A stretch of DNA of 64,000 nt from a virus, in the IMG/VR virus record IMGVR_UViG_3300021378_000021, positions 1-64,000 of that record. One strand, 5' to 3'. The notes under the pieces were generated by a model, which was not told the origin of the DNA, did no database searches, and saw only the letters and a list, made by a program, of their open reading frames with translations. This document shows positions 1-64,000 of the stretch, in pieces (within the stretch, counting starts at the first letter, position 1; the number at the start of each line of letters is the position of its first letter). Made by a program: the position numbers and the translations under genes.

Positions 1-395
1 TTGGTCTCAAGAATCCAGTCTTGCTTATCTCTAAATGCAAGAACCTTAATTTGATTGAGTGGTGCAATGTCCTGAATTTTATCGGCATCTACAATACTAA
101 TCAAACCCCAGTCGGCAAGTAATTGTGCAATACGATTACGTCTCTGAACATCATTCAATGTTAGATTTGCATGTTTACCATCAAGGGCAAATAGTTCCTT
201 AAAATGCACAAGGTAATATCTTCCTTGCTTGTGCAGAATGTGACAGGACTGATAGATTTTCTTTTCCTTTCTAGACGCAACTCCGATACGAGTCAAAGTC
301 TCACGCACTTTCAGAAAGTCATCTGGTTCTCCTAGAACCACTTCCACCATTTGGTCTGGTGTCCACTTCACTTCAGCTTCTCTAACAACACTCAT
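1..395 (-). CDS. regA: RegA translational repressor (partial, C-terminus outside window)
   Basis: RegA in T4 binds the translation start regions of early mRNAs, including those of the replication genes, and represses their translation. The visible 131 codons, read from the ATG at 395-393, include WTPDQMVEVVLGEPDDFLKV, then VRETLTRIGV, YQSCHILHKQGRYYLVHFK, and QRRNRIAQLLADWGL. These match T4 RegA block for block (DFLKVKETLTRMGIA, YQSCHILQKKGLYYIVHFKE, QRRDSIAQLLEDWGL). About ten extra residues precede the region aligned to the T4 start. The gene follows gp62 with a 4-nt ATGA-type overlap, the same order as in T4 (44-62-regA). The end is cut by the window edge, so completeness cannot be judged. 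Confidence 0.93.
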   Translation of the reverse strand, partial: MSVVREAEVKWTPDQMVEVVLGEPDDFLKVRETLTRIGVASRKEKKIYQSCHILHKQGRYYLVHFKELFALDGKHANLTLNDVQRRNRIAQLLADWGLISIVDADKIQDIAPLNQIKVLAFRDKQDWILET

Positions 396-772
396 CCTTT
401 TCCTCCAGTATCAAATTTTGATTTAATAAAATTAAGTTGTTCTTTTGTTAGAATTTTCAAAGCCTGTTTTGCCTTCTCATTACTATAACCATAATAACGT
501 TTGACATAATCTAGATCTTTGATCTTATCTTGTCGGAGCCAGGGAGAAAATCTCTTCTTTTTCCTCACAATATTTATAAAGAAGTCATATTGTAATTTTT
601 TAGGAAGGAAATTATACTTATTCATCTCATTGACAAACATCAAAGTATCAAGATGTCCAGAGAAACAACGATTGATAATATAAGGAGGATATTCTTTTTC
701 GAGTGAAGGGTCTTCATCAATCAAATGCTTCTTAGTTTGATTGATAGAGTTAAGCCAGTCTTTTAGTTCCAT
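392..772 (-). CDS. 62: Sliding-clamp loader small subunit gp62
   Basis: With gp44 this protein forms the ATP-driven clamp loader that opens the gp45 ring at primer-template junctions. The product is 126 residues, shorter than the 187 of T4 gp62, as is usual in cyanophages. Recognisable blocks are NRCFSGHLDTLMFVNEMNKY near residues 34-53 and SPWLRQDKIKDLDYVKRYYG near 76-96. The ATG at 772 overlaps the end of the dam gene by 10 nt, and its TGA overlaps the regA ATG. Position just before regA supports the call. In T4 genes 44 and 62 are adjacent, but here they are separated by over 3 kb of inserted genes. No catalytic motif is expected in this subunit. Confidence 0.85.
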   Translation of the reverse strand: MELKDWLNSINQTKKHLIDEDPSLEKEYPPYIINRCFSGHLDTLMFVNEMNKYNFLPKKLQYDFFINIVRKKKRFSPWLRQDKIKDLDYVKRYYGYSNEKAKQALKILTKEQLNFIKSKFDTGGKG

Positions 773-1647
773 TGTTCTTCAATCGGAGTTTGTGGTGTAA
801 GAGAATAATTAGTAACTAGAAGTTCTGTCTTTACATTGTCTTGAGTATTCTTATCTCCACGATGAACCATCGAATAACGAAGTTTCCATTCTTCAATATA
901 ATAGTCCTTGTAAAGTTCTCTCAATCTTTCATTATCATTATAAGTGATCATGAACTTGTGAGGGCACTCATAAACATCATTGGCAAACTTATCATGATCA
1001 AATGACTTATGCATTTCTCTATCTTTACCATAAAGAAAGTCTTTGATATCATAAGGGGGATCAAGGAACACAAAAGTATTATCAGATCCCTCAGCATTCA
1101 TTACTCCAGAGTAATCAATATTAGTAATCTTCCAGTTCCTGATTAGTTCAGAAAATTGTGCAAGTTTATCTGCACCAACCAGAGAAAAGTTTGAGTTGGC
1201 AGCAGTTCGTGAGAAAGTGCTGTTCTCTGTTAGTCCAGAGTAACTACACTTGTTCATAATGAAGAAAGCAACTGCCTTTTGAAAGTCATCATAAGTGTCT
1301 ATTTCTTTGGCATATTGATTAAACAAGTTTCTGGCAAACTGGTCTTTCTCATCCTGTGTGCCACTCTCAAGCATCTTCTCTTTCTGTTCCCTAACACTCT
1401 CAGAGAGGTCTTGACCATGATCCCGCAGTTGTACCCAGAAGTTGTATAGGGGCACATACAGATCATTAATCCAAACAAGAATGTCTGGATTTGCCTTGGT
1501 TACATCAATCGCAATAGATCCACCACCGATGAATGGTTCACGATATTCAGTGATTACTTTTGGATACCATTGAGAGAGAGTCTTAATTGCTTTCGATTTT
1601 CCCCCAGGGTAACGAATCGGTGTTTTAAGTGCTTTTATACTAGCCAT
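763..1647 (-). CDS. dam: DNA adenine methyltransferase, D12 class (Dam-like)
   Basis: This protein would transfer a methyl group from SAM to N6 of adenine in DNA; in T4-like phages Dam methylates GATC and may protect DNA from restriction. The 294-residue protein shows RYPGGKS (residues 12-18, N-terminal D12-class motif), the SAM-binding motif REPFIGGGS (36-44) and catalytic motif IV DPPY (195-198). Length is close to that of E. coli Dam (278 aa), so it appears complete. The ATG at 1647 lies inside the last codons of the upstream LAGLIDADG gene (13-nt overlap), and the stop overlaps gp62. Target specificity cannot be read from sequence. It sits among non-core genes between 44 and 62 and was probably acquired with them. 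Confidence 0.93.
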   Translation of the reverse strand: MASIKALKTPIRYPGGKSKAIKTLSQWYPKVITEYREPFIGGGSIAIDVTKANPDILVWINDLYVPLYNFWVQLRDHGQDLSESVREQKEKMLESGTQDEKDQFARNLFNQYAKEIDTYDDFQKAVAFFIMNKCSYSGLTENSTFSRTAANSNFSLVGADKLAQFSELIRNWKITNIDYSGVMNAEGSDNTFVFLDPPYDIKDFLYGKDREMHKSFDHDKFANDVYECPHKFMITYNDNERLRELYKDYYIEEWKLRYSMVHRGDKNTQDNVKTELLVTNYSLTPQTPIEEQWN

Positions 1648-2051
1648 AATAATTCAGTGTCAATGTTTTCATAAATCATTCCAATCTTTTCTAACCTTCT
1701 TTCACCCAGATATGGTTTCATAAGATTAGTCCATAATACAGCAGCCTTACCTCTAATAGAGAATGTCCATAGTGGTTTCCAACCTTTTACTTTTTTTGAT
1801 GGAACATGTGTAAAAGTAGAGTTTCTACCGTCCATTATTTTTGATACTCTATCAATAATGTCTTTATCAGTCATCTGAATAGACATTAGCATTTCTGGTT
1901 TAGAAGTATAATTCTTTCCATTGCGGTGATTATACCTTTCTCTTGCTTTTTTATACTGCCAACATCCCTCTCCTTCCCAGATACCAGATATCCAGGCAAG
2001 TTCTATTTCACTTGGAGGATTATGTTCGTATTGAGACCTTTTTAACTTCAT
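1635..2051 (-). CDS. Free-standing LAGLIDADG-type homing endonuclease candidate
   Basis: The product is 138 residues if it starts at the ATG at 2051, or 144 from an in-frame GTG at 2069. The segment ELAWISGIWEGEGCW near the N-terminus is a LAGLIDADG-type helix with its acidic catalytic residue (WISGIWEGEG). IQMTDKDIIDRVSKIM and WTFSIRGKAAVLWTNLMKPYL are typical of the single-motif subfamily, which act as homodimers. The gene overlaps the upstream small gene by about 30 nt and the dam start by 13 nt, so it is wedged into an existing operon with minimal disruption. A TATAAATA late-promoter match lies 22 nt upstream of the ATG. The likely role is cutting a related phage at a nearby allele and spreading by recombination. 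The target is unknown. Confidence 0.75.
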   Translation of the reverse strand: MKLKRSQYEHNPPSEIELAWISGIWEGEGCWQYKKARERYNHRNGKNYTSKPEMLMSIQMTDKDIIDRVSKIMDGRNSTFTHVPSKKVKGWKPLWTFSIRGKAAVLWTNLMKPYLGERRLEKIGMIYENIDTELLWLV

Positions 2052-2298
2052 ACGTATCTGTGTTACCACCCTTATTTATAGAAGGCAACTCTTCAGATTC
2101 ATAATCACAAGGATGATACTTCAAAAATTCCCAGAAGGTCAATTTCATTTCCTTCTGAGTCATACCACAATGTTTTGCAGCAGTGGGTAAATTCATTGTA
2201 GCACAAAAAAGTGCTTCATTTGCTTCCTTTACATTCTGGGGAGTAGTTTTGACTTTCTCCTCCACCAGTTTGCTTTTATCAATTTTTAGTAGTCCCAT
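2020..2298 (-). CDS. Conserved cyanophage hypothetical protein (92 aa)
   Basis: A small soluble protein with the central block EANEALFCATMNLPTAAKHC followed by GMTQKEMKLTFWEFLKYHP, which resembles a short helical domain common in T4-like cyanophage genomes. No function is known to me. The PTAAKHCGMT segment could be a helix-turn-helix-like turn, but this is weak. The ATG at 2298 overlaps the TGA of the upstream membrane-protein gene. Its last residues (YEVKKVSIRT) are encoded in DNA shared with the start of the LAGLIDADG gene, so its native C-terminus may have been altered when that gene arrived. Confidence 0.75.
   Translation of the reverse strand: MGLLKIDKSKLVEEKVKTTPQNVKEANEALFCATMNLPTAAKHCGMTQKEMKLTFWEFLKYHPCDYESEELPSINKGGNTDTYEVKKVSIRT
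2073..2080 (-). promoter_or_regulatory. Late-promoter-like TATAAATA before the LAGLIDADG gene
   Basis: A perfect T4-type late -10 element, read on the minus strand. It lies inside the coding end of the upstream 92-residue gene and 22 nt before the endonuclease ATG at 2051. Transcription would start near 2066, giving a leader of about 15 nt with no obvious Shine-Dalgarno sequence. Chance occurrence inside a coding region cannot be excluded. Confidence 0.45.
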
Positions 2299-2480
2299 CA
2301 GAAAGTCTTAGCAGTATCTAAAAGTTCTGTAAGATAATCCTGAAAACTCAGTGTGCTTTCTGCCATTATCCTATATCCAGTTCCGACATATAGTTGTCCC
2401 AATAAAACTGATACAGTAGCAGTTCCCCAAAAGATATAGTAGAACTTGGACTTAACTTGACATTTCTTAGTTTGTTTCAT
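2298..2480 (-). CDS. Small single-pass membrane protein (60 aa)
   Basis: I chose the ATG at 2480 (MKQTKKCQVKSKF), which gives a basic N-terminus, one hydrophobic segment (YYIFWGTATVSVLLGQLYVG, residues about 13-32) and a short C-terminal tail. The positive-inside rule suggests an N-in orientation. A longer in-frame start at 2537 would overlap the upstream gene by 71 nt and adds a Leu-rich segment with no support. The start overlaps the previous gene by 14 nt and the stop overlaps the next ATG, so it is part of the operon. Similar one-helix proteins occur in cyanophages. The function is unknown. Confidence 0.7.
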   Translation of the reverse strand: MKQTKKCQVKSKFYYIFWGTATVSVLLGQLYVGTGYRIMAESTLSFQDYLTELLDTAKTF

Positions 2481-2658
2481 CGTAAGTAATAATAATTTTT
2501 TTAGTGATTTTACCAGTGTTATCATATGTAGAAGCATACTCTAACTTTCCTTTTAGAATCGAAACAACATTATTGAGTTGTTGCTCTACAATAGATTTCA
2601 ATTCCTCCTCTGGTATTTCTTTTTTAGTACTTGATCCCGGTTCATTAAATCCTTCCAT
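2467..2658 (-). CDS. Hypothetical small protein (63 aa)
   Basis: The product begins MEGFNEPGSSTKKEIPEEEL and continues into a mixed helical and strand region ending KIIITYDETN. The ATG at 2658 is preceded by a good Shine-Dalgarno (AGGAG, spacing about 7), which decides against the in-frame TTG at 2664. The start overlaps the upstream stop and the end overlaps the membrane-protein gene. I recognise no family. The charged helix EEELKSIVEQQLNNVVSILK (about 18-37) could be amphipathic and mediate dimerisation, which is inference. Confidence 0.65.
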   Translation of the reverse strand: MEGFNEPGSSTKKEIPEEELKSIVEQQLNNVVSILKGKLEYASTYDNTGKITKKIIITYDETN

Positions 2659-2830
2659 TTTCAAACTCCTTTACTAAACGTTCTGATTGTTTTTTATCAA
2701 TTCCGCAAGGTGCATTTCTTAAACAAATTAAAATACACTCAGTATCACTGATAGTTGGTTTAATTGTAAATCCCCACTTATCAAGTTTACCTTCGGTGGG
2801 TGCTTCGCATGGGTCGAATTCATGTGGCAT
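2645..2830 (-). CDS. Hypothetical small protein (61 aa)
   Basis: Starts MPHEFDPCEAPTEGKLDKWG and contains three further cysteines (TECILICLRNAPCG). The ATG at 2830 has a clear AGGAG ribosome site and overlaps the purS stop. The cysteine spacing (CILIC and a later C) is loosely metal-site-like but not a recognised zinc finger. It ends with KEFENGRI, and its stop overlaps the next gene. I do not recognise the family. Its only context is an operon with purS and purN, which does not itself imply a role in purine metabolism. Confidence 0.65.
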   Translation of the reverse strand: MPHEFDPCEAPTEGKLDKWGFTIKPTISDTECILICLRNAPCGIDKKQSERLVKEFENGRI

Positions 2831-3105
2831 TATTCAACTCCTTTAGGAAAACTTTCAATTTCAGTCAATTCATAATACCAATCCTCCATTACAGTATTGG
2901 CGAGAAATCTACCACTCAGTCTAGTTATTTCTTCTGCGGCATACTCTTTATTAGGTGCCTCAATCCAGATGTCAATGACCTTACCTAACCTCAATTTTTT
3001 AATTTCCAGTTCAGACAATCTCTTACAGGCATCTCTCACAGCATTACCAGGAGAGTCATCGACCTGTGATCGTAGACGAATGAATACTAATGCTTTAAAC
3101 TTCAT
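2830..3105 (-). CDS. purS: PurS, small subunit of phosphoribosylformylglycinamidine synthase
   Basis: PurS is the small subunit of the multi-subunit FGAM synthase (PurS-PurQ-PurL), step four of de novo purine synthesis, and helps channel ammonia between PurQ and PurL. The 91-residue protein matches B. subtilis PurS at its landmarks: N-terminal strand MKFKALVFIRLRSQV, GKVIDIWIEA, and LANTVMEDWYYELTEIE (B. subtilis LANTVIEDYRYEVEEV). The start at 3105 is supported by AGAGGTGG upstream; an in-frame extension to 3141 adds 12 unrelated residues. No purL or purQ is visible here, so it would have to join host subunits or phage genes elsewhere. purN lies two genes upstream. Confidence 0.88.
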   Translation of the reverse strand: MKFKALVFIRLRSQVDDSPGNAVRDACKRLSELEIKKLRLGKVIDIWIEAPNKEYAAEEITRLSGRFLANTVMEDWYYELTEIESFPKGVE

Positions 3106-3307
3106 GGTCGTTCCACCTCTCATCAAGTGCTTCATTAACAATATCCTTTAATTCTCTACGTTCTTCAGGTGTAAAGATTGTACGATGCTTCACTGGCATT
3201 GGAGGAATCTCTCTCCTAGAATTGGTATTACCCTTAGAAGGAATACTCATGCCCTGTGTATCAATTTTATCTTGTCTCATTTGTAATAATTCAATGAACC
3301 ATTCCAT
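3095..3307 (-). CDS. Hypothetical protein (70 aa) between purN and purS
   Basis: The product starts MEWFIELLQMRQDKIDTQGM and ends EERRELKDIVNEALDERWND plus HEV. The C-terminal half is predicted to be a charged amphipathic helix. The middle is polar and proline-rich (REIPPMPVKHRTIFTPEE). The ATG at 3307 abuts the purN stop exactly, and the TAA overlaps the purS start, so it is translationally tied to the two purine genes. No family is recognised. It could be a regulator or tether for the purine enzymes, but only position suggests this. Confidence 0.65.
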   Translation of the reverse strand: MEWFIELLQMRQDKIDTQGMSIPSKGNTNSRREIPPMPVKHRTIFTPEERRELKDIVNEALDERWNDHEV

Positions 3308-3844
3308 TTAATTTATATTCTCAAATAAATTATTGATTACCATAGGAAGTAAACGATGTTCTGCTCTCTGAACTCTATGATGTAAGGTCTCTTCTGTATC
3401 TCCTACACAAATAGGAACAGAAGAAGAATCAATACATCCTCCAGAATCTAACTCTTCAGTCACATAATGAACTGTACATCCAGTGATTTTATCTCCACTA
3501 TCTAATGCCTGCTTAACAGCATTAAGACCTTTATACTTTGGAAGTAATGATGGATGAATATTAATTATCTTATTTGGGAAAGCATTAATCAATCCCGGTG
3601 TAACAATCCTCATCCAACCTGCAAGAACTACTAAATCAACTTTGTGTCTATTAAGTTTATCAATGATTTTTTGTTCATCAATACTCTTAATACGGCAGTT
3701 TGGGATACCCAATCGGTCTGCCCTTTCTTGAGCACCACATCCTTTAATATTGTAGATCATAACTACAACTTCATGGTCTGGACAATTCTCAACGATGTTC
3801 TCAAAGTTAGTTCCGTTTCCAGAACACATGACTCCAATTCTCAT
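3308..3844 (-). CDS. purN: PurN, phosphoribosylglycinamide formyltransferase
   Basis: PurN transfers a formyl group from 10-formyl-tetrahydrofolate to GAR, the third step of purine synthesis. The 178-residue product has the N-terminal nucleotide-site motif SGNGTNFENI (8-17), and all three catalytic residues known from E. coli are present with a constant offset: Asn95 and His97 in INIHPSLLPKYKG, and Asp133 in HYVTEELDSGG. It is a little shorter than E. coli PurN (212 aa), mostly at the C-terminus. Cyanophages carry pur genes presumably to increase nucleotide supply during infection. It is followed directly by the 70-residue gene and then purS. Confidence 0.95.
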   Translation of the reverse strand: MRIGVMCSGNGTNFENIVENCPDHEVVVMIYNIKGCGAQERADRLGIPNCRIKSIDEQKIIDKLNRHKVDLVVLAGWMRIVTPGLINAFPNKIINIHPSLLPKYKGLNAVKQALDSGDKITGCTVHYVTEELDSGGCIDSSSVPICVGDTEETLHHRVQRAEHRLLPMVINNLFENIN

Positions 3845-3849
3845 TTAAG

Positions 3850-4143
3850 TCACAGGACCAGTTTTTTAGAGTTTGGAGTAATCAACTTACTACCAAACAT
3901 TTCATTATACTTCTTACAGACATCCTCTTGGACTTCTGCGACATATACAACATGAGTTTTAGAAATCGTAATCTCTGGGTCTTCTTTACTAATCACGGTT
4001 GCCCATGGAGCAAATCCAACACCATTATTAGTTGGAAGAACTACAAGACCATTTTGGACTGTAATAGAAGCAGCATTCTCATCTATGAGTTCTGCGATAA
4101 CTTCTTCACCAGTCACAATTCGTAGCAGTTTTACATCAATCAT
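3850..4143 (-). CDS. Sm-like fold protein, copy 1
   Basis: The 97-residue product has the start of a small beta-barrel: VKLLRIVTGEEVIAELIDEN (4-23), then SITVQNGLVVLPT, APWATVIS and EITISKTHVVYVAEVQEDVC. The pattern strand, G-EE-(I/V), strand, P, then a hydrophobic I-x-x-x-H-V-V-Y strand is the one seen in cyanophage Sm-like proteins. From memory, one Sm-like protein of putative cyanophage origin has a crystal structure. It may form rings and bind RNA, but no RNA-binding residues can be claimed here. An AGGT ribosome site precedes the ATG. It lies between gp44 and purN. A longer related protein is encoded at 15196-15633. Confidence 0.68.
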   Translation of the reverse strand: MIDVKLLRIVTGEEVIAELIDENAASITVQNGLVVLPTNNGVGFAPWATVISKEDPEITISKTHVVYVAEVQEDVCKKYNEMFGSKLITPNSKKLVL

Positions 4144-4154
4144 TTTAATTTACC

Positions 4155-5096
4155 TCAACTAAACTCGCATTCTACCATAATCTCAGTCAAACATGCAAGT
4201 AAGTTTATTTCCTGGTCCGCCACAAATGCCATTTGATACTGATACTTAGCAAGGACAAGCACAGCAGCAGGAATACTATTCGGAACCAAGGAATCATAAC
4301 AAGCATCGTAAATACGACGCAACAGGACAGTAGTATCATTGTCCAGGTTATTGACAACCCATTTACGTACTTCGGGAAAATTCTTCTCTTTAAGGTTTTT
4401 AACCAGTTCATTGACGGCAACATCTGAAAAAGTGGCAAGAATACCAGAGTCGATTTTCCCACTTACGGAATATCTTTGGCATTCATTAAGAACACGTCTC
4501 CAATCAGGAAAGTGCTTATTGATTAATTCTACCAGGACCTTGTTATCATATTCAACACCTTCTGCATCCAAGATTTGTTGGATACGTTTGAAGAATTGTG
4601 CGGCAATGGTCTGACGATCCTTTCCTTTAATTCCAAACTCGACGACGGCACATCGGGAGTGGAGAGGTTCAAGGATTTTGTTTTTGTAGTTACAGGTAAA
4701 GATGAATCTACAATTGCCAGCGAACTCCTCAATAAACGCCCGTAAGAGGAGTTGTACATCATTGGATGTGTTATCTGCCTCATCAATGATGATGACTTTG
4801 TGTTTAGAATCTGACGTAAGTGATACGGTCGAAGCAAAGTTTTTCGCATTATTTCTGACGGTATCAAGGAATCGTCCTTCATCGGATCCGTTGATGACAT
4901 ATACATCTACTCCAAGTTCGTTACATAGTGCTTTTGCCACTGTTGTTTTACCGATGCCTGGAGGACCGGCAAGTAGCATATTAGGAATCTCTCCTTTATC
5001 TAGGAAAGATTGAAAGGTCTTCTTTGTACTCTCAGGGAGAATACATTCTTCAATAGTTTGTGGTCGATACTTCTCAACCCAGATGAAGTTGCTCAT
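4155..5096 (-). CDS. 44: Sliding-clamp loader large subunit gp44 (AAA+ ATPase)
   Basis: gp44 is the ATPase of the clamp loader and acts as a tetramer with one gp62. Of 313 residues, the N-terminal signature FIWVEKYRP is at 4-12, Walker A GPPGIGKT at 44-51, Walker B IIIDEAD at 102-108, and the SRC arginine-finger motif at 147-149, followed by helical collar regions. The ATG at 5096 matches the family start; an in-frame extension to 5129 adds 11 unrelated residues and overlaps the upstream gene. T4 gp44 is 319 residues, so it is full length. gp62 is 3.4 kb downstream rather than adjacent as in T4. Confidence 0.95.
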   Translation of the reverse strand: MSNFIWVEKYRPQTIEECILPESTKKTFQSFLDKGEIPNMLLAGPPGIGKTTVAKALCNELGVDVYVINGSDEGRFLDTVRNNAKNFASTVSLTSDSKHKVIIIDEADNTSNDVQLLLRAFIEEFAGNCRFIFTCNYKNKILEPLHSRCAVVEFGIKGKDRQTIAAQFFKRIQQILDAEGVEYDNKVLVELINKHFPDWRRVLNECQRYSVSGKIDSGILATFSDVAVNELVKNLKEKNFPEVRKWVVNNLDNDTTVLLRRIYDACYDSLVPNSIPAAVLVLAKYQYQMAFVADQEINLLACLTEIMVECEFS

Positions 5097-5104
5097 AATC
5101 AAAT

Positions 5105-5410
5105 CTACTTGTCCTTTAGTATACCACAACCTTTCGGTTCTATGTTCAAATCCATACCTTGTCCTTGATTGTCCGTTCTTGGACTTCCCTCATTTTTCTT
5201 TTCAGTTTTTTGAAATGAAACTCTTTTGTATCTGTTAGCAAATATGTCTGGACACCAATAGGTTACAATCCAATTAACGGTAGGATTAAGTTCCATATGT
5301 TTCTCAACACTGTGTTTCATAATACCTATTTGGATGTATCCATCGTGCATAATACATCCACCATCTTCTAATTCGTAAAGGTAAAGTGTTTTTATTTTTT
5401 CTTCTTTCAC
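5105..5410 (-). CDS. Hypothetical protein (101 aa)
   Basis: The reading frame starts with a GTG at 5410 directly after the stop of the upstream gene; an internal ATG at 5353, preceded by GGTGG, is an alternative start that would remove 19 residues. The segment TLYLYELEDGGCIMHDGYIQ and NWIVTYWCPDIFANRYKRVSF look like a folded, strand-rich domain. The last 30 residues are polar and gene-44-proximal (RTDNQGQGMDLNIEPKGCG), probably disordered. I recognise no family. It is co-directional with and 8 nt from gene 44. Confidence 0.55.
   Translation of the reverse strand: MKEEKIKTLYLYELEDGGCIMHDGYIQIGIMKHSVEKHMELNPTVNWIVTYWCPDIFANRYKRVSFQKTEKKNEGSPRTDNQGQGMDLNIEPKGCGILKDK
5118..5123 (-). promoter_or_regulatory. 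Possible -10 element (TATACT) upstream of gene 44
   Basis: On the minus strand TATACT follows GTTGTGG, similar in context to the stronger GTGTGGTATAAT before gp55. There is no well-spaced -35 box (TTGAAC lies 20 nt upstream). The site falls inside the coding end of the upstream gene, 22 nt from the gene 44 ATG. This is weak evidence for an internal early or middle promoter. Confidence 0.25.
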
Positions 5411-5411
5411 T

Positions 5412-5930
5412 TTATACCCATTCAGGTTTACGATTTGGTAATTTTAAGTAATTCTTAGATACCCATGGTTTAGAAGCAATGTACATTTTGTACGCTTCAA
5501 TTGTACTTATACTTGTATCAAACTTAAACTCTTCAGGCATTGCACGAACAAATGGAGTAAGTTTTGATCGATGAATAGCATCTAATGGGAAGATTTTATT
5601 TGCATGTGCAAGAGTATGAAGACATGAATGAATTTTTCCATATCGATTAGAATACTCCTCACATAATGCAAGACCGTGCCGGATCAACCATCGGGCATTT
5701 GCAGCAGTCTCATTTGCCCATACTGTGCAGGGGTGATTGCGGAAAGCACCCTTATCGGTCGCATATGGGGTTCCATCGGTCTTAGGAAGAGTTCCATATC
5801 CATGCCCCCATTTGTCTGAGGCAACGATAGAGAGCATCTGACAGCACTCTAGAGGCATCTTGACGATGTGCTTATCAGGGAGAACCTGAGCAGACTTGAC
5901 CGGACTTTCGTCCGTCACAAAGATATTCAT
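5412..5930 (-). CDS. Conserved phage/bacterial protein of unknown function (DKHxVKM family)
   Basis: The 172-residue protein has the N-terminal block MNIFVTDESPVKSAQVLPDK followed by HIVKMPLECCQML, then HPCTVWANETAANARWLIRH (near 66-85) and LCEEYSNRYGKIHSCL. These blocks recur in a family widespread in phages and bacteria whose function I do not know. The conserved His, Lys, Glu, Cys and Arg residues suggest an enzyme, perhaps acting on nucleic acid or a nucleotide, but that is a guess. Its start overlaps the end of the downstream-numbered membrane-protein gene by 4 nt. It appears complete. Confidence 0.75.
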   Translation of the reverse strand: MNIFVTDESPVKSAQVLPDKHIVKMPLECCQMLSIVASDKWGHGYGTLPKTDGTPYATDKGAFRNHPCTVWANETAANARWLIRHGLALCEEYSNRYGKIHSCLHTLAHANKIFPLDAIHRSKLTPFVRAMPEEFKFDTSISTIEAYKMYIASKPWVSKNYLKLPNRKPEWV

Positions 5931-6142
5931 GTTAAGAGTTTGCTAAAACTGATTGCCAGTAGGAACATAAGCATTATAACGACATCCCAAGATTTTGTCC
6001 TTATAAAGTAAGGAACTGAAATCATATCGGCAACGAAGTGCAGCATAACTCCAAGAGTTATATTGATATGGAGAACAACAAAATATGCAGTAATCACTAG
6101 GATACTACCAGTTATTCTCATTGGGACATCAACTTTAATCAT
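5927..6142 (-). CDS. Small integral membrane protein (71 aa)
   Basis: The product is almost wholly hydrophobic. Predicted membrane segments are roughly residues 9-30 (ITGSILVITAYFVVLHINIT), 31-46 and 52-70 (WDVVIMLMFLLAISFSKLL). A His and Asp in LHFVADMISVP lie between helices. The start overlaps the speD stop and its stop overlaps the next gene, so all three are translationally coupled. The function is unknown. The size and hydrophobicity would fit a holin-like or other inner-membrane protein, but nothing specific supports that. Confidence 0.7.
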   Translation of the reverse strand: MIKVDVPMRITGSILVITAYFVVLHINITLGVMLHFVADMISVPYFIRTKSWDVVIMLMFLLAISFSKLLT

Positions 6143-6474
6143 TTTAAAGGTCGAGTAAAGATTTCAGATACAATATCTGTTGCACCCATTGCTTCATACA
6201 TGTATGTGGCACCTGATCGTGGATTTGTATGATCTCCACAGGTAAACACATCACATACTGCCATACCATTCTCCGGCCATGTATGAATACTAATGTGAGA
6301 CTCGGCAAGAAGTGCTACGGCAGTTACACCATGAGGTTCGAACTTATGTGATGAAATATCTAGTAATGTGCTTTCAGATAATGTTGCAGCATTTGAAAGC
6401 ACATTACGAATATGTGCTTCATCATCTAATAATCCATATGGACACCCCTTAAGGGTAAAGAGAATGTGTCTCAT
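6139..6474 (-). CDS. speD: S-adenosylmethionine decarboxylase proenzyme (SpeD)
   Basis: SpeD decarboxylates SAM to supply aminopropyl groups for spermidine synthesis. The 111-residue protein is of the short bacterial class. The self-cleavage site is in AESHISIHTWPE: cleavage between Glu58 and Ser59 would convert Ser59 to the pyruvoyl cofactor. His64 and Cys79 (VFTCGDHTNP) correspond to the processing and proton-donor residues of the Thermotoga enzyme (Ser63, His68, Cys83). Homologues are a known auxiliary gene of T4-like cyanophages, where polyamines may aid DNA condensation. It overlaps gp45 by 4 nt and the next membrane-protein gene by 4 nt. Confidence 0.95.
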   Translation of the reverse strand: MRHILFTLKGCPYGLLDDEAHIRNVLSNAATLSESTLLDISSHKFEPHGVTAVALLAESHISIHTWPENGMAVCDVFTCGDHTNPRSGATYMYEAMGATDIVSEIFTRPLK

Positions 6475-7136
6475 CCGAATGTCGAATCAGGTTCCAGAGC
6501 AATATAATACTTGAGATTGTGCTGTGTATTCGTGAATTGTGACAAAAGTTTAGAAGATACTACTACCTCATAGGCACCAGGAATAATCTTGATGTTTTCT
6601 ACCTTAAAGTTGAACTCAAAATCATCACTGGTCTCACCAACAATAATTGCATACTCATTAGAAGTATCGTTTTTCTTATCACGAACCACCAGTTTGATAA
6701 CACCATTCTCACCAATTGCAGACATATCAGGAAGTTGATATACTGCTGCTGCTTTGATCAATTTTTCAAGTGTTACACTATCCAACTGGAAGCATACATC
6801 TTGAGATGGTAATGTAATTTCTTTCTCTGGAGGAGCAATAATTACATTTGGGTCGGCAAAGAAATACTTCACACGACGTTTACCTTCTTTGATACTCAAG
6901 TAACTGTCTTGATTAAAGTCAAGGTCAGGATCCTGATGAAGACTCAATCCATTCAAAAACTGGTTGAGATCATAAATCGCAAAGTCCCGTGGGAAATCTT
7001 CTTTGATTTCTGCTTCGGCAAGAATATTCTTTGCCACAGAGATAGTGCGAAGTTTGTTGCCTTGCTTTACAAGAATAGAATTATTGATACCCGCAAAGTT
7101 CTTGAGGATAGCAAGTGCGTTGTCAGACAGTTTCAT
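6471..7136 (-). CDS. 45: DNA polymerase sliding clamp gp45
   Basis: gp45 forms a trimeric ring that tethers gp43 polymerase and, in T4, also activates late transcription with gp33 and gp55. The product is 221 residues, starting at 7136 with MKLSDNALAILKNFAGINNS, which aligns directly to T4 MKLSKDTTALLKNFATINSG. An in-frame ATG at 7157 would add seven residues. The conserved AIYDLNQFLNGLSL block (about 54-67) and KYYIALEPDSTFG at the C-terminus are present. T4 gp45 is 228 residues, so it is full length. It is followed by speD with an ATGA overlap and preceded by a DUF3310 gene with its own promoter. Confidence 0.93.
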   Translation of the reverse strand: MKLSDNALAILKNFAGINNSILVKQGNKLRTISVAKNILAEAEIKEDFPRDFAIYDLNQFLNGLSLHQDPDLDFNQDSYLSIKEGKRRVKYFFADPNVIIAPPEKEITLPSQDVCFQLDSVTLEKLIKAAAVYQLPDMSAIGENGVIKLVVRDKKNDTSNEYAIIVGETSDDFEFNFKVENIKIIPGAYEVVVSSKLLSQFTNTQHNLKYYIALEPDSTFG

Positions 7137-7159
7137 TGTTTGTTCTTTGAGTTTCATTA

Positions 7160-7552
7160 TTATTGAGGGTAGGTTTCACGTTTTGCATTCTTATCATTGA
7201 AATGCATTAGAAGAACAGCATAGTGGAGGATCTTCATTATATCACGACGTGCCGTACCTTTCTTATCATATCGTGATGCATACTTAAGAATATTAGATCT
7301 ACAGAATGGTTCACCATCTCCACAAGCTTCAATCAAATCCAGTGTTTGAATTTTATCGTCACCAGCAGAATAATGTTGTCTATAAGTTCCTCTAATATAC
7401 TCAAGAAGTTCTTTTACAATCTCTTCTTCATTATATTTGAACGGAGTTACTGAAGTTGGAATAAAATCAATAGGACTTTGTTGCTTATTAAAATTAATGT
7501 GGTCATCCATTTTTAAAATTTCATCGTATAGCATGGACCAAGAGTTAGTCAT
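7160..7552 (-). CDS. DUF3310-like protein
   Basis: The 130-residue protein ends in FCRSNILKYASRYDKKGTAR followed by RDIMKILHYAVLL, the hallmark of the DUF3310 family found in many phages (pattern N-x-(I/L)-K-Y-x-x-R-Y-x-x-K, then D-(I/L)-x-K-x-x-H-Y). The N-terminal 60 residues are divergent. Family members are sometimes annotated as nucleotide kinases, without evidence that I know of. The -10 box of a strong promoter ends only 6 nt before the annotated ATG at 7552, so either the mRNA is leaderless or translation begins at a later Met (7534 or 7510). It lies just before gp45. Confidence 0.72.
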   Translation of the reverse strand: MTNSWSMLYDEILKMDDHINFNKQQSPIDFIPTSVTPFKYNEEEIVKELLEYIRGTYRQHYSAGDDKIQTLDLIEACGDGEPFCRSNILKYASRYDKKGTARRDIMKILHYAVLLMHFNDKNAKRETYPQ

Positions 7553-7557
7553 AACTT

Positions 7558-7586
7558 ATTATATCAAATATTTGCTCCACCGTCAA
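7558..7586 (-). promoter_or_regulatory. Sigma70-type promoter for the DUF3310-gp45-speD unit
   Basis: TTGACG (7586-7581), a 17-nt spacer and a perfect TATAAT (7563-7558) on the minus strand. It overlaps the last codons of the CobS-like gene. The predicted start of transcription is at or next to the ATG at 7552. The box quality and ideal spacing make it one of the best promoters in the window, likely used by host RNA polymerase early in infection. Confidence 0.8.
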
Positions 7587-8667
7587 TCACATAAATTTTA
7601 TCACTTTCTGCAGGCATCACAAAGTCGGCATCCACTTTGTCATAGAGTTCCAAGAATGATTGCTTGGTCTCATCATCAAAACGACTCACACAAACTTGAA
7701 TTGCTTTTGCTTTATCTTTGAAGATGCTGAAAGCACGAATGATATGAACCAAACGACGGGTGCTGATGATTTCATCAATACCACCATCATAGAAAGTTTT
7801 GCGAATGATATCTGCCCAATCTACAAGACGTTTGCAGAAGTCAGTATCTTCGACTCCAAGATCCGAAGAAATACCCTCAAGAATTTTCTGTTCTGTTGCA
7901 GGAGTAGGATATGACTGCTCAAAGGTTACTGGGAAACGCTCAAGGAATGCTTCGTTGAGAACATTAGTGCCGATAAAACGACCATCTTCAGAACCTTTAC
8001 CTTTTGTGTTTGCAGTGGCAAATACATTGAAACCTTTTGTTGGTTTTACATACCTACCAATTTTTTTCAGGAACACACCCTTACCTTCAAGGATGGACTG
8101 GAGACAGAGGATTTTGTTAGAAGCAAGGTCAACTTCATCGAGTAGCAGGATTGCTCCTCTCTGGAGTGCTTCAGTGACAGGTCCGTTATGCCAAACAGTT
8201 GCCCCATCGACAAGACGGAAACCACCAATAAGATCGTCTTCATCAGTCTCAATAGTAATGTTTACACGAATCAGTTCACGTCCAAGTTGAGCACACGCTT
8301 GCTCCACAGATAACGTTTTACCATTACCCGAAAGACCCGTAATGAACGTTGGGTAAAAAAGACGGGACTGAATAATTTTTTTAAGATCACCAAAGTTACC
8401 AAACTTGACGAAAGTATCATCTTTATCAGGAATCAAATTTTGCTCAATAGTAGGCATAGCAGGAGGTGCCTGATAAGTTTGCTCAAGTTTTTCTTGAATA
8501 GACAGGTTCCACTTACCACGACCAACTTTATAATCAGAAATTTTATTCGTAACTGTCTGATAGTTAGATCCATTCATTGCACACCAAGCACGAATATCAG
8601 CACCAGTTACGGACTCTCCATAAAGTTCCTGTAATGAAGTGACGATGTATTCAGCAGAAAGAGACAT
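7564..8667 (-). CDS. cobS: CobS-like / MoxR-type AAA+ ATPase
   Basis: The 367-residue protein has an N-terminal helical region (1-80), then an AAA+ core with Walker A GLSGNGKT at 111-118, the MoxR/CobS helix-2 insert region around ETDEDDLIGGFRL (140-152), Walker B AILLLDEVDLA at 172-182, and FATANTKGKG (sensor 1). Cyanophage copies are usually named cobS after the cobaltochelatase subunit. No other cobalamin gene is seen here. Two genes upstream is a protein with a VWA domain, the standard partner of MoxR-type ATPases. A remodelling role with that protein is therefore as plausible as cobalt insertion. A terminator and a TATAAT box lie just upstream. Confidence 0.85.
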   Translation of the reverse strand: MSLSAEYIVTSLQELYGESVTGADIRAWCAMNGSNYQTVTNKISDYKVGRGKWNLSIQEKLEQTYQAPPAMPTIEQNLIPDKDDTFVKFGNFGDLKKIIQSRLFYPTFITGLSGNGKTLSVEQACAQLGRELIRVNITIETDEDDLIGGFRLVDGATVWHNGPVTEALQRGAILLLDEVDLASNKILCLQSILEGKGVFLKKIGRYVKPTKGFNVFATANTKGKGSEDGRFIGTNVLNEAFLERFPVTFEQSYPTPATEQKILEGISSDLGVEDTDFCKRLVDWADIIRKTFYDGGIDEIISTRRLVHIIRAFSIFKDKAKAIQVCVSRFDDETKQSFLELYDKVDADFVMPAESDKIYVIDGGANI

Positions 8668-8697
8668 GATCTTGTTTTGTTGGTTTCAACTGAAGTT

Positions 8698-8703
8698 ATT
8701 ATA
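8698..8703 (-). promoter_or_regulatory. TATAAT -10 element upstream of the CobS-like gene
   Basis: A consensus TATAAT lies 31 nt before the ATG at 8667 and directly after a terminator T-run. No good -35 box is present at 16-18 nt. It resembles a middle-type or extended -10 promoter that re-starts transcription after the terminator. Confidence 0.5.
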
Positions 8704-8707
8704 CAAG

Positions 8708-8730
8708 AAAAAAGGGGTCTTGACGACCCC
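8708..8730 (-). terminator. Intrinsic terminator downstream of the acidic P/A-rich protein gene
   Basis: On the minus strand, GGGGTC, a 5-nt loop, GACCCC and then six Ts. The 6-bp GC-rich stem and immediate T-run make a good factor-independent terminator, 11 nt after the stop of the 109-residue gene. Confidence 0.88.
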
Positions 8731-8741
8731 CAGTGGACAGT

Positions 8742-9071
8742 TTAAGAATTGGTCAGATATTCTTTCAACTCTTTAACCATCTTTCTGTGAGAGTGTCTTT
8801 TATCCAACTCAATACCAACAGTTCTACCATACTCTTCAAGTTCATCCTTGCTCATTTCATCGATAGAAACATCACTCTCATATGTAAAAGTTTCGATAGA
8901 TTCTTCTTCAGATTCTTCTTCAGGTTCTTCTTCAGATTCTTCCACAACAATGGAATCAGGAGCAATTGCTTCTGCTGGTTCTGAAGGAACCGCAACTGGA
9001 GAAGGTTGTGCAGGTGCTGCTGGAGCTGGTGCCGGAGTTTTTCCTCCCAATAAATCTCCAAATCTAGACAT
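8742..9071 (-). CDS. Acidic, proline/alanine-rich protein with SAP-like C-terminus (109 aa)
   Basis: Three parts are visible: a short N-terminus (MSRFGDLLGGK), a low-complexity Pro/Ala linker (12-35) running into a strongly acidic Glu/Ser stretch (44-60), and a small C-terminal helical domain, MSKDELEEYGRTVGIELDKR then HSHRKMVKELKEYL (about 73-106). The last part has the helix-turn-helix-extended layout of SAP/LEM-like DNA-binding domains (K-x-E-L-x-x-x-G-I-x-L-D). It sits between the HExxH/VWA gene and the CobS-like gene, with its own terminator. An adaptor role joining the two neighbours is possible but inferred only from position. Confidence 0.65.
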   Translation of the reverse strand: MSRFGDLLGGKTPAPAPAAPAQPSPVAVPSEPAEAIAPDSIVVEESEEEPEEESEEESIETFTYESDVSIDEMSKDELEEYGRTVGIELDKRHSHRKMVKELKEYLTNS

Positions 9072-9095
9072 TCTTAATACCTATTACTATAGAAA

Positions 9096-9103
9096 TATTT
9101 ATC
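9096..9103 (-). promoter_or_regulatory. Late-promoter-like GATAAATA before the acidic protein gene
   Basis: One mismatch from TATAAATA, 25 nt before the ATG at 9071, the same spacing seen for the perfect copies. It overlaps the stop codon of the upstream gene. Confidence 0.4.
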
Positions 9104-11210
9104 AGGCAACAAGTCCCACAAACTCATTTAGAATTTTCTTATTCATTTTTTTATTCTTTAAACTCTTCATAAAAGATTTTTTGATTTGAGTTTTAGAAGC
9201 ATCTTCTGACACATCAAATTCAGATTCGCTTGCAAGAGTTGTTGCAGAAAGTGCAATATAAGAATGGTAACCAGAATTTTTGATAGCAAATGATCTCTGT
9301 TTTTTCCACTGGTTTTGAATCTTATTTCTCAATTCATGTTCGTTATAAGTGTAACGACTAATAAAACGGTGAGAATCACGAGACTCAAGAACACGAATAC
9401 CAATAAAATTAGTGTCCGCAAAATTATCTCTCAAATTTTGAATCAAAATATCAGTATAATCATCCCACATAGAATCCAAAGAATAAGTGTTTCCTGTTTT
9501 ACGATCACGAAGATAACAATTATGACCAATTCTTCCAAGTCCAATAAAAGGTTCAAACTCCCATGAACGTTGAATCTCACGATGATAAGTAAGTCCATAA
9601 CCCTCACCATCACTCAATACGACACACTGAACTTTTTGGACTTTAGTATTTTTCTTGAACTGTGGAATGATTTGATGAAGTGCAATCATCGTTTCATTCA
9701 AGGGAGTTCCGGACAATCCCATTCCAACAGGAATAGGATATCTTCCACCAAAAGTAATATATTGAGCAAGACGAAACATATTCTTCAATTGTTTTTCCAA
9801 AGTTTTAGAATTAACTTTGTGTGACAAAATGTTCATCAAAGAAAACTGTTCTCCAACCTGCATCAAACCATCTTTTTTCTCATATGGTCTTTTACGACAA
9901 AGTTGTTCTCCATCATCACTTACTAAGGGATACTCATTCGTGAATGCATATACCTCAAATGGAATAGAAACTTTCTTACAGAACCATACAAGATTAAATA
10001 ACTGCTTCATAGTATCCATCATTACATGGGTCATCGAACCAGACCAATCAAGAATAAAAATCAATCCATGATCTTTACCATCGGCAAGTGTGGTTACTTT
10101 CTTGAACAGGTCTTCGTTGTATTTGTAGGTGTGGAGTTTAGAGCAGTCCAAAACTCCAGTCCGACTAGTAGTAGCACGAGCATAGCTATTAGCAGATTTT
10201 CTACATTCGAATTCTTTGACAAGATAATTTACCTCTTTCTGTGCTGATTTTTTAAATTTCAGAAACTCACTATCAACATAATCAAACAGATAAGGATCGT
10301 GAGGATTGTCCCAGAGTTCATCACATCTCTCATGAATTTCTCCATTTGGTACAATAATATCATCAAGATTAACTTTAGGAAGTTCTACATAAACATTCTC
10401 AATTCCATCCGTTGATGCAAGTTTTTTGATTGCATCCTGTAATGAATCCATCGTATCTACTTTAGGTTCGGAATTAGTTTCTCCACCTTGAGGAATTTGT
10501 TGTTGATCCTCTGCTGTTCCACCATAAGATTCAGTATCATCAGAAACTTGTTGCTCTTGAGAATCATTATCTCCATCCTCTTGAGTTTGATCCGAATCTT
10601 GCTCACTATCAGAACTTTGTGATTCCAAAGAATCCATATCAGTCTTGGTTTCGGTATTCATCTGATCCTGACAATACTTATAGAGTGCCTGTGCCGCAAT
10701 CAGAACATCATCAAAATCTTCACAACCTTCGATCATGCGAACGATAGGCATCTCTACATATTCACCAAAAGGAATATCAACAAAGTTTCCAATCTTAAAG
10801 TGAAGATTTACACGGTCGGCAAGATTCATCTTACTTACATCTTCACACTCAACACCAAAGAAGTCCTCATCGGCAAGAACATTATATCCTTTATAGAAGG
10901 TCTTAGAGATGCCAGCATAACGACGCTTCATCATTTTCTCAATACGAACATCCTCCACCACATTCACAAACTGTGGAGGAATCTTATATTCTTTTATCCA
11001 ATCACGATCTGGTGTATAAAGTGCATGTCCCACTTCATGTGCCACCAACATATCATATATCTCATCACCTGCCTTATCCCAGTTCGGCAGTGTCAGCACA
11101 CGAGTATGAACATTGAAACATGCAGTCTCAACATTTTTGTTCTCTACCACAAGGTCTTCGGTGGCAAGAAGTTTAGCAAGTTGAGATTTGATTTCGTGCC
11201 TGACGGTCAT
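9102..11210 (-). CDS. Metallopeptidase-like (HEVGH) and von Willebrand A domain protein
   Basis: The 702-residue protein starts at the ATG at 11210 (MTVRHEIKSQLAKLLAT); a TTG-started extension of 10 residues to 11240 has no support. An N-terminal zinc-peptidase motif MLVAHEVGHALYTP (His58, Glu59, His62) is followed by NVVEDVRIEKMMKRR, a plausible third-ligand region. Residues about 200-260 are a Gln/Asp/Ser/Glu-rich linker. A C-terminal VWA domain has the MIDAS signature FILDWSGSM near residue 386. CobT of cobaltochelatase also carries a C-terminal VWA, but the HExxH part is not expected in it. With the CobS-like ATPase nearby, it forms a MoxR-VWA pair. Substrate and function are unknown. Confidence 0.85.
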   Translation of the reverse strand: MTVRHEIKSQLAKLLATEDLVVENKNVETACFNVHTRVLTLPNWDKAGDEIYDMLVAHEVGHALYTPDRDWIKEYKIPPQFVNVVEDVRIEKMMKRRYAGISKTFYKGYNVLADEDFFGVECEDVSKMNLADRVNLHFKIGNFVDIPFGEYVEMPIVRMIEGCEDFDDVLIAAQALYKYCQDQMNTETKTDMDSLESQSSDSEQDSDQTQEDGDNDSQEQQVSDDTESYGGTAEDQQQIPQGGETNSEPKVDTMDSLQDAIKKLASTDGIENVYVELPKVNLDDIIVPNGEIHERCDELWDNPHDPYLFDYVDSEFLKFKKSAQKEVNYLVKEFECRKSANSYARATTSRTGVLDCSKLHTYKYNEDLFKKVTTLADGKDHGLIFILDWSGSMTHVMMDTMKQLFNLVWFCKKVSIPFEVYAFTNEYPLVSDDGEQLCRKRPYEKKDGLMQVGEQFSLMNILSHKVNSKTLEKQLKNMFRLAQYITFGGRYPIPVGMGLSGTPLNETMIALHQIIPQFKKNTKVQKVQCVVLSDGEGYGLTYHREIQRSWEFEPFIGLGRIGHNCYLRDRKTGNTYSLDSMWDDYTDILIQNLRDNFADTNFIGIRVLESRDSHRFISRYTYNEHELRNKIQNQWKKQRSFAIKNSGYHSYIALSATTLASESEFDVSEDASKTQIKKSFMKSLKNKKMNKKILNEFVGLVA

Positions 11211-11379
11211 TGGTTTGATGCGTATGAATGTAGTATACAAAAGAACCTCCCTTTTTGGGGGAGGTCATGTGGCAGTTCTTGAAGTGTCTCAGTGCTTCCT
11301 TTCGGGAACGCATTGCCTGAGGTTTCAGTTTTCGTTTCTGCTCCTTCTTGGAGTGATGGTATCTATTTGGGACTTGCAT
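11173..11379 (-). CDS. Small basic hypothetical protein (68 aa), uncertain
   Basis: The frame starts MQVPNRYHHSKKEQKRKLKP and continues QAMRSRKEALRHFKNCHMTS, a strongly basic, helical segment that could bind nucleic acid. The ATG follows AAAGAAC. The frame then runs through a terminator hairpin and 38 nt into the HEVGH/VWA gene, so the last 25 residues may not be conserved. The terminator would make most transcripts lack the 3' part. It overlaps no other gene on its 5' side (gp46 ends at 11394). I rate it as probable only for the first half. Confidence 0.45.
   Translation of the reverse strand: MQVPNRYHHSKKEQKRKLKPQAMRSRKEALRHFKNCHMTSPKKGGSFVYYIHTHQTNDRQARNQISTC
11238..11264 (-). terminator. 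Hairpin terminator before the HEVGH/VWA gene
   Basis: On the minus strand, CCTCCC, a 7-nt loop, GGGAGG and then TTCTTTT. A 6-bp stem that can be extended by flanking pairs. It lies between gp46 and the HEVGH/VWA gene, but falls inside the 68-residue reading frame at 11173-11379. Confidence 0.7.
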
Positions 11380-11393
11380 TGTTCTTTGATGTA

Positions 11394-13106
11394 TCAGGAC
11401 ATCATACGTGAAAAACCTTTGACTTTCTCAAACCTTATGACACTTTGGAATTTGTCATGTAAGTCTGACTTATGAGAGATGACAAATATATTAGCATCCT
11501 TTATCACATAACGAATAATTTTTAGGAACTCTTCGGTTCCAAATCCATCGAGTGAAGAGTCAAATACTTCGTCCATAATCAACAGGTTAGTGTTTACGGA
11601 ATTTTTGAGTCTCGCAACTTCTCTCCAAGTGAAGAGTAGAGCCAAATCTACACGCATTTTTTCACCTTCACTAAAAGAACTATAAGAAAAGTTTTCGTGA
11701 ATAGGTGACTCAATGGTTTCACCGAACTCCTCATCAAGTTTAAAGTTGATGTAGAAGTCCATCATTTGAAGATAACGATTAACCTGCTGATTGATGAATG
11801 GAAGATACTTCTTGATGATTTTTGTTTTTACGCCATCGTCCCGAAGAAGGGAATAGGCAAAATCGTAATGAACGATTTCTTGTTTTTTGTCTGAAAGATA
11901 TTCAATTGTCTTTTGGAGATTGTCTTTAAACTGCTCTAATTTCTCATTCTCAGTATTTCTGTTTTGTAAGTTATTGGTAATAGTTTGAATTTCATGTTCA
12001 AGATCTCTGATTTGTCTCTGGTTGAGGGAAATCCTAGTATTGTTTTGAGAAATGCCATGCGTTAGTTTTGTAATCTCCTTGGATAAGGAATTGAATTGAC
12101 GCTCTCGTTCCTGTTCAAACTTGATTGTTTCTTCAAGATCTTCATAACCTTTCTTGAGTTCCTTTGCTTTATTTTGAGCGTCACTAATTCTATTTACACG
12201 AAACTCTTCTTTGATGTCTTGTGTACAGGTAGGGCAGACCGTATTTTCTATGAAGAACTTATACTCTTTGGTAATGGTCGCAACCTTTTGTGAGATTTTA
12301 CCTTTAAGATTGTTTAGTTTTGATAACTTCTCATGAGCACCAGTAACATCACTCATCTGTTCTTGAAGAGTTTCCATTCTATAATTCAAATCTTCATTAC
12401 TTAACATGTATGTGTTTTCTTCATCCAAGAGTTTATCAATTTTTACCTCGTTAGCATCAATATTCGCATGACCACGATTCTCAAGTTCTTCGATAAACTC
12501 TTGCTGCATCTGCATCTTATCTTTGAGATTATCCCTCTTAATATTCAAAGATTTAATTTGTTCTTTCTTTGTTCGAATATTATCTTTAATCAGACTATTC
12601 ATCGCAGAGAAGATACGAATATCTAACAAGTCCTCAATCACCTCACGACGATTGGCAGTCGTTAATTGCATGAAAGGCACAAAGGTGCTACTACCAAGTA
12701 TAACAATTTGTGTAAATGACTTATAATTTACCTTAAGAATACTCTCCTCAAGAATGCGTTGATTAGCACGATCATCTGCTTCCTTATGAAGTGGATTACC
12801 ATTCACCTCAATATCAAAGATATTTGGTTTAATTCCACGACGAACCAAATAATCACGACTATTCACAGAGAACTCAATCTCCACTAAACAATCCCTCTCA
12901 TTTGTAGCATTCGCAAGTTGTGGTTTATTAATCTTACGAAATGGTTTATTGAATAATACAAATGTAAGTGCATCTAACATCGTAGATTTACCTGCACCAT
13001 TTGTTCCAATAATCAAATTAGTATGGTGTTGTTGAAAATCAATCTCTGTAAATTGATTTCCAGATGAAAGAAAGTTCTTATATCTAATCTTTTTGAAGGT
13101 TATCAT
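11394..13106 (-). CDS. 46: Recombination nuclease subunit gp46 (Rad50/SbcC-like ATPase)
   Basis: gp46 and gp47 form the T4 Mre11-Rad50-type complex that resects DNA ends for recombination-dependent replication. The 570-residue product has Walker A GTNGAGKS at 34-41, two long coiled-coil arms, the zinc-hook motif CPTC near 289-292, the ABC signature SFSEGEKMRVDLALLF near 475-490, and Walker B LLIMDEVFD. T4 gp46 is 560 residues. The start at 13106 overlaps the DUF3110-like gene by 23 nt. gp47 lies two genes upstream, so the pair is nearly contiguous as in T4. Confidence 0.96.
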   Translation of the reverse strand: MITFKKIRYKNFLSSGNQFTEIDFQQHHTNLIIGTNGAGKSTMLDALTFVLFNKPFRKINKPQLANATNERDCLVEIEFSVNSRDYLVRRGIKPNIFDIEVNGNPLHKEADDRANQRILEESILKVNYKSFTQIVILGSSTFVPFMQLTTANRREVIEDLLDIRIFSAMNSLIKDNIRTKKEQIKSLNIKRDNLKDKMQMQQEFIEELENRGHANIDANEVKIDKLLDEENTYMLSNEDLNYRMETLQEQMSDVTGAHEKLSKLNNLKGKISQKVATITKEYKFFIENTVCPTCTQDIKEEFRVNRISDAQNKAKELKKGYEDLEETIKFEQERERQFNSLSKEITKLTHGISQNNTRISLNQRQIRDLEHEIQTITNNLQNRNTENEKLEQFKDNLQKTIEYLSDKKQEIVHYDFAYSLLRDDGVKTKIIKKYLPFINQQVNRYLQMMDFYINFKLDEEFGETIESPIHENFSYSSFSEGEKMRVDLALLFTWREVARLKNSVNTNLLIMDEVFDSSLDGFGTEEFLKIIRYVIKDANIFVISHKSDLHDKFQSVIRFEKVKGFSRMMS

Positions 13107-13359
13107 TCTTAGGAGGGATCACAATGTCATTAGGTGTAATAATCGTATACTTGTATGAATAATGTTTACAAGTTTTTATAGCAAGGTCATCATCAACTTC
13201 TACAATATCCATATCAGCATCTTCTTCGTCATATAGCATCATAGCATATCTTTCGGCATCATCTTCTTCCTCAAACAAAAATAACACTTTATGCCCATAC
13301 TTATCCTGGACAGCATAAGCACCGTCATCTTTACCATCTTTGAGAGTTAGAAGATACAT
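13084..13359 (-). CDS. DUF3110-like protein of cyanobacterial type
   Basis: The 91-residue protein has the block KVLFLFEEEDDAERYAMMLY (about 24-43), closely resembling the cyanobacterial DUF3110 pattern (hydrophobic strand, F-E-x-E-D-D-A-x-R-Y-A-x-x-L). It is preceded by GAYAVQDKYGH and followed by an acidic strand and a short C-terminal extension. DUF3110 proteins are small and of unknown role, found across cyanobacteria and plants. The gene sits between 46 and 47 and overlaps gene 46, so it is embedded in a core operon. A host origin is plausible. Confidence 0.65.
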   Translation of the reverse strand: MYLLTLKDGKDDGAYAVQDKYGHKVLFLFEEEDDAERYAMMLYDEEDADMDIVEVDDDLAIKTCKHYSYKYTIITPNDIVIPPKNDNLQKD

Positions 13360-13526
13360 TATCTAATATCCATATCAAACCACTGCATTAATTGTTCTTT
13401 AGATAAATTTGTATCATTCTGTTTGATATATTCATTTATAACAATTTCTTTCCAAAGAAGGTTATTTTTTCTTTTAAGACACCACATCCAATCATCGTCC
13501 CATTGAGTTCCAGTAAGATCGAACAT
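13359..13526 (-). CDS. Small hypothetical protein (55 aa) between 46 and 47
   Basis: Starts at the ATG at 13526 (MFDLTGTQWDDDWMWCLKRK), which has GAGGTGG upstream; longer in-frame starts would overlap gene 47. It is rich in Trp and acidic residues at the N-terminus and helical in the C-terminal part (KEQLMQWFDMDIR). Its TAA overlaps the next ATG. No family is recognised. Confidence 0.65.
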   Translation of the reverse strand: MFDLTGTQWDDDWMWCLKRKNNLLWKEIVINEYIKQNDTNLSKEQLMQWFDMDIR

Positions 13527-13527
13527 T

Positions 13528-14562
13528 TTATTCCACCTCGCAAGCCTGACTATACAAATCTTGGAAGATACCTTTGATAATGTTTTTATCAAGATCAAAT
13601 TCAGACTCTTCAATATATCGATTTAGAATTGAAAGTGTATTCTCTTCTTCATCAATATCAAATTCTTCAGACTCTTGAATTTCAAAGTTCTCAATTATTT
13701 TTAAATCATGAACTCCAACAGTATAAAGTTTATCAATAAACTTCTCAAAATCTTTGGGTTTTGTTTTTTTGCGGACAATAACCTTTACAATTTTGTTTTC
13801 ATATTCAGTTACATTGAAGAGTTTGTGATTGGTGTCTTCGTAATAGATGTTATAAAATAATTTATAAGGATTATTAACTGGAGTATGAGTGAGGGTTTCC
13901 GTATCAAAGATATGAAATCCTCTCGTATCATTTACATCATTCCAATACATCTCATAAGGATTTCCTAAGTAGAAGATTTTTCCGTTGTCGGATCGAGTGT
14001 GATAGTGTCCCGAGAATACCTTTTCGAACTTCTCAAATAATTTGCAGTCCATACCGTCTTCCATGACGTGGCCACGATGAGCTCTGAATCCGTTGAGCTC
14101 AAGGTGCCCCATCGCACATATGCTAGATGTATTTTTAATAGATTTGACAGTATTCTCAAAGTTCTCTGCATTGATCCAAGGTATAAACAGTATTTTTAAT
14201 TTATCTAATGTAATCTCTGATACTTCACTATATGTCTTAATATTATTGTAAGTCTGTAGAAGAAGTTCTGGGGAGTTTACATTATTGGTATTCTTATAAT
14301 AACAATCATGATTACCAATAATCATATGAACATTACAATTTTTGAGTCTGTCAAATACAACTCTCTTTGACCACTCAAGACTTTGATAATCAATTGACTT
14401 ACGACTATCAAAGGCATCACCCATATGAATAACAGTATCAATTCCTTCTGCTTCTAAAGTAGGAAAGAATACATCATCATAGAACTTCTCAAAATGATCA
14501 TGCAGGTGCTTAGATCCCTTCCTCGCACCATAATGACTGTCAGTAATAATTGCGACCTTCAT
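13528..14562 (-). CDS. 47: Recombination nuclease gp47 (Mre11/SbcD-like)
   Basis: gp47 is the nuclease partner of gp46. The 344-residue product has the five calcineurin-type phosphoesterase motifs: TDSHYG (Asp8, His10), GDAFDSRK (Asp49), IGNHDC (Asn84, His85), GHLEL, and SGHYHTRS. These residues bind two metal ions. T4 gp47 is 339 residues, so it is intact. Its stop is 1 nt from the following small gene, and its ATG overlaps the end of gene 55. The C-terminal acidic tail (EESEFDIDEEENTLSI) is likely flexible. Confidence 0.96.
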   Translation of the reverse strand: MKVAIITDSHYGARKGSKHLHDHFEKFYDDVFFPTLEAEGIDTVIHMGDAFDSRKSIDYQSLEWSKRVVFDRLKNCNVHMIIGNHDCYYKNTNNVNSPELLLQTYNNIKTYSEVSEITLDKLKILFIPWINAENFENTVKSIKNTSSICAMGHLELNGFRAHRGHVMEDGMDCKLFEKFEKVFSGHYHTRSDNGKIFYLGNPYEMYWNDVNDTRGFHIFDTETLTHTPVNNPYKLFYNIYYEDTNHKLFNVTEYENKIVKVIVRKKTKPKDFEKFIDKLYTVGVHDLKIIENFEIQESEEFDIDEEENTLSILNRYIEESEFDLDKNIIKGIFQDLYSQACEVE

Positions 14563-15083
14563 CGGTTCTTATATTGAATTGCATCTTTAATTGAATTATA
14601 CTCTGAACTATGCCCAGAAAGCAAGCTATCGTCAATAACCATAACTTCATCAAATCCAGTCTTCTCAATAATCTTGGTCTTTATTTCCAATTGCTTCTTC
14701 TCCTTCTGTATGCGTCTCAGGAAGGCATAATGAATAATCTGAGTAAAGTATGCAAAAGGGTTCTTAGACCTTTCTGGGTCGAAATTATGAATATACTGGA
14801 CGCAATTTTCTATCCCATCAGAAATCATATCTTCACGGAACATGTAGTTCACAAAGTTGGGTTTATATGAGAGGTGTGTCGCAATCTTAAGAAAACACTC
14901 ACCAAGATAATCTGGAATACGTGGTTTACCTTCCCATTTTTTTCCTCTTTCCTGTTTCGGAAACTCAGTGAGGTCTTTATTGAAAGTCTTCATGTATGAT
15001 TTTTCTACCTTAGTTCGATAGACAATCATTGCCTCCAATAACTCTTTATTGTTTACATAATGTTCTGATTTCTTCTTGGGCAT
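14559..15083 (-). CDS. 55: Late-transcription sigma factor gp55
   Basis: gp55 directs host RNA polymerase to T4 late promoters (TATAAATA). The 174-residue protein has the sigma-2-like core ICKIATHLSYKP-type region (here FLKIATHLSYKPNFVNYMF) and DGIENCVQYIHNFDPERSKN followed by PFAYFTQIIHYAFLRRIQKE (about 92-131), the part that contacts the -10 element. T4 gp55 is 185 residues. It has its own strong promoter and a 27-nt leader with AAAGAG upstream of the ATG. Seven perfect TATAAATA sites in the window are consistent with its specificity. Confidence 0.92.
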   Translation of the reverse strand: MPKKKSEHYVNNKELLEAMIVYRTKVEKSYMKTFNKDLTEFPKQERGKKWEGKPRIPDYLGECFLKIATHLSYKPNFVNYMFREDMISDGIENCVQYIHNFDPERSKNPFAYFTQIIHYAFLRRIQKEKKQLEIKTKIIEKTGFDEVMVIDDSLLSGHSSEYNSIKDAIQYKNR

Positions 15084-15116
15084 AATTCATTACTCTTTAA
15101 AGTATAAGTTGTTCTA

Positions 15117-15146
15117 ATTATACCACACTTCACAAGGGCTTGACAA
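15117..15146 (-). promoter_or_regulatory. Sigma70-type promoter of gene 55
   Basis: On the minus strand, TTGTCA (15146-15141), an 18-nt spacer and TATAAT (15122-15117). It lies in the 112-nt intergenic region before gene 55, with transcription predicted to start near 15110. It is expected to serve gp55, gp47 and gp46. The rest of the gap (15147-15195) shows nothing clear. Confidence 0.85.
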
Positions 15147-15195
15147 GATGTTGAATTGTATGTAGACTACCTTTGTTAGGGTTGAAGAGGAGGAC

Positions 15196-15633
15196 TTAGC
15201 TTTCTTTAGTATCTTCAAGTTTAAAGATATTCTCTAGAGTTTTTCTTGCTTCTTCTACTGTTGATAAGTATCCCATCTTTCTAGACGGAATAATCTTACC
15301 TGAAGGTTTTTCATTAGAGGAAGATTGAGGATTGTAAATATCCATATCATCTTCATCCTCAATATAGTTAGTATATATTTCAATCATTCTTTTATCATGT
15401 GTTTCTGTCATGGTAAGAATTTTATCAGGTCTTACAATAAAGAAATCATCAGATGCTAATTCCATCCATGACTTAACTTTAACATGCATTCCATGTTGAG
15501 AACGTAGAAGTTTCATTGTGATTGGATTCTGCATCACAACCAAAGGATCCCCATCATTCTCATCGATTGAGACCAGTGATAATATTTCTTCCCCAGATAC
15601 CAATTTTATAATTGCGTAAAATTCATCTCCCAT
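15196..15633 (-). CDS. Sm-like fold protein, copy 2 (with C-terminal extension)
   Basis: The 145-residue product begins with FYAIIKLVSGEEILSLVSID, then PLVVMQNPITMKLLR, VKSWMELASDDFFIVRPDKI and LTMTETHDKRMIEIYTNYI. The K-(L/I)-x-x-G-E-E-(I/V) opening and following strands parallel the shorter protein at 3850-4143, indicating the same small-barrel family. A C-terminal tail of about 45 residues contains KIIPSRKMGYLSTVEEARKT, not found in copy 1. It starts at the uvsW stop (TAATG) and is followed by the gene 55 promoter. The role could be RNA binding, by analogy to Hfq/Sm rings, but this is inference. Confidence 0.68.
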   Translation of the reverse strand: MGDEFYAIIKLVSGEEILSLVSIDENDGDPLVVMQNPITMKLLRSQHGMHVKVKSWMELASDDFFIVRPDKILTMTETHDKRMIEIYTNYIEDEDDMDIYNPQSSSNEKPSGKIIPSRKMGYLSTVEEARKTLENIFKLEDTKES

Positions 15634-17096
15634 TAGTTCTTTAGCGGTATGTTTACAATATCATAATTAAAATTTTCTTCATTATAAACTTTAATTCTTT
15701 CGATTAGATGATTAAGTGTATAGTTCCTCCTGGATTTGTAGGATATGTCGTCAGCAATGTCATAGAGAGTTGCCTTGGTCTTGTTATTACCTTTCCTAAG
15801 CACCCTTCCAATAGACTGGAGATTCCGAATTCTAGATTTGGATGGAGAAGCAAAAATGACATTGTGGAGATTTTTAATATTAATTCCTGTACTGAATGTT
15901 CCGTATGATGCAACAATAATCGCATTATTTTCTTTTTCAGTAATCTCCCTTACTTGTTCTCGATCCTTTGTATCTACTCCACCATGGACAAAAAATACTT
16001 GTCTTTCATCAACCGTATTATTATTTATCATGTGATATAGTGGCTCACCATGACCTTCAACTCTTGCAAAAAGAATGAGAGTATTACCTTTAAGATCTAG
16101 TGCAAGATTTCTTATGAACTTATTTCTACGTTCATGATTGATAATATACTGAACTTCTTCTTCAAAGTTTTCAAACTTATGTGCTGGGTGCTTCAGTAGA
16201 AGTACATTGATATCCAGTTTAGCAACATGACCCTTCGACATTAACTCTTCGGTACGAATGATTTTATACGAAGCACCAAACAATCCCTCAAGAACCCATT
16301 TATGAGTTTGTGTTCCATCAAGTGTTCCGGTAAAACCAAAACGATATTTTGCATCCGCAAGTTTTGACATTATAGATATTAATGACTTTGATTTAAACTG
16401 GTGTGCTTCGTCTCCGATAACTACATTAAATCTAGAAAAGTATTTGCGGGGGAGTTTGTAAATAGACTGCCAGGTAGTAATAATAACTTGAGAATCCGTT
16501 TCTCTTTCCTTCCCCGCATAGATTTTGTGACAATATGAACCTACATCCCAACCATAGTCTGCAAAGTCTTTATACATCTGCTCTACTAGCGAAGTCGTCG
16601 GAACGACTATCAGAATATTTTGTTTCTTCTCAACGTAATATCTCACAAGAGAATATATCATCAGAGACTTTCCAGAAGCAGTTGGGGATATCAACAACTT
16701 TCTATTATGTTTTAAAGCGTCGTATACTCCCTCAACTTGGTAATCTCTCGGAGAATACTTGCAAATAGCATTCATATAATCTTTTACACCTTCCTTTGAG
16801 ATAAAGTCATTCGTCTCAAAAGGAAGACCATAATACTTATTATCTACAAACTCATAAGTATATCCATGGTCATCACAAAACTTTGTAACCTTATCCAACA
16901 ATCCAACGTAAATCTCTCCAGTTTGGGTATTAAATAATCTTATCTTTCCATCCCAGTATTTACTACGATATGAGGACATAAACTTTGCACCAGGAACCTC
17001 AAAGGTAAACTGGTCTGATAATTCATAGTATACATGAGGTTCTGCCTTAACCTGTAAATATACTTCATTCTTTTTTGATATAATCAAATGAGACAT
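15633..17096 (-). CDS. uvsW: UvsW superfamily 2 DNA helicase
   Basis: UvsW unwinds branched DNA and R-loops, turning off origin replication and helping recombination in T4. The 487-residue protein has an N-terminal DNA-binding region, then helicase motif I SPTASGKS (137-144), motif II DEAH (229-232), motif III RFGFTGTLDG (252-261), motif IV-V region (TLILFARVEG, ASYGTFSTGINIKN) and motif VI QSIGRVLRKG. T4 UvsW is 503 residues. The start at 17096 follows a CTAAATA element similar to the late motif. Its stop overlaps the Sm-like gene. Confidence 0.95.
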   Translation of the reverse strand: MSHLIISKKNEVYLQVKAEPHVYYELSDQFTFEVPGAKFMSSYRSKYWDGKIRLFNTQTGEIYVGLLDKVTKFCDDHGYTYEFVDNKYYGLPFETNDFISKEGVKDYMNAICKYSPRDYQVEGVYDALKHNRKLLISPTASGKSLMIYSLVRYYVEKKQNILIVVPTTSLVEQMYKDFADYGWDVGSYCHKIYAGKERETDSQVIITTWQSIYKLPRKYFSRFNVVIGDEAHQFKSKSLISIMSKLADAKYRFGFTGTLDGTQTHKWVLEGLFGASYKIIRTEELMSKGHVAKLDINVLLLKHPAHKFENFEEEVQYIINHERRNKFIRNLALDLKGNTLILFARVEGHGEPLYHMINNNTVDERQVFFVHGGVDTKDREQVREITEKENNAIIVASYGTFSTGINIKNLHNVIFASPSKSRIRNLQSIGRVLRKGNNKTKATLYDIADDISYKSRRNYTLNHLIERIKVYNEENFNYDIVNIPLKN

Positions 17097-17121
17097 AACT
17101 CATAGGTTCACCTATAAGTAT

Positions 17122-17304
17122 TTAGTTCATGTTGTCAAACTGATGCTCTAAAATAAGTCTATAAAAATTATCTCTCATCGCAATCAGGTTCTCCTGTTCT
17201 TCTGGTTCTCCTCCAGACCATTTTTGTACTGCTTGACTAAGTCCTGTGTGAATTAACCTAATTCCTCTAATATTTAATTCGATAGAGTAATATTCATCGT
17301 CCAT
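17122..17304 (-). CDS. Small conserved protein (60 aa) between uvsY and uvsW
   Basis: The sequence MDDEYYSIELNIRGIRLIHT runs into a helical C-terminus (ENLIAMRDNFYRLILEHQFD). Position matches the small uvsY.-1/-2 genes of T4, but I do not see enough similarity to call them. The ATG overlaps the uvsY stop. The function is unknown. Confidence 0.65.
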   Translation of the reverse strand: MDDEYYSIELNIRGIRLIHTGLSQAVQKWSGGEPEEQENLIAMRDNFYRLILEHQFDNMN

Positions 17305-17735
17305 TAGTTAAAACCTGCTTGAAATTTGTGCCAGTCGATTGAGTTTTTAATTTGGAAAGTTCTATTCGAAACTGTCTTAATAATTTCCTCCAAGAACTTG
17401 AGCATCACATCATAATAACGAACTTTGAGGTCAATAGTATTTAACTTCTCATCAGCATCCATATACCTCTGTAGTGCTTCTTTATCTCTAACCTTATAGG
17501 GAAATGGTTCTTCGGCATAAACCTCTGCTGTTGCCTTTCCTGTGTAGTAGTTGTATCTTTCTAACTTTACACGATTATAAGTTCCTCTTGCCTTCTCTCT
17601 CAAAAGAGTAATGGTATTATATAAGGTATAATATTTTGAATGGAGTTGTGGAATTTTTAATGATTCATCATGTAGGTTATCAGGATCGATTTGAGAATCT
17701 TTTTCCCACATCTCCTGAATTTGATCAAGGTTCAT
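17304..17735 (-). CDS. uvsY: UvsY recombination mediator
   Basis: UvsY helps load UvsX recombinase onto gp32-coated single-stranded DNA. The 143-residue protein has the N-terminal helical start MNLDQIQEMWEKDSQIDPDN followed by PQLHSKYYTLYNTI and an all-helical remainder. T4 UvsY is 137 residues and begins similarly (LEDLQEELKKDVFIDSTKLQ, then a KYLKFY-like block), so it is full length. It lies between a virion gene and uvsW, and overlaps both neighbours by 1-4 nt. Confidence 0.9.
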   Translation of the reverse strand: MNLDQIQEMWEKDSQIDPDNLHDESLKIPQLHSKYYTLYNTITLLREKARGTYNRVKLERYNYYTGKATAEVYAEEPFPYKVRDKEALQRYMDADEKLNTIDLKVRYYDVMLKFLEEIIKTVSNRTFQIKNSIDWHKFQAGFN

Positions 17736-18280
17736 AGAGGTGTTCTGTTATCAGCAGATAATACATTATACACAGTATACTTGAAAGTGACCTCTGCTGT
17801 AAAGTAGTTGATGTCCGTATCACTTGCTTCAAATTCTAAAGAGGTCAAATAAACTGGAAATAAATCTCTAAATTTTACAATAGCAACATCTCTAAAGTTG
17901 CTATTTAAAATATGAAGACTTCCGTCACTAAACTGTTCTTTTAAATCTCTTACTCCATCAGCATTTGTTGTTAAATCTTTAAACTCTTGTGCTGTCTCTG
18001 GAAAACCTAAACCTGTCATCCAATTATGAATTGCCATATAGTTGACCATATTTTCATCAACTAAAAATCTTAAAGAAAAATCTCCATAAGTAAGTTTTTC
18101 TCCAGGAACATCAATATCCTTAAGATAAGTCGGTTGAACTGCTGTTCCTAGACTTATATTGGGAATACTGGCAGAGTTTGAAAAAAAATCAACCTTTGGT
18201 TCTTTTGCTAATGTGAATTTAAAACCAACAGGTGATAAAAAATTTCTATTTCCTATCTGCTTACCAAATGCCGTCGCCAT
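17732..18280 (-). CDS. Tail-tube-like virion protein (gp19 fold; candidate gp3)
   Basis: The 182-residue protein has the gp19-like layout: FTLAKEPKVDFFSNSASIPN, then DVPGEKLTYGDFSLRFLVDE, NYMAIHNWMTGLGFPET and, near the C-terminus, FRDLFPVYLTSLEFEASDTD followed by INYFTAEVTFKYTVYNVL. That pattern also occurs in the gene 19 product (FRGRILKIAGDRTFETWTI, KDVFPTNISTIDLSYET, FTVEMQVHYWE). In cyanophages the gene between 23 and uvsY is often listed as tail completion protein gp3; I cannot confirm identity from sequence. A role at the tail tube end or neck is likely. It lies downstream of the gp23 terminator. Confidence 0.65.
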   Translation of the reverse strand: MATAFGKQIGNRNFLSPVGFKFTLAKEPKVDFFSNSASIPNISLGTAVQPTYLKDIDVPGEKLTYGDFSLRFLVDENMVNYMAIHNWMTGLGFPETAQEFKDLTTNADGVRDLKEQFSDGSLHILNSNFRDVAIVKFRDLFPVYLTSLEFEASDTDINYFTAEVTFKYTVYNVLSADNRTPL

Positions 18281-18298
18281 TGTTTTATTTGTATTTAG

Positions 18299-18326
18299 AT
18301 AAAAAAAGAGACCCTTTCGGGTCTCT
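18299..18326 (-). terminator. Strong terminator after gene 23
   Basis: On the minus strand, an 8-bp stem AGAGACCC / GGGTCTCT with a GAAA tetraloop followed by a run of at least six Ts. It is 24 nt after the gp23 stop, and is the best terminator in the window, insulating the major capsid transcript. Confidence 0.93.
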
Positions 18327-18349
18327 GTGAGAAATATGTGAACCGTAGA

Positions 18350-19717
18350 TCACATGAGGTTTTGAACCTTGACTCTTCTGTAGTAACGGTTTGCGTTAGT
18401 CTGCAGTCTACCAGGATTGACAACAGGAGCAGCACCTTCTGCGAAGGGGTTAGCAACAATGCCGTAACGAGTCTTGAATCCGATTTTAGGCTGGAAGGTG
18501 TTCTCTCCAACTGCACGAACCATCTGAAGAGGAACGTAAGGGCAATAGAACAGACCTGCGTCATAAGGTGAAGAACCTTTATAACCAGCAACATAGTATT
18601 GTGCAGCTGCTTGGTTTGCAGAATAAGGATCGATATAGACCTTATACTTACCAGCAAGAACACCTGCGAAGGTGTTACCGGTGTCATCAACGTTCAGGTT
18701 TGCATTGAGTGCAGGGGTGTAATCAAGTACACCAGCCATGGTCAATGCGGAAGCAACGTCTGCGGAACACAGAATCATGTTGCCCTTTCCTCTACGAGTT
18801 CTTTGTGCGATTGCGTTCGCATCTCTCTCGATTTGGAAAATAAGACCTTTGAACTTCTCAACAGACCAACGTCCATTGGAGTCAACGTCAAGGTCAAAAG
18901 TACCGGCAGTAGCAACGTTTGCTTGAGCACCGGGTTCAGCAACCTTATAGATGGTTCTGATGACTTCTCTGTTGATTTCCGCAAGGATTTCAGTGGAGAG
19001 AATGTTGGCAAGTTCTGCCTCGGCATTCAATCCGTGGATTGCCTTGAGGTCTTGTGCCAGTTCCAAAGAATACTCTGCTTTCAGAGCACGGGACTTAGCA
19101 GTAACGGTGACTTTCTCAATCGAGAATGCCATCTCGTTGAAATCAACAGCACCACCGTCTCCAAGAGCTTCGGAGTTTGCTGTGGACATACCCTGACCGA
19201 CGTTATATCCGGTTTGGGTTTGAGCAGATGGGCTGAGAAGTCCTGGATTAGATCCACTCTGATTTCCAGTGGTTCCTAAACCAACGTTTGCTTCCTGACC
19301 AGCAACATAAGAGTTGGTGCCGTCAAAACCGAGTCCGCTGTTAGAGAATCCGGTATTTGCTTCGTCGAAGAGTGCTTCTGCACCACTTTGATTCGTGAAG
19401 CGTGAACGCATTGCGAAGATCAGTCCAGTAGGACCGTTCATCGGTTGAACGCCTGCAAGGTCATATGCGACCAGGTTAGGCATTGCGCGTCTGATCAATG
19501 AGATCAGAACGGGGTCGAAGTTAGCAACTCCGGAACCGGTTGAGTTTGTAGGTGCTTCTGAAAGAAACTCACGCTCCTCACTAAGCATTTTTTCTTGGTT
19601 CTCCAGAAGAACTGCGGTAACCATTCTCTTATGAGCATCATTGATGCCTCCGAGACCCTCGTGGTTGAGGATAGGTGCCCACTTCTCCTGAAGGTGTTCA
19701 GCATTGAAACCTTGCAT
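18350..19717 (-). CDS. 23: Major capsid protein gp23
   Basis: gp23 builds the hexamers of the prohead and is cleaved by gp21 protease. The 455-residue protein includes the conserved N-terminal block, then FLSEAPTNSTGSGVANFDPV (51-70), with a probable protease site after Glu54 (consensus L/I-x-E). The region PNLVAYDLAGVQPMNGPTGL and the FRTRYG-type C-terminus (here GFKTRYGIVANPF) are typical. T4 gp23 is 521 residues; cyanophage versions are shorter. An AAGGT ribosome site and TATAAATC late-type motif precede it and a strong terminator follows. Confidence 0.97.
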   Translation of the reverse strand: MQGFNAEHLQEKWAPILNHEGLGGINDAHKRMVTAVLLENQEKMLSEEREFLSEAPTNSTGSGVANFDPVLISLIRRAMPNLVAYDLAGVQPMNGPTGLIFAMRSRFTNQSGAEALFDEANTGFSNSGLGFDGTNSYVAGQEANVGLGTTGNQSGSNPGLLSPSAQTQTGYNVGQGMSTANSEALGDGGAVDFNEMAFSIEKVTVTAKSRALKAEYSLELAQDLKAIHGLNAEAELANILSTEILAEINREVIRTIYKVAEPGAQANVATAGTFDLDVDSNGRWSVEKFKGLIFQIERDANAIAQRTRRGKGNMILCSADVASALTMAGVLDYTPALNANLNVDDTGNTFAGVLAGKYKVYIDPYSANQAAAQYYVAGYKGSSPYDAGLFYCPYVPLQMVRAVGENTFQPKIGFKTRYGIVANPFAEGAAPVVNPGRLQTNANRYYRRVKVQNLM

Positions 19718-19747
19718 TTGAATTTACCTTGTTAAAAATTTTAGTTT

Positions 19748-19755
19748 GATTTATA
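19748..19755 (-). promoter_or_regulatory. Late-promoter-like TATAAATC before gene 23
   Basis: One mismatch from TATAAATA, 31 nt before the gp23 ATG, in the short non-coding gap after gene 22. The spacing matches that of other late motifs in the window. Confidence 0.6.
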
Positions 19756-19764
19756 ATTAAAAAA

Positions 19765-20889
19765 TCACTTTTGCGAAACTCTAGTCAGAGTATCGAGATA
19801 GGATTCCATTAGACCAGTAACTGGTTGTGCAATGGACTCTGAACTCTCGGAAATATTCTCTGAGTTGTCTCTTTGAGATCCGACATTTTCTGGGAAATAA
19901 GAATTTCTCAGGGTTGCCAGTTTCTCACGATAGTTGTCTTCACTATCAAACTCAACATTTTCTGCAAGAGAAGCGAGTTTATCCTTCTGCGAAAGTGCTA
20001 GACCTTCACAGACCTCGGAGAAGATTACATCAGCAACCGACTCAGCTAATCTTTGATTAAGAGCAATATTAGATTTAATTTGCTCGTTGAGTTTATCTTC
20101 CATTTCATCTAATTTCTCTACCATTGCGGTAGTTACATCATATTTCTCTTCAGGGATGTTTACATAATGATCTTCAAAAAGACTTCTCATTCCAGTGAGG
20201 AATGATTCGGTCATTTCTGCCTTGAGACCTTGCTCGATTGCGAGTTGATTTTCGGAAATCCACTCTTCGGCAACGTACTCAAGATATGCATCAACTCTAT
20301 CGGTCAGTTCTTCCTTAATAGCAGAAACTTCTTCTTCAAGAGTTGTTTCGTATTGTGCCTTCAGTTCTTCTTGAACTTCGGCAACTTTTGTTTTGATAGC
20401 AGTTTCGAAAATAGTACGTGCTTTTTCTTGGAAGTCTTCAGAAAGTTCTTCACCTTGAAGTAAGGCATCAACATCTTCTTCGACGTTATATTCTACTTCA
20501 AGTACTTCCTCTTCAGATACAACTTCTTCTTCAGAAGTTTCTTCTTCGGCAACTACTTCTTCGGCAGATGCAGTGGTCTCTTCTTCTTCGACTACTTCAC
20601 CTTCAACTTCCTCTTCTTCCTTCATACCAGTAGGCATGGGTTCAGCAGGTTTTGCGCCCCTGTTCACAATGTCTTTGACAGTTGCGATTTTGGGTTCTGC
20701 GAGTTTAGCAGAGTTGTCGTCTACTTTATAGTTTTCTGGAGTAGGACCACCGAGATCTTCGTAACTGCCAGTTTGACCAGGGGTCGAAACACCGGAAGCA
20801 TTACTTCCAGATTTTGGCATTACCTCAGATGCAGCAGCTCCTTTCGTTACTACGTTTTCCATTTCTTGTAAATTGCTACCAACGGACAT
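19765..20889 (-). CDS. 22: Prohead core scaffold protein gp22
   Basis: gp22 is the main internal scaffold, degraded to peptides by gp21 during maturation. The 374-residue protein is highly charged and helical. An acidic low-complexity stretch (about 95-135, rich in Glu and Val) is followed by a long predicted coiled coil with KARTIFETAIKTKVAEVQEE and a C-terminal segment containing ESVADVIFSEVCEGLALSQK near residue 285, which resembles the T4 gp22 C-terminal region. T4 gp22 is 269 residues, so this is longer by its N-terminal extension. It lies between 23 and 21 as in T4. Confidence 0.9.
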   Translation of the reverse strand: MSVGSNLQEMENVVTKGAAASEVMPKSGSNASGVSTPGQTGSYEDLGGPTPENYKVDDNSAKLAEPKIATVKDIVNRGAKPAEPMPTGMKEEEEVEGEVVEEEETTASAEEVVAEEETSEEEVVSEEEVLEVEYNVEEDVDALLQGEELSEDFQEKARTIFETAIKTKVAEVQEELKAQYETTLEEEVSAIKEELTDRVDAYLEYVAEEWISENQLAIEQGLKAEMTESFLTGMRSLFEDHYVNIPEEKYDVTTAMVEKLDEMEDKLNEQIKSNIALNQRLAESVADVIFSEVCEGLALSQKDKLASLAENVEFDSEDNYREKLATLRNSYFPENVGSQRDNSENISESSESIAQPVTGLMESYLDTLTRVSQK

Positions 20890-20922
20890 TTGATTTTATT
20901 AGATTTTTTATACTAATATATT

Positions 20923-20930
20923 TATTTATA
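20923..20930 (-). promoter_or_regulatory. Late promoter TATAAATA of gene 22
   Basis: A perfect late -10 element in the 43-nt gap between genes 21 and 22, 34 nt before the gene 22 ATG at 20889. Transcription would start near 20917. Confidence 0.8.
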
Positions 20931-20932
20931 AT

Positions 20933-21583
20933 TTAAAGATTTGATAAGAATTCGTTGAACAAGTTTAACTTATGTTCTTCGAGAACTTTTTGGTCAACGA
21001 GAGTGTTAATTCTCTTCTGAGTTCTTTCTGCGAGTTGCTCACGAAGAATTCCTCCTTCCCAAACCCACTCTTTTCCTTCCATAATTCCTGATACAAAAGC
21101 ATCAGGAGCAGAAGGATCGGCAACGATATCAGCAGCAGTCGCTAACATGAAATCTTCACCAACAACTTTTATACCACCACGGTCTTCTTTTAATGATCCA
21201 ACACCACGAGAAGAAACTCCAAGCATCACACCTTCATCTAAAAGTGAAGATGCAATTTTACCCATAGGAGTATTAAGGATTTGTGCCTTACCTCTAAAAT
21301 TACTACCCTCTTGAGTGAGTGAAGTAATCTTATGAGAAACACGGTCAAGATTTACGGTAGGTCCATCAGGGTGACCAAGTTCTCCAAGAGCACGTCCCTT
21401 TTGGACGAATGCTTCATTATATCTACTTACTTCACGAGAAAGAGTCTCCATAGGATACATTCTTCCATTACGATTTTTGAGATCACCTTGTAGGAAAACT
21501 CCTTCAATATAAAGTTTCTTATTAGAACCTTTACCTTCGGTAATAATCTTTACGTTTGAAATTTCTTCTGTGATAAGTTTCAT
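20933..21583 (-). CDS. 21: Prohead protease gp21
   Basis: gp21 is the serine protease that processes capsid and core proteins after prohead assembly. The 216-residue product carries the U9 protease family blocks: KLYIEGVFLQGDLKNRNGRM, ALGELGHPDGPTVNLDRVSH with the probable catalytic His (residue about 71), and LLDEGVMLGVSSRGVGSLKE with the probable catalytic Ser (about 124-126). T4 gp21 is 212 residues. It sits in the T4 order between 22 and the small prohead genes and 20. Confidence 0.95.
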   Translation of the reverse strand: MKLITEEISNVKIITEGKGSNKKLYIEGVFLQGDLKNRNGRMYPMETLSREVSRYNEAFVQKGRALGELGHPDGPTVNLDRVSHKITSLTQEGSNFRGKAQILNTPMGKIASSLLDEGVMLGVSSRGVGSLKEDRGGIKVVGEDFMLATAADIVADPSAPDAFVSGIMEGKEWVWEGGILREQLAERTQKRINTLVDQKVLEEHKLNLFNEFLSNL

Positions 21584-21586
21584 TGT

Positions 21587-21856
21587 TTATCCTGTGAATC
21601 CTACTTTTAAACCTACAACTAATGCATTTGATGCTGAGATTTGATCCTGAGGACCTTTTTCAAAAAATTCAACATGGTTTTGTGGCAGTGTTACTGATGC
21701 AGTATCTGCATATCCAGTATTAGTACTTTTTGCAATACTGACAGTTGCGACTCCACTAACACCATTAAAAACTCTAACTACGGTTGCATTATCTAAAGTA
21801 GTTGCCACATTAAGTGCAACCTCATTTCCAACACCAACTAATAAAGTTCTTGTCAT
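21587..21856 (-). CDS. Small virion-region protein (89 aa), gp68 position
   Basis: The protein is strand-rich and hydrophobic: VALNVATTLDNATVVRVFNG, VATVSIAKSTNT, ASVTLPQNHVEFFEKGPQDQ and ALVVGLKVGFTG. This looks like a small all-beta capsid-decoration or fibre-like domain. It occupies the place of gene 68 in T4, but does not resemble it. The start overlaps the stop of the 55-residue gene (TAATG). It may be a minor head protein. Confidence 0.7.
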   Translation of the reverse strand: MTRTLLVGVGNEVALNVATTLDNATVVRVFNGVSGVATVSIAKSTNTGYADTASVTLPQNHVEFFEKGPQDQISASNALVVGLKVGFTG

Positions 21857-22023
21857 TATTCTTGATCCTCGGATTGTTGTTCGTCACCAAACATGGATGC
21901 GCCAACTGTTGGACGAATAGTATTAATACGTTCTGCTGCTTTTGCATACAAAACGTCTTTAATTCTGTCACTAATATCAGATGCCGACGAATCGGATCCG
22001 ACTAAATTTACAATTTCTTCCAT
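21856..22023 (-). CDS. Small prohead core protein (55 aa), gp67/gp68-like
   Basis: A short ORF, MEEIVNLVGSDSSASDISDR followed by IKDVLYAKAAERINTIRPTV then GASMFGDEQQSEDQE. The layout (short helix, K-A-A-E-R-I helix, then an acidic tail) resembles T4 gp67 (LIEAIKSNDL, then AARTIDLIKEEKIALARNFL and acidic repeats). Location between genes 20 and 21 matches gp67/68. A perfect late promoter lies 26 nt upstream and the stop overlaps the next ATG. It is too short for most ORF cut-offs but is well supported by context. Confidence 0.8.
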   Translation of the reverse strand: MEEIVNLVGSDSSASDISDRIKDVLYAKAAERINTIRPTVGASMFGDEQQSEDQE

Positions 22024-22048
22024 GAAAATTTAATATATGTATATTTTC

Positions 22049-22056
22049 TATTTATA
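22049..22056 (-). promoter_or_regulatory. Late promoter TATAAATA before the small prohead gene
   Basis: A perfect late -10 element overlapping the stop region of gene 20, 26 nt before the ATG at 22023. It would drive the small prohead genes and gene 21. Confidence 0.75.
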
Positions 22057-23707
22057 TCTCGGCAGCTTTACCGTCTACTTCAGTCATTCCACCATCAATT
22101 TCGGGTTCCATCGGAACATCACCCATCATTCCTTGTTCACCTTCTTGTGGTAATGGTTCTCCAGTTATAGGATCAACAGCACTCGGATCGGGAATAATAC
22201 CATCTTTGATTTCCTGTTCAATCTGCTCATCCATTTCAATCATTTCTCCATCAGTCTGACGAAGAACTTTACTACGAACCCATCTCTGCGAATAATATTT
22301 GCCGATATATGGTTCAATAGATGCAAGAACGCCAAGTCTCTCATTCAACATTTCTGTTTCTTTGAGTTCTGCAAACTGATTATCATACAAGAAATCATAT
22401 TGAATATGATCACTAATTCTATCCCAGTCTTCTACAGAAACAATATTCTTAAGAATGAGTTGAGTCTTCAGCATATCATTGAACATCTGAGCAAATCTTT
22501 TTCTCAGACGACCAACAAACTTGGCAAACTTAAGTTCATCCCTTAAAATTTCAGAAGAACGACCAAGATTAAATCCACCATCGGCAGCAATTCTTGATTC
22601 TGGAACACCGAGTGCTCTATAAAGTTTCTTTTGGAAATACTCAATATCAGCAAGTTCTCCTAAGTTCTGTCCACCTGGAAGAGTTGTGATTTCAGTTCCT
22701 CTACCACCTTCTCTTCTAGGAAGCCAAAAGTCTTCCATCATACTCATAAATTTACGATCATCACGAACTTCACCCGTATTTGCATCATATACAAGTTTGT
22801 TACGATAACGGTTCATAACGTCACGAAGATATTGTTCTGCCTTTACTTTAGGGAGATTGCCAACATCAATATAAAAAATACGACGTTCTGGTGCTCTTGA
22901 TAATCTATAGATGACCAAAGAATCCTCAATCATTCTTAGTTGATTAAGTGCTTTGATTGCTTTGTGAAGATAGGAAAGAACATTTCCTTTATTTCTATCT
23001 ACAAGACCTGAAGTACAATATGTAATTGCATCCTTTGCAATTTTAGTTCCTTTATTTCCACCACCACCGGTTAGGTTTCCAGTTGGATATTGTGGTTTTG
23101 GAGTATAAACAAAATACTCTTCAATCTCTGGGGCAATTCCATTTTTTTGTTCGTCACGACCAGGAATGTTTGGTCCAATAACATTTTTATCTTGTTTCTT
23201 TTCTTGGCGGACAAACCGCATCTTCATTGGGTCGATATACCTCAGTTCCTTAATTCCTTCCTGAGGATTTTTGAGATCGATTACCTTATGATAATAAAGT
23301 CTTCCGTCAACATACCAATTTCTAAAAATTTCGTGTGACTTCTTATCAAAATCTAAAATTTCTTTGATATACTTAAATTCTTGTCTAATTGCTTTCTTTA
23401 AATTGTCCGTAGCATTTAGATTGGATAGTTCAATTTCAATTGGAGAATCATAAAGATCACTCACAATTGCTTCATTTACAACATCTTCGATAGCACCATC
23501 CGCTTCTGGATGTAGTGACATCTCTCTGTATCTTTTTATTAGATCAAATTCTGTTCTATACTGTCCTTCAATATCTACATACGAACCATAAAATCCACTT
23601 GAAATATAGTTATCAACCCCGTCCTCATTATTCACGGGGACGGGGGAAACTACAGATTTGGATTTCTTTTCTGTATCATCAATAGAAAAACCAAAAAGTT
23701 TTGCCAT
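22052..23707 (-). CDS. 20: Portal vertex protein gp20
   Basis: gp20 forms the dodecameric portal through which DNA is packaged. The 551-residue protein has the family blocks DLIKRYREMSLHPEADGAIE, EIVNEAIV-like (DVVNEAIVSDLYDSPIEIEL), LHKAIKALNQLRMIEDSLVI and YRLSRAPERRIFYIDVGNLP, and EYFQKKLYRALGVPESRI-type region. T4 gp20 is 524 residues. The C-terminus has a Gly/Met/Glu-rich tail (EGEQGMMGDVPMEPEIDGGM). It lies between genes 19 and 21 as in T4. A CTAAATA element is 30 nt before its ATG. Confidence 0.97.
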   Translation of the reverse strand: MAKLFGFSIDDTEKKSKSVVSPVPVNNEDGVDNYISSGFYGSYVDIEGQYRTEFDLIKRYREMSLHPEADGAIEDVVNEAIVSDLYDSPIEIELSNLNATDNLKKAIRQEFKYIKEILDFDKKSHEIFRNWYVDGRLYYHKVIDLKNPQEGIKELRYIDPMKMRFVRQEKKQDKNVIGPNIPGRDEQKNGIAPEIEEYFVYTPKPQYPTGNLTGGGGNKGTKIAKDAITYCTSGLVDRNKGNVLSYLHKAIKALNQLRMIEDSLVIYRLSRAPERRIFYIDVGNLPKVKAEQYLRDVMNRYRNKLVYDANTGEVRDDRKFMSMMEDFWLPRREGGRGTEITTLPGGQNLGELADIEYFQKKLYRALGVPESRIAADGGFNLGRSSEILRDELKFAKFVGRLRKRFAQMFNDMLKTQLILKNIVSVEDWDRISDHIQYDFLYDNQFAELKETEMLNERLGVLASIEPYIGKYYSQRWVRSKVLRQTDGEMIEMDEQIEQEIKDGIIPDPSAVDPITGEPLPQEGEQGMMGDVPMEPEIDGGMTEVDGKAAEI

Positions 23708-23740
23708 ATTATAAACTAACTTAGACTACTATTTTATTAT

Positions 23741-24337
23741 TTAGGAGATATCTTCACCACCAGATTGTAGAGTGTTTCCTTTAAATGCTTCCCAATAATG
23801 GACTTGCATTTCTACGGTAAACTCCTGAATAGTGTCAGTTGTCTCATAACTTAGGTCAATTGTAGAAATATTAGTCGGGAAAACATCCTTAAAAGTATAC
23901 TTTCTAAGCACTCCACCAGCACGATCAAGTTGATGAACTTTAGCATCTACTTGATAAAGTGCAGGATCTGTTTCACCAGTTCCATTATCAAGTTTATTGA
24001 TGAAGTTCATCCACTTCTCAAATGCAGATCTAATATTGAATGAAGTATCATTCATTACAGTAATAGTCCACGTTTCGAATGTTCTATCACCTGCAATTTT
24101 CAGGATTCTTCCTCTAAAAGGAATATCGATCGGTGCTACTGTTGAAGAAGGTAGTGCTGCTGCTTTTACTAAAAATCTAGCATTGTCAAGAACTTCGTTT
24201 TCATCTTGAAGATTCACACCTGAAGGGAACGCTAATTCCACTTCAAATAGATTAGGTCTTGCACCACCACCCTTTAATTTACTTTTAAAATCACTAATAG
24301 TTCTTAGTGGTAAAGTATTTACTTGTTGACGAGCCAT
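23741..24337 (-). CDS. 19: Tail tube protein gp19
   Basis: gp19 hexamers stack to form the inner tail tube. The 198-residue product has ARPNLFEVELAFPSGVNLQD near the N-terminus, AAALPSSTVAPIDIPFRGRI, FETWTITVMNDTSFNIRSAF followed by EKWMNFIN, and QEFTVEMQVHYWEAF near the end. These are the conserved strands of the T4 tube family. T4 gp19 is 163 residues. It lies directly downstream of gene 18. Confidence 0.93.
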   Translation of the reverse strand: MARQQVNTLPLRTISDFKSKLKGGGARPNLFEVELAFPSGVNLQDENEVLDNARFLVKAAALPSSTVAPIDIPFRGRILKIAGDRTFETWTITVMNDTSFNIRSAFEKWMNFINKLDNGTGETDPALYQVDAKVHQLDRAGGVLRKYTFKDVFPTNISTIDLSYETTDTIQEFTVEMQVHYWEAFKGNTLQSGGEDIS

Positions 24338-24356
24338 TGTTTCTTAAACCTCTAGA

Positions 24357-26534
24357 TTAAACGTTACCGATTACTTCATCAAATGAAACACCAGTTCTGG
24401 TGGCAACAAACGTAAGACCGATGAAGTTGATTGATCTTGCGGGTTTGATAAAGATTTCTGCTACAAACTCATTATTATCTATAATAGCAGCAGTGTTATT
24501 TGTCTCATCACAAATAACTACAAAGTCGAAGATTCCTCTCTTTGCCTGAACATCACGAAGGAATGGTTCGACAATATTCACAAAGTTAGTTCTTGTGATT
24601 TCATCATTAAACTCAAAGAGTTGATCTTTTGCAGCAGCAGAGATTGCGTCCTCAAGATAGATGAACAAACGACGAACGTTAATACGATCAAATGCTGACG
24701 ACTTACCAAATCCAGTCTTATCTCCAAAGAGAACAATACCGGCACCAGGTGAGAAGATTACTGGATTGACTCTATTAGAATACAATCTATCTCTCTGTAC
24801 TTTAGATGGAGTATATGCAAGTTTAACTGCATTTAGAATTCCACCACGATTTGTTCCTGCTGGTGAGAACCATGGGAAGTTGTTCGCATCATTTCTGGCA
24901 CAAAGTCCTGCAATGTCTCCGTTTAGTGGAACATATCTGAAGGTATTTGCAAACCTATCAAACATATACTTGTAACCACTATCAAAGATTCCATAAGTTG
25001 ATGAAGTGATAGGAGCATAGAAACTGATTACATTCTCAGTAATCGTCTCATCTGAATTGATAGTTACTGCTCTATCATCAGATGTATCAGTAATTGCTGC
25101 AGCTCTGTATGGAGAGATGAATGCAATTGCATCCTTTCTTGCTTCGGCAACCGCAATACACTTATTCGCAAGTGCTTGTGCTTCTTCCTTAATATATCCT
25201 GCAGATCCCATAAGAATGAAATCTACATTATACTTTTCAGTATTCTCAAATAATCCGTAACCAGTAGCCAATCCATTTAGACCTGGACTTAATGCACCAG
25301 TATTTTCTATGTTACCTGCTCCATCATAATTCCAACCACCACCTAATGTGTTGTTAGAATTACCAGTTGCTCCAAAAGTAATACCTTCTGCATTTTGATT
25401 CCAAGATACATCAGTTTCAGGATCGAATCCAGTTCCACCACTAACGAATCCAGTGGTCACAATACCTGCTGGTTGTGATCCTGCAAAAATATTTGGAGAA
25501 CCATTTGCAATATACTTTCTCCAGTATGAAGGAGATCCAAGAGAGAATTCTGCATCTTTTGCTTTTGATAGTGATAGATGCTTCTCAAGAATTGTTCCAG
25601 AGTTTCCAGTGATATCTCCATCACCATCAACTACGACAACATGGACTTCATCAAATCTAGAACCTCTTGATGCTGCATATTCAGAAGTTCCTGGACGATC
25701 TGCAAGTTGATTCCACTTAACAGTCGATGAAGAAGTTAAAGTAAGTGATTGTTGATCGAACCAATCTGCCTGTGCAGTAATTGAAGTAGTTGCATATGAT
25801 ACTGCTTGTCCACTAGTGTGAATTGCTACATTCCCAGTTCCGGAGAATGCATAAACACCTGATGGTTGATAATCAACTTCAGTTACAGTTCCTGCTGCAG
25901 AAACGTGCTCAAGAACTTTTACATAAGCATCCGAACCGGCAACCTGAGTTACAATACCTTTTAAATATCCATCAAGAACTGAAGTAGTTCCTGCTCCGGG
26001 AAGTACTGCTGAAATTGTTTGAGTAACTCCCATTCCAACAACAAGTCCTGCAGGTGCTGCAGAAAGTGTAAGAATTTGATCTGCCTTGGCATCAATAATA
26101 CCAACTCTTAAACCATTTGACCAAGAACCGGGATTTCTCGCAGCAACAACTACACCTGCAATTGGATTTTCGTTGTATCCTAGTTCTTCGTAGTGCTCAA
26201 GACTCTTAATCTTGATACTTGTGGTAGCTGCGGAAACAGCAACAAAACCGTTTTGTAGATCAGTGTCATCTGCTCTTACAACACTAAGTGCTCCACCATA
26301 TGCCAGATAAGAAGAAGCAACTAACCAGTGCTCATAGTGCTTATCTGTTCCATATGGTTTTCCGAACACATCTAATAAGTCTTTCTCGCTTCCGATTACT
26401 GTAGGAAGATCGACAGGACCTTGTGCAAAAGGTGCAACAATTGCACCGATGCCACTGGAGGTTGGGTCAACCCTACCGACAGTTAAGTCTACTTCTCTTA
26501 CTACAATACCAGGAGATGCTAAATTTAGTGGCAT
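24357..26534 (-). CDS. 18: Contractile tail sheath protein gp18
   Basis: gp18 forms the contractile sheath. The 725-residue protein starts at the ATG at 26534 (MPLNLASPGIVVREVDLTVG), supported by GAGGAAAA upstream. Landmarks are the N-terminal VREVDLT, the variable middle domain, and the C-terminal sheath core FGDKTGFGKSSAFDRINVRR and LFIYLEDAISAAAKDQLFEF near residues 610-650. T4 gp18 is 659 residues; the middle is expanded by Gly/Ser/Thr-rich segments. It is followed by gp19. A palindromic CCTAAATATTTTTAGG, including a CTAAATA late-like motif, lies 34 nt upstream. Confidence 0.97.
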   Translation of the reverse strand: MPLNLASPGIVVREVDLTVGRVDPTSSGIGAIVAPFAQGPVDLPTVIGSEKDLLDVFGKPYGTDKHYEHWLVASSYLAYGGALSVVRADDTDLQNGFVAVSAATTSIKIKSLEHYEELGYNENPIAGVVVAARNPGSWSNGLRVGIIDAKADQILTLSAAPAGLVVGMGVTQTISAVLPGAGTTSVLDGYLKGIVTQVAGSDAYVKVLEHVSAAGTVTEVDYQPSGVYAFSGTGNVAIHTSGQAVSYATTSITAQADWFDQQSLTLTSSSTVKWNQLADRPGTSEYAASRGSRFDEVHVVVVDGDGDITGNSGTILEKHLSLSKAKDAEFSLGSPSYWRKYIANGSPNIFAGSQPAGIVTTGFVSGGTGFDPETDVSWNQNAEGITFGATGNSNNTLGGGWNYDGAGNIENTGALSPGLNGLATGYGLFENTEKYNVDFILMGSAGYIKEEAQALANKCIAVAEARKDAIAFISPYRAAAITDTSDDRAVTINSDETITENVISFYAPITSSTYGIFDSGYKYMFDRFANTFRYVPLNGDIAGLCARNDANNFPWFSPAGTNRGGILNAVKLAYTPSKVQRDRLYSNRVNPVIFSPGAGIVLFGDKTGFGKSSAFDRINVRRLFIYLEDAISAAAKDQLFEFNDEITRTNFVNIVEPFLRDVQAKRGIFDFVVICDETNNTAAIIDNNEFVAEIFIKPARSINFIGLTFVATRTGVSFDEVIGNV

Positions 26535-26615
26535 CTTGTTTTTTCCTCGCATCCAATTTACCTAAAAATATTTAGGAAAAGGGGCATTTCTAGTGGGGAA
26601 ACGATGCGTGAATAC
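26535..26615 (-). other. Gap before gene 18 with palindrome and CTAAATA motif
   Basis: An 81-nt non-coding gap. It contains the palindrome at 26561-26576 (CCTAAA, 4-nt spacer, TTTAGG). On the minus strand this includes CTAAATAT, which fits a variant late promoter at the right distance from the gene 18 ATG. No T-run follows the hairpin, so it is unlikely to be a terminator. Confidence 0.35.
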
Positions 26616-26837
26616 TTACCAATCAGGATATTCCCATACTAAAGTGCTTTTTCTACCTCTACTTACTCTTTTGACCGTACATTCCTTACATTCATATGAA
26701 TATGCTGACGGTAATGTTTTTCTACCTTTTCGAGTCAAATAAAAATCATCTATTAAACTTTTAACTTCTCCACAAACTCTACATTTGCGATCAAAAAATA
26801 ATAAATGTTCCAATTCAATTTCATCATCAATAGACAT
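26616..26837 (-). CDS. Small zinc-ribbon protein (73 aa)
   Basis: Two CxxC pairs, CRVCG (about 19-23) and CKECT (about 50-54), with the intervening DDFYLTRKGRKTLPSAYSYE, make a plausible single zinc-binding knuckle. The layout, C-x-x-C then F-Y-x-x-R then Y-S-Y-x-C-x-x-C, is common in phage HNH-associated zinc proteins and in stand-alone cyanophage proteins, but no HNH catalytic His-Asn-His is visible. The start overlaps the gene 17 stop. It could bind nucleic acid; the function is unknown. Confidence 0.7.
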   Translation of the reverse strand: MSIDDEIELEHLLFFDRKCRVCGEVKSLIDDFYLTRKGRKTLPSAYSYECKECTVKRVSRGRKSTLVWEYPDW

Positions 26838-28003
26838 TACCTATAATCCCACATATATGAACGATCTCCATATTCATCTGCATACCATCTATCTCCAGAA
26901 TCATCTACAAAAGTTGTTTCACCGTTAATTCCATCCTCAATAAATCCAAATGGAGCCATGTCCTGATCAATTTGATTTTTTTGCTCTTCATATATTCTCT
27001 TTCTTACATCATTCTCTGTCATCTCCTTAAAATATTCTTGTGCTACTAACCAGGAGAATATTACAAGACACATTGCCAAGTCATCATTACATCCTTCTTC
27101 TGCTTCAAAAGAATTTCCTTTTTGTGAAAATGTAGTTAGTTCTGATATGATTTCATAATCAGATGCAAGTAATTTATCATCTTCTATAAGAGTTTTAAGA
27201 TTTGAACATCCTAATTTTTTGACTGCTGAAGTTGTACGAACTCCAAGTTGAGTTTTTTTACCAGAAAATCCTGTTCCCACTATCTGTCCATTTCTACCTC
27301 TCATAGTTGCCATTAAAATATTCTCATATTCCAAATCATATTGAAGAATACTAGCAACTTGATCACCGATATCATTAACCTCTATCAATAGCCAGGATTG
27401 ATTATATCCTTTTGCTACATCAAATATGATATTAGGAAACAACATTGGTTTGATTTCATTGTTCCTATATTTTGCAACTACTTTATATGGAAACTCTGTG
27501 ATATCAAAAACAATAAATGCCGAATAATCATTACCAAGACCACGGGCAACATCAACCGTGATTAGATAATTATGATCCTCAATAGGATTTTCATAAACAT
27601 CTAATCCGGCATTTCTTTGTATCGGGTCTTCATATACTAAAGTTTTGAGTTTTGATGGATTGATAAGAGTATTAACAGAACCCAAGAACTCGCAGTTGTG
27701 TGATACTATATTGTTTGAATAGTAAAGATTGTCTTCGCCAACATCAAGTAAATCATAAAGATAAATTCCTTCTTCTACTATTTCATTATATAATACTTTC
27801 TTTTCTTGTAAAATATCATCAACTTTAATTGTTGATGCCTTAATTTTTTCTTTTCCGAAAGAATGATTATCGGAGCATTTTATTTCTGATCCGTCATCAA
27901 ATATTATCCAATGGTAAAAAGGTTTATAAACTTTTTGTATTCCTGAAAAATCTTTAAATCCATCAGGTGTTTTTACTTTAATATTTTTATTAATCTTAAA
28001 CAT
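26837..28003 (-). CDS. 17: Terminase large subunit gp17, C-terminal part fused to split C-intein
   Basis: The 388-residue product has two parts. Residues 1-103 are a C-terminal intein piece: FYHWIIFDDGSEIKCSDNHS (29-48) carries the block B region with Ser44 and His47, KVLYNEIVEEGIYLYDLLDV is block F, and NNIVSHN (97-103) is block G with His102 and terminal Asn103. Cys104 is the +1 extein residue. Residues 104-388 are the terminase nuclease half: CEFLGSVNTLI, then VDVARGLGNDYS (metal Asp), LIEVNDIGDQV and EEGCNDDLAMCLVIFSW, matching T4 gp17 LDCSEGRGQDY, IELNSTG and EEGYHDDLVMSLVIFGW. By itself it has no ATPase domain, so it needs trans-splicing with the product at 28593-29471. Its ATG overlaps the endonuclease stop by 8 nt. 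Confidence 0.95.
   Translation of the reverse strand: MFKINKNIKVKTPDGFKDFSGIQKVYKPFYHWIIFDDGSEIKCSDNHSFGKEKIKASTIKVDDILQEKKVLYNEIVEEGIYLYDLLDVGEDNLYYSNNIVSHNCEFLGSVNTLINPSKLKTLVYEDPIQRNAGLDVYENPIEDHNYLITVDVARGLGNDYSAFIVFDITEFPYKVVAKYRNNEIKPMLFPNIIFDVAKGYNQSWLLIEVNDIGDQVASILQYDLEYENILMATMRGRNGQIVGTGFSGKKTQLGVRTTSAVKKLGCSNLKTLIEDDKLLASDYEIISELTTFSQKGNSFEAEEGCNDDLAMCLVIFSWLVAQEYFKEMTENDVRKRIYEEQKNQIDQDMAPFGFIEDGINGETTFVDDSGDRWYADEYGDRSYMWDYR
27695..28003 (-). other. C-intein coding segment (about 103 residues)
   Basis: Codes for the intein part from the ATG at 28003 to the terminal Asn codon ending at 27695; the next codon (27694-27692) is the +1 Cys. From memory it closely resembles the C-piece of the AceL-TerL split intein (shared FxGIQKV, IIFDD, KVLYNE and VSHN-C). 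Most of the intein fold is in this piece. Confidence 0.9.
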
Positions 28004-28565
28004 TTTTCCAACACTCGTTTAAAATAATCTTCTTCAATCCTTGAGGAGTTAAATTATATTCTTCGGCATATTCTCTACAAAATGCCTGAACATAAGACAT
28101 TTTTTTGCCATTTTTCATAGTCATTCCAACATTCTGTAAATATGGTTTTTTATTATATAGTTTTCTTATTGTTCTTATCGTATTATCATTAATTTTTCTG
28201 CTAAAAACTCTGCCTTTTCTAGAGTTACTCATTTTCACTAAAGTTTCTTCAGAAAAGCAATTTTTAATTCCTTTGTTCCAAGGAATATTACCTTTCTTAA
28301 CTCCGCCAATTCCTTTCCTTTCATAATCTCCAAAACCTTCCCCACCAGTGGACTTGTTCCATCCATTTGTAAAAGTATTAAATTTTTCTATGTAAAAAAT
28401 TTCTTTTTCCTTTGCTTTTTCTGGAACATCTATTTGCTCTTTTATTTCAAAAGTGTGTGGGGGTTTATTTCTTTTATGTTCTCTTTTTCTATCATCTAAA
28501 TTTTGGGTTTGTCCTACATATTTGACTTCGTTGTTTGAATCTTTAAGGAAGTATATATGATACAT
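27996..28565 (-). CDS. GIY-YIG homing endonuclease within split gene 17
   Basis: The 189-residue protein begins MYHIYFLKDSNNEVKYVGQT, the GIY-YIG module (HIYFLKD and KYVGQT), with Arg27 in DDRKREHKR and Glu in KEIFYIEKFN as likely catalytic residues. The C-terminal part has GNIPWNKGIKNCFSEETLVK followed by MSNSRKGR (NUMOD3-type DNA-binding repeat) and a helical end. It is a separate reading frame on the same strand between the two terminase halves. It is 27 nt from the N-half stop and overlaps the C-half start by 8 nt. It probably cuts intein-less gene 17 alleles and mobilises the locus. A TATAAATA motif lies 9 nt upstream with no ribosome site. Confidence 0.92.
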   Translation of the reverse strand: MYHIYFLKDSNNEVKYVGQTQNLDDRKREHKRNKPPHTFEIKEQIDVPEKAKEKEIFYIEKFNTFTNGWNKSTGGEGFGDYERKGIGGVKKGNIPWNKGIKNCFSEETLVKMSNSRKGRVFSRKINDNTIRTIRKLYNKKPYLQNVGMTMKNGKKMSYVQAFCREYAEEYNLTPQGLKKIILNECWKNV

Positions 28566-28573
28566 TTTATTAT

Positions 28574-28581
28574 TATTTATA
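28574..28581 (-). promoter_or_regulatory. Late promoter TATAAATA before the GIY-YIG gene
   Basis: A perfect late -10 element inside the 27-nt gap between the N-half stop and the endonuclease ATG at 28565. Transcription would start around 28567, giving a leaderless or near-leaderless mRNA that also covers the C-terminal half of gene 17. Confidence 0.6.
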
Positions 28582-28592
28582 ATCCAAAAAAC

Positions 28593-29471
28593 TCACAATC
28601 GTTCATATAAATTTTCCATAGAAGTTTTTTGTACAATTCCATTATCATCCAAAATTTCAATCTCTGTATCACCACCCAAACATTCAAACTCAACCCGAAA
28701 TTGTTGTTCAGATGTGTTTGCAATTGTTTGTTCTTTCCAAACTACATCTCTACCAGGAACTTCTGACCAATGAACTTCTGTAGGAATATATTCGTTTTTA
28801 TTTCTTTCCGCATCGTGCCACATACGGTAGAAGTGATTCATACCGTGTGGTGTGGATACAATAATTACCTTTGTGCTTTTGCCAGAAGTAATAGTAGGAT
28901 AAACAGATGCAAAGAAGGAGTCAGCGACGTGATTAGGGACGAATGCGAATTCGTCGAGAAATAAGATATTGAACGACATGCCTCGGACAGCACTCGCAGA
29001 TGTAGATGATGCCAATATCTTACTGCCATTTTCGAGTTCTATATTTCCTTTATTCCATACCAAAATACCTTGCTGCATCCATTTTGGTAAGTTTTCATAT
29101 GCAGTTGATAATCTTGCTAACAATTCTCTGGCAGTAGATGCTTTGTTTGCCAGAATACCAATGTTTACACTGTCATTAAAAAGTGCATAATGTAAAAGAT
29201 ATGATACCACAGTAGTAGACTTACCAGTCTGTCGTGGCATCTTACAAATATTGAATCTGTTATTGTGGAAATTGTGAATTAGTTTCTCTTGAAAATGATA
29301 TGGATGAAACTGTGTTAAACCTTCATCAAGAGAAACAATTTTAATATAGTTATTTGCAAAATAAACCGGATCTTGTTTACATTTCAGAAATTCAATAATT
29401 TGATCTTCTGTAAACTCAATCGCAGTATTTGCTTTTTTTAATAATGGATTACCAAGATATACGTCACTCAT
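28593..29471 (-). CDS. 17: Terminase large subunit gp17, N-terminal part with split N-intein
   Basis: The 292-residue product is the packaging ATPase half. Walker A is PRQTGKST (79-86), Walker B NILFLDEF (168-175) and the coupling motif STPHG (206-210). Residue 264 is Cys, the start of an intein piece of only 29 residues: CLGGDTEIEIL to MENLYERL, then TGA. The preceding extein, SEQQFRVEFE, is the point where T4 gp17 has EQFRQEHTAAFEG, so the junction is at the ATPase-nuclease border. Joining residues 1-263 to residues 104-388 of the C-part gives 548 residues, a normal length for a cyanophage gp17. The nuclease half is encoded at 26837-28003. Confidence 0.95.
   Translation of the reverse strand: MSDVYLGNPLLKKANTAIEFTEDQIIEFLKCKQDPVYFANNYIKIVSLDEGLTQFHPYHFQEKLIHNFHNNRFNICKMPRQTGKSTTVVSYLLHYALFNDSVNIGILANKASTARELLARLSTAYENLPKWMQQGILVWNKGNIELENGSKILASSTSASAVRGMSFNILFLDEFAFVPNHVADSFFASVYPTITSGKSTKVIIVSTPHGMNHFYRMWHDAERNKNEYIPTEVHWSEVPGRDVVWKEQTIANTSEQQFRVEFECLGGDTEIEILDDNGIVQKTSMENLYERL
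28596..28682 (-). other. Ultra-short N-intein coding segment (29 residues)
   Basis: The segment from the Cys1 codon (TGT, 28682-28680) to the last sense codon before TGA. Block A (C-x-x-G-D-T-x-I) is present. Canonical split inteins have about 100 residues here, so the break is far to the N-terminal side, as in the AceL-TerL intein (25 residues, from memory, also ending LYKRL-). Confidence 0.9.
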
Positions 29472-29479
29472 AAAAATAA

Positions 29480-30757
29480 TTACCTTTGTTCGATCCAGTT
29501 AAGTACTGCAAGTGCTTTCTTGTTAGTATTAGGTGAAGCACATGCTAAAGTGTATATATCACTGATTGTTCCAATACCACTTCTACCAATTTGTAGTTGT
29601 GCCTTTTCATCAATAGGAGTTAGAGCCGCACCACCAGCAATTGTAAATCCACTAAGGATAGTATTCCCACCAGTTATAGCAGTAGCACTTGTATCATATT
29701 GCATAAAGGAGTTTGGATCTGAACCATCTGTCCAATTTGCACCAGTTAAGGTTGGGTTCTCAATTAATCTCCAATAGACATTAGTATTATCATTCGTTGC
29801 TGCTTGTAGAGATCTAATCAGAGCAACAGCACCTAACTGACTAGCTTTCAATCTGAGACTTATAATTGGATAGAATGTATTTGCTGCTGACATCGTAGTC
29901 CCTGTAATGGGATTAGCAACACTTTCAAGAATACCAAGTTTCTCTGGCTCACCTTCTTGAATTAGAGAATTAGAACCCTGATAGATGTAATGAGTTCCAG
30001 CAACACCAGTTACATTTTCAATCTCAACACGAATGGGTAAGAACGGAGTGGAACACCAAACAGTATCCAAAGTATTTGAGTTCTCAAATGTATGAGACGG
30101 AATTGTCTCATTTTTCATTAACCATGCAAACTCAACAATACCAGCACCATACCACTCATAGTTGATGGAAATCATCTGCTGTTTTGTTGGATCAGCAGTT
30201 ACACCAGTATATCCATTACCATCAAACTTTTCACCATTCCAATCGTCTCTGGTTACTCTTCTTTCAGTAACAATACCTGTCGTATTACTACGAATTACAT
30301 AAGAATAAGTGCCACCATCATCCTCAAAGTAAGCACCATTATTTTCATCAAATAATCCAAATCTTCTACGAATACCAACTTGTGGAGTATCAAGACGAAT
30401 TGCAAATGTAAGAGTTCCACTTCTACCAGGAATGTATCTCATTACATTCTTGGTCTGACGAACTACACTACTACCAGCAGCAGAACCAACTTCCATTACT
30501 ACATTACTGGATGATGCATTAAAGGTAGCAGTTGCACCGACTCCGACTAATCTTTCATCCCATACATCAGCTTCTTTGCCATACTGAAAAGTATTGAAAA
30601 ATACTGTTTGGTATGGAGCAACTTTAAGTCTATTACTATCGGAAAAATTAGGTCTCCAATCTGTCTGGTTTCCCCAGTGATCTGCAATATTATATACCTC
30701 AAAGAGACTTCTCTCTTGATTTAGAAAGTCTTGAGTAGTCTTATTCCACTGTGCCAT
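29480..30757 (-). CDS. Virion structural protein candidate (425 aa)
   Basis: The protein starts MAQWNKTTQDFLNQERSLFE and contains repeated strand-rich, Gly/Thr/Asn-rich segments such as MRYIPGRSGTLTFAIRLDTP (146-165) and NYEWYGAGIVEFAWLMKNET. These look like jelly-roll or lectin-type beta-sandwich domains found on virion surface proteins. It ends KKALAVLNWIEQR. A gene of this type lies beside gene 17 in many T4-like cyanophages. I do not know the exact role; a head or tail surface protein is likely. It begins at the stop of the 102-residue gene and lies 8 nt before gene 17. Confidence 0.7.
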   Translation of the reverse strand: MAQWNKTTQDFLNQERSLFEVYNIADHWGNQTDWRPNFSDSNRLKVAPYQTVFFNTFQYGKEADVWDERLVGVGATATFNASSSNVVMEVGSAAGSSVVRQTKNVMRYIPGRSGTLTFAIRLDTPQVGIRRRFGLFDENNGAYFEDDGGTYSYVIRSNTTGIVTERRVTRDDWNGEKFDGNGYTGVTADPTKQQMISINYEWYGAGIVEFAWLMKNETIPSHTFENSNTLDTVWCSTPFLPIRVEIENVTGVAGTHYIYQGSNSLIQEGEPEKLGILESVANPITGTTMSAANTFYPIISLRLKASQLGAVALIRSLQAATNDNTNVYWRLIENPTLTGANWTDGSDPNSFMQYDTSATAITGGNTILSGFTIAGGAALTPIDEKAQLQIGRSGIGTISDIYTLACASPNTNKKALAVLNWIEQR

Positions 30758-31065
30758 TAGTCACTCCACGATAATCTTTCAGGTTGATACCTTTGAGAAT
30801 TTTTAATCCTTGAAGTATTTACCTCACCCGGATATACATTATGTACCATTGCTCCGGGATATTCTCCTTGAATTTGTTCGGCAAGTTCTTTATTAGAAAG
30901 CATTTTGCCTTCTACTTCTAAACGATACATCTTACCTTCCCACACTACATCGGCAAAGTAAGACTCTGATGCTTGTTCTGGTTCGGAACCTCCTACATTG
31001 AGAGTTCCATTAAAATCACCATTAATAGTGATGCTTTCTGAAAGAAATTGTTTAAAGTTTTTCAT
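30757..31065 (-). CDS. Hypothetical protein (102 aa) with prohead-like N-terminus
   Basis: The first residues, MKNFKQFLSESITINGDFNG, resemble the short N-terminal tags (M-K-x-F-x-Q-F-L-x-E) seen on T4-like phage proteins packed in the prohead and cut by gp21 after L-x-E. A mixed fold follows (YFADVVWEGKMYRLEVEGKM, ELAEQIQGEYPGAMVHNVYP). It may be an internal head protein. The start is 1 nt from the upstream stop. Function is inferred only from the tag. Confidence 0.6.
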   Translation of the reverse strand: MKNFKQFLSESITINGDFNGTLNVGGSEPEQASESYFADVVWEGKMYRLEVEGKMLSNKELAEQIQGEYPGAMVHNVYPGEVNTSRIKNSQRYQPERLSWSD

Positions 31066-31066
31066 A

Positions 31067-32677
31067 TCAGCAATTCCAGGCTCTTAGGGACTTATTGATT
31101 CTGCTATCTGGATCAGAAGCAGTTTTTTTGGATGTTAGTTTCTTTTTCATACCTTTCATTCTTGCACAGAATGATGTTCTTCTCTTATTACCAACTTTTT
31201 TACTAGGTGCTTTTAGATCACTACCAGGATTTTCTGCTTCATAAGACTTTCGACCCTTTTCATTTAGGCCACCTTTCTTATTCTTACCTGATTTTTTAGT
31301 CCAGGCAGCACCTTCTCCAAGTTTACTTCTATTGTCTTTTTCTTTTTCTGCCAATTTTGGATTTGCTTCTTTCCAATCGTTGTTTATGGGACTTAATTTT
31401 TTTCTTTTAAACTTTGGAGGATTATCAGATTTGTTTGCTAATTTTGGGTGATTTTTTCTCCACTGGTCCATTGGACTTAGTTTTTTTTGTGTAGTTTTTG
31501 AAACTATTTCTGTATTAGAACGGGAAGGAGATGTTGTTGTTTTTTTATCGGGTGCTTTTTGACCACCCTGAGACATCAGAGCAGCAGCAACACCTGCACC
31601 AGCAAGAGCACTTTTCCATCCTTCATCAAGTTCATTTCTCCAATCAGAGAACTCTTCTTTTTTAATTTTTGTTTTGAACTTTCCAAATGGTGTGGGCAGT
31701 TCCTCTCCATAATCTCCAGTCTTCTTCTCTACTTTATCATTAGGATCTACATCACCATCGACATCATAATCTATTCTTTTTACTGCCTTTACTACAAGTT
31801 TTTTTAGATTTCCACCACCAACTTTTGATTCTAAATCAGATTTAGTTGCAGTATGCTTTGCTTCATCTACAAATTCTTCCTTCTTTACACAATTATTTAC
31901 AACTTTACCGAACATCTTTTTGGTTCCTTTCTTCTCATATCCCTTCCAACACTTTTGTCCTTCATCAATCTGTTCTTGTCCACCCTTAATAGGTTCTGGT
32001 TTAATAATATCAGTGAACTCATATTCAGTTGCCTGAAAATCATTTCTCCAATCAGAATACTCTACAGACTCTGACTTATTTCCCCAGTTAGCAGCACCAA
32101 CCTTACGACACTTTACCAGTGCTCCGGATGCATATGCAGAAGGCCAAACACTGTATCTACTCTTGACTTTCTTATAACAGGCATCTTTCTCACCTGCCTT
32201 TTCTATTACAGTTTCTTCTGTCTTCACGTTGATTGCCTTCCCTTTTCTATCTGGATTTGGATCTTGACGTTGCTTTCTATTAAATGCTGCTCTCTCTTCA
32301 TCTTTATCTAGATTTCTTTTCATTTTTGAAGAACCACACTTTGGTTTTGTAGTTTGTCCTGGTTGTTTGGCACAGGGTTTTCCGGCATATTTGCCACCCA
32401 ATTGAACCCAACCAGGCTTGCCATCACTAGACCTACTCTTGCCAAACCAGTCACGCAAAGAACTATCACCACTTTTCGATTCACTTACTCCTCCACCATT
32501 TCCATTACCACCATTTCCATTACCGTTGGTGTTTTCTCCATTTTCACCATTTTCTCCAGAGTCTTCTCCGTTTTCTTTACGGAGATATCCACTAGATGCC
32601 ACACGATATCCCATCGGAATTCGTTTACATTTTTTGTCTGTATAACAATAATAGTATCCTTGCTTACACTTTTTCAT
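31067..32677 (-). CDS. Modular Lys/Gly-rich protein with DUF5872-like domain (536 aa)
   Basis: The ATG at 32677 is used (the TTG before it is not). The N-terminus MKKCKQGYYYCYTDKKCKRI is a small Cys/Tyr-rich motif, then a Gly/Asn/Glu low-complexity linker (36-66). Residues about 70-120, with WFGKSRSSDGKPGWVQLGGK and YAGKPCAKQPGQTTKPKCGS, match DUF5872. Two WRN(D/E) segments (SDWRNDF, SDWRNEL) flank further Cys-rich pieces. The C-terminal part repeats KKLSPMDQWRKNHPKLANKS / KKLSPINNDWKEANPKLAEK and ends with GGLNEKGRKSYEAENPGSDL and FCARMKGMKKKLTSKK, another domain common alone in marine phages. The very high Lys content suggests nucleic acid binding or internal head packing. It lies between gp16 and gp17. 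Confidence 0.7.
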   Translation of the reverse strand: MKKCKQGYYYCYTDKKCKRIPMGYRVASSGYLRKENGEDSGENGENGENTNGNGNGGNGNGGGVSESKSGDSSLRDWFGKSRSSDGKPGWVQLGGKYAGKPCAKQPGQTTKPKCGSSKMKRNLDKDEERAAFNRKQRQDPNPDRKGKAINVKTEETVIEKAGEKDACYKKVKSRYSVWPSAYASGALVKCRKVGAANWGNKSESVEYSDWRNDFQATEYEFTDIIKPEPIKGGQEQIDEGQKCWKGYEKKGTKKMFGKVVNNCVKKEEFVDEAKHTATKSDLESKVGGGNLKKLVVKAVKRIDYDVDGDVDPNDKVEKKTGDYGEELPTPFGKFKTKIKKEEFSDWRNELDEGWKSALAGAGVAAALMSQGGQKAPDKKTTTSPSRSNTEIVSKTTQKKLSPMDQWRKNHPKLANKSDNPPKFKRKKLSPINNDWKEANPKLAEKEKDNRSKLGEGAAWTKKSGKNKKGGLNEKGRKSYEAENPGSDLKAPSKKVGNKRRTSFCARMKGMKKKLTSKKTASDPDSRINKSLRAWNC

Positions 32678-32691
32678 CAATGAAAAGTAGT

Positions 32692-33111
32692 TTATTCTTT
32701 ATTATTTAGAAAACCTTGCTTGAGCATTTTTTGAAGTTCTGATGTCGATCCAACAAACACTGCATTATTAGTAACATTATTTGTAGTTTTCTTAGTTTCG
32801 TCTTCTACATCCTTAAGTTTCTTCTGTAAGTCAATCAACTTATCAGTAGTATCCGCAACACTCTTAATCAACTGTCCTGCGACCTCATATGCCCTTGGAC
32901 TGCCTCCTTCCCCTGCTACCTCCATAATGCCGTTGATTGCCTCCTGACCCTTCTCTATGAGGGAGTAGAGGTTCGCACGACTATAGACATAATCCTTCTC
33001 TATATCATCATCCTTCGATTTTATAATCTCTGGTTTTTTGATTGGTTTTGACTCTACAATATCACTCTCAATATTCAGAGCCTCATCGATTGAATCATAA
33101 TTATTATTCAT
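32692..33111 (-). CDS. 16: Terminase small subunit gp16
   Basis: gp16 recognises DNA and stimulates the gp17 ATPase during packaging. The protein is 139 residues from the ATG at 33111 (a TTG at 33120 is an alternative). The core DIEKDYVYSRANLYSLIEKG and GGSPRAYEVAGQLIKSVADT followed by TDKLIDLQKKLKDV is the T4 gp16 central helical region (DYNKTRENMLELM, SDSPRVYEVMTNMI). T4 gp16 is 164 residues. In T4 16 and 17 overlap; here three genes intervene. Confidence 0.88.
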   Translation of the reverse strand: MNNNYDSIDEALNIESDIVESKPIKKPEIIKSKDDDIEKDYVYSRANLYSLIEKGQEAINGIMEVAGEGGSPRAYEVAGQLIKSVADTTDKLIDLQKKLKDVEDETKKTTNNVTNNAVFVGSTSELQKMLKQGFLNNKE

Positions 33112-33116
33112 AACAA

Positions 33117-33920
33117 TCAAATATCCTCTTGTCTAGTAGGACTATAATCTTTAGAGTCTGGTAAGAAAGTCCATTCTTCGGTAAATCCAAAATCATCACC
33201 AGGTTCTGCAGTAATCGGATCAGGAACAGCAGTATATCTCATTTCACGTTTTGCGGTCTTTGTATTAGTATCGGCATAAACATCTGCCTGAACTTTACGA
33301 ATGAGTCCATCAGATGTATCGGCAATAGAACCAAACAGATAAGTTTTAGCAGTAAATCTTAGAGTATAAATTAATGCTCTTCTCGTTTGGAATGATCCTT
33401 CATAATCATCTTGAAAGTCTATACTATCAAGAACAATTGGAATATCTCTTTTCTCTCCAATAGAACTGACTAAATCAACTGTTAAATTAAATGATGGTTG
33501 GAAAAAAGGAAGTATTTGTTCAATAATTTGAAGAGCGTCATCATTCAACTTACTGAAAATATTAAGTTCAAATCCAATATTATATGGAACCGGCATGTAT
33601 ACTTTTTTTGTTTTATTATCAGTAGTATCGTTTGCCTTAAATGTTTGAGTCACTCCAGTTTTTCTGGTAGAATCATATTGAATTGTAGTCATCTCAAATG
33701 ACATTCTCGGAAGAGTGATTGCAATAGATTTTGATAATTCACTCTGTTCTTGTATTTTTGCAAGAAATTTTTGCATTGGTCCATAAGAAAGACCAACTTT
33801 TGTTTCATCTAAAATACTACCATCACTTTTTGTATGTCTGATGGAAATATCATTGAACAAAGTTCCAAAACTAATAATAGTTTTTCTTATGATTTCGTGA
33901 TAAAAGTAAGTTCCTAACAT
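33117..33920 (-). CDS. 15: Tail sheath stabilizer gp15
   Basis: gp15 caps the tail and joins it to the head through the neck. The 267-residue protein begins MLGTYFYHEIIRKTIISFGT and has IRHTKSDGSILDETKVGLSY, LPRMSFEMTTIQYDSTRK and YNIGFELNIFSKLNDDALQI, all typical of the gp15 family (T4: 272 residues). The start overlaps the gene 14 stop by 1 nt. It appears complete. Confidence 0.95.
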   Translation of the reverse strand: MLGTYFYHEIIRKTIISFGTLFNDISIRHTKSDGSILDETKVGLSYGPMQKFLAKIQEQSELSKSIAITLPRMSFEMTTIQYDSTRKTGVTQTFKANDTTDNKTKKVYMPVPYNIGFELNIFSKLNDDALQIIEQILPFFQPSFNLTVDLVSSIGEKRDIPIVLDSIDFQDDYEGSFQTRRALIYTLRFTAKTYLFGSIADTSDGLIRKVQADVYADTNTKTAKREMRYTAVPDPITAEPGDDFGFTEEWTFLPDSKDYSPTRQEDI

Positions 33921-35329
33921 TAATAATTACCAAATGGATTTGATTCTGAGAAATCTAAAATATCGTCTGCTTCTAATTCTATTTCTTCATTAGTGTCATA
34001 CGGATTATCATAACTATCTGTATCATAATTTAATACAGTATATCTAGCAGATGAACTTGATCCCACAATAACTTCACCATCACTAAATTTACCAGTATTT
34101 ATTGATACTGAAAGACTGGTCAGTAAATTTGTATTTGTAAAGTCTTTAACTACTGCCGTTGTGCCTGAAGATTCTCCTGTTATAACTTCATTAAAGATAT
34201 AAGTCCCAACACCAATAGTGGATAATCCTGCTATAGAAACAGTGGGTGCTTGAGTATATCCAATACCCGGATTGAGTATTCTTATATAATCAAGTTTATT
34301 ATCAGTAGTAATTCCGGCAATTGCAGTCGCAGTCACTCCTACTCCAGGACTGCCAATGGTAATTATTGGTGCAACAGAATATTGATTGCCAGGATTGCTG
34401 ATAGATATGGAAGAAACACTAAACTGCGTTCCTCCGACAGAACAAGTTGCCGCAGCACCTGTTCCACCTCCACCAGTTATTGTTATTGTTGGTGGAGTAG
34501 TATATCCAGATCCACCATTTGTCAATTCTAACCTCAAAACAGATTGTATATTTGCTATACTAGTTGTAACTGCAACTGCTGTTGCCGTATTTATTCCACT
34601 ATTTGGTCCTGAAAAAGTTACTGTAGGAGCAGAAGAATATCCACTACCATCATTATTTAAAAATATTTCAGTGACAGATCCGGAAGAAATTCCTGCTGTT
34701 GCAGTAGCAGTTACTCCAGATCCAACCAAGGTCATATATGTAATATATCCTTCATCCTCTACAGTAGAATCAATTTCTTCAATTGTAGTATCAATAAGTT
34801 CATTTTCATATTCATAAAGTTCACAACTCAATTCATAAACATAACTAGATCCTAATTGATAAAATGGTTTTTCATGTTCTACTCTCTTAATTTCAAATAA
34901 TCTTTCCCCAAGAGGAAAATAAATTAAATCTCCTTCCCTTGGTCTAGAAATTACGTCGGTAAAATCATAATCAGTAATTCTTCCTTCTTTAATGCCAGAA
35001 CTAATGTCTTCCAGAAATGGGGCGATAAATTCTTCATATCTTTCCCTTGAGATAGTTAAACTTATTTCATTTTTTAATCTTAATCCAAATTTAGTCATGA
35101 TATCACTATCAGGAGCATATCCGTCATAATTATTCAGATATGCTTCTATCAGAAAACTATCATCAAATTTCGAGGATTGTATTTCACGAATTATATTATC
35201 AGTTTTAAAAATTTTTCTTGGTAAGTAATAAACTTCTATACCATAAATTTTTAATTGCTCATTGATTATATCCTGAACAAGAAATTGTTCGTTTGTAGAT
35301 CCTTGAAGAAAAAACGGATTTAATGCCAT
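33920..35329 (-). CDS. 14: Neck protein gp14 with GxGY-repeat insertion
   Basis: gp14 with gp13 makes the neck between head and tail. The first 195 residues (MALNPFFLQGSTNEQFLVQD; ISGIKEG-like and YFPLGERLFEIKRVEHEKPF) and the last 30 (ADDILDFSESNPFGNY) match gp14. Between them about 245 residues are a repeat region: NNDGSGYSSAPTVTFSG, TNGGSGYTTPPTITITG, SNPGNQYSVAPIITIG and LNPGIGYTQAPTVSIAG, each about 45-55 residues apart. T4 gp14 is 256 residues, so this version is nearly doubled by the insertion. Repeats of the same kind appear in gp8 and the giant gp7-like protein. The inserted domain would probably project from the neck. Confidence 0.9.
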   Translation of the reverse strand: MALNPFFLQGSTNEQFLVQDIINEQLKIYGIEVYYLPRKIFKTDNIIREIQSSKFDDSFLIEAYLNNYDGYAPDSDIMTKFGLRLKNEISLTISRERYEEFIAPFLEDISSGIKEGRITDYDFTDVISRPREGDLIYFPLGERLFEIKRVEHEKPFYQLGSSYVYELSCELYEYENELIDTTIEEIDSTVEDEGYITYMTLVGSGVTATATAGISSGSVTEIFLNNDGSGYSSAPTVTFSGPNSGINTATAVAVTTSIANIQSVLRLELTNGGSGYTTPPTITITGGGGTGAAATCSVGGTQFSVSSISISNPGNQYSVAPIITIGSPGVGVTATAIAGITTDNKLDYIRILNPGIGYTQAPTVSIAGLSTIGVGTYIFNEVITGESSGTTAVVKDFTNTNLLTSLSVSINTGKFSDGEVIVGSSSSARYTVLNYDTDSYDNPYDTNEEIELEADDILDFSESNPFGNY

Positions 35330-35334
35330 AATAA

Positions 35335-36177
35335 TTATCCAATAAAATCTAGAGGTGGCAGTTCATATTCGGAGGACATTCTCTGTTTAATATCTTCCAA
35401 ATCTCTTTGTCCATCTTCTAATATTGCACGACCATTTAATTCAATTCCTCCAGGAAGTTTTACTCCTTGAAATTTAATTAAATTTTGCCCCCACTGCTTC
35501 TTTATTAATGCGGTAAGATACTTTTTAACAAAACTATCATTATAAACTTGAGAAAAACTTTCAGGATCAAGTGCTCTATAACATTCGAGAACAAGATAAG
35601 TATCTTTAGTTTGTGCTTTCCAATCAATATCTAAATATAATCTATCCTGTCTCTTATTGAATCTTACCTGTTTTTCTGTCGTCAGTAAAAAATCAATATC
35701 TTCCAAATAAGATTTGGTCATTGCATATGTTAATAAATCAACTGAATTGAAATAATAAAGATCATTCAAAAACAATTGATACTTAATACTAAACATTCCT
35801 CCAGAGATTGTGCTAGTATCAAACTTAAATATTTTTTCAACTCCTATAACAGAGTTTGGAACTTGAATGTAGTTTGAAGTCTCATAAAAATTAAATGTTG
35901 TTGTTCCAAAACCAACAACATTTGCAGTTCCAGTTGTTGTCACAATACCTACACCATCTGTTCCCGTTGCCCTTCCCCTATCAATATCATCTTGAGTAAT
36001 TTTATACTTAAGATACATCTTCTCAACACCATCATAGTGTCTCTCATTAAAATATTGGAGAGTGTCGTCAACTAAGTCATCGACTTGCTCATCAGCAACA
36101 TTTATTTCTAAAACCGGTGCCCCAAGTTGTCTAAGGCAATAATCGACAAGTTCTTGTCTAGTAGTGGGTTTTGCCAT
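35335..36177 (-). CDS. 13: Neck protein gp13
   Basis: gp13 forms the head-completion ring with gp14. The 280-residue protein starts MAKPTTRQELVDYCLRQLGA and has DLVDDTLQYFNERHYDGVEK, LTYAMTKSYLEDIDFLL and VKKYLTALIKKQWGQNLIKF followed by QGVKLPGGIELNG near the end, matching the family (T4: 309 residues). The gene precedes 14 as in T4. It shares a 1-nt overlap with the fibre-like gene upstream. Confidence 0.95.
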   Translation of the reverse strand: MAKPTTRQELVDYCLRQLGAPVLEINVADEQVDDLVDDTLQYFNERHYDGVEKMYLKYKITQDDIDRGRATGTDGVGIVTTTGTANVVGFGTTTFNFYETSNYIQVPNSVIGVEKIFKFDTSTISGGMFSIKYQLFLNDLYYFNSVDLLTYAMTKSYLEDIDFLLTTEKQVRFNKRQDRLYLDIDWKAQTKDTYLVLECYRALDPESFSQVYNDSFVKKYLTALIKKQWGQNLIKFQGVKLPGGIELNGRAILEDGQRDLEDIKQRMSSEYELPPLDFIG

Positions 36178-37775
36178 TAATATTCTCCTCCATCAATAAG
36201 TCCGGCATTGAGTGTTCCTGTAACAAAAACATTAGTTGAAAAAGTTGCTACTCCAACAAAAGTTGATAGACCTGCAACTCTTAAATTTTGTGTAGTAGTT
36301 AATCCAGTAACTCCGAGAGTTCCTATCGTTGCAATACCAGTTATATTAGCATTTCTTAAGGTAACTTCGTCTAGAGTTATATCATCACTTACATATAGGT
36401 CACCTCCAACATATAAGTCACTTACAGTTGTAACAATACCAGTAAAAGTGGAAAGACCAGAAACATTTAGTGAATTGAGAGTTCCTACACTCGTAAGTGA
36501 AGAATTGGTAACTCCAATTCCTAATGTAGTTGATGTTAAAACATCAGTCCCATTTATCTTAAATGATTTACCAGAAGTAAGATCCCAATTCTCACTAGAT
36601 TTAAGAGAAGTTGATGAGTTATTCCAAAGAATTGTCTTTAGAATAGCAGCAGAACCAATTCCAATACCTCCACCATCAAGTAGAATATTTGTTCCAACAG
36701 TGGTAGCAATCCCTACTCTATGGTCTGCTAACTCAATTTTTTGAGAACTGATACTGGTTTCCGAACCCAATACAAATAAATCACCTTTAATAGTAACTTT
36801 TCCTGTATTATCACCAACTGCTGCTGGATCAAGAATAAAGTCTTCTGGTCCTGTAATAATTGCAGTATTTCCAGTTCCACTTGAAATCGATACGCCAGTT
36901 CCAGTTGTGATAAATTTAGTGGATCCTGCGTGTTTTAATGTAGTTGACTGTGTTACTTCCAGTGTGTTGATTGTAGCAATACCAGAAACATTTACATCAT
37001 CTAATTCCGTATTGCCATCGATATCAATGTTTCCGTTAAAGTCGGCAGCACCAGCAAAAGTTGATACTCCAGAGGCAAATAAGTTAGTTGTAGTTACTAG
37101 ACCAGAAAATTTTCCGTCTCTCCACCTTTGCGTTGTAATTCCAATATCATAAGTATTATCAGTATTTGGAACTAAATTTGATACAAATTCTCCACCAACA
37201 TCAATATCATCACTAGTCGAATCACCAATTCCAATTGTACCACCTCTAAATGTGGCATTTCCGATAAAGTTGGAAGTTCCTGCAACTTCTAGATTGGTGC
37301 CGACATAAAGTTGTCCTCCAGTAGTAGTAATACCACCAGCAGAGGCAAGAGTTGTAACTCCTACAGACTCAAATGTTGAATTTACTGTTAATCTATTTAA
37401 TATATCAACAGCAGCATTTATATCTAAATCAGAAGCAAATGTTGAGATACCAGCAATTGATACATTTCCTCCAATATTTACTGCTTTACCAATTCCAATT
37501 CCACCTTCAATAACCAGAGCACCATTCGTTGGTAATGAAGATTCAGTGGTATTTGCAAATGTTACAATACCAGTAATATTGAGAGATGACGAATCAATCG
37601 TATCCGTCATGAAGAAAGACTCTGTTGCCAGATCCCATACCAAAATCATTCCATCTCTAGATTTTAGAGTGGAATTTACATCAGATAAATCTAGTAATCG
37701 TGCTGGTGCACCAGAAGCATTGGATAAAACACGGATTACATTTTGAGAACCAACCCTGGCGATGATATTGGGCAT
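36177..37775 (-). CDS. Tail-fibre-like repeat protein (532 aa)
   Basis: Nearly the whole protein is a run of short strand-turn repeats such as VNIGGNVSIAGISTFASDLD, LEVAGTSNFIGNATFRGGTI and LRVAGLSTFVGVATFSTNVF. The repeat of about 20-22 residues (x-V-x-G-x-S-T-F-x-G-x-A-T-F) suggests a trimeric beta-helix or beta-prism fibre shaft. It has a distinct N-terminal attachment region (MPNIIARVGSQNVIRVLSNA) and no intramolecular chaperone is obvious. It lies between gp13 and a small virion gene. It is likely a fibre or whisker-like structure; which one is unknown. Confidence 0.78.
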   Translation of the reverse strand: MPNIIARVGSQNVIRVLSNASGAPARLLDLSDVNSTLKSRDGMILVWDLATESFFMTDTIDSSSLNITGIVTFANTTESSLPTNGALVIEGGIGIGKAVNIGGNVSIAGISTFASDLDINAAVDILNRLTVNSTFESVGVTTLASAGGITTTGGQLYVGTNLEVAGTSNFIGNATFRGGTIGIGDSTSDDIDVGGEFVSNLVPNTDNTYDIGITTQRWRDGKFSGLVTTTNLFASGVSTFAGAADFNGNIDIDGNTELDDVNVSGIATINTLEVTQSTTLKHAGSTKFITTGTGVSISSGTGNTAIITGPEDFILDPAAVGDNTGKVTIKGDLFVLGSETSISSQKIELADHRVGIATTVGTNILLDGGGIGIGSAAILKTILWNNSSTSLKSSENWDLTSGKSFKINGTDVLTSTTLGIGVTNSSLTSVGTLNSLNVSGLSTFTGIVTTVSDLYVGGDLYVSDDITLDEVTLRNANITGIATIGTLGVTGLTTTQNLRVAGLSTFVGVATFSTNVFVTGTLNAGLIDGGEY

Positions 37776-38110
37776 TACCTAGTGACTCCCCCTCTTATTA
37801 GTGCTGCACCTTCCACAACTTTAAATTCTTTTCCAAGATTTGTTAATTTCACATCAAAAACATATCTACCAGGTTTAATATTCACAGTTTGTGATGCATT
37901 CAATGAAATAGAAATAATTCCTAATTCAGTATTAGTTATTGTCGATGCAAAAGATACAGATGTTATAGAACCATAATGTTTTCTCAGTTTAGCTTCGGTA
38001 GAAGCACTACTCAATATCAATGGAGAATTGGTTCTGGAATCTTCTAGTTGAAATGAAGTATCAAAATCAAATCCTTGTTCGATAACAATATTTGATACAT
38101 AAACAGCCAT
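37775..38110 (-). CDS. Small beta-rich virion protein (111 aa)
   Basis: The sequence VYVSNIVIEQGFDFDTSFQL, LILSSASTEAKLRKHYGSIT and INIKPGRYVFDVKLTNLGKE-like segments (here TVNIKPGRYVFDVKLTNLGK) form an immunoglobulin-like or BppU-type domain used in baseplate and fibre proteins. It has a perfect late promoter 29 nt upstream and is followed by the fibre-like gene with a 1-nt overlap. No specific function is known. It may attach the fibre at 36177-37775. Confidence 0.7.
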   Translation of the reverse strand: MAVYVSNIVIEQGFDFDTSFQLEDSRTNSPLILSSASTEAKLRKHYGSITSVSFASTITNTELGIISISLNASQTVNIKPGRYVFDVKLTNLGKEFKVVEGAALIRGGVTR

Positions 38111-38138
38111 TATTTTATGATTCTAACATACCTTTAGA

Positions 38139-38146
38139 TATTTATA
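38139..38146 (-). promoter_or_regulatory. Late promoter TATAAATA before the small virion gene
   Basis: A perfect late -10 element in the 53-nt gap, 29 nt before the ATG at 38110. It would drive 37775-38110 and the fibre, neck and packaging genes downstream. Confidence 0.75.
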
Positions 38147-38163
38147 TGAATTATTGATAGCAA

Positions 38164-38367
38164 CTATTTACTCAAGAAATCTTTAAGTAAATTTTTTATT
38201 TCTTCAATATCTTTTTTCATATTATTTAACTCTTCTTTCTCAGAATTTTTTCGTTTCACTCTATTCATATATCTATCATAAGCAATATCGTCACAATTAA
38301 CAATTGCTCCAGTATCCTCATCTCTGTAAAGATGAGGATGATCTTTAACTCTTATTAAATTCTTCAT
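38164..38367 (-). CDS. Small coiled-coil protein (67 aa)
   Basis: Residues 1-35, MKNLIRVKDHPHLYRDEDTG then AIVNCDDIAYDRYMNRVKRK, form a short conserved N-terminal domain seen in several T4-like phages. Residues 40-67 (KEELNNMKKDIEEIKNLLKD) are a leucine-heptad coiled coil. Its start overlaps the stop of the 2450-residue gene by 4 nt. Its function is unknown; it could be a virion assembly cofactor. Confidence 0.75.
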   Translation of the reverse strand: MKNLIRVKDHPHLYRDEDTGAIVNCDDIAYDRYMNRVKRKNSEKEELNNMKKDIEEIKNLLKDFLSK

Positions 38368-41300
38368 GCTAATGCGATTGTTCGAAGGTCACTAATAATT
38401 GGTGCATTTGCCTGATCAGTTCCTGACATAATAATTTTAATTGAATATCCACTAAATTCTCCCAAATCATTAGCACTAAACTCATATTCTAAGAACTGGT
38501 TAGCAGAACTTGCAGGAACTTTAACATCAGATTTCCCGTTATTTAAAGATGGATCAACAACTCTAAATCCACCGTCAGAAGTTGCCTCAAGATTCTCATA
38601 TCCAGGGAACAATTCAAATTCTTGTTCAATTTCTGATGAATCATCTCTAACAAGACTATAAAGAACTCTAATGTCTGAAGATGCAGGTCTATATGCTCCA
38701 AGTATAACTTTTAAGGAAGATGCTGGTTTGGATAAATTGACAGTATCAGAAACATAGATTGCTGAGTGTGGATCATTTAAAATAGAATTTACTCTAGAAT
38801 CTGAAGCAAAATCGGTAACAGGTCTATTTAAATAATTTGATGCAAATTCAATAGTAGAATTTTCAAGATTTATAATTGGAGATAAGTTTTCATCTGTACT
38901 GTTTAGTGTAATTGCTGCAGTAAATGATCTTCTACCAGAAACATTATTGAATACTGGTTGTTGTAATTCATTTACTCTAGAACATACTATTCTGGTCGAT
39001 TTTAAATTATTGAATGAATTTAACTCTACAGGTTCTACTTCATTTAGAAGTTGGAAAGAAGTTTCAGTACCATCAATACTAGTTCCAGTTGTTGTTCTAA
39101 TTACGGCACTTACTGAGGTTGAATCTCCAGGTGCCTGAACAAAGAATCTTGGATTTAGTGAATTAAATTGGATATTCTCAGTTGCATAGACATCATTTCC
39201 ACCACCAACAAATTGTCTATTAAATGATAATTGTGGTAAAGTTGCAGTATCTGCAGATCTATTTACTCCATATGTAGCACTTCGATCTACTTCAACATAA
39301 TATCCATTAGAGTCGATTCCAGTATCAGAAATATCATAAATTACATTATTAATTCTTCTTAAAGATACTCCATTAAACTCATATTTTTGAACCTTAGAAT
39401 TAACTTCATGTGATTCAGTTTTTCCTTCAATACCTCTAACAAGAGTTCCTAACTCATTTGAAGATGCAGTTTCGTATGATATAACTTCATCTCCAATTTT
39501 TACATATCCTGGATTGGAATTGCTAACAGGAAGACCTTCAAAAGTTTCAAAGACAGAAGAATCTTCAACAAATATTGTATTTAATTCTGTTGATAATAAA
39601 CCAGCAGTAAGAATTGTTGGTGAAATATCAGATTCAACACCACTCAATTGCAATTTATTATTATTGGCATACATTCCATGATTAAAATGACTTACCTCTA
39701 AGTAATTGCCAGAATTTGTTCCTGTTCCTTCAGTTACACTTAAAATGGTGGTAGATGCCAGAGATACAATAGTTGTATCTGTATCATAATAACTTACTCC
39801 AATACCAGTTCGGAATGCTTTTGGTGAAGAATCGCCTTCACCTTGAACATTAGTCAGATAAAGTGTATCTCTTCCATTGATTGCATCAATACTAATTAAT
39901 GCACCTCTACCTGTTGTGTTACTAGTGATAGTCACTACATCACCAACTTCATATCCATTTCCATTAGCAGTTTTTGTAAGACCGGTGATTGCACCATTTC
40001 CATCTACACTATCGATAGTAAATTCTAACCCACTACCATTTCCGACAATATTAGTTGTTGGTCTGTTAGATTGAGTTGTATAATTTACACCACCATTAGT
40101 AGTTGTAATACCACTGACCGGTCCACCCGCATACTCAATATATCCATAACTATTTGGGATAGAACCAGCAATTTTTCTACCGGTAGTCAAAATACCAATT
40201 GTTGCTGCATCTGTGGATGTTGTAATTCCAAGATTGATAGTTTTTGGTAGACCAGTAACTGGATTTGCAAGTAAATTATTTACATATCCATTACTTTGAT
40301 CTAAAGGTGGATTTCCAAAATGAGCAATACCAGTATTTGCGGTGAATTTTGCTTTGTAAAGTTTAAATTTAAGATCTAATTCTTGTGTAGGAGTCCAAAT
40401 AGATCCATTTTGAGACTTAAACAAACTACCAAGTGCGAATTGCTTACTATAAATGACTGCTTCCGCATCAGGTAAAGATTGTGTATTAACAGTTCTCTCT
40501 CCCATTTTTGCAATCCAAACTTCATATTCATCTGAAGTAGGTGCAAGTAAAACTACAGCATATTCATTTCCTGGGGCAAGATATTTTGGTTCATCAAATG
40601 TAACTCTTGTTGCAATTTCTCCAGTTGCTGATGTTGTAATTTGATCTGGATATAATGTTTTAGATTCTCCAACCAGATTTAGAGTTGGAATACCAAGTTC
40701 TACTGTTCTTATTTGAACTTCAAGAGGTTCACTACCTGCTGGTTTGTTGGCAAAAAAGATATCCAATTCGGTAAGAACTACACCCTTATCATCACTACTA
40801 AATCCATTTAAATCTGGAGCATCAATATCTCTACCAACAACAAATGATTGCGCAAGAGGATCAGATCTTCTTGCTCTTACAACTTCACGTCTAGTTGTTG
40901 TTATAGTTGTAGTGCGTCTTACCGTAGTGTCAATAGTTGTCGTTACTGTGGTTTGTATTTGTCTTGTTAAGAGAGTTCCAACAGCACTATAAGATCCTTG
41001 ACCGGTAGAAATTAACTTACTTCCAGGTAATGGTTTGGTATTTGTAGAACTACTAGTCAATAAGTATGTCTTTTTACCAGTAAGAAGTCTTGGATTTGGT
41101 GCCGGATTTGTATGAGGATTCTTGATAAAGAATGAACCAAAAAGATCTCCATAATTATCAGTTATCAATCTTAAATCTTTTACATATGCAATTGCACCAC
41201 TCGTTTGTCCAACGATCTTTGCACCTTTGGTAACATACCCAAAAAATCTTCCTTGTGCTTCATCGGATAATGAATTTATATCAATATTTAATGTTTTGGA

Positions 41301-44300
41301 TGATTGACTATATGAAGTTGGTAGGTTTTCAGACCTTATATAAGGATTGATATTGTATGTTCTTGATGGAGAATTAAAAGATCCTTCTTTATGATTTGAT
41401 GTTGCAAGTCTAAACCGACCTGTTTCTTGTCCACCTTTATATACTTTTACTGTTTCACCTGACGTAAATGATCCTTGTAAAGTGCCAGATGTCTCTAAAG
41501 ATGTGCTATTAGCAATTTCTATGAGTTTCGGTATAAAATCTACATTACTATGATTATCTAAGAACTGATAATGTCTTGTTAAAGGTTTCAGTGATCTTCC
41601 GAAGAAAGAAACATTTCTAGATCTAATATACTGCTCATCACCACTTGAGATTAGAACATCTCTGGATCGTACATCAACTCTAGTTCTAGAAGTTGTTGAA
41701 GTCTGTGTTCTAGAGTTTGTACTACTTCTCCAGTCTGTTCGATCGACTCTGGCCCGATTTACGAACCCTCCACTCAAGTTAGGACCTACTCGTCCCCAAA
41801 CACGTTCCCGTGTAACCACTAATCCGTTTATTGCACCGGATAGTGGTATTGATACTGTATTTCTAACAGTGTTAGTAACAACATTAGTAGTTCTTCTTGT
41901 TATATTCTGTACAGAAGGGGGAATATAAATGGTTCTAATCCAAAAATCATTTTCTGGAGATAATTTTACATTTCCAACATACTCTATAACATGGAATGGA
42001 TTAACATTTTCAACACGAGTAGCAAGTGGTTGCTCCAACCAACCGATAGAATCATATTTTAGAGTAACAACATTTCCAGTTTTTTGAATATTTGGGTCTA
42101 ATAACTCAAAGTTAGTTGTCAAATCCAAATCTTCTTCGGAAATTTCTGAAGAAGGTAAAACTCTTTGTCTTAAAGAATTAGAAAGAAGTCTTGGTCTCAA
42201 TTGACCTTCACTAATATCTGCTGATGTTAGATTTTGATCACTGTTCGTTTGATCAACAAAATTATCTACAAAGAAACCAGACTTAAATCTATTATTACCA
42301 TCTTCATCTTCAATACGCAATGCTTCAGTACTCACCTCTAATAAACTTAAAGATGTGACTCTTTCCAAGTTTTCTATTCTATCTTCAAGTTGACCAATAT
42401 CCCTCATAGTATATCTTCTATTATCAACCAAATTAATAGAAACATCATCAGGATCATAAAGATATGGTGGAAGTATAATGGTTGCCAATTCCATCAAACT
42501 TTGATCATTACTTGGAGATGCTTTTGGATCTTTTGCCGAAACACCTTTACTAACGATAAGATTTTCAAATTTATCAAGATATAATTTATCAATTCTTGGG
42601 AGATAAAAATCAAACCCAATCAGTGAACTTTCTCCAGGTTTTAAGTTATAATCTGTAGTAAATGTTCTTGAACTAAAATCAAATGGTGAAGCAGTTGTTG
42701 AAGAATAATCAACAACTCTTGGTCTAAAGTCTAATGTATCAGAAGCTCTAACATCATTAGGTCCAATTGTAGGAATATCATTTAAAAATCTATCATCATC
42801 ATAACTTAAAACCGTAAATACATCTCCAGTGTCTGATGCAGGAACTATATAATGATCATAGACAACTAACAATCTCTTAGATGGTTCTGAATCTGTTGTT
42901 CTGATTAATCTTGAATAATCATAATATTCATTTTTTTGTCCACCATCAAGAACAAAATTGTCTGTTACGTTATTATACTTTCCTAATGTAATAGACTGAA
43001 CGGTAGAAATAATATTAGATTCTTTGAATGTTACAGTTTCTCCAGCAGTAAAAGTATTTTGATTTAGATAAACTACACCTAATTTATTGGCACCACCTGA
43101 TGATGGTGAGGAACTATTATTTGTTACGACTCTTCCAACTGCTCCACTCTCAGAACCAATGATATTTTCTCCAATAATAGCATCTGTTCCAACATTGGAT
43201 ATTGAAGAGAATTCAATTGCATCTAGTGTAGGATCTGCAGTATTCGTTGATTCATATACTACAAGAACTTTTGCTACATCAGGAACATTTAATGAAATTT
43301 GATCATCTTGAACTCTGAGTCCATAATATGGATTATATGTTAGTCCATCATTGATTGATATGCTAGATGCAGATCCAGATTGTGCTAATTTTGAAAGATT
43401 GACTACTTCTATTGCACTTCTAGTAAATTTTTTAATTTTACTTTGAATTCCATTCTTCTTCAGTGTTACATTTACAACTATATTTGATTGACCAGAGGTT
43501 AATCCTTCAATTTCGACTCCAGTTCCCCCTCCAGTAAGAGTAAACGCATCAGAAGTTACTGTTCCAATTCCACCCCCAGTATAATGAACGGAATATCTTT
43601 CCTGATCAAATGACTCATAAAATGCGCTTGTAATGCCGGTTGGTAGTCCAAATACTAAATCACCAGAACCATCAGTTGCTTCTCCAGTTATTTGATTTGT
43701 TATTAATAACTGAGAACCTGAGAGATCAACAGAGGAAATATTAGATTCTGGAAGATTTGCATAAAGAAATCCATTTTCACTATTTTTTATTTCTGCTACT
43801 CTAAGATTTGCCGTATAATTGCCATTAGAAATTGCGGTTCCAGTAAATACTCCACTAACACTAGAAATACTAGCAATAGTCAGTGATGCCAAATCTGAAG
43901 AAATTGCTGTAACTCTATTATACCTTAAACCACTTCCTTCTACGACACTAATTACATCATTCACTTTGACTCCAGAGAATAATTTTCCTGGACTTGTTAC
44001 GGTTGTTCCATTAACATTAACTTCCGAAATTCCATTAGAGAACTTTTTAGAACTTAATACTGCATCTGCATTAAAATCTGGAAATCCTGATACACTAGTT
44101 TTCTTAACAGATTTTAATTGATTAATATTATTTTGAACAAAACTCTTAATTGTTAATGCAGTCTCAACTCCGTTAACAATCAATTTTTCTCCAGTTACAA
44201 ACGTTCCCGAAGTTTGACTGAGATTTAACGGTCCAACACCACCAGCGACAACAAAACCACTCGCACCACTACTCTTTCCTTTTATAAAAGAAGATGTTGG

Positions 44301-45716
44301 AATTTGATCTGCGGTTACACCTACATTAAAGGTTATATTTGTATAAGTTTGAATATCATAAAGATATAAATCCCATTGAGTTGCTGCACCAGAATATGCA
44401 GCATCAGTCAAGTTAAAGGTATATACTCTCGCAGCACCAATTATCGACCCCCCTCCACCAAGTTGATCATATAAATCTAAAGTTTCATTTTCTTTTGGAG
44501 CACCACTGACATTATTAACTCTAAGTAAATGCCCCATCTCAAATGGGATATTAGCACTACTTATACTTTCAGTATCTCTTGGTTTTTCTACATCTATAGC
44601 AGTTTCTGTATCTAAAGTAACATCATAACCATCAACATATGCTCTTCCAGGACTTACCTGTAGACACATTAAATCATCCGATGGAGTATTTCCTTGTTCT
44701 GTAGTTTCTCCCTCTAAATATAAACCATCATTATCGATTTGATCATTTAACGAATTGAGTGCTTTAACACCAAACTCATCTACGGCATAATGACCAGATT
44801 CATCAAATGTTCTTTCTGCAATATAATCTCTTATTAAATTATAAACAGGTCTATTTTCGATTTTTTTAATTTTTCCTTCATCTACTCTCAATATCTCTAC
44901 AAAATCAGTATCTGTATTATTAGATATTTCTTTTTTTGTAAGTGTTAATGCTATCTTTAATCTGTCTGCTCCTGGTGCTGCAAAATTAGTGAAACCACTT
45001 GCATTATCATATAAAGACGAATCATCCTTTGCATTTACAATCGTTTCGGATATTTTTAATCCTACTCTATACGAAGGAGTATTGGTATAATAATCTAATA
45101 TAAGTGTTTGCTTAGAAACTTCTACAAATGTTCCTCTGATAAAATAAACACCATTATCAATAGATGCTGCTGAACCAACAAATGTTGCATCCTGAGAGAT
45201 TAATGATGCAAATGCGGTTCCTGCGGCAATTGTAGTATTACCATACGTGACATTTTCACTTGCAAATAACTGTTCTCCATCTTGAAATACATCTGTTTCT
45301 GCATTATCTCCAGACTCTCCATATTTAACATAAATTGTAAGATCACTTACTAGATCACTATCAGATGTAAGGGCAACTTCTTGAATAGATGCTGTTACAC
45401 CCGAAAGTTGTCCTGTAATTTTCTTTCCAATAAAATTCTTAATATAAACAGAGACATCTATACCTAAATTAACCGCATTTAATTTTACTGCAGAAAACTG
45501 ATTATCAAAAGTTACAGATCCTGGAAGAACCATAGATCCTTCTTTAAAAATATTGCCACCAAAAGACTCTACTTGGTTCTGTAAGATGGATTGAAGAGTT
45601 GTTAATTCTCTAGCCTGAACTGGATATCCTGGTTTAAATAAAACTTTATAAAAATTTTTATCCCCATCAAAATCATCATAATATGGGCTTATATTTAAGT
45701 CTGTTTTTTGTGCCAT
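38364..45716 (-). CDS. Giant virion protein with DUF4815-like N-terminus (2450 aa)
   Basis: The first 330 residues (MAQKTDLNISPYYDDFDGDK; FKPGYPVQARELTTLQSILQ; FFIRGTFVEVSKQ-type region) match the DUF4815 family, found in large baseplate or tail proteins of T4-like marine phages. The middle is Ser/Thr/Asn/Gly-rich with many beta segments; a region near residues 1270-1390 is rich in Arg and Thr (VRNTVSIPLSGAI; VRARRSDPLAQSFVVGRDID). The latter part has GxGY repeats (SGITTTNGGVNYTTQSN; LTKTANGNGYEVGDVVTI) and a VKIGDEVISYETASSNELGT plus LVRGIEGKTESHEVNSKVQK module. It likely belongs to the baseplate periphery or a large tail fibre. The location next to gp8 and gp7 supports this. Confidence 0.8.
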   Translation of the reverse strand: MAQKTDLNISPYYDDFDGDKNFYKVLFKPGYPVQARELTTLQSILQNQVESFGGNIFKEGSMVLPGSVTFDNQFSAVKLNAVNLGIDVSVYIKNFIGKKITGQLSGVTASIQEVALTSDSDLVSDLTIYVKYGESGDNAETDVFQDGEQLFASENVTYGNTTIAAGTAFASLISQDATFVGSAASIDNGVYFIRGTFVEVSKQTLILDYYTNTPSYRVGLKISETIVNAKDDSSLYDNASGFTNFAAPGADRLKIALTLTKKEISNNTDTDFVEILRVDEGKIKKIENRPVYNLIRDYIAERTFDESGHYAVDEFGVKALNSLNDQIDNDGLYLEGETTEQGNTPSDDLMCLQVSPGRAYVDGYDVTLDTETAIDVEKPRDTESISSANIPFEMGHLLRVNNVSGAPKENETLDLYDQLGGGGSIIGAARVYTFNLTDAAYSGAATQWDLYLYDIQTYTNITFNVGVTADQIPTSSFIKGKSSGASGFVVAGGVGPLNLSQTSGTFVTGEKLIVNGVETALTIKSFVQNNINQLKSVKKTSVSGFPDFNADAVLSSKKFSNGISEVNVNGTTVTSPGKLFSGVKVNDVISVVEGSGLRYNRVTAISSDLASLTIASISSVSGVFTGTAISNGNYTANLRVAEIKNSENGFLYANLPESNISSVDLSGSQLLITNQITGEATDGSGDLVFGLPTGITSAFYESFDQERYSVHYTGGGIGTVTSDAFTLTGGGTGVEIEGLTSGQSNIVVNVTLKKNGIQSKIKKFTRSAIEVVNLSKLAQSGSASSISINDGLTYNPYYGLRVQDDQISLNVPDVAKVLVVYESTNTADPTLDAIEFSSISNVGTDAIIGENIIGSESGAVGRVVTNNSSSPSSGGANKLGVVYLNQNTFTAGETVTFKESNIISTVQSITLGKYNNVTDNFVLDGGQKNEYYDYSRLIRTTDSEPSKRLLVVYDHYIVPASDTGDVFTVLSYDDDRFLNDIPTIGPNDVRASDTLDFRPRVVDYSSTTASPFDFSSRTFTTDYNLKPGESSLIGFDFYLPRIDKLYLDKFENLIVSKGVSAKDPKASPSNDQSLMELATIILPPYLYDPDDVSINLVDNRRYTMRDIGQLEDRIENLERVTSLSLLEVSTEALRIEDEDGNNRFKSGFFVDNFVDQTNSDQNLTSADISEGQLRPRLLSNSLRQRVLPSSEISEEDLDLTTNFELLDPNIQKTGNVVTLKYDSIGWLEQPLATRVENVNPFHVIEYVGNVKLSPENDFWIRTIYIPPSVQNITRRTTNVVTNTVRNTVSIPLSGAINGLVVTRERVWGRVGPNLSGGFVNRARVDRTDWRSSTNSRTQTSTTSRTRVDVRSRDVLISSGDEQYIRSRNVSFFGRSLKPLTRHYQFLDNHSNVDFIPKLIEIANSTSLETSGTLQGSFTSGETVKVYKGGQETGRFRLATSNHKEGSFNSPSRTYNINPYIRSENLPTSYSQSSKTLNIDINSLSDEAQGRFFGYVTKGAKIVGQTSGAIAYVKDLRLITDNYGDLFGSFFIKNPHTNPAPNPRLLTGKKTYLLTSSSTNTKPLPGSKLISTGQGSYSAVGTLLTRQIQTTVTTTIDTTVRRTTTITTTRREVVRARRSDPLAQSFVVGRDIDAPDLNGFSSDDKGVVLTELDIFFANKPAGSEPLEVQIRTVELGIPTLNLVGESKTLYPDQITTSATGEIATRVTFDEPKYLAPGNEYAVVLLAPTSDEYEVWIAKMGERTVNTQSLPDAEAVIYSKQFALGSLFKSQNGSIWTPTQELDLKFKLYKAKFTANTGIAHFGNPPLDQSNGYVNNLLANPVTGLPKTINLGITTSTDAATIGILTTGRKIAGSIPNSYGYIEYAGGPVSGITTTNGGVNYTTQSNRPTTNIVGNGSGLEFTIDSVDGNGAITGLTKTANGNGYEVGDVVTITSNTTGRGALISIDAINGRDTLYLTNVQGEGDSSPKAFRTGIGVSYYDTDTTIVSLASTTILSVTEGTGTNSGNYLEVSHFNHGMYANNNKLQLSGVESDISPTILTAGLLSTELNTIFVEDSSVFETFEGLPVSNSNPGYVKIGDEVISYETASSNELGTLVRGIEGKTESHEVNSKVQKYEFNGVSLRRINNVIYDISDTGIDSNGYYVEVDRSATYGVNRSADTATLPQLSFNRQFVGGGNDVYATENIQFNSLNPRFFVQAPGDSTSVSAVIRTTTGTSIDGTETSFQLLNEVEPVELNSFNNLKSTRIVCSRVNELQQPVFNNVSGRRSFTAAITLNSTDENLSPIINLENSTIEFASNYLNRPVTDFASDSRVNSILNDPHSAIYVSDTVNLSKPASSLKVILGAYRPASSDIRVLYSLVRDDSSEIEQEFELFPGYENLEATSDGGFRVVDPSLNNGKSDVKVPASSANQFLEYEFSANDLGEFSGYSIKIIMSGTDQANAPIISDLRTIALA

Positions 45717-45722
45717 CTTTTT

Positions 45723-47234
45723 TTAGAATTCCAGAATAATTTTGATGTCTTCTTTTTGTCTAGAGTCTCTCTGAACTTCGGGTCGGTTGTCAATATAAAT
45801 TATATCCCCCGTCTTTTTATTTATCTCTGGATTTGAAAGACCATTTGTAAAAGTAACTCCCAGATTAATCTGCTTATTATTAACAACTACAACACTACCG
45901 TTTAGATCTGCAATACTTGCAGAACCTCCACTAGTATTAAATTCAATGTCATTAGTAGAATTGAATGCTATTATATCTGTTGTACTGTCACTAAGTGTTT
46001 GGTCTATTTTATTTCCAAAACATAATGATCTGTCTTGATAATATTTCAAAACTTTAGTATCTTTATCAAATGATGCTACATATCCTTTTGCCCCGGACAC
46101 ACTTTGAGTTATTTGTTCACCAATAGTTACGTTTCTAGACTCTGATAGTCCGATACCAGAAAGAGATGAGAATGTATTCCCAGTAAAAGTTACTCCTGCT
46201 CCAGAAAATGTTTCGGGATTTTTTATAATTCCGACCTGAGCAAATTTAGTGTCTATTGGAAAATCTTTAGTTGAATCGTCGAATCTTGCATACATTAATA
46301 CTTTATCTGTTCCCAACTCCTCATAAATGTTATAACCATGACCTTTTGATGGAGGAATTATAGGTATTAATTTTGCAGTATCAGTGGGGGAAGATTTGGG
46401 TAAATTAAGAATTCCATATGTATATCCTTTTCCGCCATTTATCACCGTGATATCGGTTATTGTACCTGCACTATCTACTACAATAGAAACTGTAGCACCA
46501 CTTCCGTCACCTATGATAGATGCTACTGTGCCATTAGTATATCCAGTTCCACCATCTTCGATATATACTGCCTTTATTTGATTATTATTAGTATCAGAGT
46601 TTCCTCCTTCTCTAATAGTTTGAATACTAGAATCCGTTGTAGTCAACCAATCATTAGGAACTGTAATATATTCTGTAGAATCAAATTTAATTACATCTGA
46701 TGGAGGAATACTGAATAGATATTTCCATCTATATCCATCAGACCCTGCAACAGATGGTTCTACATCAGTATGTGTTGGTTCTATTGTCGATCCTGTAACC
46801 GTAGGATTAGGTCCAGAAGAACCATTATCTATACAAATATAAACTTTAAATTCACTTGTAATAATATAATAATTTGCATCATATAATCTTACTGTTTTAG
46901 ATACGGGAGATTCATTACCTTGACGATAATCATGACGATACATGTCATAAGGAGTATTTGCAACCCATTCAACCTTTCTTATAACTCTTCTGGCATTTTC
47001 TGTAGTAATCTTTTTACCAAATAAACTAGTATCTCTATAATGAGACAAATATTGAAAATTATCTACAGGATTATTAGTTGTGCTTGTATTCCAATTGTCG
47101 GTTCTTCCAAATCCAACTGATCCCGGAGTTGGATTTGATAAACCTAAGAAAGCATAATAAGAATTATTACTGATAGACTCTACAAAAGAACCAGCATTCA
47201 ATATTCTAAATTGATCTGTTACGAATGCGGACAT
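45723..47234 (-). CDS. 8: Baseplate wedge protein gp8 with GxGY insertion
   Basis: gp8 is a dimeric baseplate wedge component. The 503-residue protein begins ..VTDQFRILNAGSFVESI and has FVESISNNSYYAFLGLSNPT, SDGYRWKYLFSIPPSDVIKF and the C-terminal GDIIYIDNRPEVQRDSRQKE followed by DIKIILEF, which aligns to T4 GEMIYMENRPPIIMAMDQTE and INILFTF. An inserted region near residues 220-290 carries GxGY-type repeats (IEDGGTGYTNGTVAS, VINGGKGYTYGIL). T4 gp8 is 334 residues. A perfect late promoter is 18 nt upstream. Confidence 0.92.
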   Translation of the reverse strand: MSAFVTDQFRILNAGSFVESISNNSYYAFLGLSNPTPGSVGFGRTDNWNTSTTNNPVDNFQYLSHYRDTSLFGKKITTENARRVIRKVEWVANTPYDMYRHDYRQGNESPVSKTVRLYDANYYIITSEFKVYICIDNGSSGPNPTVTGSTIEPTHTDVEPSVAGSDGYRWKYLFSIPPSDVIKFDSTEYITVPNDWLTTTDSSIQTIREGGNSDTNNNQIKAVYIEDGGTGYTNGTVASIIGDGSGATVSIVVDSAGTITDITVINGGKGYTYGILNLPKSSPTDTAKLIPIIPPSKGHGYNIYEELGTDKVLMYARFDDSTKDFPIDTKFAQVGIIKNPETFSGAGVTFTGNTFSSLSGIGLSESRNVTIGEQITQSVSGAKGYVASFDKDTKVLKYYQDRSLCFGNKIDQTLSDSTTDIIAFNSTNDIEFNTSGGSASIADLNGSVVVVNNKQINLGVTFTNGLSNPEINKKTGDIIYIDNRPEVQRDSRQKEDIKIILEF

Positions 47235-47251
47235 ATTAATAGTTTTTTATA

Positions 47252-47259
47252 TATTTATA
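47252..47259 (-). promoter_or_regulatory. Late promoter TATAAATA of gene 8
   Basis: A perfect late -10 element in the 44-nt gap after the giant gene, 18 nt before the gene 8 ATG at 47234. Confidence 0.75.
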
Positions 47260-47278
47260 AGACAATTTTAGTTTTCAA

Positions 47279-50200
47279 TTATACTTCTCTTTTAGGTAAT
47301 GCCCCAGTTTTTCTAATACCAATACCTCTTCTCTGAATTGTTGGATATGTTGTCAATCCAGATACAGTATTGCCAGTAACACCAATTGATATTGGATTTG
47401 TAGATCTTGTTCCTCCTTCTAATAATCCCCATGAGTATTTTCCAACGGGATTTAATGTACTTCCAGTAGTTCCAAGACCAACTACATTAGAATTTGAATC
47501 TACATTACATGTAATAATTCCAATTGTAGTTCCAGCACCCGTATTATTAGACCAAGAAGAAACATAGTAAACATTGTCCAGGAAAGTAGTTCCAATTCCA
47601 ACAACTGCAGAATTTGAATCATCAATTGAGGTGACTCCACTACCAATTTGAGTATCATAGATATAAATTGGATAACCTGTCGATAGTCCAGTAAAGTTAT
47701 TACTGTCAATCAATGTAAATTGAAGTGCTAAAGGAACACCAATTCCAGATGCTGTTGTAATACCAGTTACTATTCCAGAGAAACCTTTAATATTACTAAA
47801 TCCTGTAATTTTTTCAATAGATCCCAAAGATTCTGTAGAAATACCATTAATAATAACCGCATCTAATGGAGTAGAAGAATCGGTATATCCATTATCAGTT
47901 TCATAATTAAATAATTCTATATTATCGACAAATATTTCAGTATCGGTTGTAGACACATCTTTGATAATTCTTGCAGTTGGGAAGATTAACGGTTCTAATA
48001 CATCTCTTGATTTATAAACATATTGGCCATTAATTTTCTTATCTGTTTTTTGCTTAGTCCAAGATAAAGGTTTGTAATTGATTTCATCAACTCCTAATCC
48101 AGTATATCGATTAGTTTCAAATTTATCAGAAGTAGTTATGTTGTAAACTGTTCTTTCATCTTGTGTTATTGTATTTGGATAGATATTGTTACTTATTACT
48201 TGAACAACATCACCAGTTTCTATAGTTGGTATGATATTATCTACTAGTGTAGAATCAGTCCCATCAACACCTTTATAGAAGTATATTTCAATTTCTTCTT
48301 CTGGTAACGGTGCTCTTGTAAATGCAAATGATGTCCCACCTTCAAAGATGTAATTTTCTACTGGTTTTTGTAATACTCCATTAACAAAAATTATAAGAAC
48401 ATTGTTAATATTTTCTTCAATTGGAGAATTTTCTTGAGGTTCAAAACTCAGAGGTGTTGAATTATAATTAAGTGGGAATCTAGTTCTTGATCCATCTTGT
48501 AAGTTTTGAATAGAATCAATATAATCAAGTTCTCCAAATTCCCAAGCAGCAAAATTATCAGAATAAGTATCAACTACTGTAATTTCAAAATCTGATATTG
48601 GAGAAGATAGAGAACCATCAGTGACTAATCCAACAGGTTTAAATACATCACCTCTTCTGAAATTATATCCTGGTCTTGAAAATTTGACTTCAGTTACTTC
48701 GAATAAAGTGGATCCTATTCCCGTAGATCCACCAACTTTTAAATCTACTAATAAACCATTTCCCGTATCAGTTGTTGCTCCAATTCCTAACCTAGAAACA
48801 CCAATCACTGGTAGATTTTTATATGATGGATCTGAAACGAATATTTCAGGATTACTATATCCAGTTCCTCCACCAACAACATTAAACGATAAAGTTCCTC
48901 CAACACCAATATTTGCCGTAATTGTTGCTGCAGCACCAGAATGTCCACTTTCATATACGGATATTCCGATAGAAACTAAACCATTATATCCAGAACCATG
49001 TCCTGTAGTTCCTAGTCCAACAGATACAATAGAACCTCCAGCACCAACAACAGCAGTCACAGAAGCACCTACAAGTGGTGCAAATCCAAGTCCAGGTGTA
49101 GATCCATATGAAACTATAATTCCACCTCTAGGAACTTCATTTGCATTAGTATCATAGTCAGAAACAAAATATTCAAGAGGAAATTCGTCCGGTCTAGTAA
49201 TTCCAGAGAATTCAACAGTAGATATTCCTGCACTAGAGTCTTCTAAGATTTGATAATTAAATCTTGTTGGATTGTTATCAGTTTTGGGTGATTGGTAAAT
49301 GTTATTAATAAAAACTAGACCACTTGAACCTTCTGTTCCAATTCCTGTAGTATTTGCACCACCAACTTTTAGTGTGAATGTTCTTCCAATTCCAGTAAAT
49401 TCATCAGATAAATCATCATAAACTTTGTTATTATCATAATTAGATTTAAAAAATACTCTACCAGTAAATGATGAGGTTTCAGAATCTAAATTATTTTTTG
49501 TTTTTGCGATTTGTGGATTACCTCTTGGTGCTTCTGTGAAATAAATTTCACTATCTTCAATATTAAATGAACCTTTATGAATTCTTACTAAGGTAGAATC
49601 TGTATGAGTTGATGCAGAAGAACCTACAAATCCTCTCTTGACTTCAACTAAATTTATACTCCCTTCATTTGTAATCGGTCCTACATTGGTTGTTCCCAAT
49701 CCAACATTAGTTACACCCATGTATTCATCATCAACTTTCAATATATCTCTTGGATTTATTGTTGAAATTCCACTTAGTGATACAATACTTGTACTATTGT
49801 TTAGAGAACCACCAACATTTCCACTCAAAGTATGTGTAATCTTAGTAGGTGCTATTGGATATTGAACCAATTCATCAACAGTTAAGATGCACTTACTGTT
49901 TTTTTCTTTCATAGTGAATCTATGAGCATTTCCTTCTCCAAAGGAAGTAAATGTTGTTCCAATTCCTGCAGCAGCTGCTGTAGTTGTTATTGCTACTTTG
50001 AAAGTATTTTCGGTTAATTTGATAGCATAAACTGTAGATGGAAGTTCTCCACCAGGAGTAACAATTGCACTAGTTCCAACACCAACGATTGTAGAGTTTG
50101 GAGTATAGATTAATTCTTCTCCAGTTACAAAGAAGTGATTTTGAATTGTAAATATTCCAGTAGATGCATCTAATGCAGATGAATTTGGATTAAATTTCTT

Positions 50201-53200
50201 TGAGAAAATTGGAATGCCATTATCAGTTAATGTGAAACTATCTTTATTAATTCTACTAAGATTAATAGCATCATAGAATTTTTCATCAATACTTTCGGTT
50301 ACAGCACCATAAGATAAATCTAAAGGTTCATTAACAACATCTACTTCAGAATAAAATAATTTACTGAATACTTCAATATCAATTTGACCTGTTTGATTTG
50401 CATCTGGGAAGAATTTAAGTATTAAATCACTTCCAGATATTTCTCCACCAAATGTTCCAATACCAGAAGCATCATCTAATTCACTATCATCATTAGATAC
50501 TGAAAGGAAAGGTAATTGCTGAGTATAAGCATCAGTTCCTTCATTAATTATCATAACCTGATGAAGTGCTTTTGTAGAACCTATACTTACTTGAATTAAA
50601 GATTTTGATGCATTAAATAAAGATCTATCTAAAGTTTGAATTATTGTAGAAGAAGCACCTACTGTAGAATAATATCCAGAATCGTAAATTACGCTTCTTT
50701 CTTGACCATCAAATTGATCCGAAGATTTAAATCTATATGTACCAATTCCAGTAGATGTTGTTCCAAATCCAACAATATTAGTTCTTATCTTAAGTTGATC
50801 AGAAGAAGTATTTTCGTGTATTAGTGATAAAACTCCACTTCCCAAGTCAGTGCAAGTGAATATACCTATTTGATTTCCTGTTGAAGAACTTAAAACATTG
50901 CTATCAATATAATATTCTGACATGAAAGTGTTTGTCCCTGCAATAGAAACATACAATCTCACATAATTCATATCATTAGTAACAGTATTAGTTACTTGTG
51001 CATTAACATAAAGAGATTCAAAATTATTAGCATCTAAAGAAATAATTGTTGTAGTTCCAATTCCCACACTAGTATTTTCTATATCTACAGAACCTGTCAA
51101 ATTGACAAAACCTATAGACTGTGTTCCAACTCCCGATATATCTGTATTAAATATTTGCTTAATTACTTTTAGATCATAATTTGTATTCAATGCATCATTA
51201 GGAACGAATCTTAAGAAAGTTTTTTCAGTTTCGTCTGTAAATAAGTCAAAAATACCATAATTAAATTCTTTTCCAGATATGGACTCATTTTCAACAATGA
51301 CTGATTCTAATTCATTTTTTAAAATAGTAATATCTGTTAACTGAAGTTCAGTGTCATCCTCACTAGACACTCTTAATAAGTAATTAAAATATGTTCTATT
51401 ATCAAGTTCGTCTACTAATAAGTATTCAGTAAATTCTGATTCTGAATTTGAGAACTGATTTTGAAGATCATCAACTGTCAATACGTTAAGATTTGTTAAT
51501 TCTGTATAATTAGTAAGTTTTTTAGTTTTTAATTTTAAAAATTTTGATTTTGAATCTACAACATCAACATCAATAACATTATCAAAATTATTAATAGTAT
51601 CTACTCTTTTCTCATCAATTACATCATAAATTATAGTAATTCCATCATTAGTAGTTGTTAAACCTGCACTCGTATTTGAAGATATTCCAGTATCTGCAAA
51701 ATTTTTCAATCCACTTGTATGAACTAAACTTTCTACCGGAGATTGCTGATCTTTATATGTTATTGAACTTTTTACGGAATATGATAAATTTTGATAATAG
51801 TCATTATCTGGAGTAACTTGAAAATCTTCACTTAATTTTCCAGTTTCAGTATCCCAACCAATATCTTTTGTGTTAGAGTATCCAACATTAAATGTTCCTT
51901 CATTTAAATTTAAAGACTTAATTGTTGCGACAGTGCCAGATTCATTTCCAGTAACAACTTCACCTATTGACAACTCATATGATCCAGAAACTTTTAAAGA
52001 ATCTCCACCACTTCCTGTAACTTCCAAATCTCTTATTATCTTATTTGAAGATAAAGTTTCTCCAATGAAAAATTTGGATGGTTCTTGAACTACCTTAAAA
52101 GTAGGATAATCATTTTTATTAATTATTACTCCACTAAAATCTTGAATTGTTTTTGCAATTCCAGTATTTGTGGTGAATTCGGATACACCAATAGAGACTG
52201 TATCATTAACTCCCGCAGTGCTATATCCCTTTACCTTAAAGAATTTGTATCCATAATCAGAAGAATTGAATCCATCTCCATCTGAACTATATTTTACAAT
52301 ACCTTCAATGAATACTTCATCTCCAACAGCAAATGGTGGAGTATTAAAAGTATTTCCAATACCAGGTGTTGATATTGTGCATGTGAAAAAATCCGTATTT
52401 GATGACCCTACCTTTTCAATTGCAACACCATTATTATTATTTGTTGCAAAAACTTCTACAGTTTCATCAGGTAAACCTTTTGGTTGTATTTTAATATCTA
52501 AAGAAGAAATTGCAGATCCTGTTATTTTTGGTTCAATCAATCCAGAATTTATTACATTTCTTGTTGTGGGATTGACGAGAGTAATAAATGGTGGAGATAC
52601 ATAACCTTCACCTCCACTAACTATTGATATCTGACTTAATGCATTTGAATCTTTTGTTACAATGTTGGGAGAAACATTGACCTTAGGTCTTAAAGTTTTA
52701 TCTGAAGAATAAGTAAATCTGTTATTGATGACTCTACTTTCTTTTATAGATCCTACATTTATTGATTTTGCATTTGCAATTAAATCTATTCCAGAAACAG
52801 AGTTTGTAGATTTTAAAGAAGGTAATTTTTTATATCCAGTTCCTGAAGATATAATACTTAAAGATTTAACTGGACCAGATGGAGAAGTTGATGTCGTTGA
52901 GTAATCTAATGTATCACATTCGGTTGAACCATAAGAAAGTTTTTCTGGTTTTTTGTCAAGATTTACATTGAACGTTGTTGCTGCAACACCACTAATAACA
53001 TATGAATTGTTATAATCACTATCAATATACTTAATACTTGAATAGTTATTAACATCAGTATCGGATTTAACTAATACTCCATCTTTTTCTAAGGTATAGA
53101 ATAATTCATCAATTTGTGAGTTGTAATCTAATGTAAGAGTTGCTGTAGATGTTACTCCAACAGTTCCTACTCCAGATACACTGAAAGTATTTGTAGAGCC

Positions 53201-56200
53201 AGTAGAAACAAATTCATTATTAAACTCTTTGTCCTGATATAATCTCAGACTATAATTTATCAGTGAAGAATCTGAAAGGTCGAATACTAAATTATTATTT
53301 TTGACTGGTTGTAATTGTGGATTAATTAAGGATATTGTTTGTGAAGAACCTCCTGTAGAAGCAAAACTTACAACTGTCGGAGGATTTTGTTGAGAATCTA
53401 TTAAAGTTTCGCAGAGATTAATTCTATTTCTATTAACTTTATAAACAAAATATTCATTATATCCACTATCTTCATAAAGAACTTTATCACCAGTTACTAA
53501 CTCATGATCTGTAATTGTGATTTCATTAGTTACTGTATTAATTCCTGTTGAATTAAATCCAATTGGATTGACTACGATATTATCAATTTCTGATTTATAA
53601 AGAACACGAACTGCTGTTGAAGTTCCAATACCCACTGAAAGATTTGGTTGAACATCTAATGTTACCGTATCTCCATTTTGAAGTTCATGAGATGTTGATA
53701 CTGAAACAGTCACTACATTCTTATCCACATCTCCCAATATTTGAGTATAATTGGATTCAAATGAATACTTATCACTATCATCTCCATTATCATGGAAGAA
53801 TAATTCTTCACCTGTAATTGCAGTCTTTAATCCAATAAGACTTGGACTTTTCTTAACAACGAAAAGATTACTTGATATACCTACTGGGACAGATGTTCCA
53901 TCAGTAGAAACATTTAAGGTTGTTCCACCATTAGTATTAAATCCAACCGGTTGATTTGTTGTGAAAGGATGATTTTCAATGTAAATTCCTTTTGTAGGAA
54001 TACTTCTAGTTGCAGTTGAAATACTGCCAAATGTAAATGATGTGCTGTATCCAACACCACTTATAGTTCCAACACCAACAGATTCTCTAGGATTGAAGAA
54101 AGCCTTATCATTTACTTTTGAATCAAATTTATCTACAGATTTGGAAATTGTAAAAGAATCTGGAGAGAAAGTTACTGCAGTTCCAACAGTATGTGATACA
54201 CCTGCCAACCCTCTTTCAATTCTGAGAACGTTTTGATTTTTAAATACTTCAAGAACTTTTAAAGTTTCTGTTCCAATATTAATACTACTACCAATAGATA
54301 CTTGTTCTGGAATTGGAGAAACATAAATTTCTGTCGTAAATCCTACAGATGCAGATGTTATAGTAGAAAGACATCTTCCATTTGCATAAGAAGGAACTGT
54401 GATTTGATGTGTTCCATTAAGTACCGATAGATTTGTGGAAAATCCAGATATAGTTACATAATCTAGATTTAAAAGATCATGGTTGGGTAATATTGATACT
54501 TTTACTCTACTTGTAGATTCCCATGTAAAAATAGAATTTAAATATTCAGTTGAATTTGTATTTAATTCTACGAGACTCTTTCCTTTTACGGAAGCAACAC
54601 TAACATCTAAACCACTTCCTGAAGTATCAGTATCATCAAATGTTAATTTATCTCCAACTTTGTAATTATTACCAGAATTTTCAATATCTATAGATTTTAC
54701 AGAGTCTGATGTTACAGACACTACTTCTATTTTTTGATCTAAAATATCACTAGTTTCATTAATAAAATCATAATCAGCCTTTAATTCTGATACTTTGTAA
54801 GGAAAAGTATTTCTCAATAAATTTGAATTATTGAAATCAAATGATTGATCCAAATCTGAATTGGAAATTAATTTTGATTTATACTTATTACCTATAAAAT
54901 ATGGAAATTGGTCTATTGTAGCATGATATACATAAACACCATTCGGATACTCTACATTTTTTTCATATCTACCATTATATTCATCCAAGTCTCCAACATT
55001 ATTAAATTGATAATCCTCAACAAAAAATCCAGCATCAAATCCAGATGGTCTATCTTCAACATTCGATGTATTTGAGATATACCCAGATTCTAATGATTTT
55101 AGTCCTGATGATGTATCTTCAGGGTTTGTATATCCATAGGGTCCATAAATTGGATTGCCATCATAAGCCCATCCAATTATGTTTGACCTGCTTGTGGGAT
55201 TTTCTTTAAAAGAATTTCTCAAATTCTCAAAATACTTTGATACTGAATATTGAAGTTTATCTTTACCTTCTAATAAAACTTCTCCAGTAGTGAATCTTGT
55301 AATATTATCATTTAAAGTTAATTTTCTTATTTGTGGATCAATAAAGGAATTTTTTCCTGATGAAACAACTTGAATTTTTGTATTTGATGCTGAATACCCA
55401 ATACCAGTATTCAGAACCTTAACTTCTGATATTTCCCCATTATTAATTATTGCTCGCAATTCTGCACCAGTTCCAGAACCAGAAACAATCAATTCCGGAA
55501 CAGAATAATATTCACTTCCAACAAAACTTGTAAAAACATTAATTATTTTTCCATCAATGATAGATGGTGTTAATTGAGCAGATTTACCATTCTTTATAGA
55601 GATTATTGGTTTTTTCTCTAAGTTTAAAATTGTAGATCCATATCCAGTTCCTGATTCGTAAACATAAGCATCAACAATACTTCCTTTTACTACTGGACTT
55701 AATACTAAATCTTGATACTCTTGAGTAGTAGTGCCAAATCCTACAGAATTATATTTAATAGAAACTGAAATATTAGGATATTTGAAATATTGATATCCAC
55801 TTCCCGTACTATCAAATGTTTTATAATCTCGTCTTTCATAATTAGAAACAACTGTTCCCCCAATTCCGGCATCACATAATCTAAATGAATCGTCGTCAAC
55901 TTTTAAAACAAAGTATTGATTTGTAGTTGTAATTCCAGATATCTGCCCAGATTCATAATCATATTCAATAATTTCTCCATCATTAAATCCATGATTTTTA
56001 AAGGTAACGGTATTGTTTGTTGTAGATATTCCTGTAGGTTTTACAATTAACTTTCTATTAGTGTATCCTTCTCCTTTATTAATTACTTTTACATAAGAAA
56101 CTTGTCTTGAAGACGAAAGAGTTGAGAACTTATGCGTTCCAACAGAACCTGTATAGATTCCTACGACATTGGTGTCCAATTGCTGATCACTTAAAGTGTT

Positions 56201-58867
56201 ATATAATTTTATTGCTTTGTTGTTAGTAACACCGACATAATATACAGAATTAGTGGGAAGATTAATATTATTTCCTGCCGTTCCAATTGCTATTGGATTA
56301 TTTCCTAGAGGATTGTAAATTACTTCTTGACCATTGACGAAATTATGATCTGTTAAAAATAAAATTTGATTAGTTGTCTCACTAACTCCACCACCACTAG
56401 AAAATTCATCTGCATTAAATAAAACTTCTCTAGGTTTTTCAATTATTACAGGTTTGATTACAGCACCACTACCATTTCCTCCTGAAATATTAATAGAAGT
56501 TATCTCTCCAATATTATAATCTTGCGAATCTACATATACTTTTTCAAAACCTCCACTAATAACAGGTTGAATTTTTGCGGTAATACCAGCACCAGTAGAA
56601 ACTTCAACTAATGGAGGATTAATTACATCAAAATCTTCTCCCCCAGAAAGAATATCTACATCTTCAATTGGACCATAATAAATTGCATCTTTAGATTTAT
56701 AGTTACTAATTTCAACACCATTAATTAACATTCCAGTAGTTCCTGGAGTTGTTAAGGTTCCGGAACCATTTTCAATATTTTTTTCTAATGGAAACTTTCT
56801 TAAAAGTTTTTGTATTCCTAGATCAGTTTTTCTTTGAGAATCTAAGGTAAAAGTGTGAGTTCCTATACCAGAATTTGGCACTTGAAATGTTACATTATTG
56901 TCAGAATCTAATAAAGAAGGTGTAGTATATAATTTAAATTGATTTGTAGATGTTACTTTTACATAATAATTACCAGTTTGCAATCCAACTAAAGGTTCAT
57001 TTTGCGGAAGATAATATATTTTATCTCCTGTTAAAAATGGAATGGAAGGATTGAACTCAATAAAGTTATAGATATTCTTAATTTCAGAAAATTCTGGAAT
57101 ATTAAAAGTACTAGCAATACTTACTTTTTTAATACTAGTTTCAATATCAAGACGATAATCTACAATATTATTTTTTTCTTCTGATGGTAATGAATTTGAT
57201 GCAACATATGCATAATCATCCTTATCAACATATAAATTAAGGATATCTGATAATACAGAACTACTCCCAAAATTTGAACCGGAAGATTTTGTTTTATTTA
57301 ATTTTCTTCTTACATCATATTCTTTACTGTCTTCTAAAGATGGTTTATTTGCCAATGTCAAAGTATTTGCAGTACTATCGATAGTTGTAATACCAATTAT
57401 ACCATTAGAGGGTACTACACTCTCACTACCTCTTTCTAATATTTCAACTTCATCTCCAATTTTTAAACTGGATCTATCAATAGTGGATCCTAACTTAGTA
57501 GAACCATTATCTACAATTTCATATCTCGCACTTGTATTGTATATAAAAGAATTTGCAAAAATTTCTTTCCAATTTGAATTTGTATTTTTAATCTTATCCC
57601 CAAGATTTTTAACTGTAATTATATCATTTTCATCTACTTTAAAGTCTTCATTTTCTTCTACTAAATCTTGTATTACTCCGAGTAATATTAATTCAACCTT
57701 CTTAGAAGTATCTCCATCTTCATAAGAAAAATAAGTATCATCAGATCTAATATTTGATGATGTAGTTATAGTATCATTAATACCAGTACATCCAAAAAAT
57801 TGATTAATACTTTTTCCAGTATAAGAAATAGTATTAGTTCCTGAAATTAATGTTCCAGATTGCGGAAAACTTACCGTCGAATCTACTGTTAAAATAGAAG
57901 ATCCTACAGATACACTTTCAATTAACTTTGTATTTGGAGTAATTTCAAAATTTCCTTCTACTGATGAGGAATTTTTAGTATTTCCAATATAAAATTCAAT
58001 TCTATGAAATGTTTTTCCCTTTCTTGAAAATGGTTCTATTGCCGATATTGAAGCAGTTGTGTTCTCATCAGTAGTCTTTATGAGAGTTTGTCCGACAATT
58101 TTTGAGGGTTCTCCTGATATTATTTCTGCTATTGCAACTTCTCTTCTTACATAATTTGCAGAAGATGGTTTGATTAAATAATCTTCTAAATTTACAATAG
58201 AAGGAGTTTCTCCAAAAATAACTTTGAAAAGTATTTTTATTGCTTCGTCTGTTCCTTTAGAAGCATAAAAATCTTTTGCTCTTCTGATGAAATTTCCAAC
58301 GTCAATTTCATCTACAAATTTAATATCTTCTAATCCTGGAGTAAAAGTATACTTCAGTTTTTTATAAAAATCTTTTAAGAATAGGGAACTTAAATTTTGA
58401 ACAGATGAACTATTAGAGTGTTCTGCTGCTGTTGATGTGGAAAAAACAAGTTCTCCACGATTTAAATCTTGATGATAATCGGTTACTCCACTAAATCCGC
58501 GCACACAACCAGTAAAACTATTCGTAGTAATTCCAGTATATGTAATTACTTCATTATCAATTTTAAGAAGTCCATACTGATTTGGAAATCCTTTTGTGCT
58601 AGAAACACTAATTGTAGTATCGGAGGATGTAACACTAGCACTAGTTATTGTGCTATCAACAATAACTTCTGGTTTTAAGTTATCTAATTTTAAATACTGA
58701 TCTAGATTATCACTAATATCAATAGGACCACCTTGATATTCTTGAGAAATATAATATTGTTTTAAAAATTCTACCGCATTCGGACTTTCTTCCAAGATAA
58801 ACTCTGGAAGTTGATGGTCAATTAGATCTTGTACTTTGATTCTAGATTCAAAACCAGTTTGTATCAT
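47279..58867 (-). CDS. 7: Giant baseplate wedge protein, gp7-like (3862 aa)
   Basis: The gene lies between 6 and 8, the T4 place of gene 7. The N-terminal 300 residues hold RRAKDFYASKGTDEAIKILF followed by KVIFGETPSIVNLED, which aligns to the C-terminal T4 gp7 block RSYDFYSTKGIEASYKFLFK and VLYNEEVEIE. The protein is 3.7 times the length of T4 gp7 (1032). The rest is made of repeated beta modules: several GxGY repeats, at least five copies of an H-x-F-x-x-G-x-x-V-x-Y...Y-x-V-x-x-V module, and several DEVI-Y...RG-x-x-G modules. A YHYH-type domain lies near residues 1225-1325 (GWAYDGNPIYGPYGYTNPED; YPNGVYVYHATIDQFPYFIG). It probably decorates the baseplate rim. The ATG at 58867 is 1 nt after the gene 6 stop. 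Confidence 0.88.
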   Translation of the reverse strand: MIQTGFESRIKVQDLIDHQLPEFILEESPNAVEFLKQYYISQEYQGGPIDISDNLDQYLKLDNLKPEVIVDSTITSASVTSSDTTISVSSTKGFPNQYGLLKIDNEVITYTGITTNSFTGCVRGFSGVTDYHQDLNRGELVFSTSTAAEHSNSSSVQNLSSLFLKDFYKKLKYTFTPGLEDIKFVDEIDVGNFIRRAKDFYASKGTDEAIKILFKVIFGETPSIVNLEDYLIKPSSANYVRREVAIAEIISGEPSKIVGQTLIKTTDENTTASISAIEPFSRKGKTFHRIEFYIGNTKNSSSVEGNFEITPNTKLIESVSVGSSILTVDSTVSFPQSGTLISGTNTISYTGKSINQFFGCTGINDTITTSSNIRSDDTYFSYEDGDTSKKVELILLGVIQDLVEENEDFKVDENDIITVKNLGDKIKNTNSNWKEIFANSFIYNTSARYEIVDNGSTKLGSTIDRSSLKIGDEVEILERGSESVVPSNGIIGITTIDSTANTLTLANKPSLEDSKEYDVRRKLNKTKSSGSNFGSSSVLSDILNLYVDKDDYAYVASNSLPSEEKNNIVDYRLDIETSIKKVSIASTFNIPEFSEIKNIYNFIEFNPSIPFLTGDKIYYLPQNEPLVGLQTGNYYVKVTSTNQFKLYTTPSLLDSDNNVTFQVPNSGIGTHTFTLDSQRKTDLGIQKLLRKFPLEKNIENGSGTLTTPGTTGMLINGVEISNYKSKDAIYYGPIEDVDILSGGEDFDVINPPLVEVSTGAGITAKIQPVISGGFEKVYVDSQDYNIGEITSINISGGNGSGAVIKPVIIEKPREVLFNADEFSSGGGVSETTNQILFLTDHNFVNGQEVIYNPLGNNPIAIGTAGNNINLPTNSVYYVGVTNNKAIKLYNTLSDQQLDTNVVGIYTGSVGTHKFSTLSSSRQVSYVKVINKGEGYTNRKLIVKPTGISTTNNTVTFKNHGFNDGEIIEYDYESGQISGITTTNQYFVLKVDDDSFRLCDAGIGGTVVSNYERRDYKTFDSTGSGYQYFKYPNISVSIKYNSVGFGTTTQEYQDLVLSPVVKGSIVDAYVYESGTGYGSTILNLEKKPIISIKNGKSAQLTPSIIDGKIINVFTSFVGSEYYSVPELIVSGSGTGAELRAIINNGEISEVKVLNTGIGYSASNTKIQVVSSGKNSFIDPQIRKLTLNDNITRFTTGEVLLEGKDKLQYSVSKYFENLRNSFKENPTSRSNIIGWAYDGNPIYGPYGYTNPEDTSSGLKSLESGYISNTSNVEDRPSGFDAGFFVEDYQFNNVGDLDEYNGRYEKNVEYPNGVYVYHATIDQFPYFIGNKYKSKLISNSDLDQSFDFNNSNLLRNTFPYKVSELKADYDFINETSDILDQKIEVVSVTSDSVKSIDIENSGNNYKVGDKLTFDDTDTSGSGLDVSVASVKGKSLVELNTNSTEYLNSIFTWESTSRVKVSILPNHDLLNLDYVTISGFSTNLSVLNGTHQITVPSYANGRCLSTITSASVGFTTEIYVSPIPEQVSIGSSINIGTETLKVLEVFKNQNVLRIERGLAGVSHTVGTAVTFSPDSFTISKSVDKFDSKVNDKAFFNPRESVGVGTISGVGYSTSFTFGSISTATRSIPTKGIYIENHPFTTNQPVGFNTNGGTTLNVSTDGTSVPVGISSNLFVVKKSPSLIGLKTAITGEELFFHDNGDDSDKYSFESNYTQILGDVDKNVVTVSVSTSHELQNGDTVTLDVQPNLSVGIGTSTAVRVLYKSEIDNIVVNPIGFNSTGINTVTNEITITDHELVTGDKVLYEDSGYNEYFVYKVNRNRINLCETLIDSQQNPPTVVSFASTGGSSQTISLINPQLQPVKNNNLVFDLSDSSLINYSLRLYQDKEFNNEFVSTGSTNTFSVSGVGTVGVTSTATLTLDYNSQIDELFYTLEKDGVLVKSDTDVNNYSSIKYIDSDYNNSYVISGVAATTFNVNLDKKPEKLSYGSTECDTLDYSTTSTSPSGPVKSLSIISSGTGYKKLPSLKSTNSVSGIDLIANAKSINVGSIKESRVINNRFTYSSDKTLRPKVNVSPNIVTKDSNALSQISIVSGGEGYVSPPFITLVNPTTRNVINSGLIEPKITGSAISSLDIKIQPKGLPDETVEVFATNNNNGVAIEKVGSSNTDFFTCTISTPGIGNTFNTPPFAVGDEVFIEGIVKYSSDGDGFNSSDYGYKFFKVKGYSTAGVNDTVSIGVSEFTTNTGIAKTIQDFSGVIINKNDYPTFKVVQEPSKFFIGETLSSNKIIRDLEVTGSGGDSLKVSGSYELSIGEVVTGNESGTVATIKSLNLNEGTFNVGYSNTKDIGWDTETGKLSEDFQVTPDNDYYQNLSYSVKSSITYKDQQSPVESLVHTSGLKNFADTGISSNTSAGLTTTNDGITIIYDVIDEKRVDTINNFDNVIDVDVVDSKSKFLKLKTKKLTNYTELTNLNVLTVDDLQNQFSNSESEFTEYLLVDELDNRTYFNYLLRVSSEDDTELQLTDITILKNELESVIVENESISGKEFNYGIFDLFTDETEKTFLRFVPNDALNTNYDLKVIKQIFNTDISGVGTQSIGFVNLTGSVDIENTSVGIGTTTIISLDANNFESLYVNAQVTNTVTNDMNYVRLYVSIAGTNTFMSEYYIDSNVLSSSTGNQIGIFTCTDLGSGVLSLIHENTSSDQLKIRTNIVGFGTTSTGIGTYRFKSSDQFDGQERSVIYDSGYYSTVGASSTIIQTLDRSLFNASKSLIQVSIGSTKALHQVMIINEGTDAYTQQLPFLSVSNDDSELDDASGIGTFGGEISGSDLILKFFPDANQTGQIDIEVFSKLFYSEVDVVNEPLDLSYGAVTESIDEKFYDAINLSRINKDSFTLTDNGIPIFSKKFNPNSSALDASTGIFTIQNHFFVTGEELIYTPNSTIVGVGTSAIVTPGGELPSTVYAIKLTENTFKVAITTTAAAAGIGTTFTSFGEGNAHRFTMKEKNSKCILTVDELVQYPIAPTKITHTLSGNVGGSLNNSTSIVSLSGISTINPRDILKVDDEYMGVTNVGLGTTNVGPITNEGSINLVEVKRGFVGSSASTHTDSTLVRIHKGSFNIEDSEIYFTEAPRGNPQIAKTKNNLDSETSSFTGRVFFKSNYDNNKVYDDLSDEFTGIGRTFTLKVGGANTTGIGTEGSSGLVFINNIYQSPKTDNNPTRFNYQILEDSSAGISTVEFSGITRPDEFPLEYFVSDYDTNANEVPRGGIIVSYGSTPGLGFAPLVGASVTAVVGAGGSIVSVGLGTTGHGSGYNGLVSIGISVYESGHSGAAATITANIGVGGTLSFNVVGGGTGYSNPEIFVSDPSYKNLPVIGVSRLGIGATTDTGNGLLVDLKVGGSTGIGSTLFEVTEVKFSRPGYNFRRGDVFKPVGLVTDGSLSSPISDFEITVVDTYSDNFAAWEFGELDYIDSIQNLQDGSRTRFPLNYNSTPLSFEPQENSPIEENINNVLIIFVNGVLQKPVENYIFEGGTSFAFTRAPLPEEEIEIYFYKGVDGTDSTLVDNIIPTIETGDVVQVISNNIYPNTITQDERTVYNITTSDKFETNRYTGLGVDEINYKPLSWTKQKTDKKINGQYVYKSRDVLEPLIFPTARIIKDVSTTDTEIFVDNIELFNYETDNGYTDSSTPLDAVIINGISTESLGSIEKITGFSNIKGFSGIVTGITTASGIGVPLALQFTLIDSNNFTGLSTGYPIYIYDTQIGSGVTSIDDSNSAVVGIGTTFLDNVYYVSSWSNNTGAGTTIGIITCNVDSNSNVVGLGTTGSTLNPVGKYSWGLLEGGTRSTNPISIGVTGNTVSGLTTYPTIQRRGIGIRKTGALPKREV

Positions 58868-58868
58868 A

Positions 58869-60770
58869 TTACTTTCTTACTAAATTTCCGTTTGAATAAC
58901 TTGATGTATAGAAGTCGGCAACAAATCTGGTTCCAGATATCTCATCCCCAGAAGCAATTACATCCCTGACAATATTTATTGTACTTTTAGGAATGTTTAA
59001 TGAGATATACAAGTCTCTTAATCCAACAACATCATTAGATTCTGGGAATGCTTGTATTTCGATTAATCCATTACTCAATGAAGTTGATGTGATATTAACA
59101 GTTCCTAAAATTATTTCTCCTTTTACATAATCCACAGTTCCTGCCGATTTTACAACCACTCTAGTTTCATCAGATACTTGCTTTACAATCGATAAAGTAC
59201 CGGTCTTTAAATCTGCATTAGGAATATCTGTAAAATAGACCGTATCAGTTTCTCCCGAAATTTTAAATCCGGTAGATTTTATATTAAATCCTTCAGAATT
59301 TACATGGAATTGATTTCCATAACACAATTCATATTGTGCAAACTTATTAAGTATAGGTTTTAAATCTCTACGAATAATAATTTTTGTAATATTTGATGTA
59401 ATTGCAGTATCAGTATTATCAATAACTTGTTGAAGTTTACTATATCTAACTCTACCTCCAAATTTGTTTAAATCTAAAGATTCTGAATATTTTTGAAGAG
59501 AATTTGTAACAGAGGTTTTTAATGTATCTGCACTCGATACTTGAGAATAATTATAGTAAACAGAACTATTAAGTTCGACATAAAGAATCTTAAGATCTGT
59601 TATCTTTTGATTTATTCCAGATACTGTAAATTGCTTTAACTTTGATAAAATTTGTGTCTTATTGAAATCTGAAACAAATGATCCGTTTTTTGGTTTAATA
59701 CTAATTTGAACTGTACCGAACTCTGGAGGATCCATTTCTTCTCCACCAACTACTGATACAGATTCAGTATCTGGATATATTCTTTTTACAATTGCTTCAT
59801 AGTCTCTTGATGTAACAGCTCTGTATTGAGACGAATATAATCTTGGTGCATAATATTTGATTGAATCTATTGGTTCAATATCCCCACCATTGATTGACGA
59901 TTGATTAGTTGTAATCGTAACAGTTCCTGGATCAATAACCGTACCAGTCGCAGTTTCTAGTGTTCCGGAGAATGAAAAACTAGAAGCACCATTACCATCT
60001 CTTCCATCTGTAATAATATAGTTGGCAGTAATTATAGTTCCATCAGAACCAACAGCATCACCAAGTTTTTTACCAATAAGACCATCACCAAATCGTAATT
60101 CATATTTTTCATCTTGAACTTCATTAATGAAGAAAATTCTAGAGTTTTTATCTACATCAAAAATATTTTCTGAAAGGAAATATTCAATACCAAGTCCATC
60201 TTGTTCTGTTTTTTTAATGTATACCTTAAGTGTCGATGTATCAATAAAAGAATTATTCAGAACAAATCTTTGATCCAAAGAACCATCATATTGAAATTGT
60301 TTGGTTAAAAATATTCCTTGATAAACATTGAGGTTATTAAAAGATGCTGTACCGTCCACAACGTTTGCTGTAACGTCTTCTGGGATGGCAAAGGTGTATG
60401 TAGTATCATTAGTACTCCCTACACACACTATACCTGCCTTCAGGGTCAATGTAGCAGTATCTGTGCTAGTTGTTACATTAAATGATATTTGTGCCGTTGA
60501 TGCAACTCTGGAACGGGGGACGTATCCAATGTTACCTGCCAGAGAAACTACATTCTCTCGAAGAGTTGCCGAATCCAAAAAGGATTCATTCACAACCATA
60601 TTCGAATTGAATGCGGTAATATAAGTATTATATGCTAACGTATCAATTAAAACTGAAAAGTTTGATCCCTCAAAGTCAAAGTCCGTGAATGTAGAGTTAG
60701 CACGGAGATAATCTTTGATAGAAGTTTTTATCTGATCAAAATCTAAATTTGTATATTTTGTAAAAGGCAT
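58869..60770 (-). CDS. 6: Baseplate wedge protein gp6
   Basis: gp6 forms the continuous ring of the baseplate wedges. The 633-residue protein starts MPFTKYTNLDFDQIKTSIKD and contains NFSVLIDTLAYNTYITAFNS and NMVVNESFLDSATLRENVVS near 50-90, then DEKYELRFGDGLIGKKLGDA, YRAVTSRDYEAIVKRIYPDT (T4 gp6 YRAVTADDYETI-type motif). T4 gp6 is 660 residues. It is followed directly by gene 7 and preceded by gene 25, the T4 order 25-6-7-8 reading in transcription direction. Confidence 0.96.
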   Translation of the reverse strand: MPFTKYTNLDFDQIKTSIKDYLRANSTFTDFDFEGSNFSVLIDTLAYNTYITAFNSNMVVNESFLDSATLRENVVSLAGNIGYVPRSRVASTAQISFNVTTSTDTATLTLKAGIVCVGSTNDTTYTFAIPEDVTANVVDGTASFNNLNVYQGIFLTKQFQYDGSLDQRFVLNNSFIDTSTLKVYIKKTEQDGLGIEYFLSENIFDVDKNSRIFFINEVQDEKYELRFGDGLIGKKLGDAVGSDGTIITANYIITDGRDGNGASSFSFSGTLETATGTVIDPGTVTITTNQSSINGGDIEPIDSIKYYAPRLYSSQYRAVTSRDYEAIVKRIYPDTESVSVVGGEEMDPPEFGTVQISIKPKNGSFVSDFNKTQILSKLKQFTVSGINQKITDLKILYVELNSSVYYNYSQVSSADTLKTSVTNSLQKYSESLDLNKFGGRVRYSKLQQVIDNTDTAITSNITKIIIRRDLKPILNKFAQYELCYGNQFHVNSEGFNIKSTGFKISGETDTVYFTDIPNADLKTGTLSIVKQVSDETRVVVKSAGTVDYVKGEIILGTVNITSTSLSNGLIEIQAFPESNDVVGLRDLYISLNIPKSTINIVRDVIASGDEISGTRFVADFYTSSYSNGNLVRK

Positions 60771-60771
60771 T

Positions 60772-61173
60772 TTATCTGGTTGCCTCTAGGAGGAATGAAT
60801 ATTCTTGTGTCGGAAACTCTTGACCAATAATATCAAATATAACTGTTACATTAAATGTATTTTCGTCTGCTATTGGATCTACCTGAACGATCAAATTTTC
60901 GACTCTATCTTCAAAATTATTAATTGCAATTTCAATTTGATCCTGAATAACTGATGCAGTACCAAAATCAACGAACTCAAATAGACTTCTTCTTACATCA
61001 GAACCCAACAAAGAGTTAAAAAATCTCTCTGTTGGGATAGTTTCTACTATATTTCTTACGGAACGACGAATTGCGTTCTCATTTTTTAAAACAGGAAGGT
61101 CTTTTGTCACAGGATGGGGCTCAAAAGATAAACTAATGTCCTTAAAAGCCCGTGATATCCTCTGAATTGCCAT
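60772..61173 (-). CDS. 25: Baseplate wedge protein gp25
   Basis: gp25 is the lysozyme-fold-like sheath initiator of the baseplate inner ring. The 133-residue product has RISRAFKDISLSFEPHPVTK near the N-terminus, NENAIRRSVRNIVETIPTER followed by FFNSLLGSDVRRSLFE (30-66; the gp25/GPW family EPR-like core), and a C-terminal strand region. T4 gp25 is 132 residues. A perfect late promoter is 23 nt upstream. It starts the 25-6-7-8 operon. Confidence 0.95.
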   Translation of the reverse strand: MAIQRISRAFKDISLSFEPHPVTKDLPVLKNENAIRRSVRNIVETIPTERFFNSLLGSDVRRSLFEFVDFGTASVIQDQIEIAINNFEDRVENLIVQVDPIADENTFNVTVIFDIIGQEFPTQEYSFLLEATR

Positions 61174-61195
61174 TGTTAAAGAGTTTTCTTAATTA

Positions 61196-61203
61196 TATTT
61201 ATA
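61196..61203 (-). promoter_or_regulatory. Late promoter TATAAATA of gene 25
   Basis: A perfect late -10 element, 23 nt before the gene 25 ATG at 61173, just after the stop of the 58-residue gene. Confidence 0.78.
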
Positions 61204-61205
61204 CT

Positions 61206-61382
61206 CTATTCTTGAAGATTCTTCTGCCCTTCCTTTAAATCGTCGTGCATAATCTCTTGAATTACTCTTTCTTCTGGATCATTTGTTTTTTTAGGTAATG
61301 ACCAGTAATCTGTGGTCAAACTTGTTGTTCCCCACACTTCTTGCATATAATTTTTGTTTCTATCAACTGGTGAATTGCCCAT
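61206..61382 (-). CDS. Small hypothetical protein (58 aa)
   Basis: The frame reads MGNSPVDRNKNYMQEVWGTT, then SLTTDYWSLPKKTNDPEERV and a helical end (IQEIMHDDLKEGQKNLQE). The ATG has a good AGGAG ribosome site. It fills most of the gap between gene 25 and the 238-residue gene. The 57-nt stretch upstream contains AATAAATA, a possible weak late motif. No family is known to me; the size and codon structure make it a likely real gene. Confidence 0.7.
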   Translation of the reverse strand: MGNSPVDRNKNYMQEVWGTTSLTTDYWSLPKKTNDPEERVIQEIMHDDLKEGQKNLQE

Positions 61383-61439
61383 TTTACTCCTATTTTGTTA
61401 GAATAGAACTTTTTGAGGGGTTTCTATCCCTATTTTTAT

Positions 61440-62156
61440 TTATTTTTCACCCACTTTGGAATTGATACATCGAGGATTACATGGATTTGACCCACAATTG
61501 TCGCATAATTTACGTTCCTGTGCAGTCTTCCAGAAATATTCGTCTTCACGTCCCATTCCAAGTCTTTCAAATCCATTTTCAACTTGATAATATTGAGTCG
61601 AAACCTTAAAATCAGGCATTTTTGGTTCCACAGGTGTCAAACTATTGTCAAAAATACGTAATCTATTATTTGGATATAGTGCATACTGCCCATTCTCAAG
61701 TTCAATCAGATTATGAGACTTGTGTTCGGCAGGGTTCTCACTAGTAGCCCAATCAACATAGTCTGGATCATGATGGTAGTTATCAATAGTACAAATATAA
61801 GTGCCTTTTACATTGCCAAAGTCCCGTGTATAACATTCAAAGTCCATTGAATTAATAAATTTCTTATCCACCGAAACAACCCCATAGTCCATACAATTCC
61901 AAAACTGAAGGTTTGGTAGGTTCATGTCTGGACTTGGTGTCTCAGGGTTTGCTACAAAGGCACTGATAGGCAATTTATCATACATTGCCGCATATTCTGG
62001 TAGATAGGTCTCAAAATAAAAAGCACGTCCAGGAATCGATTTAACCGATACCCAAACGCCCTTTACAAATTCACCATGTCCACTCTGATGATCCGTTAGA
62101 TATTCCTTACGAACCCATACTTCCTGTGATGGAAGATTTGCAATCAAACATGCCAT
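61440..62156 (-). CDS. Conserved hypothetical protein with C-terminal Cys cluster (238 aa)
   Basis: The protein starts MACLIANLPSQEVWVRKEYL and has a mostly soluble, aromatic-rich body: GRAFYFETYLPEYAAMYDKL, ISAFVANPETPSPDMNLPNL, FWNCMDYGVVSVDKKFINSM. The C-terminal segment CDNCGSNPCNPRCINSKVGE contains four Cys in a knuckle-like spacing that could bind zinc. It does not match a family that I can name but similar ORFs occur in cyanophages. It has no visible signal peptide. A 28-nt gap separates it from the next small gene. Confidence 0.7.
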   Translation of the reverse strand: MACLIANLPSQEVWVRKEYLTDHQSGHGEFVKGVWVSVKSIPGRAFYFETYLPEYAAMYDKLPISAFVANPETPSPDMNLPNLQFWNCMDYGVVSVDKKFINSMDFECYTRDFGNVKGTYICTIDNYHHDPDYVDWATSENPAEHKSHNLIELENGQYALYPNNRLRIFDNSLTPVEPKMPDFKVSTQYYQVENGFERLGMGREDEYFWKTAQERKLCDNCGSNPCNPRCINSKVGEK

Positions 62157-62184
62157 ATGGTGACAATAAAACTACACCTATATA

Positions 62185-62337
62185 TCAACCTCGTCCTTGT
62201 CCACGATACATTTTCTTCTTCCCGTTACGAGAAGTCGCGGCATACTTCGTGTGCTTCCCACTCCCTTGACGAGTTTTCTTCGGCTTTCCTTCTATAAAAC
62301 CATTACCACTTAATCCAACCTTTGAACGTACTGCCAT
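62185..62337 (-). CDS. Small basic protein (50 aa)
   Basis: MAVRSKVGLSGNGFIEGKPK followed by KTRQGSGKHTKYAATSRNGK and KKMYRGQGRG. The protein is Lys/Arg/Gly-rich, likely binding nucleic acid or disordered. An AGGAG ribosome site precedes the ATG at 62337. Very similar small basic proteins are common in T4-like cyanophages. Its function is unknown. Confidence 0.75.
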   Translation of the reverse strand: MAVRSKVGLSGNGFIEGKPKKTRQGSGKHTKYAATSRNGKKKMYRGQGRG

Positions 62338-62345
62338 AATAACTC

Positions 62346-62507
62346 CTAAATTTTAAAAATCTTTGTTTCTAAATCTTGTGGTCTTGGAAAACCTTTCTGA
62401 TAATACTCTATCGAAAGGTCTTCTATCTTATCAAAATACTCCTCCTCCGTCAAGTTCTTATACAGTACTTTCCCTTTATGGAGAATTGTATATTCTGTCA
62501 GCTCCAT
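62346..62507 (-). CDS. Small acidic protein (53 aa)
   Basis: MELTEYTILHKGKVLYKNLT then EEEYFDKIEDLSIEYYQKGF, PRPQDLETKIFKI. It overlaps the glycosyltransferase-like stop with an ATGA junction, so it is translationally coupled to it. No family is recognised. Confidence 0.7.
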   Translation of the reverse strand: MELTEYTILHKGKVLYKNLTEEEYFDKIEDLSIEYYQKGFPRPQDLETKIFKI

Positions 62508-63265
62508 CAGATCACTCTTGTCTTCTCATGTCCAACACGAATCCGTGGATCACACCAAATCTGAAACCCTGCTTCGATAGCATCGAGACAGAAACTTACA
62601 TCCTCTCCACACATATCCTGTACCTCTCCACTCTCAAAGACTTGCATCTTTGGTGCAAACCATGGATACTTTATATCAGAATGCTCAAAGACTCCGTGCT
62701 TAATCAATACCCATCCGAAACCTGTATAATCAACAGTAAACGGTTTACGACGCTTCGAAATACTTTCCCCAGTCTCATGATTCATAACTCCACCATTATT
62801 ACGGAAATCATCCTCCTCCATCCAATGTGCCACTGAAGTGGTCTTACCATCTTCTGTCATATACCATCCACTTGCAATGTCCTGGTCCATTAATACTAAT
62901 TGCCAAAACTTCTCTGTGTTAAACACAATATCACTATCAATCCATAACTGCCAATCATACTGTAACTTACCATCCCATGGAATTTGATCCGGTCCTCGCA
63001 ATACATTCGCACCTAAACATTTACATCTGGCAAAATTTACCATCGATGAATAATCTTGCGAAATCTGGATGCTGGCACCTGCTTGCACTAAATCAAAACA
63101 AAGTTGTACAAAGTTTTTGAGATACGTATAAGAAACTCCTCTACCTGGTAAACAAAAGACAATGGACTTGCCTTTTACCATTTCCTTTGCCTTCGCATAG
63201 TCCCATTCTTCAGTGCTCTCAGTTGCTTTGGGTGTCTTTGCTTTTACTGTAAATCCTTTAGCCAT
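62507..63265 (-). CDS. Glycosyltransferase-like protein (GT-A fold candidate)
   Basis: The 252-residue protein has a nucleotide-sugar-binding start KGKSIVFCLPGRGVSYTYLK (31-50), a DxD-like motif in LWIDSDIVFN (about 107-116), then FTVDYTGFGWVLIKHGVFEH and CGEDVSFCLDAIEAGFQIWC followed by DPRIRVGHEKTRVI, in which E-D and the final His are typical of family 2 or Anp1-like enzymes. The donor and acceptor are unknown; it might glycosylate virion or host molecules. It has its own sigma70-type promoter with a 17-nt leader. Confidence 0.72.
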   Translation of the reverse strand: MAKGFTVKAKTPKATESTEEWDYAKAKEMVKGKSIVFCLPGRGVSYTYLKNFVQLCFDLVQAGASIQISQDYSSMVNFARCKCLGANVLRGPDQIPWDGKLQYDWQLWIDSDIVFNTEKFWQLVLMDQDIASGWYMTEDGKTTSVAHWMEEDDFRNNGGVMNHETGESISKRRKPFTVDYTGFGWVLIKHGVFEHSDIKYPWFAPKMQVFESGEVQDMCGEDVSFCLDAIEAGFQIWCDPRIRVGHEKTRVI

Positions 63266-63288
63266 AACTGTAAATGAACTTCGTCACT

Positions 63289-63317
63289 ATCATAACACTC
63301 TATCTATACGTCGTCAA
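63289..63317 (-). promoter_or_regulatory. Sigma70-type promoter of the glycosyltransferase-like gene
   Basis: On the minus strand, TTGACG (63317-63312), a 17-nt spacer and TATGAT (63294-63289). It lies in the 71-nt gap after the AbrB-like gene. The TTGACG-17 layout is the same as that before the DUF3310 gene. Confidence 0.78.
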
Positions 63318-63336
63318 GACCTCGGTTCTGCAAACC

Positions 63337-63534
63337 TCAAGACTCTTCGAGATCCTTAATAATAATACAGTCATTCTCTACCTCGATGTTTACTTCTGTT
63401 CCCTCATACCACCCCTTCTCATCACATATCCATTCCGGTATCGTAATAATATATTCCCCACTTACTGGATCGATCTCTACAGTCGTAAAATTTTCCTGCG
63501 GATTTTTTTGCATATCTTTGAACCCTGATGCCAT
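63337..63534 (-). CDS. AbrB/SpoVT-like small protein (65 aa)
   Basis: The sequence TVEIDPVSGEYIITIPEWIC then DEKGWYEGTEVNIEVENDCI and IIKDLEES has the AbrB-type swapped-hairpin pattern: strand, G-x-x-x-I-x-I-P, short helix with G-W-x-x-G-x-x-V, and terminal strand. Such domains bind DNA as dimers in transition-state regulators and antitoxins. The Arg/Lys content is low for a DNA binder, so it could have another role. No toxin partner is visible next to it. It lies just upstream of the glycosyltransferase promoter. Confidence 0.68.
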   Translation of the reverse strand: MASGFKDMQKNPQENFTTVEIDPVSGEYIITIPEWICDEKGWYEGTEVNIEVENDCIIIKDLEES

Positions 63535-63677
63535 TTTTTATATATGAAAATTTTTTTTTATTACAGTGATATCACGAACGGACTTTGGGTCGTTTATAGC
63601 TTAAAGTAGTAGGGGGTTTTTATATACGGGGCACGGCAACGCATAACATAAGGGGGGCAATCACCCCCCACTGCTGT
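63535..63677. other. Intergenic stretch with two GC hairpins and A/T tracts
   Basis: A 143-nt region with no gene. On the minus strand there is a G6/C6 hairpin (63652-63669) just after the 68-residue gene that could terminate weakly. Further on are TATATAAAAA and CTATAAAC motifs that partly resemble late promoters, and a long A-tract before the AbrB-like ATG. I cannot assign a promoter with confidence. Confidence 0.4.
63652..63669 (-). terminator. Possible G6/C6 hairpin terminator
   Basis: On the minus strand, GGGGGG, a 6-nt loop, CCCCCC, then TTATG. The stem is stable but the T-run is poor. Confidence 0.45.
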
Positions 63678-63884
63678 TTACGAACGAACGGCATAAAGTC
63701 TAAGTTCCTTCTTAATGTCTCTGCCTATGTTTTTCATAGTGCGACAATCACTAGGAGTTCTTGATGTCACTACCCGTGCCTGTTTGTATACATTATGATT
63801 CCAAATGCAATGCTTACCATTACATCGGGTTAATGAAAAATTAGCGGTTGTCATTTTGATTTCAATTTGTCTTTGTAGTTTCAT
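63678..63884 (-). CDS. Small hypothetical protein (68 aa)
   Basis: The frame starts MKLQRQIEIKMTTANFSLTR and continues CNGKHCIWNHNVYKQARVVT, RTPSDCRTMKNIGRDIKKEL. It is basic with three Cys, and the CNGKHC spacing could be part of a metal site. The ATG at 63884 has no obvious ribosome site; Met at 63854 is an alternative start. No family is recognised. A terminator lies upstream at its 5' side and a weak one downstream. Confidence 0.5.
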   Translation of the reverse strand: MKLQRQIEIKMTTANFSLTRCNGKHCIWNHNVYKQARVVTSRTPSDCRTMKNIGRDIKKELRLYAVRS

Positions 63885-63900
63885 AAGGAAAGTAAAGAGA

Positions 63901-63927
63901 AAAAAACGAAAGAGGAATCAACCCTCT
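63901..63927 (-). terminator. Terminator of the gene at the right edge
   Basis: On the minus strand, AGAGG, a 7-nt loop that includes the stop codon, CCTCT, then TTCGTTTTTT. The stem is short but is followed by a strong T-run. Confidence 0.6.
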
Positions 63928-64000
63928 AGAACCCAGGTTCCCAGTTCCCCGGCATCCAGTCTCTGGTTCATCAGTGCCCACCATGGAGAATCGATGAACT
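63918..64000 (-). CDS. C-terminus of a gene cut by the right window edge
   Basis: Twenty-six codons and a TGA are visible: FIDSPWWALMNQRLDAGELG then TWVLEG. The Trp-rich SPWWALMN segment resembles small cyanophage proteins of unknown function. The start lies outside the window. The terminator overlaps the stop codon. Confidence 0.55.
   Translation of the reverse strand, partial: FIDSPWWALMNQRLDAGELGTWVLEG

Follow-up and report, generated by a model that had tools for sequence, protein, structure and literature searches.

The locus between gp46 and gp45

The window analyzed here comprises 64,000 nucleotides of the IMG/VR virus record IMGVR_UViG_3300021378_000021 and relates closely to Synechococcus phage S-SKS1. 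Within it, gp46 and gp45, which encode a recombination nuclease and the sliding clamp, flank three open reading frames on the minus strand: those of a 702-amino acid VWA protein, a 109-amino acid acidic protein, and a CobS/NorQ-type AAA+ ATPase (Table 1). An earlier interpretation made from the letters alone (henceforth the sequence-only reading) had described all three, including the HEVGH motif and the MIDAS VWA domain (DWSGSM, residues 388-393) of the largest protein, and all are present as described. The neighbors of this module in the window are replication/recombination genes; the pair of ATPase and VWA genes keeps company with gp46, gp45, and gp44, with structural genes located elsewhere, and in unrelated carriers the module likewise neighbors replication-type genes (dnaE, DNA polymerase, helicase). 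Promoter and terminator scans returned counts near chance expectation.

Table 1. Features of the module, in window coordinates.
Feature	Positions	Strand	Basis or remarks
CobS/NorQ/CbbQ-type AAA+ ATPase, 367 aa	7564..8667	-	phrog_249 'porphyrin biosynthesis'
Terminator-like hairpin between acidic protein and ATPase	8713..8731	-	scan: 3 found vs 2.4 expected, class not above chance
Acidic 109-aa protein	8742..9071	-	homologue in S-SKS1-like relatives
702-aa VWA protein with N-terminal zincin-like domain	9102..11210	-	phrog_459 'peptidase'; full-length CobT homologue (sequence profiles)
VWA domain, residues about 376-610; MIDAS D388-x-S390-x-S392, T502, D534	9381..10085	-	MIDAS residues invariant
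Pre-VWA segment, residues 311-375, with invariant G352 in TGxLDxxKL	10086..10280	-	alignment of relatives
Acidic low-complexity linker, residues 191-270, fast evolving	10401..10640	-	pLDDT <50 at 195-246
N-terminal zincin-like domain, residues 1-190	10641..11210	-	AlphaFold pLDDT 89.7, pTM 0.83
N-V-V-E-D-V-R-I-E, residues 83-91; candidate third zinc ligand E86/D87	10938..10964	-	invariant N83, E86, D87, R89, I90
HEVGH zinc-binding motif, residues 58-62	11025..11039	-	sequence motif, conserved in relatives

Among loci holding the VWA protein, the AAA gene adjoins it in 107 of the 117 scored, which bears out the AAA+/VWA pairing proposed by the sequence-only reading. Nearly all T4-like cyanophages carry the pair, and public phage records contain the two proteins in identical counts (365 Synechococcus, 61 'Cyanophage', and 24 Prochlorococcus). 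SAR11 phages carry it as well, and homologous modules occur in two kinds of virion-less carriers, conjugative plasmids and integrative elements. The AAA neighborhood of the Twort-like Staphylococcus phage A5W was rejected as a module: the two neighboring proteins checked contain no HExxH or VWA, and some distant ATPase matches are therefore not part of such a module. In the main text of some cyanophage transcriptome studies, neither gene is named.

The acidic protein contains 28 D/E against 10 K/R residues, and carries a C-terminal helical SAP/HeH-like motif, MSKDELEEYGRTVGIELDKRHS. Against PHROG it gave weak matches to T4 Inh-type inhibitors (E=8e-4). At the loci of S-PM2, P-RSM1, syn9, and S-RIM14, however, it is absent or replaced by an unrelated protein, so the conserved unit consists of two genes. 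Of the three genes whose co-occurrence the sequence-only reading had proposed to check, conservation extends to the ATPase and VWA pair, and the acidic protein is, judging from these loci, clade-specific and probably outside the core. Roles as a third subunit or a protease inhibitor were discarded on the same ground, as conservation at this locus is limited to a single clade.

An intact zinc site joined to a VWA domain

Scans of Pfam, NCBIfam, and PADLOC with the whole 702-residue protein returned nothing useful, and its relationships are visible only with family profiles. In PHROG it matches phrog_459 (E=6.5e-259). A lone HExxH in one sequence is weak proof of a zinc site, because composition shuffles of this protein yield the motif anywhere about 3% of the time. 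An alignment of 47 relatives from phages and mobile elements, the most distant at 13% identity, shows H58, E59, H62, N83, E86, D87, R89, and I90 to be invariant, and the metallopeptidase-type site that the sequence-only reading had noted is thereby intact as HExxH plus N-x-x-ED-x-RI. In 72 close relatives, the codons at H58, E59, H62, N83, E86, D87, and R89 show synonymous changes only, with E59 kept in all 72. The N-terminal domain has the lowest or among the lowest dN/dS of the domains (0.05-0.15), and the linker has the highest of the segments in most pairs, reaching 0.78. Proteins of further phages and mobile elements also carry the zinc site, for example those of SSU5-type phage-plasmids (HEVGH), ICP2 (HECYH), Rhizobium B1VFA (HEVGH), a Microcystis phage (HETLH), and an IncC-like plasmid (HENGH). 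ICP2-type proteins deviate at the third-ligand motif, which reads VDHNIE there, and three MAG copies have HEGVGH in place of HExxH.

In the predicted model, the helix bearing E86/D87 comes after the HExxH helix. Alignment and model together thus give the gluzincin-type arrangement, in which the helix after HExxH supplies a candidate acidic ligand. A fold comparison of the N-terminal domain with the PDB placed minigluzincins and other zinc peptidases on top, although the best E value of 0.046 misses the threshold of 0.001 and is not significant alone. Zinc peptidases (selecase, jannalysin, abylysin, ArdC, BlaR1, and PprI/IrrE) make up most of the top 15 matches, to whose scores the HExxH itself contributes because Foldseek also uses sequence. 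The best PDB fold match of the VWA domain is the NorD VWA in NorQD complexes (E=5.7e-6). By position, the pre-VWA segment with G352 might correspond to the pore finger of NorD, residues 403-448 at the start of the NorD VWA region (PMC13036017).

The ATPase matches phrog_249 (E=2.7e-137) and passes the cut-offs of both AAA_5 (65.9 bits) and CbbQ_C (24.8 bits). Among PDB entries it matches CobS (E=5e-22) and NorQ (E=7e-14), as well as CbbQ and Midasin. It contains Walker A (residues 111-118), Walker B (173-180), and a helix-2-insert-like GGFRLVDGAT (148-157) that partially resembles the insert in NorQD, by position only. These profiles assign it to the CbbQ/NorQ/CobS group of MoxR-type AAA+ proteins. 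On the CobS model TIGR01650, with a curated cut-off of 558.55, it scores 73.1 bits; phage and plasmid ATPases range from 61 to 145 bits, whereas two genuine CobS controls reach 558.0 and 622.3. The ATPase tree, which contains several long branches, separates a CobS clade (100% SH-aLRT) from a phage T4-like clade (99%).

Relation to CobT and the cobalamin question

Lists of cyanophage core genes include cobS as an 'auxiliary metabolic gene' for cobalamin, and marine metagenomics relies on that assignment. The sequence-only reading had argued that the peptidase motif sets the 702-residue protein apart from CobT, and had named a full-length match to CobT as evidence against its own proposal. Such a match exists at the level of sequence profiles: solved CobT aligns to profile positions 77-549 of the family (E=4.7e-17), hhalign pairs the phage family with CobT over 529 columns (probability 87), and the mobile-element homologues align to CobT with E=3e-40. 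By these profiles the protein is a full-length CobT homologue, and the difference lies at the metal site. The first His of HExxH is gone in all 31 aligned CobT sequences, and the columns of H58, E59, and H62 hold A/S/G/M, hydrophobic residues, and R/K, respectively. Loss of the zinc ligands in CobT, as read from this alignment, is what separates it from the phage protein. Published accounts have read the protein either as a 'mistaken CobT' or as a 'MoxR-vWA-metallopeptidase', and each is correct in part.

In an arbitrarily rooted tree that includes CobT, the CobT proteins form one clade (100%) beside HEVGH-bearing proteins of SSU5-type phage-plasmids and Rhizobium phages (support 85). CobT would be a relative of the phage protein that kept the AAA-coupling architecture and shed the peptidase site. 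We tentatively suggest, at somewhat less than even odds, that the CobS/CobT motor of aerobic B12 synthesis descends from a phage/plasmid AAA+-coupled metallopeptidase module, with CobT as a domesticated pseudo-peptidase.

Full-length CobT homology and an ATPase similar to CobS are also what would be expected of a viral cobaltochelatase CobST. In this proposal of Liu et al. 2021 (PMC8651126), the two phage proteins stand in for CobS and CobT and team with host CobN to supply the phage with more cobalamin. The usual host might provide a CobN partner, because two Synechococcus MAGs hold PF02514 (CobN/ChlH) proteins and lack CobT. Against this stand the zinc site, lost in genuine CobT and held under strong selection in the viral protein, and the placement and scores of the ATPase apart from CobS. 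The window's neighborhood bears out the earlier claim that no cobalamin genes lie beside the pair. CobN is missing from this record, a 67-kb fragment, and among 50,697 phage records just 2 contain it, neither of which carries a cyanophage label; 8 of 15 genomes with the HExxH-VWA gene, several named isolates among these 8, have no CobN-family match. SAR11 phages have the pair, yet SAR11 is not known to synthesize B12 de novo. B12 chelation by the phage pair is thus unlikely, and the viral CobST proposal in particular is highly improbable.

A candidate remodeling peptidase machine

The reading we favor, with a probability of roughly 0.6, is that the ATPase and VWA protein constitute a MoxR-type AAA+/VWA remodeling machine with a live zinc peptidase whose substrate is a protein of the host or an early one of the phage. 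What the analysis shows is homology, zinc and MIDAS sites conserved intact, tight gene pairing, purifying selection, and exclusion from the CobS clade. The sequence-only reading had likewise placed a protein-remodeling or proteolytic machine ahead of a chelatase, and the present analysis supports that preference. We infer complex formation, proteolysis, timing, and target using NorQD (PMC13036017) as mechanistic template. By analogy, the ATPase hexamer would serve as docking site for the VWA part, whose MIDAS metal would bind the target. Twisting driven by ATP would then put tension on the long acidic linker, so that the target is opened and delivered to the N-terminal gluzincin-like domain, where limited cleavage would follow. 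The target may come from the host or be an early/middle protein of the phage, because the locus lies between gp46 and gp45 and the module also occurs in virion-less plasmids and integrative elements. MoxR/VWA relatives with known function mostly perform metal insertion or complex remodeling and do not cut, which counts against a peptidase.

The zinc site could also hold metal for a purpose other than peptide hydrolysis. In a maturase without proteolysis, the HExxH would bind metal and deliver it to a host or phage enzyme that the AAA+/VWA motor opens in the manner of NorQD. NorQD, CobNST, CoxDE, and ChlID are metal-insertion systems (see also PMC13036017) and the nearest solved fold is the NorD VWA, but CobT works without the HExxH site, and the conserved E59 is the catalytic Glu that peptide hydrolysis requires, its need for holding metal being less obvious; we consider this role unlikely. 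About as doubtful, if slightly more so, is a virion-assembly chaperone with a peptidase, helping structural proteins to be folded and cut during maturation. Iyer et al. 2021 (PMC7824862) suggested such a role for group 2.2 jumbo phages with the same architecture, citing an archaeal virus whose tail development needs a MoxR-vWA pair. Homologous modules reside, however, in elements that build no virions, and the genes sit with gp46, gp45, and gp44 and not with structural genes. Furthermore, the cyanophage core proteins named as virion-found by Sullivan et al. 2010 are T4-GC 15 and 190, whereas the S-PM2 peptidase is GC 146 and CobS GC 150, if the numbering is shared.

If the pair is a protein-remodeling peptidase, the cobalamin ecology reading is wrong for hundreds of genomes. 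The two conflicting published annotations could be told apart by a single point mutation, at E59, and the module offers a possible origin for the CobT subunit of cobaltochelatase.

The idea of a peptidase machine is not new. The jumbo-phage pair of Iyer et al. 2021 (ASV44728/ASV44729), a MoxR-vWA pair with an N-terminal metallopeptidase, resembles the module in pairing and in architecture as described there, and was proposed for other phages and for virion assembly. Phrog_459 and phrog_249 of T4-like cyanophages and pelagiphages are the same genes at the same gp46-gp45 position, annotated apart as 'peptidase' and as a B12 gene and not treated as a single machine in most of the literature consulted. 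CobS/CobT shares full-length homology in CobT and a related ATPase, but CobT has no zinc ligands, CobS groups in a clade apart, and the CobN partner is missing from the phage record. NorQ/NorD combines an AAA+ protein with a VWA partner of like layout (N-terminal domain, linker, C-terminal VWA); it inserts iron into nitric oxide reductase, and the NorQ/NorD literature consulted reports no peptidase function. DUF2201/COG3864 putative metallopeptidase-VWA proteins share the HExxH domain, acidic linker, and VWA, yet were rejected as parent family for want of detectable homology (hhalign probability 5.6% for the phage and 8.4% for the ICE family). This likeness is, on these alignments, likely convergent. 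As a control, the comparison indicates that hhalign does not call just any HExxH+VWA protein related. In the AAA-DUF3150-VWA triads of IncC-like plasmids and integrative elements, the ATPase is MoxR-type and the VWA protein is homologous (hhalign E=3e-38) with HExxH and ED-x-RIE, but the genes are arranged in another order and separated by a DUF3150 gene.

Gene order and conservation of the pair

The window covers most of an IMG/VR virus record of 67,004 bases, whose nearest annotated phage is Synechococcus phage S-SKS1 (protein identity 91%). Minus-strand genes follow the transcription order gp47, gp46, VWA protein, acidic protein and ATPase, and continue with a small conserved protein, gp45, several small genes and gp44. 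Coordinates, lengths and motifs assigned to the three-gene locus by the sequence-only reading were correct on re-check. GenBank annotates neither the VWA-peptidase nor the CobS-like gene in S-SKS1 (HQ633071.1), where the CobS match is split in two pieces, possibly by a frameshift in the record.

Features of the window
Feature	Position	Strand	Length
CobS/NorQ/CbbQ-type AAA+ ATPase	7564-8667	-	367 aa
Acidic protein	8742-9071	-	109 aa
VWA protein (HEVGH at residues 58-62)	9102-11210	-	702 aa
Giant reading frame, presumably a virion gene	38364-45716	-	2450 codons
Giant reading frame, presumably a virion gene	47279-58867	-	3862 codons

The VWA protein occurs in 463 phage records, and about 458 have a closely related ATPase. 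Under each of the three main organism labels the two proteins give equal counts; all these counts include many near-identical genomes. Among 117 independently fetched loci, 107 have an ATPase gene close to the VWA gene, and several of the exceptions are truncated contigs. S-PM2, syn9 and P-RSM1 keep the order gp46, VWA protein, ATPase, gp45, and the pair is also present in Pelagibacter phages and Ochrobactrum phage vB_OspM_OC. The acidic gene does not accompany the pair. Its product is clade-specific and has a helical motif at the C-terminus that resembles T4 Inh-type head-protease inhibitor families weakly (E=8e-4) and also resembles unrelated families.

A predicted zinc site in the N-terminal domain

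Across 47 relatives with identity down to 13%, residues H58, E59, H62, N83, E86, D87, R89, I90 and G100 are unchanged. The pattern used to find cellular relatives contained ED-x-RI, so that conservation of this motif there arises partly by selection; the HExxH motif and a set of 72 close relatives found with other patterns are free of this bias. In the latter, the codons checked at these positions (H58, E59, H62, N83, E86, D87 and R89) vary synonymously with zero replacements, and dN/dS is 0.05 to 0.15 in the N-terminal domain and up to 0.78 in the linker. In the confident model of this domain (pLDDT 89.7, pTM 0.83), the helix bearing HExxH is followed by the one that bears the ED pair. Among solved structures, the domain is closest to the minigluzincins selecase, jannalysin and abylysin, along with ArdC, BlaR1 and PprI/IrrE; as the best E is only 0.046, the fold match favours a zincin without proving one. 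Judged from sequence and model, the zinc site is real as a predicted site.

Two variants were observed. Three near-identical copies in proteobacterial MAGs carry HEGVGH, a one-residue insertion within the zinc motif, with ED-x-RIE intact. A CobT-like protein of Vibrio phage JSF27 (ICP2-like) has HECYH, but reads VDHNIE where the others have ED-x-RIE, and may therefore use a different third ligand.

Relation to CobT and CobS

The sequence-only reading took the peptidase motif to mark the large protein off from CobT, and was prepared to give up its interpretation on a whole-length structural match to CobT. At sequence-profile level, a whole-length match was found. A phage-family profile including plasmid-type members matches solved CobT over positions 77-549 (E=4.7e-17), and plasmid and integrative-element relatives match both genuine CobT (E=3e-40 across 555 columns) and the phage family (E=3e-38). 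Direct comparison of phage family and CobT gave a probability of 87. Pfam CobT families also match an SSU5-type phage-plasmid protein that retains HEVGH (CobT_C, 334 bits).

Among 32 alphaproteobacterial CobT proteins, all of which retain the MIDAS, the first zinc His is replaced by Ala, Ser, Gly or Met in 31 of the 31 having a residue there; the Glu position is mostly hydrophobic, and Arg or Lys almost always takes the place of the second His. HExxH was absent from the first 200 residues of 15 more divergent CobT, a few with N-terminally truncated reading frames. CobT forms a single clade (100%) adjoining the phage-type proteins, with placement support of 85 and an arbitrary root. The simplest history would be a single loss of the peptidase site en route to CobT, for which root and sampling are no proof.

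The ATPase is assigned to the CbbQ/NorQ/CobS group. It scores 73 bits against a CobS model with a cut-off of 558.55, compared with 558 and 622 bits for control CobS proteins adjoining genuine CobT. Phage ATPases (99%) and CobS (100%) form distinct clades, in a tree where finer placement is uncertain owing to several long branches.

Published roles and the NorQD comparison

Liu et al. 2021 (PMC8651126) regarded the cyanophage 'peptidase' as wrongly annotated CobT and proposed that viral CobST uses host CobN in B12 synthesis. Two Synechococcus MAGs encode CobN-family proteins and lack CobT, which leaves room for such a role on host grounds. Against it, CobN was not found in the 67,004-base record, is encoded in only 2 of 50,697 phage records, neither with a cyanophage label, and has no family match in 8 of 15 genomes holding HExxH-VWA genes, several named isolates among them. 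A 2016 review (PMC5083919) already questioned whether cyanophage cobS is truly homologous to the bacterial gene. A paper from 2023 (PMC9964418) describes a MoxR ATPase that groups with other cyanophages. Pseudomonas phage Y13 (OQ572414.1, 16274-19957) carries a CobN homologue of nearly full length (48% identity), which is unusual in a phage record and may be host DNA. Group 2.2 jumbo phages have a MoxR-vWA pair that includes an N-terminal metallopeptidase, for which Iyer et al. 2021 (PMC7824862) proposed a role in virion assembly. Against a module acting solely for the virion, homologous modules are carried by conjugative plasmids and integrative elements, and the pair's genes lie in a replication and recombination cluster. 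The version in IncC-like and Pseudomonas plasmids is a triad of AAA, DUF3150 and HExxH/VWA genes; in the phages, no equivalent of DUF3150 separates the two genes.

What is new here is a test that separates the published readings, combining full-length CobT homology with a zinc site lost in CobT and kept in the mobile elements sampled. The phage VWA protein is like CobT along its length but differs in keeping this site. The closest solved fold for its VWA domain is NorD within NorQD complexes. In these (PMC13036017), a VWA finger is inserted in the pore of the ATPase ring, on which the C-terminus has a grip, and the linker leading to the N-terminal domain is stretched by a rotation that ATP drives. 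The phage protein has an invariant glycine motif ahead of its VWA domain, and the phage ATPase has a conserved helix-2-insert-like segment. By analogy, the AAA+/VWA motor would bring a protein that it has bound up to the zinc domain. NorD and the phage protein share a three-part layout of N-terminal domain, linker and VWA domain, the linker being long and acidic in the phage.
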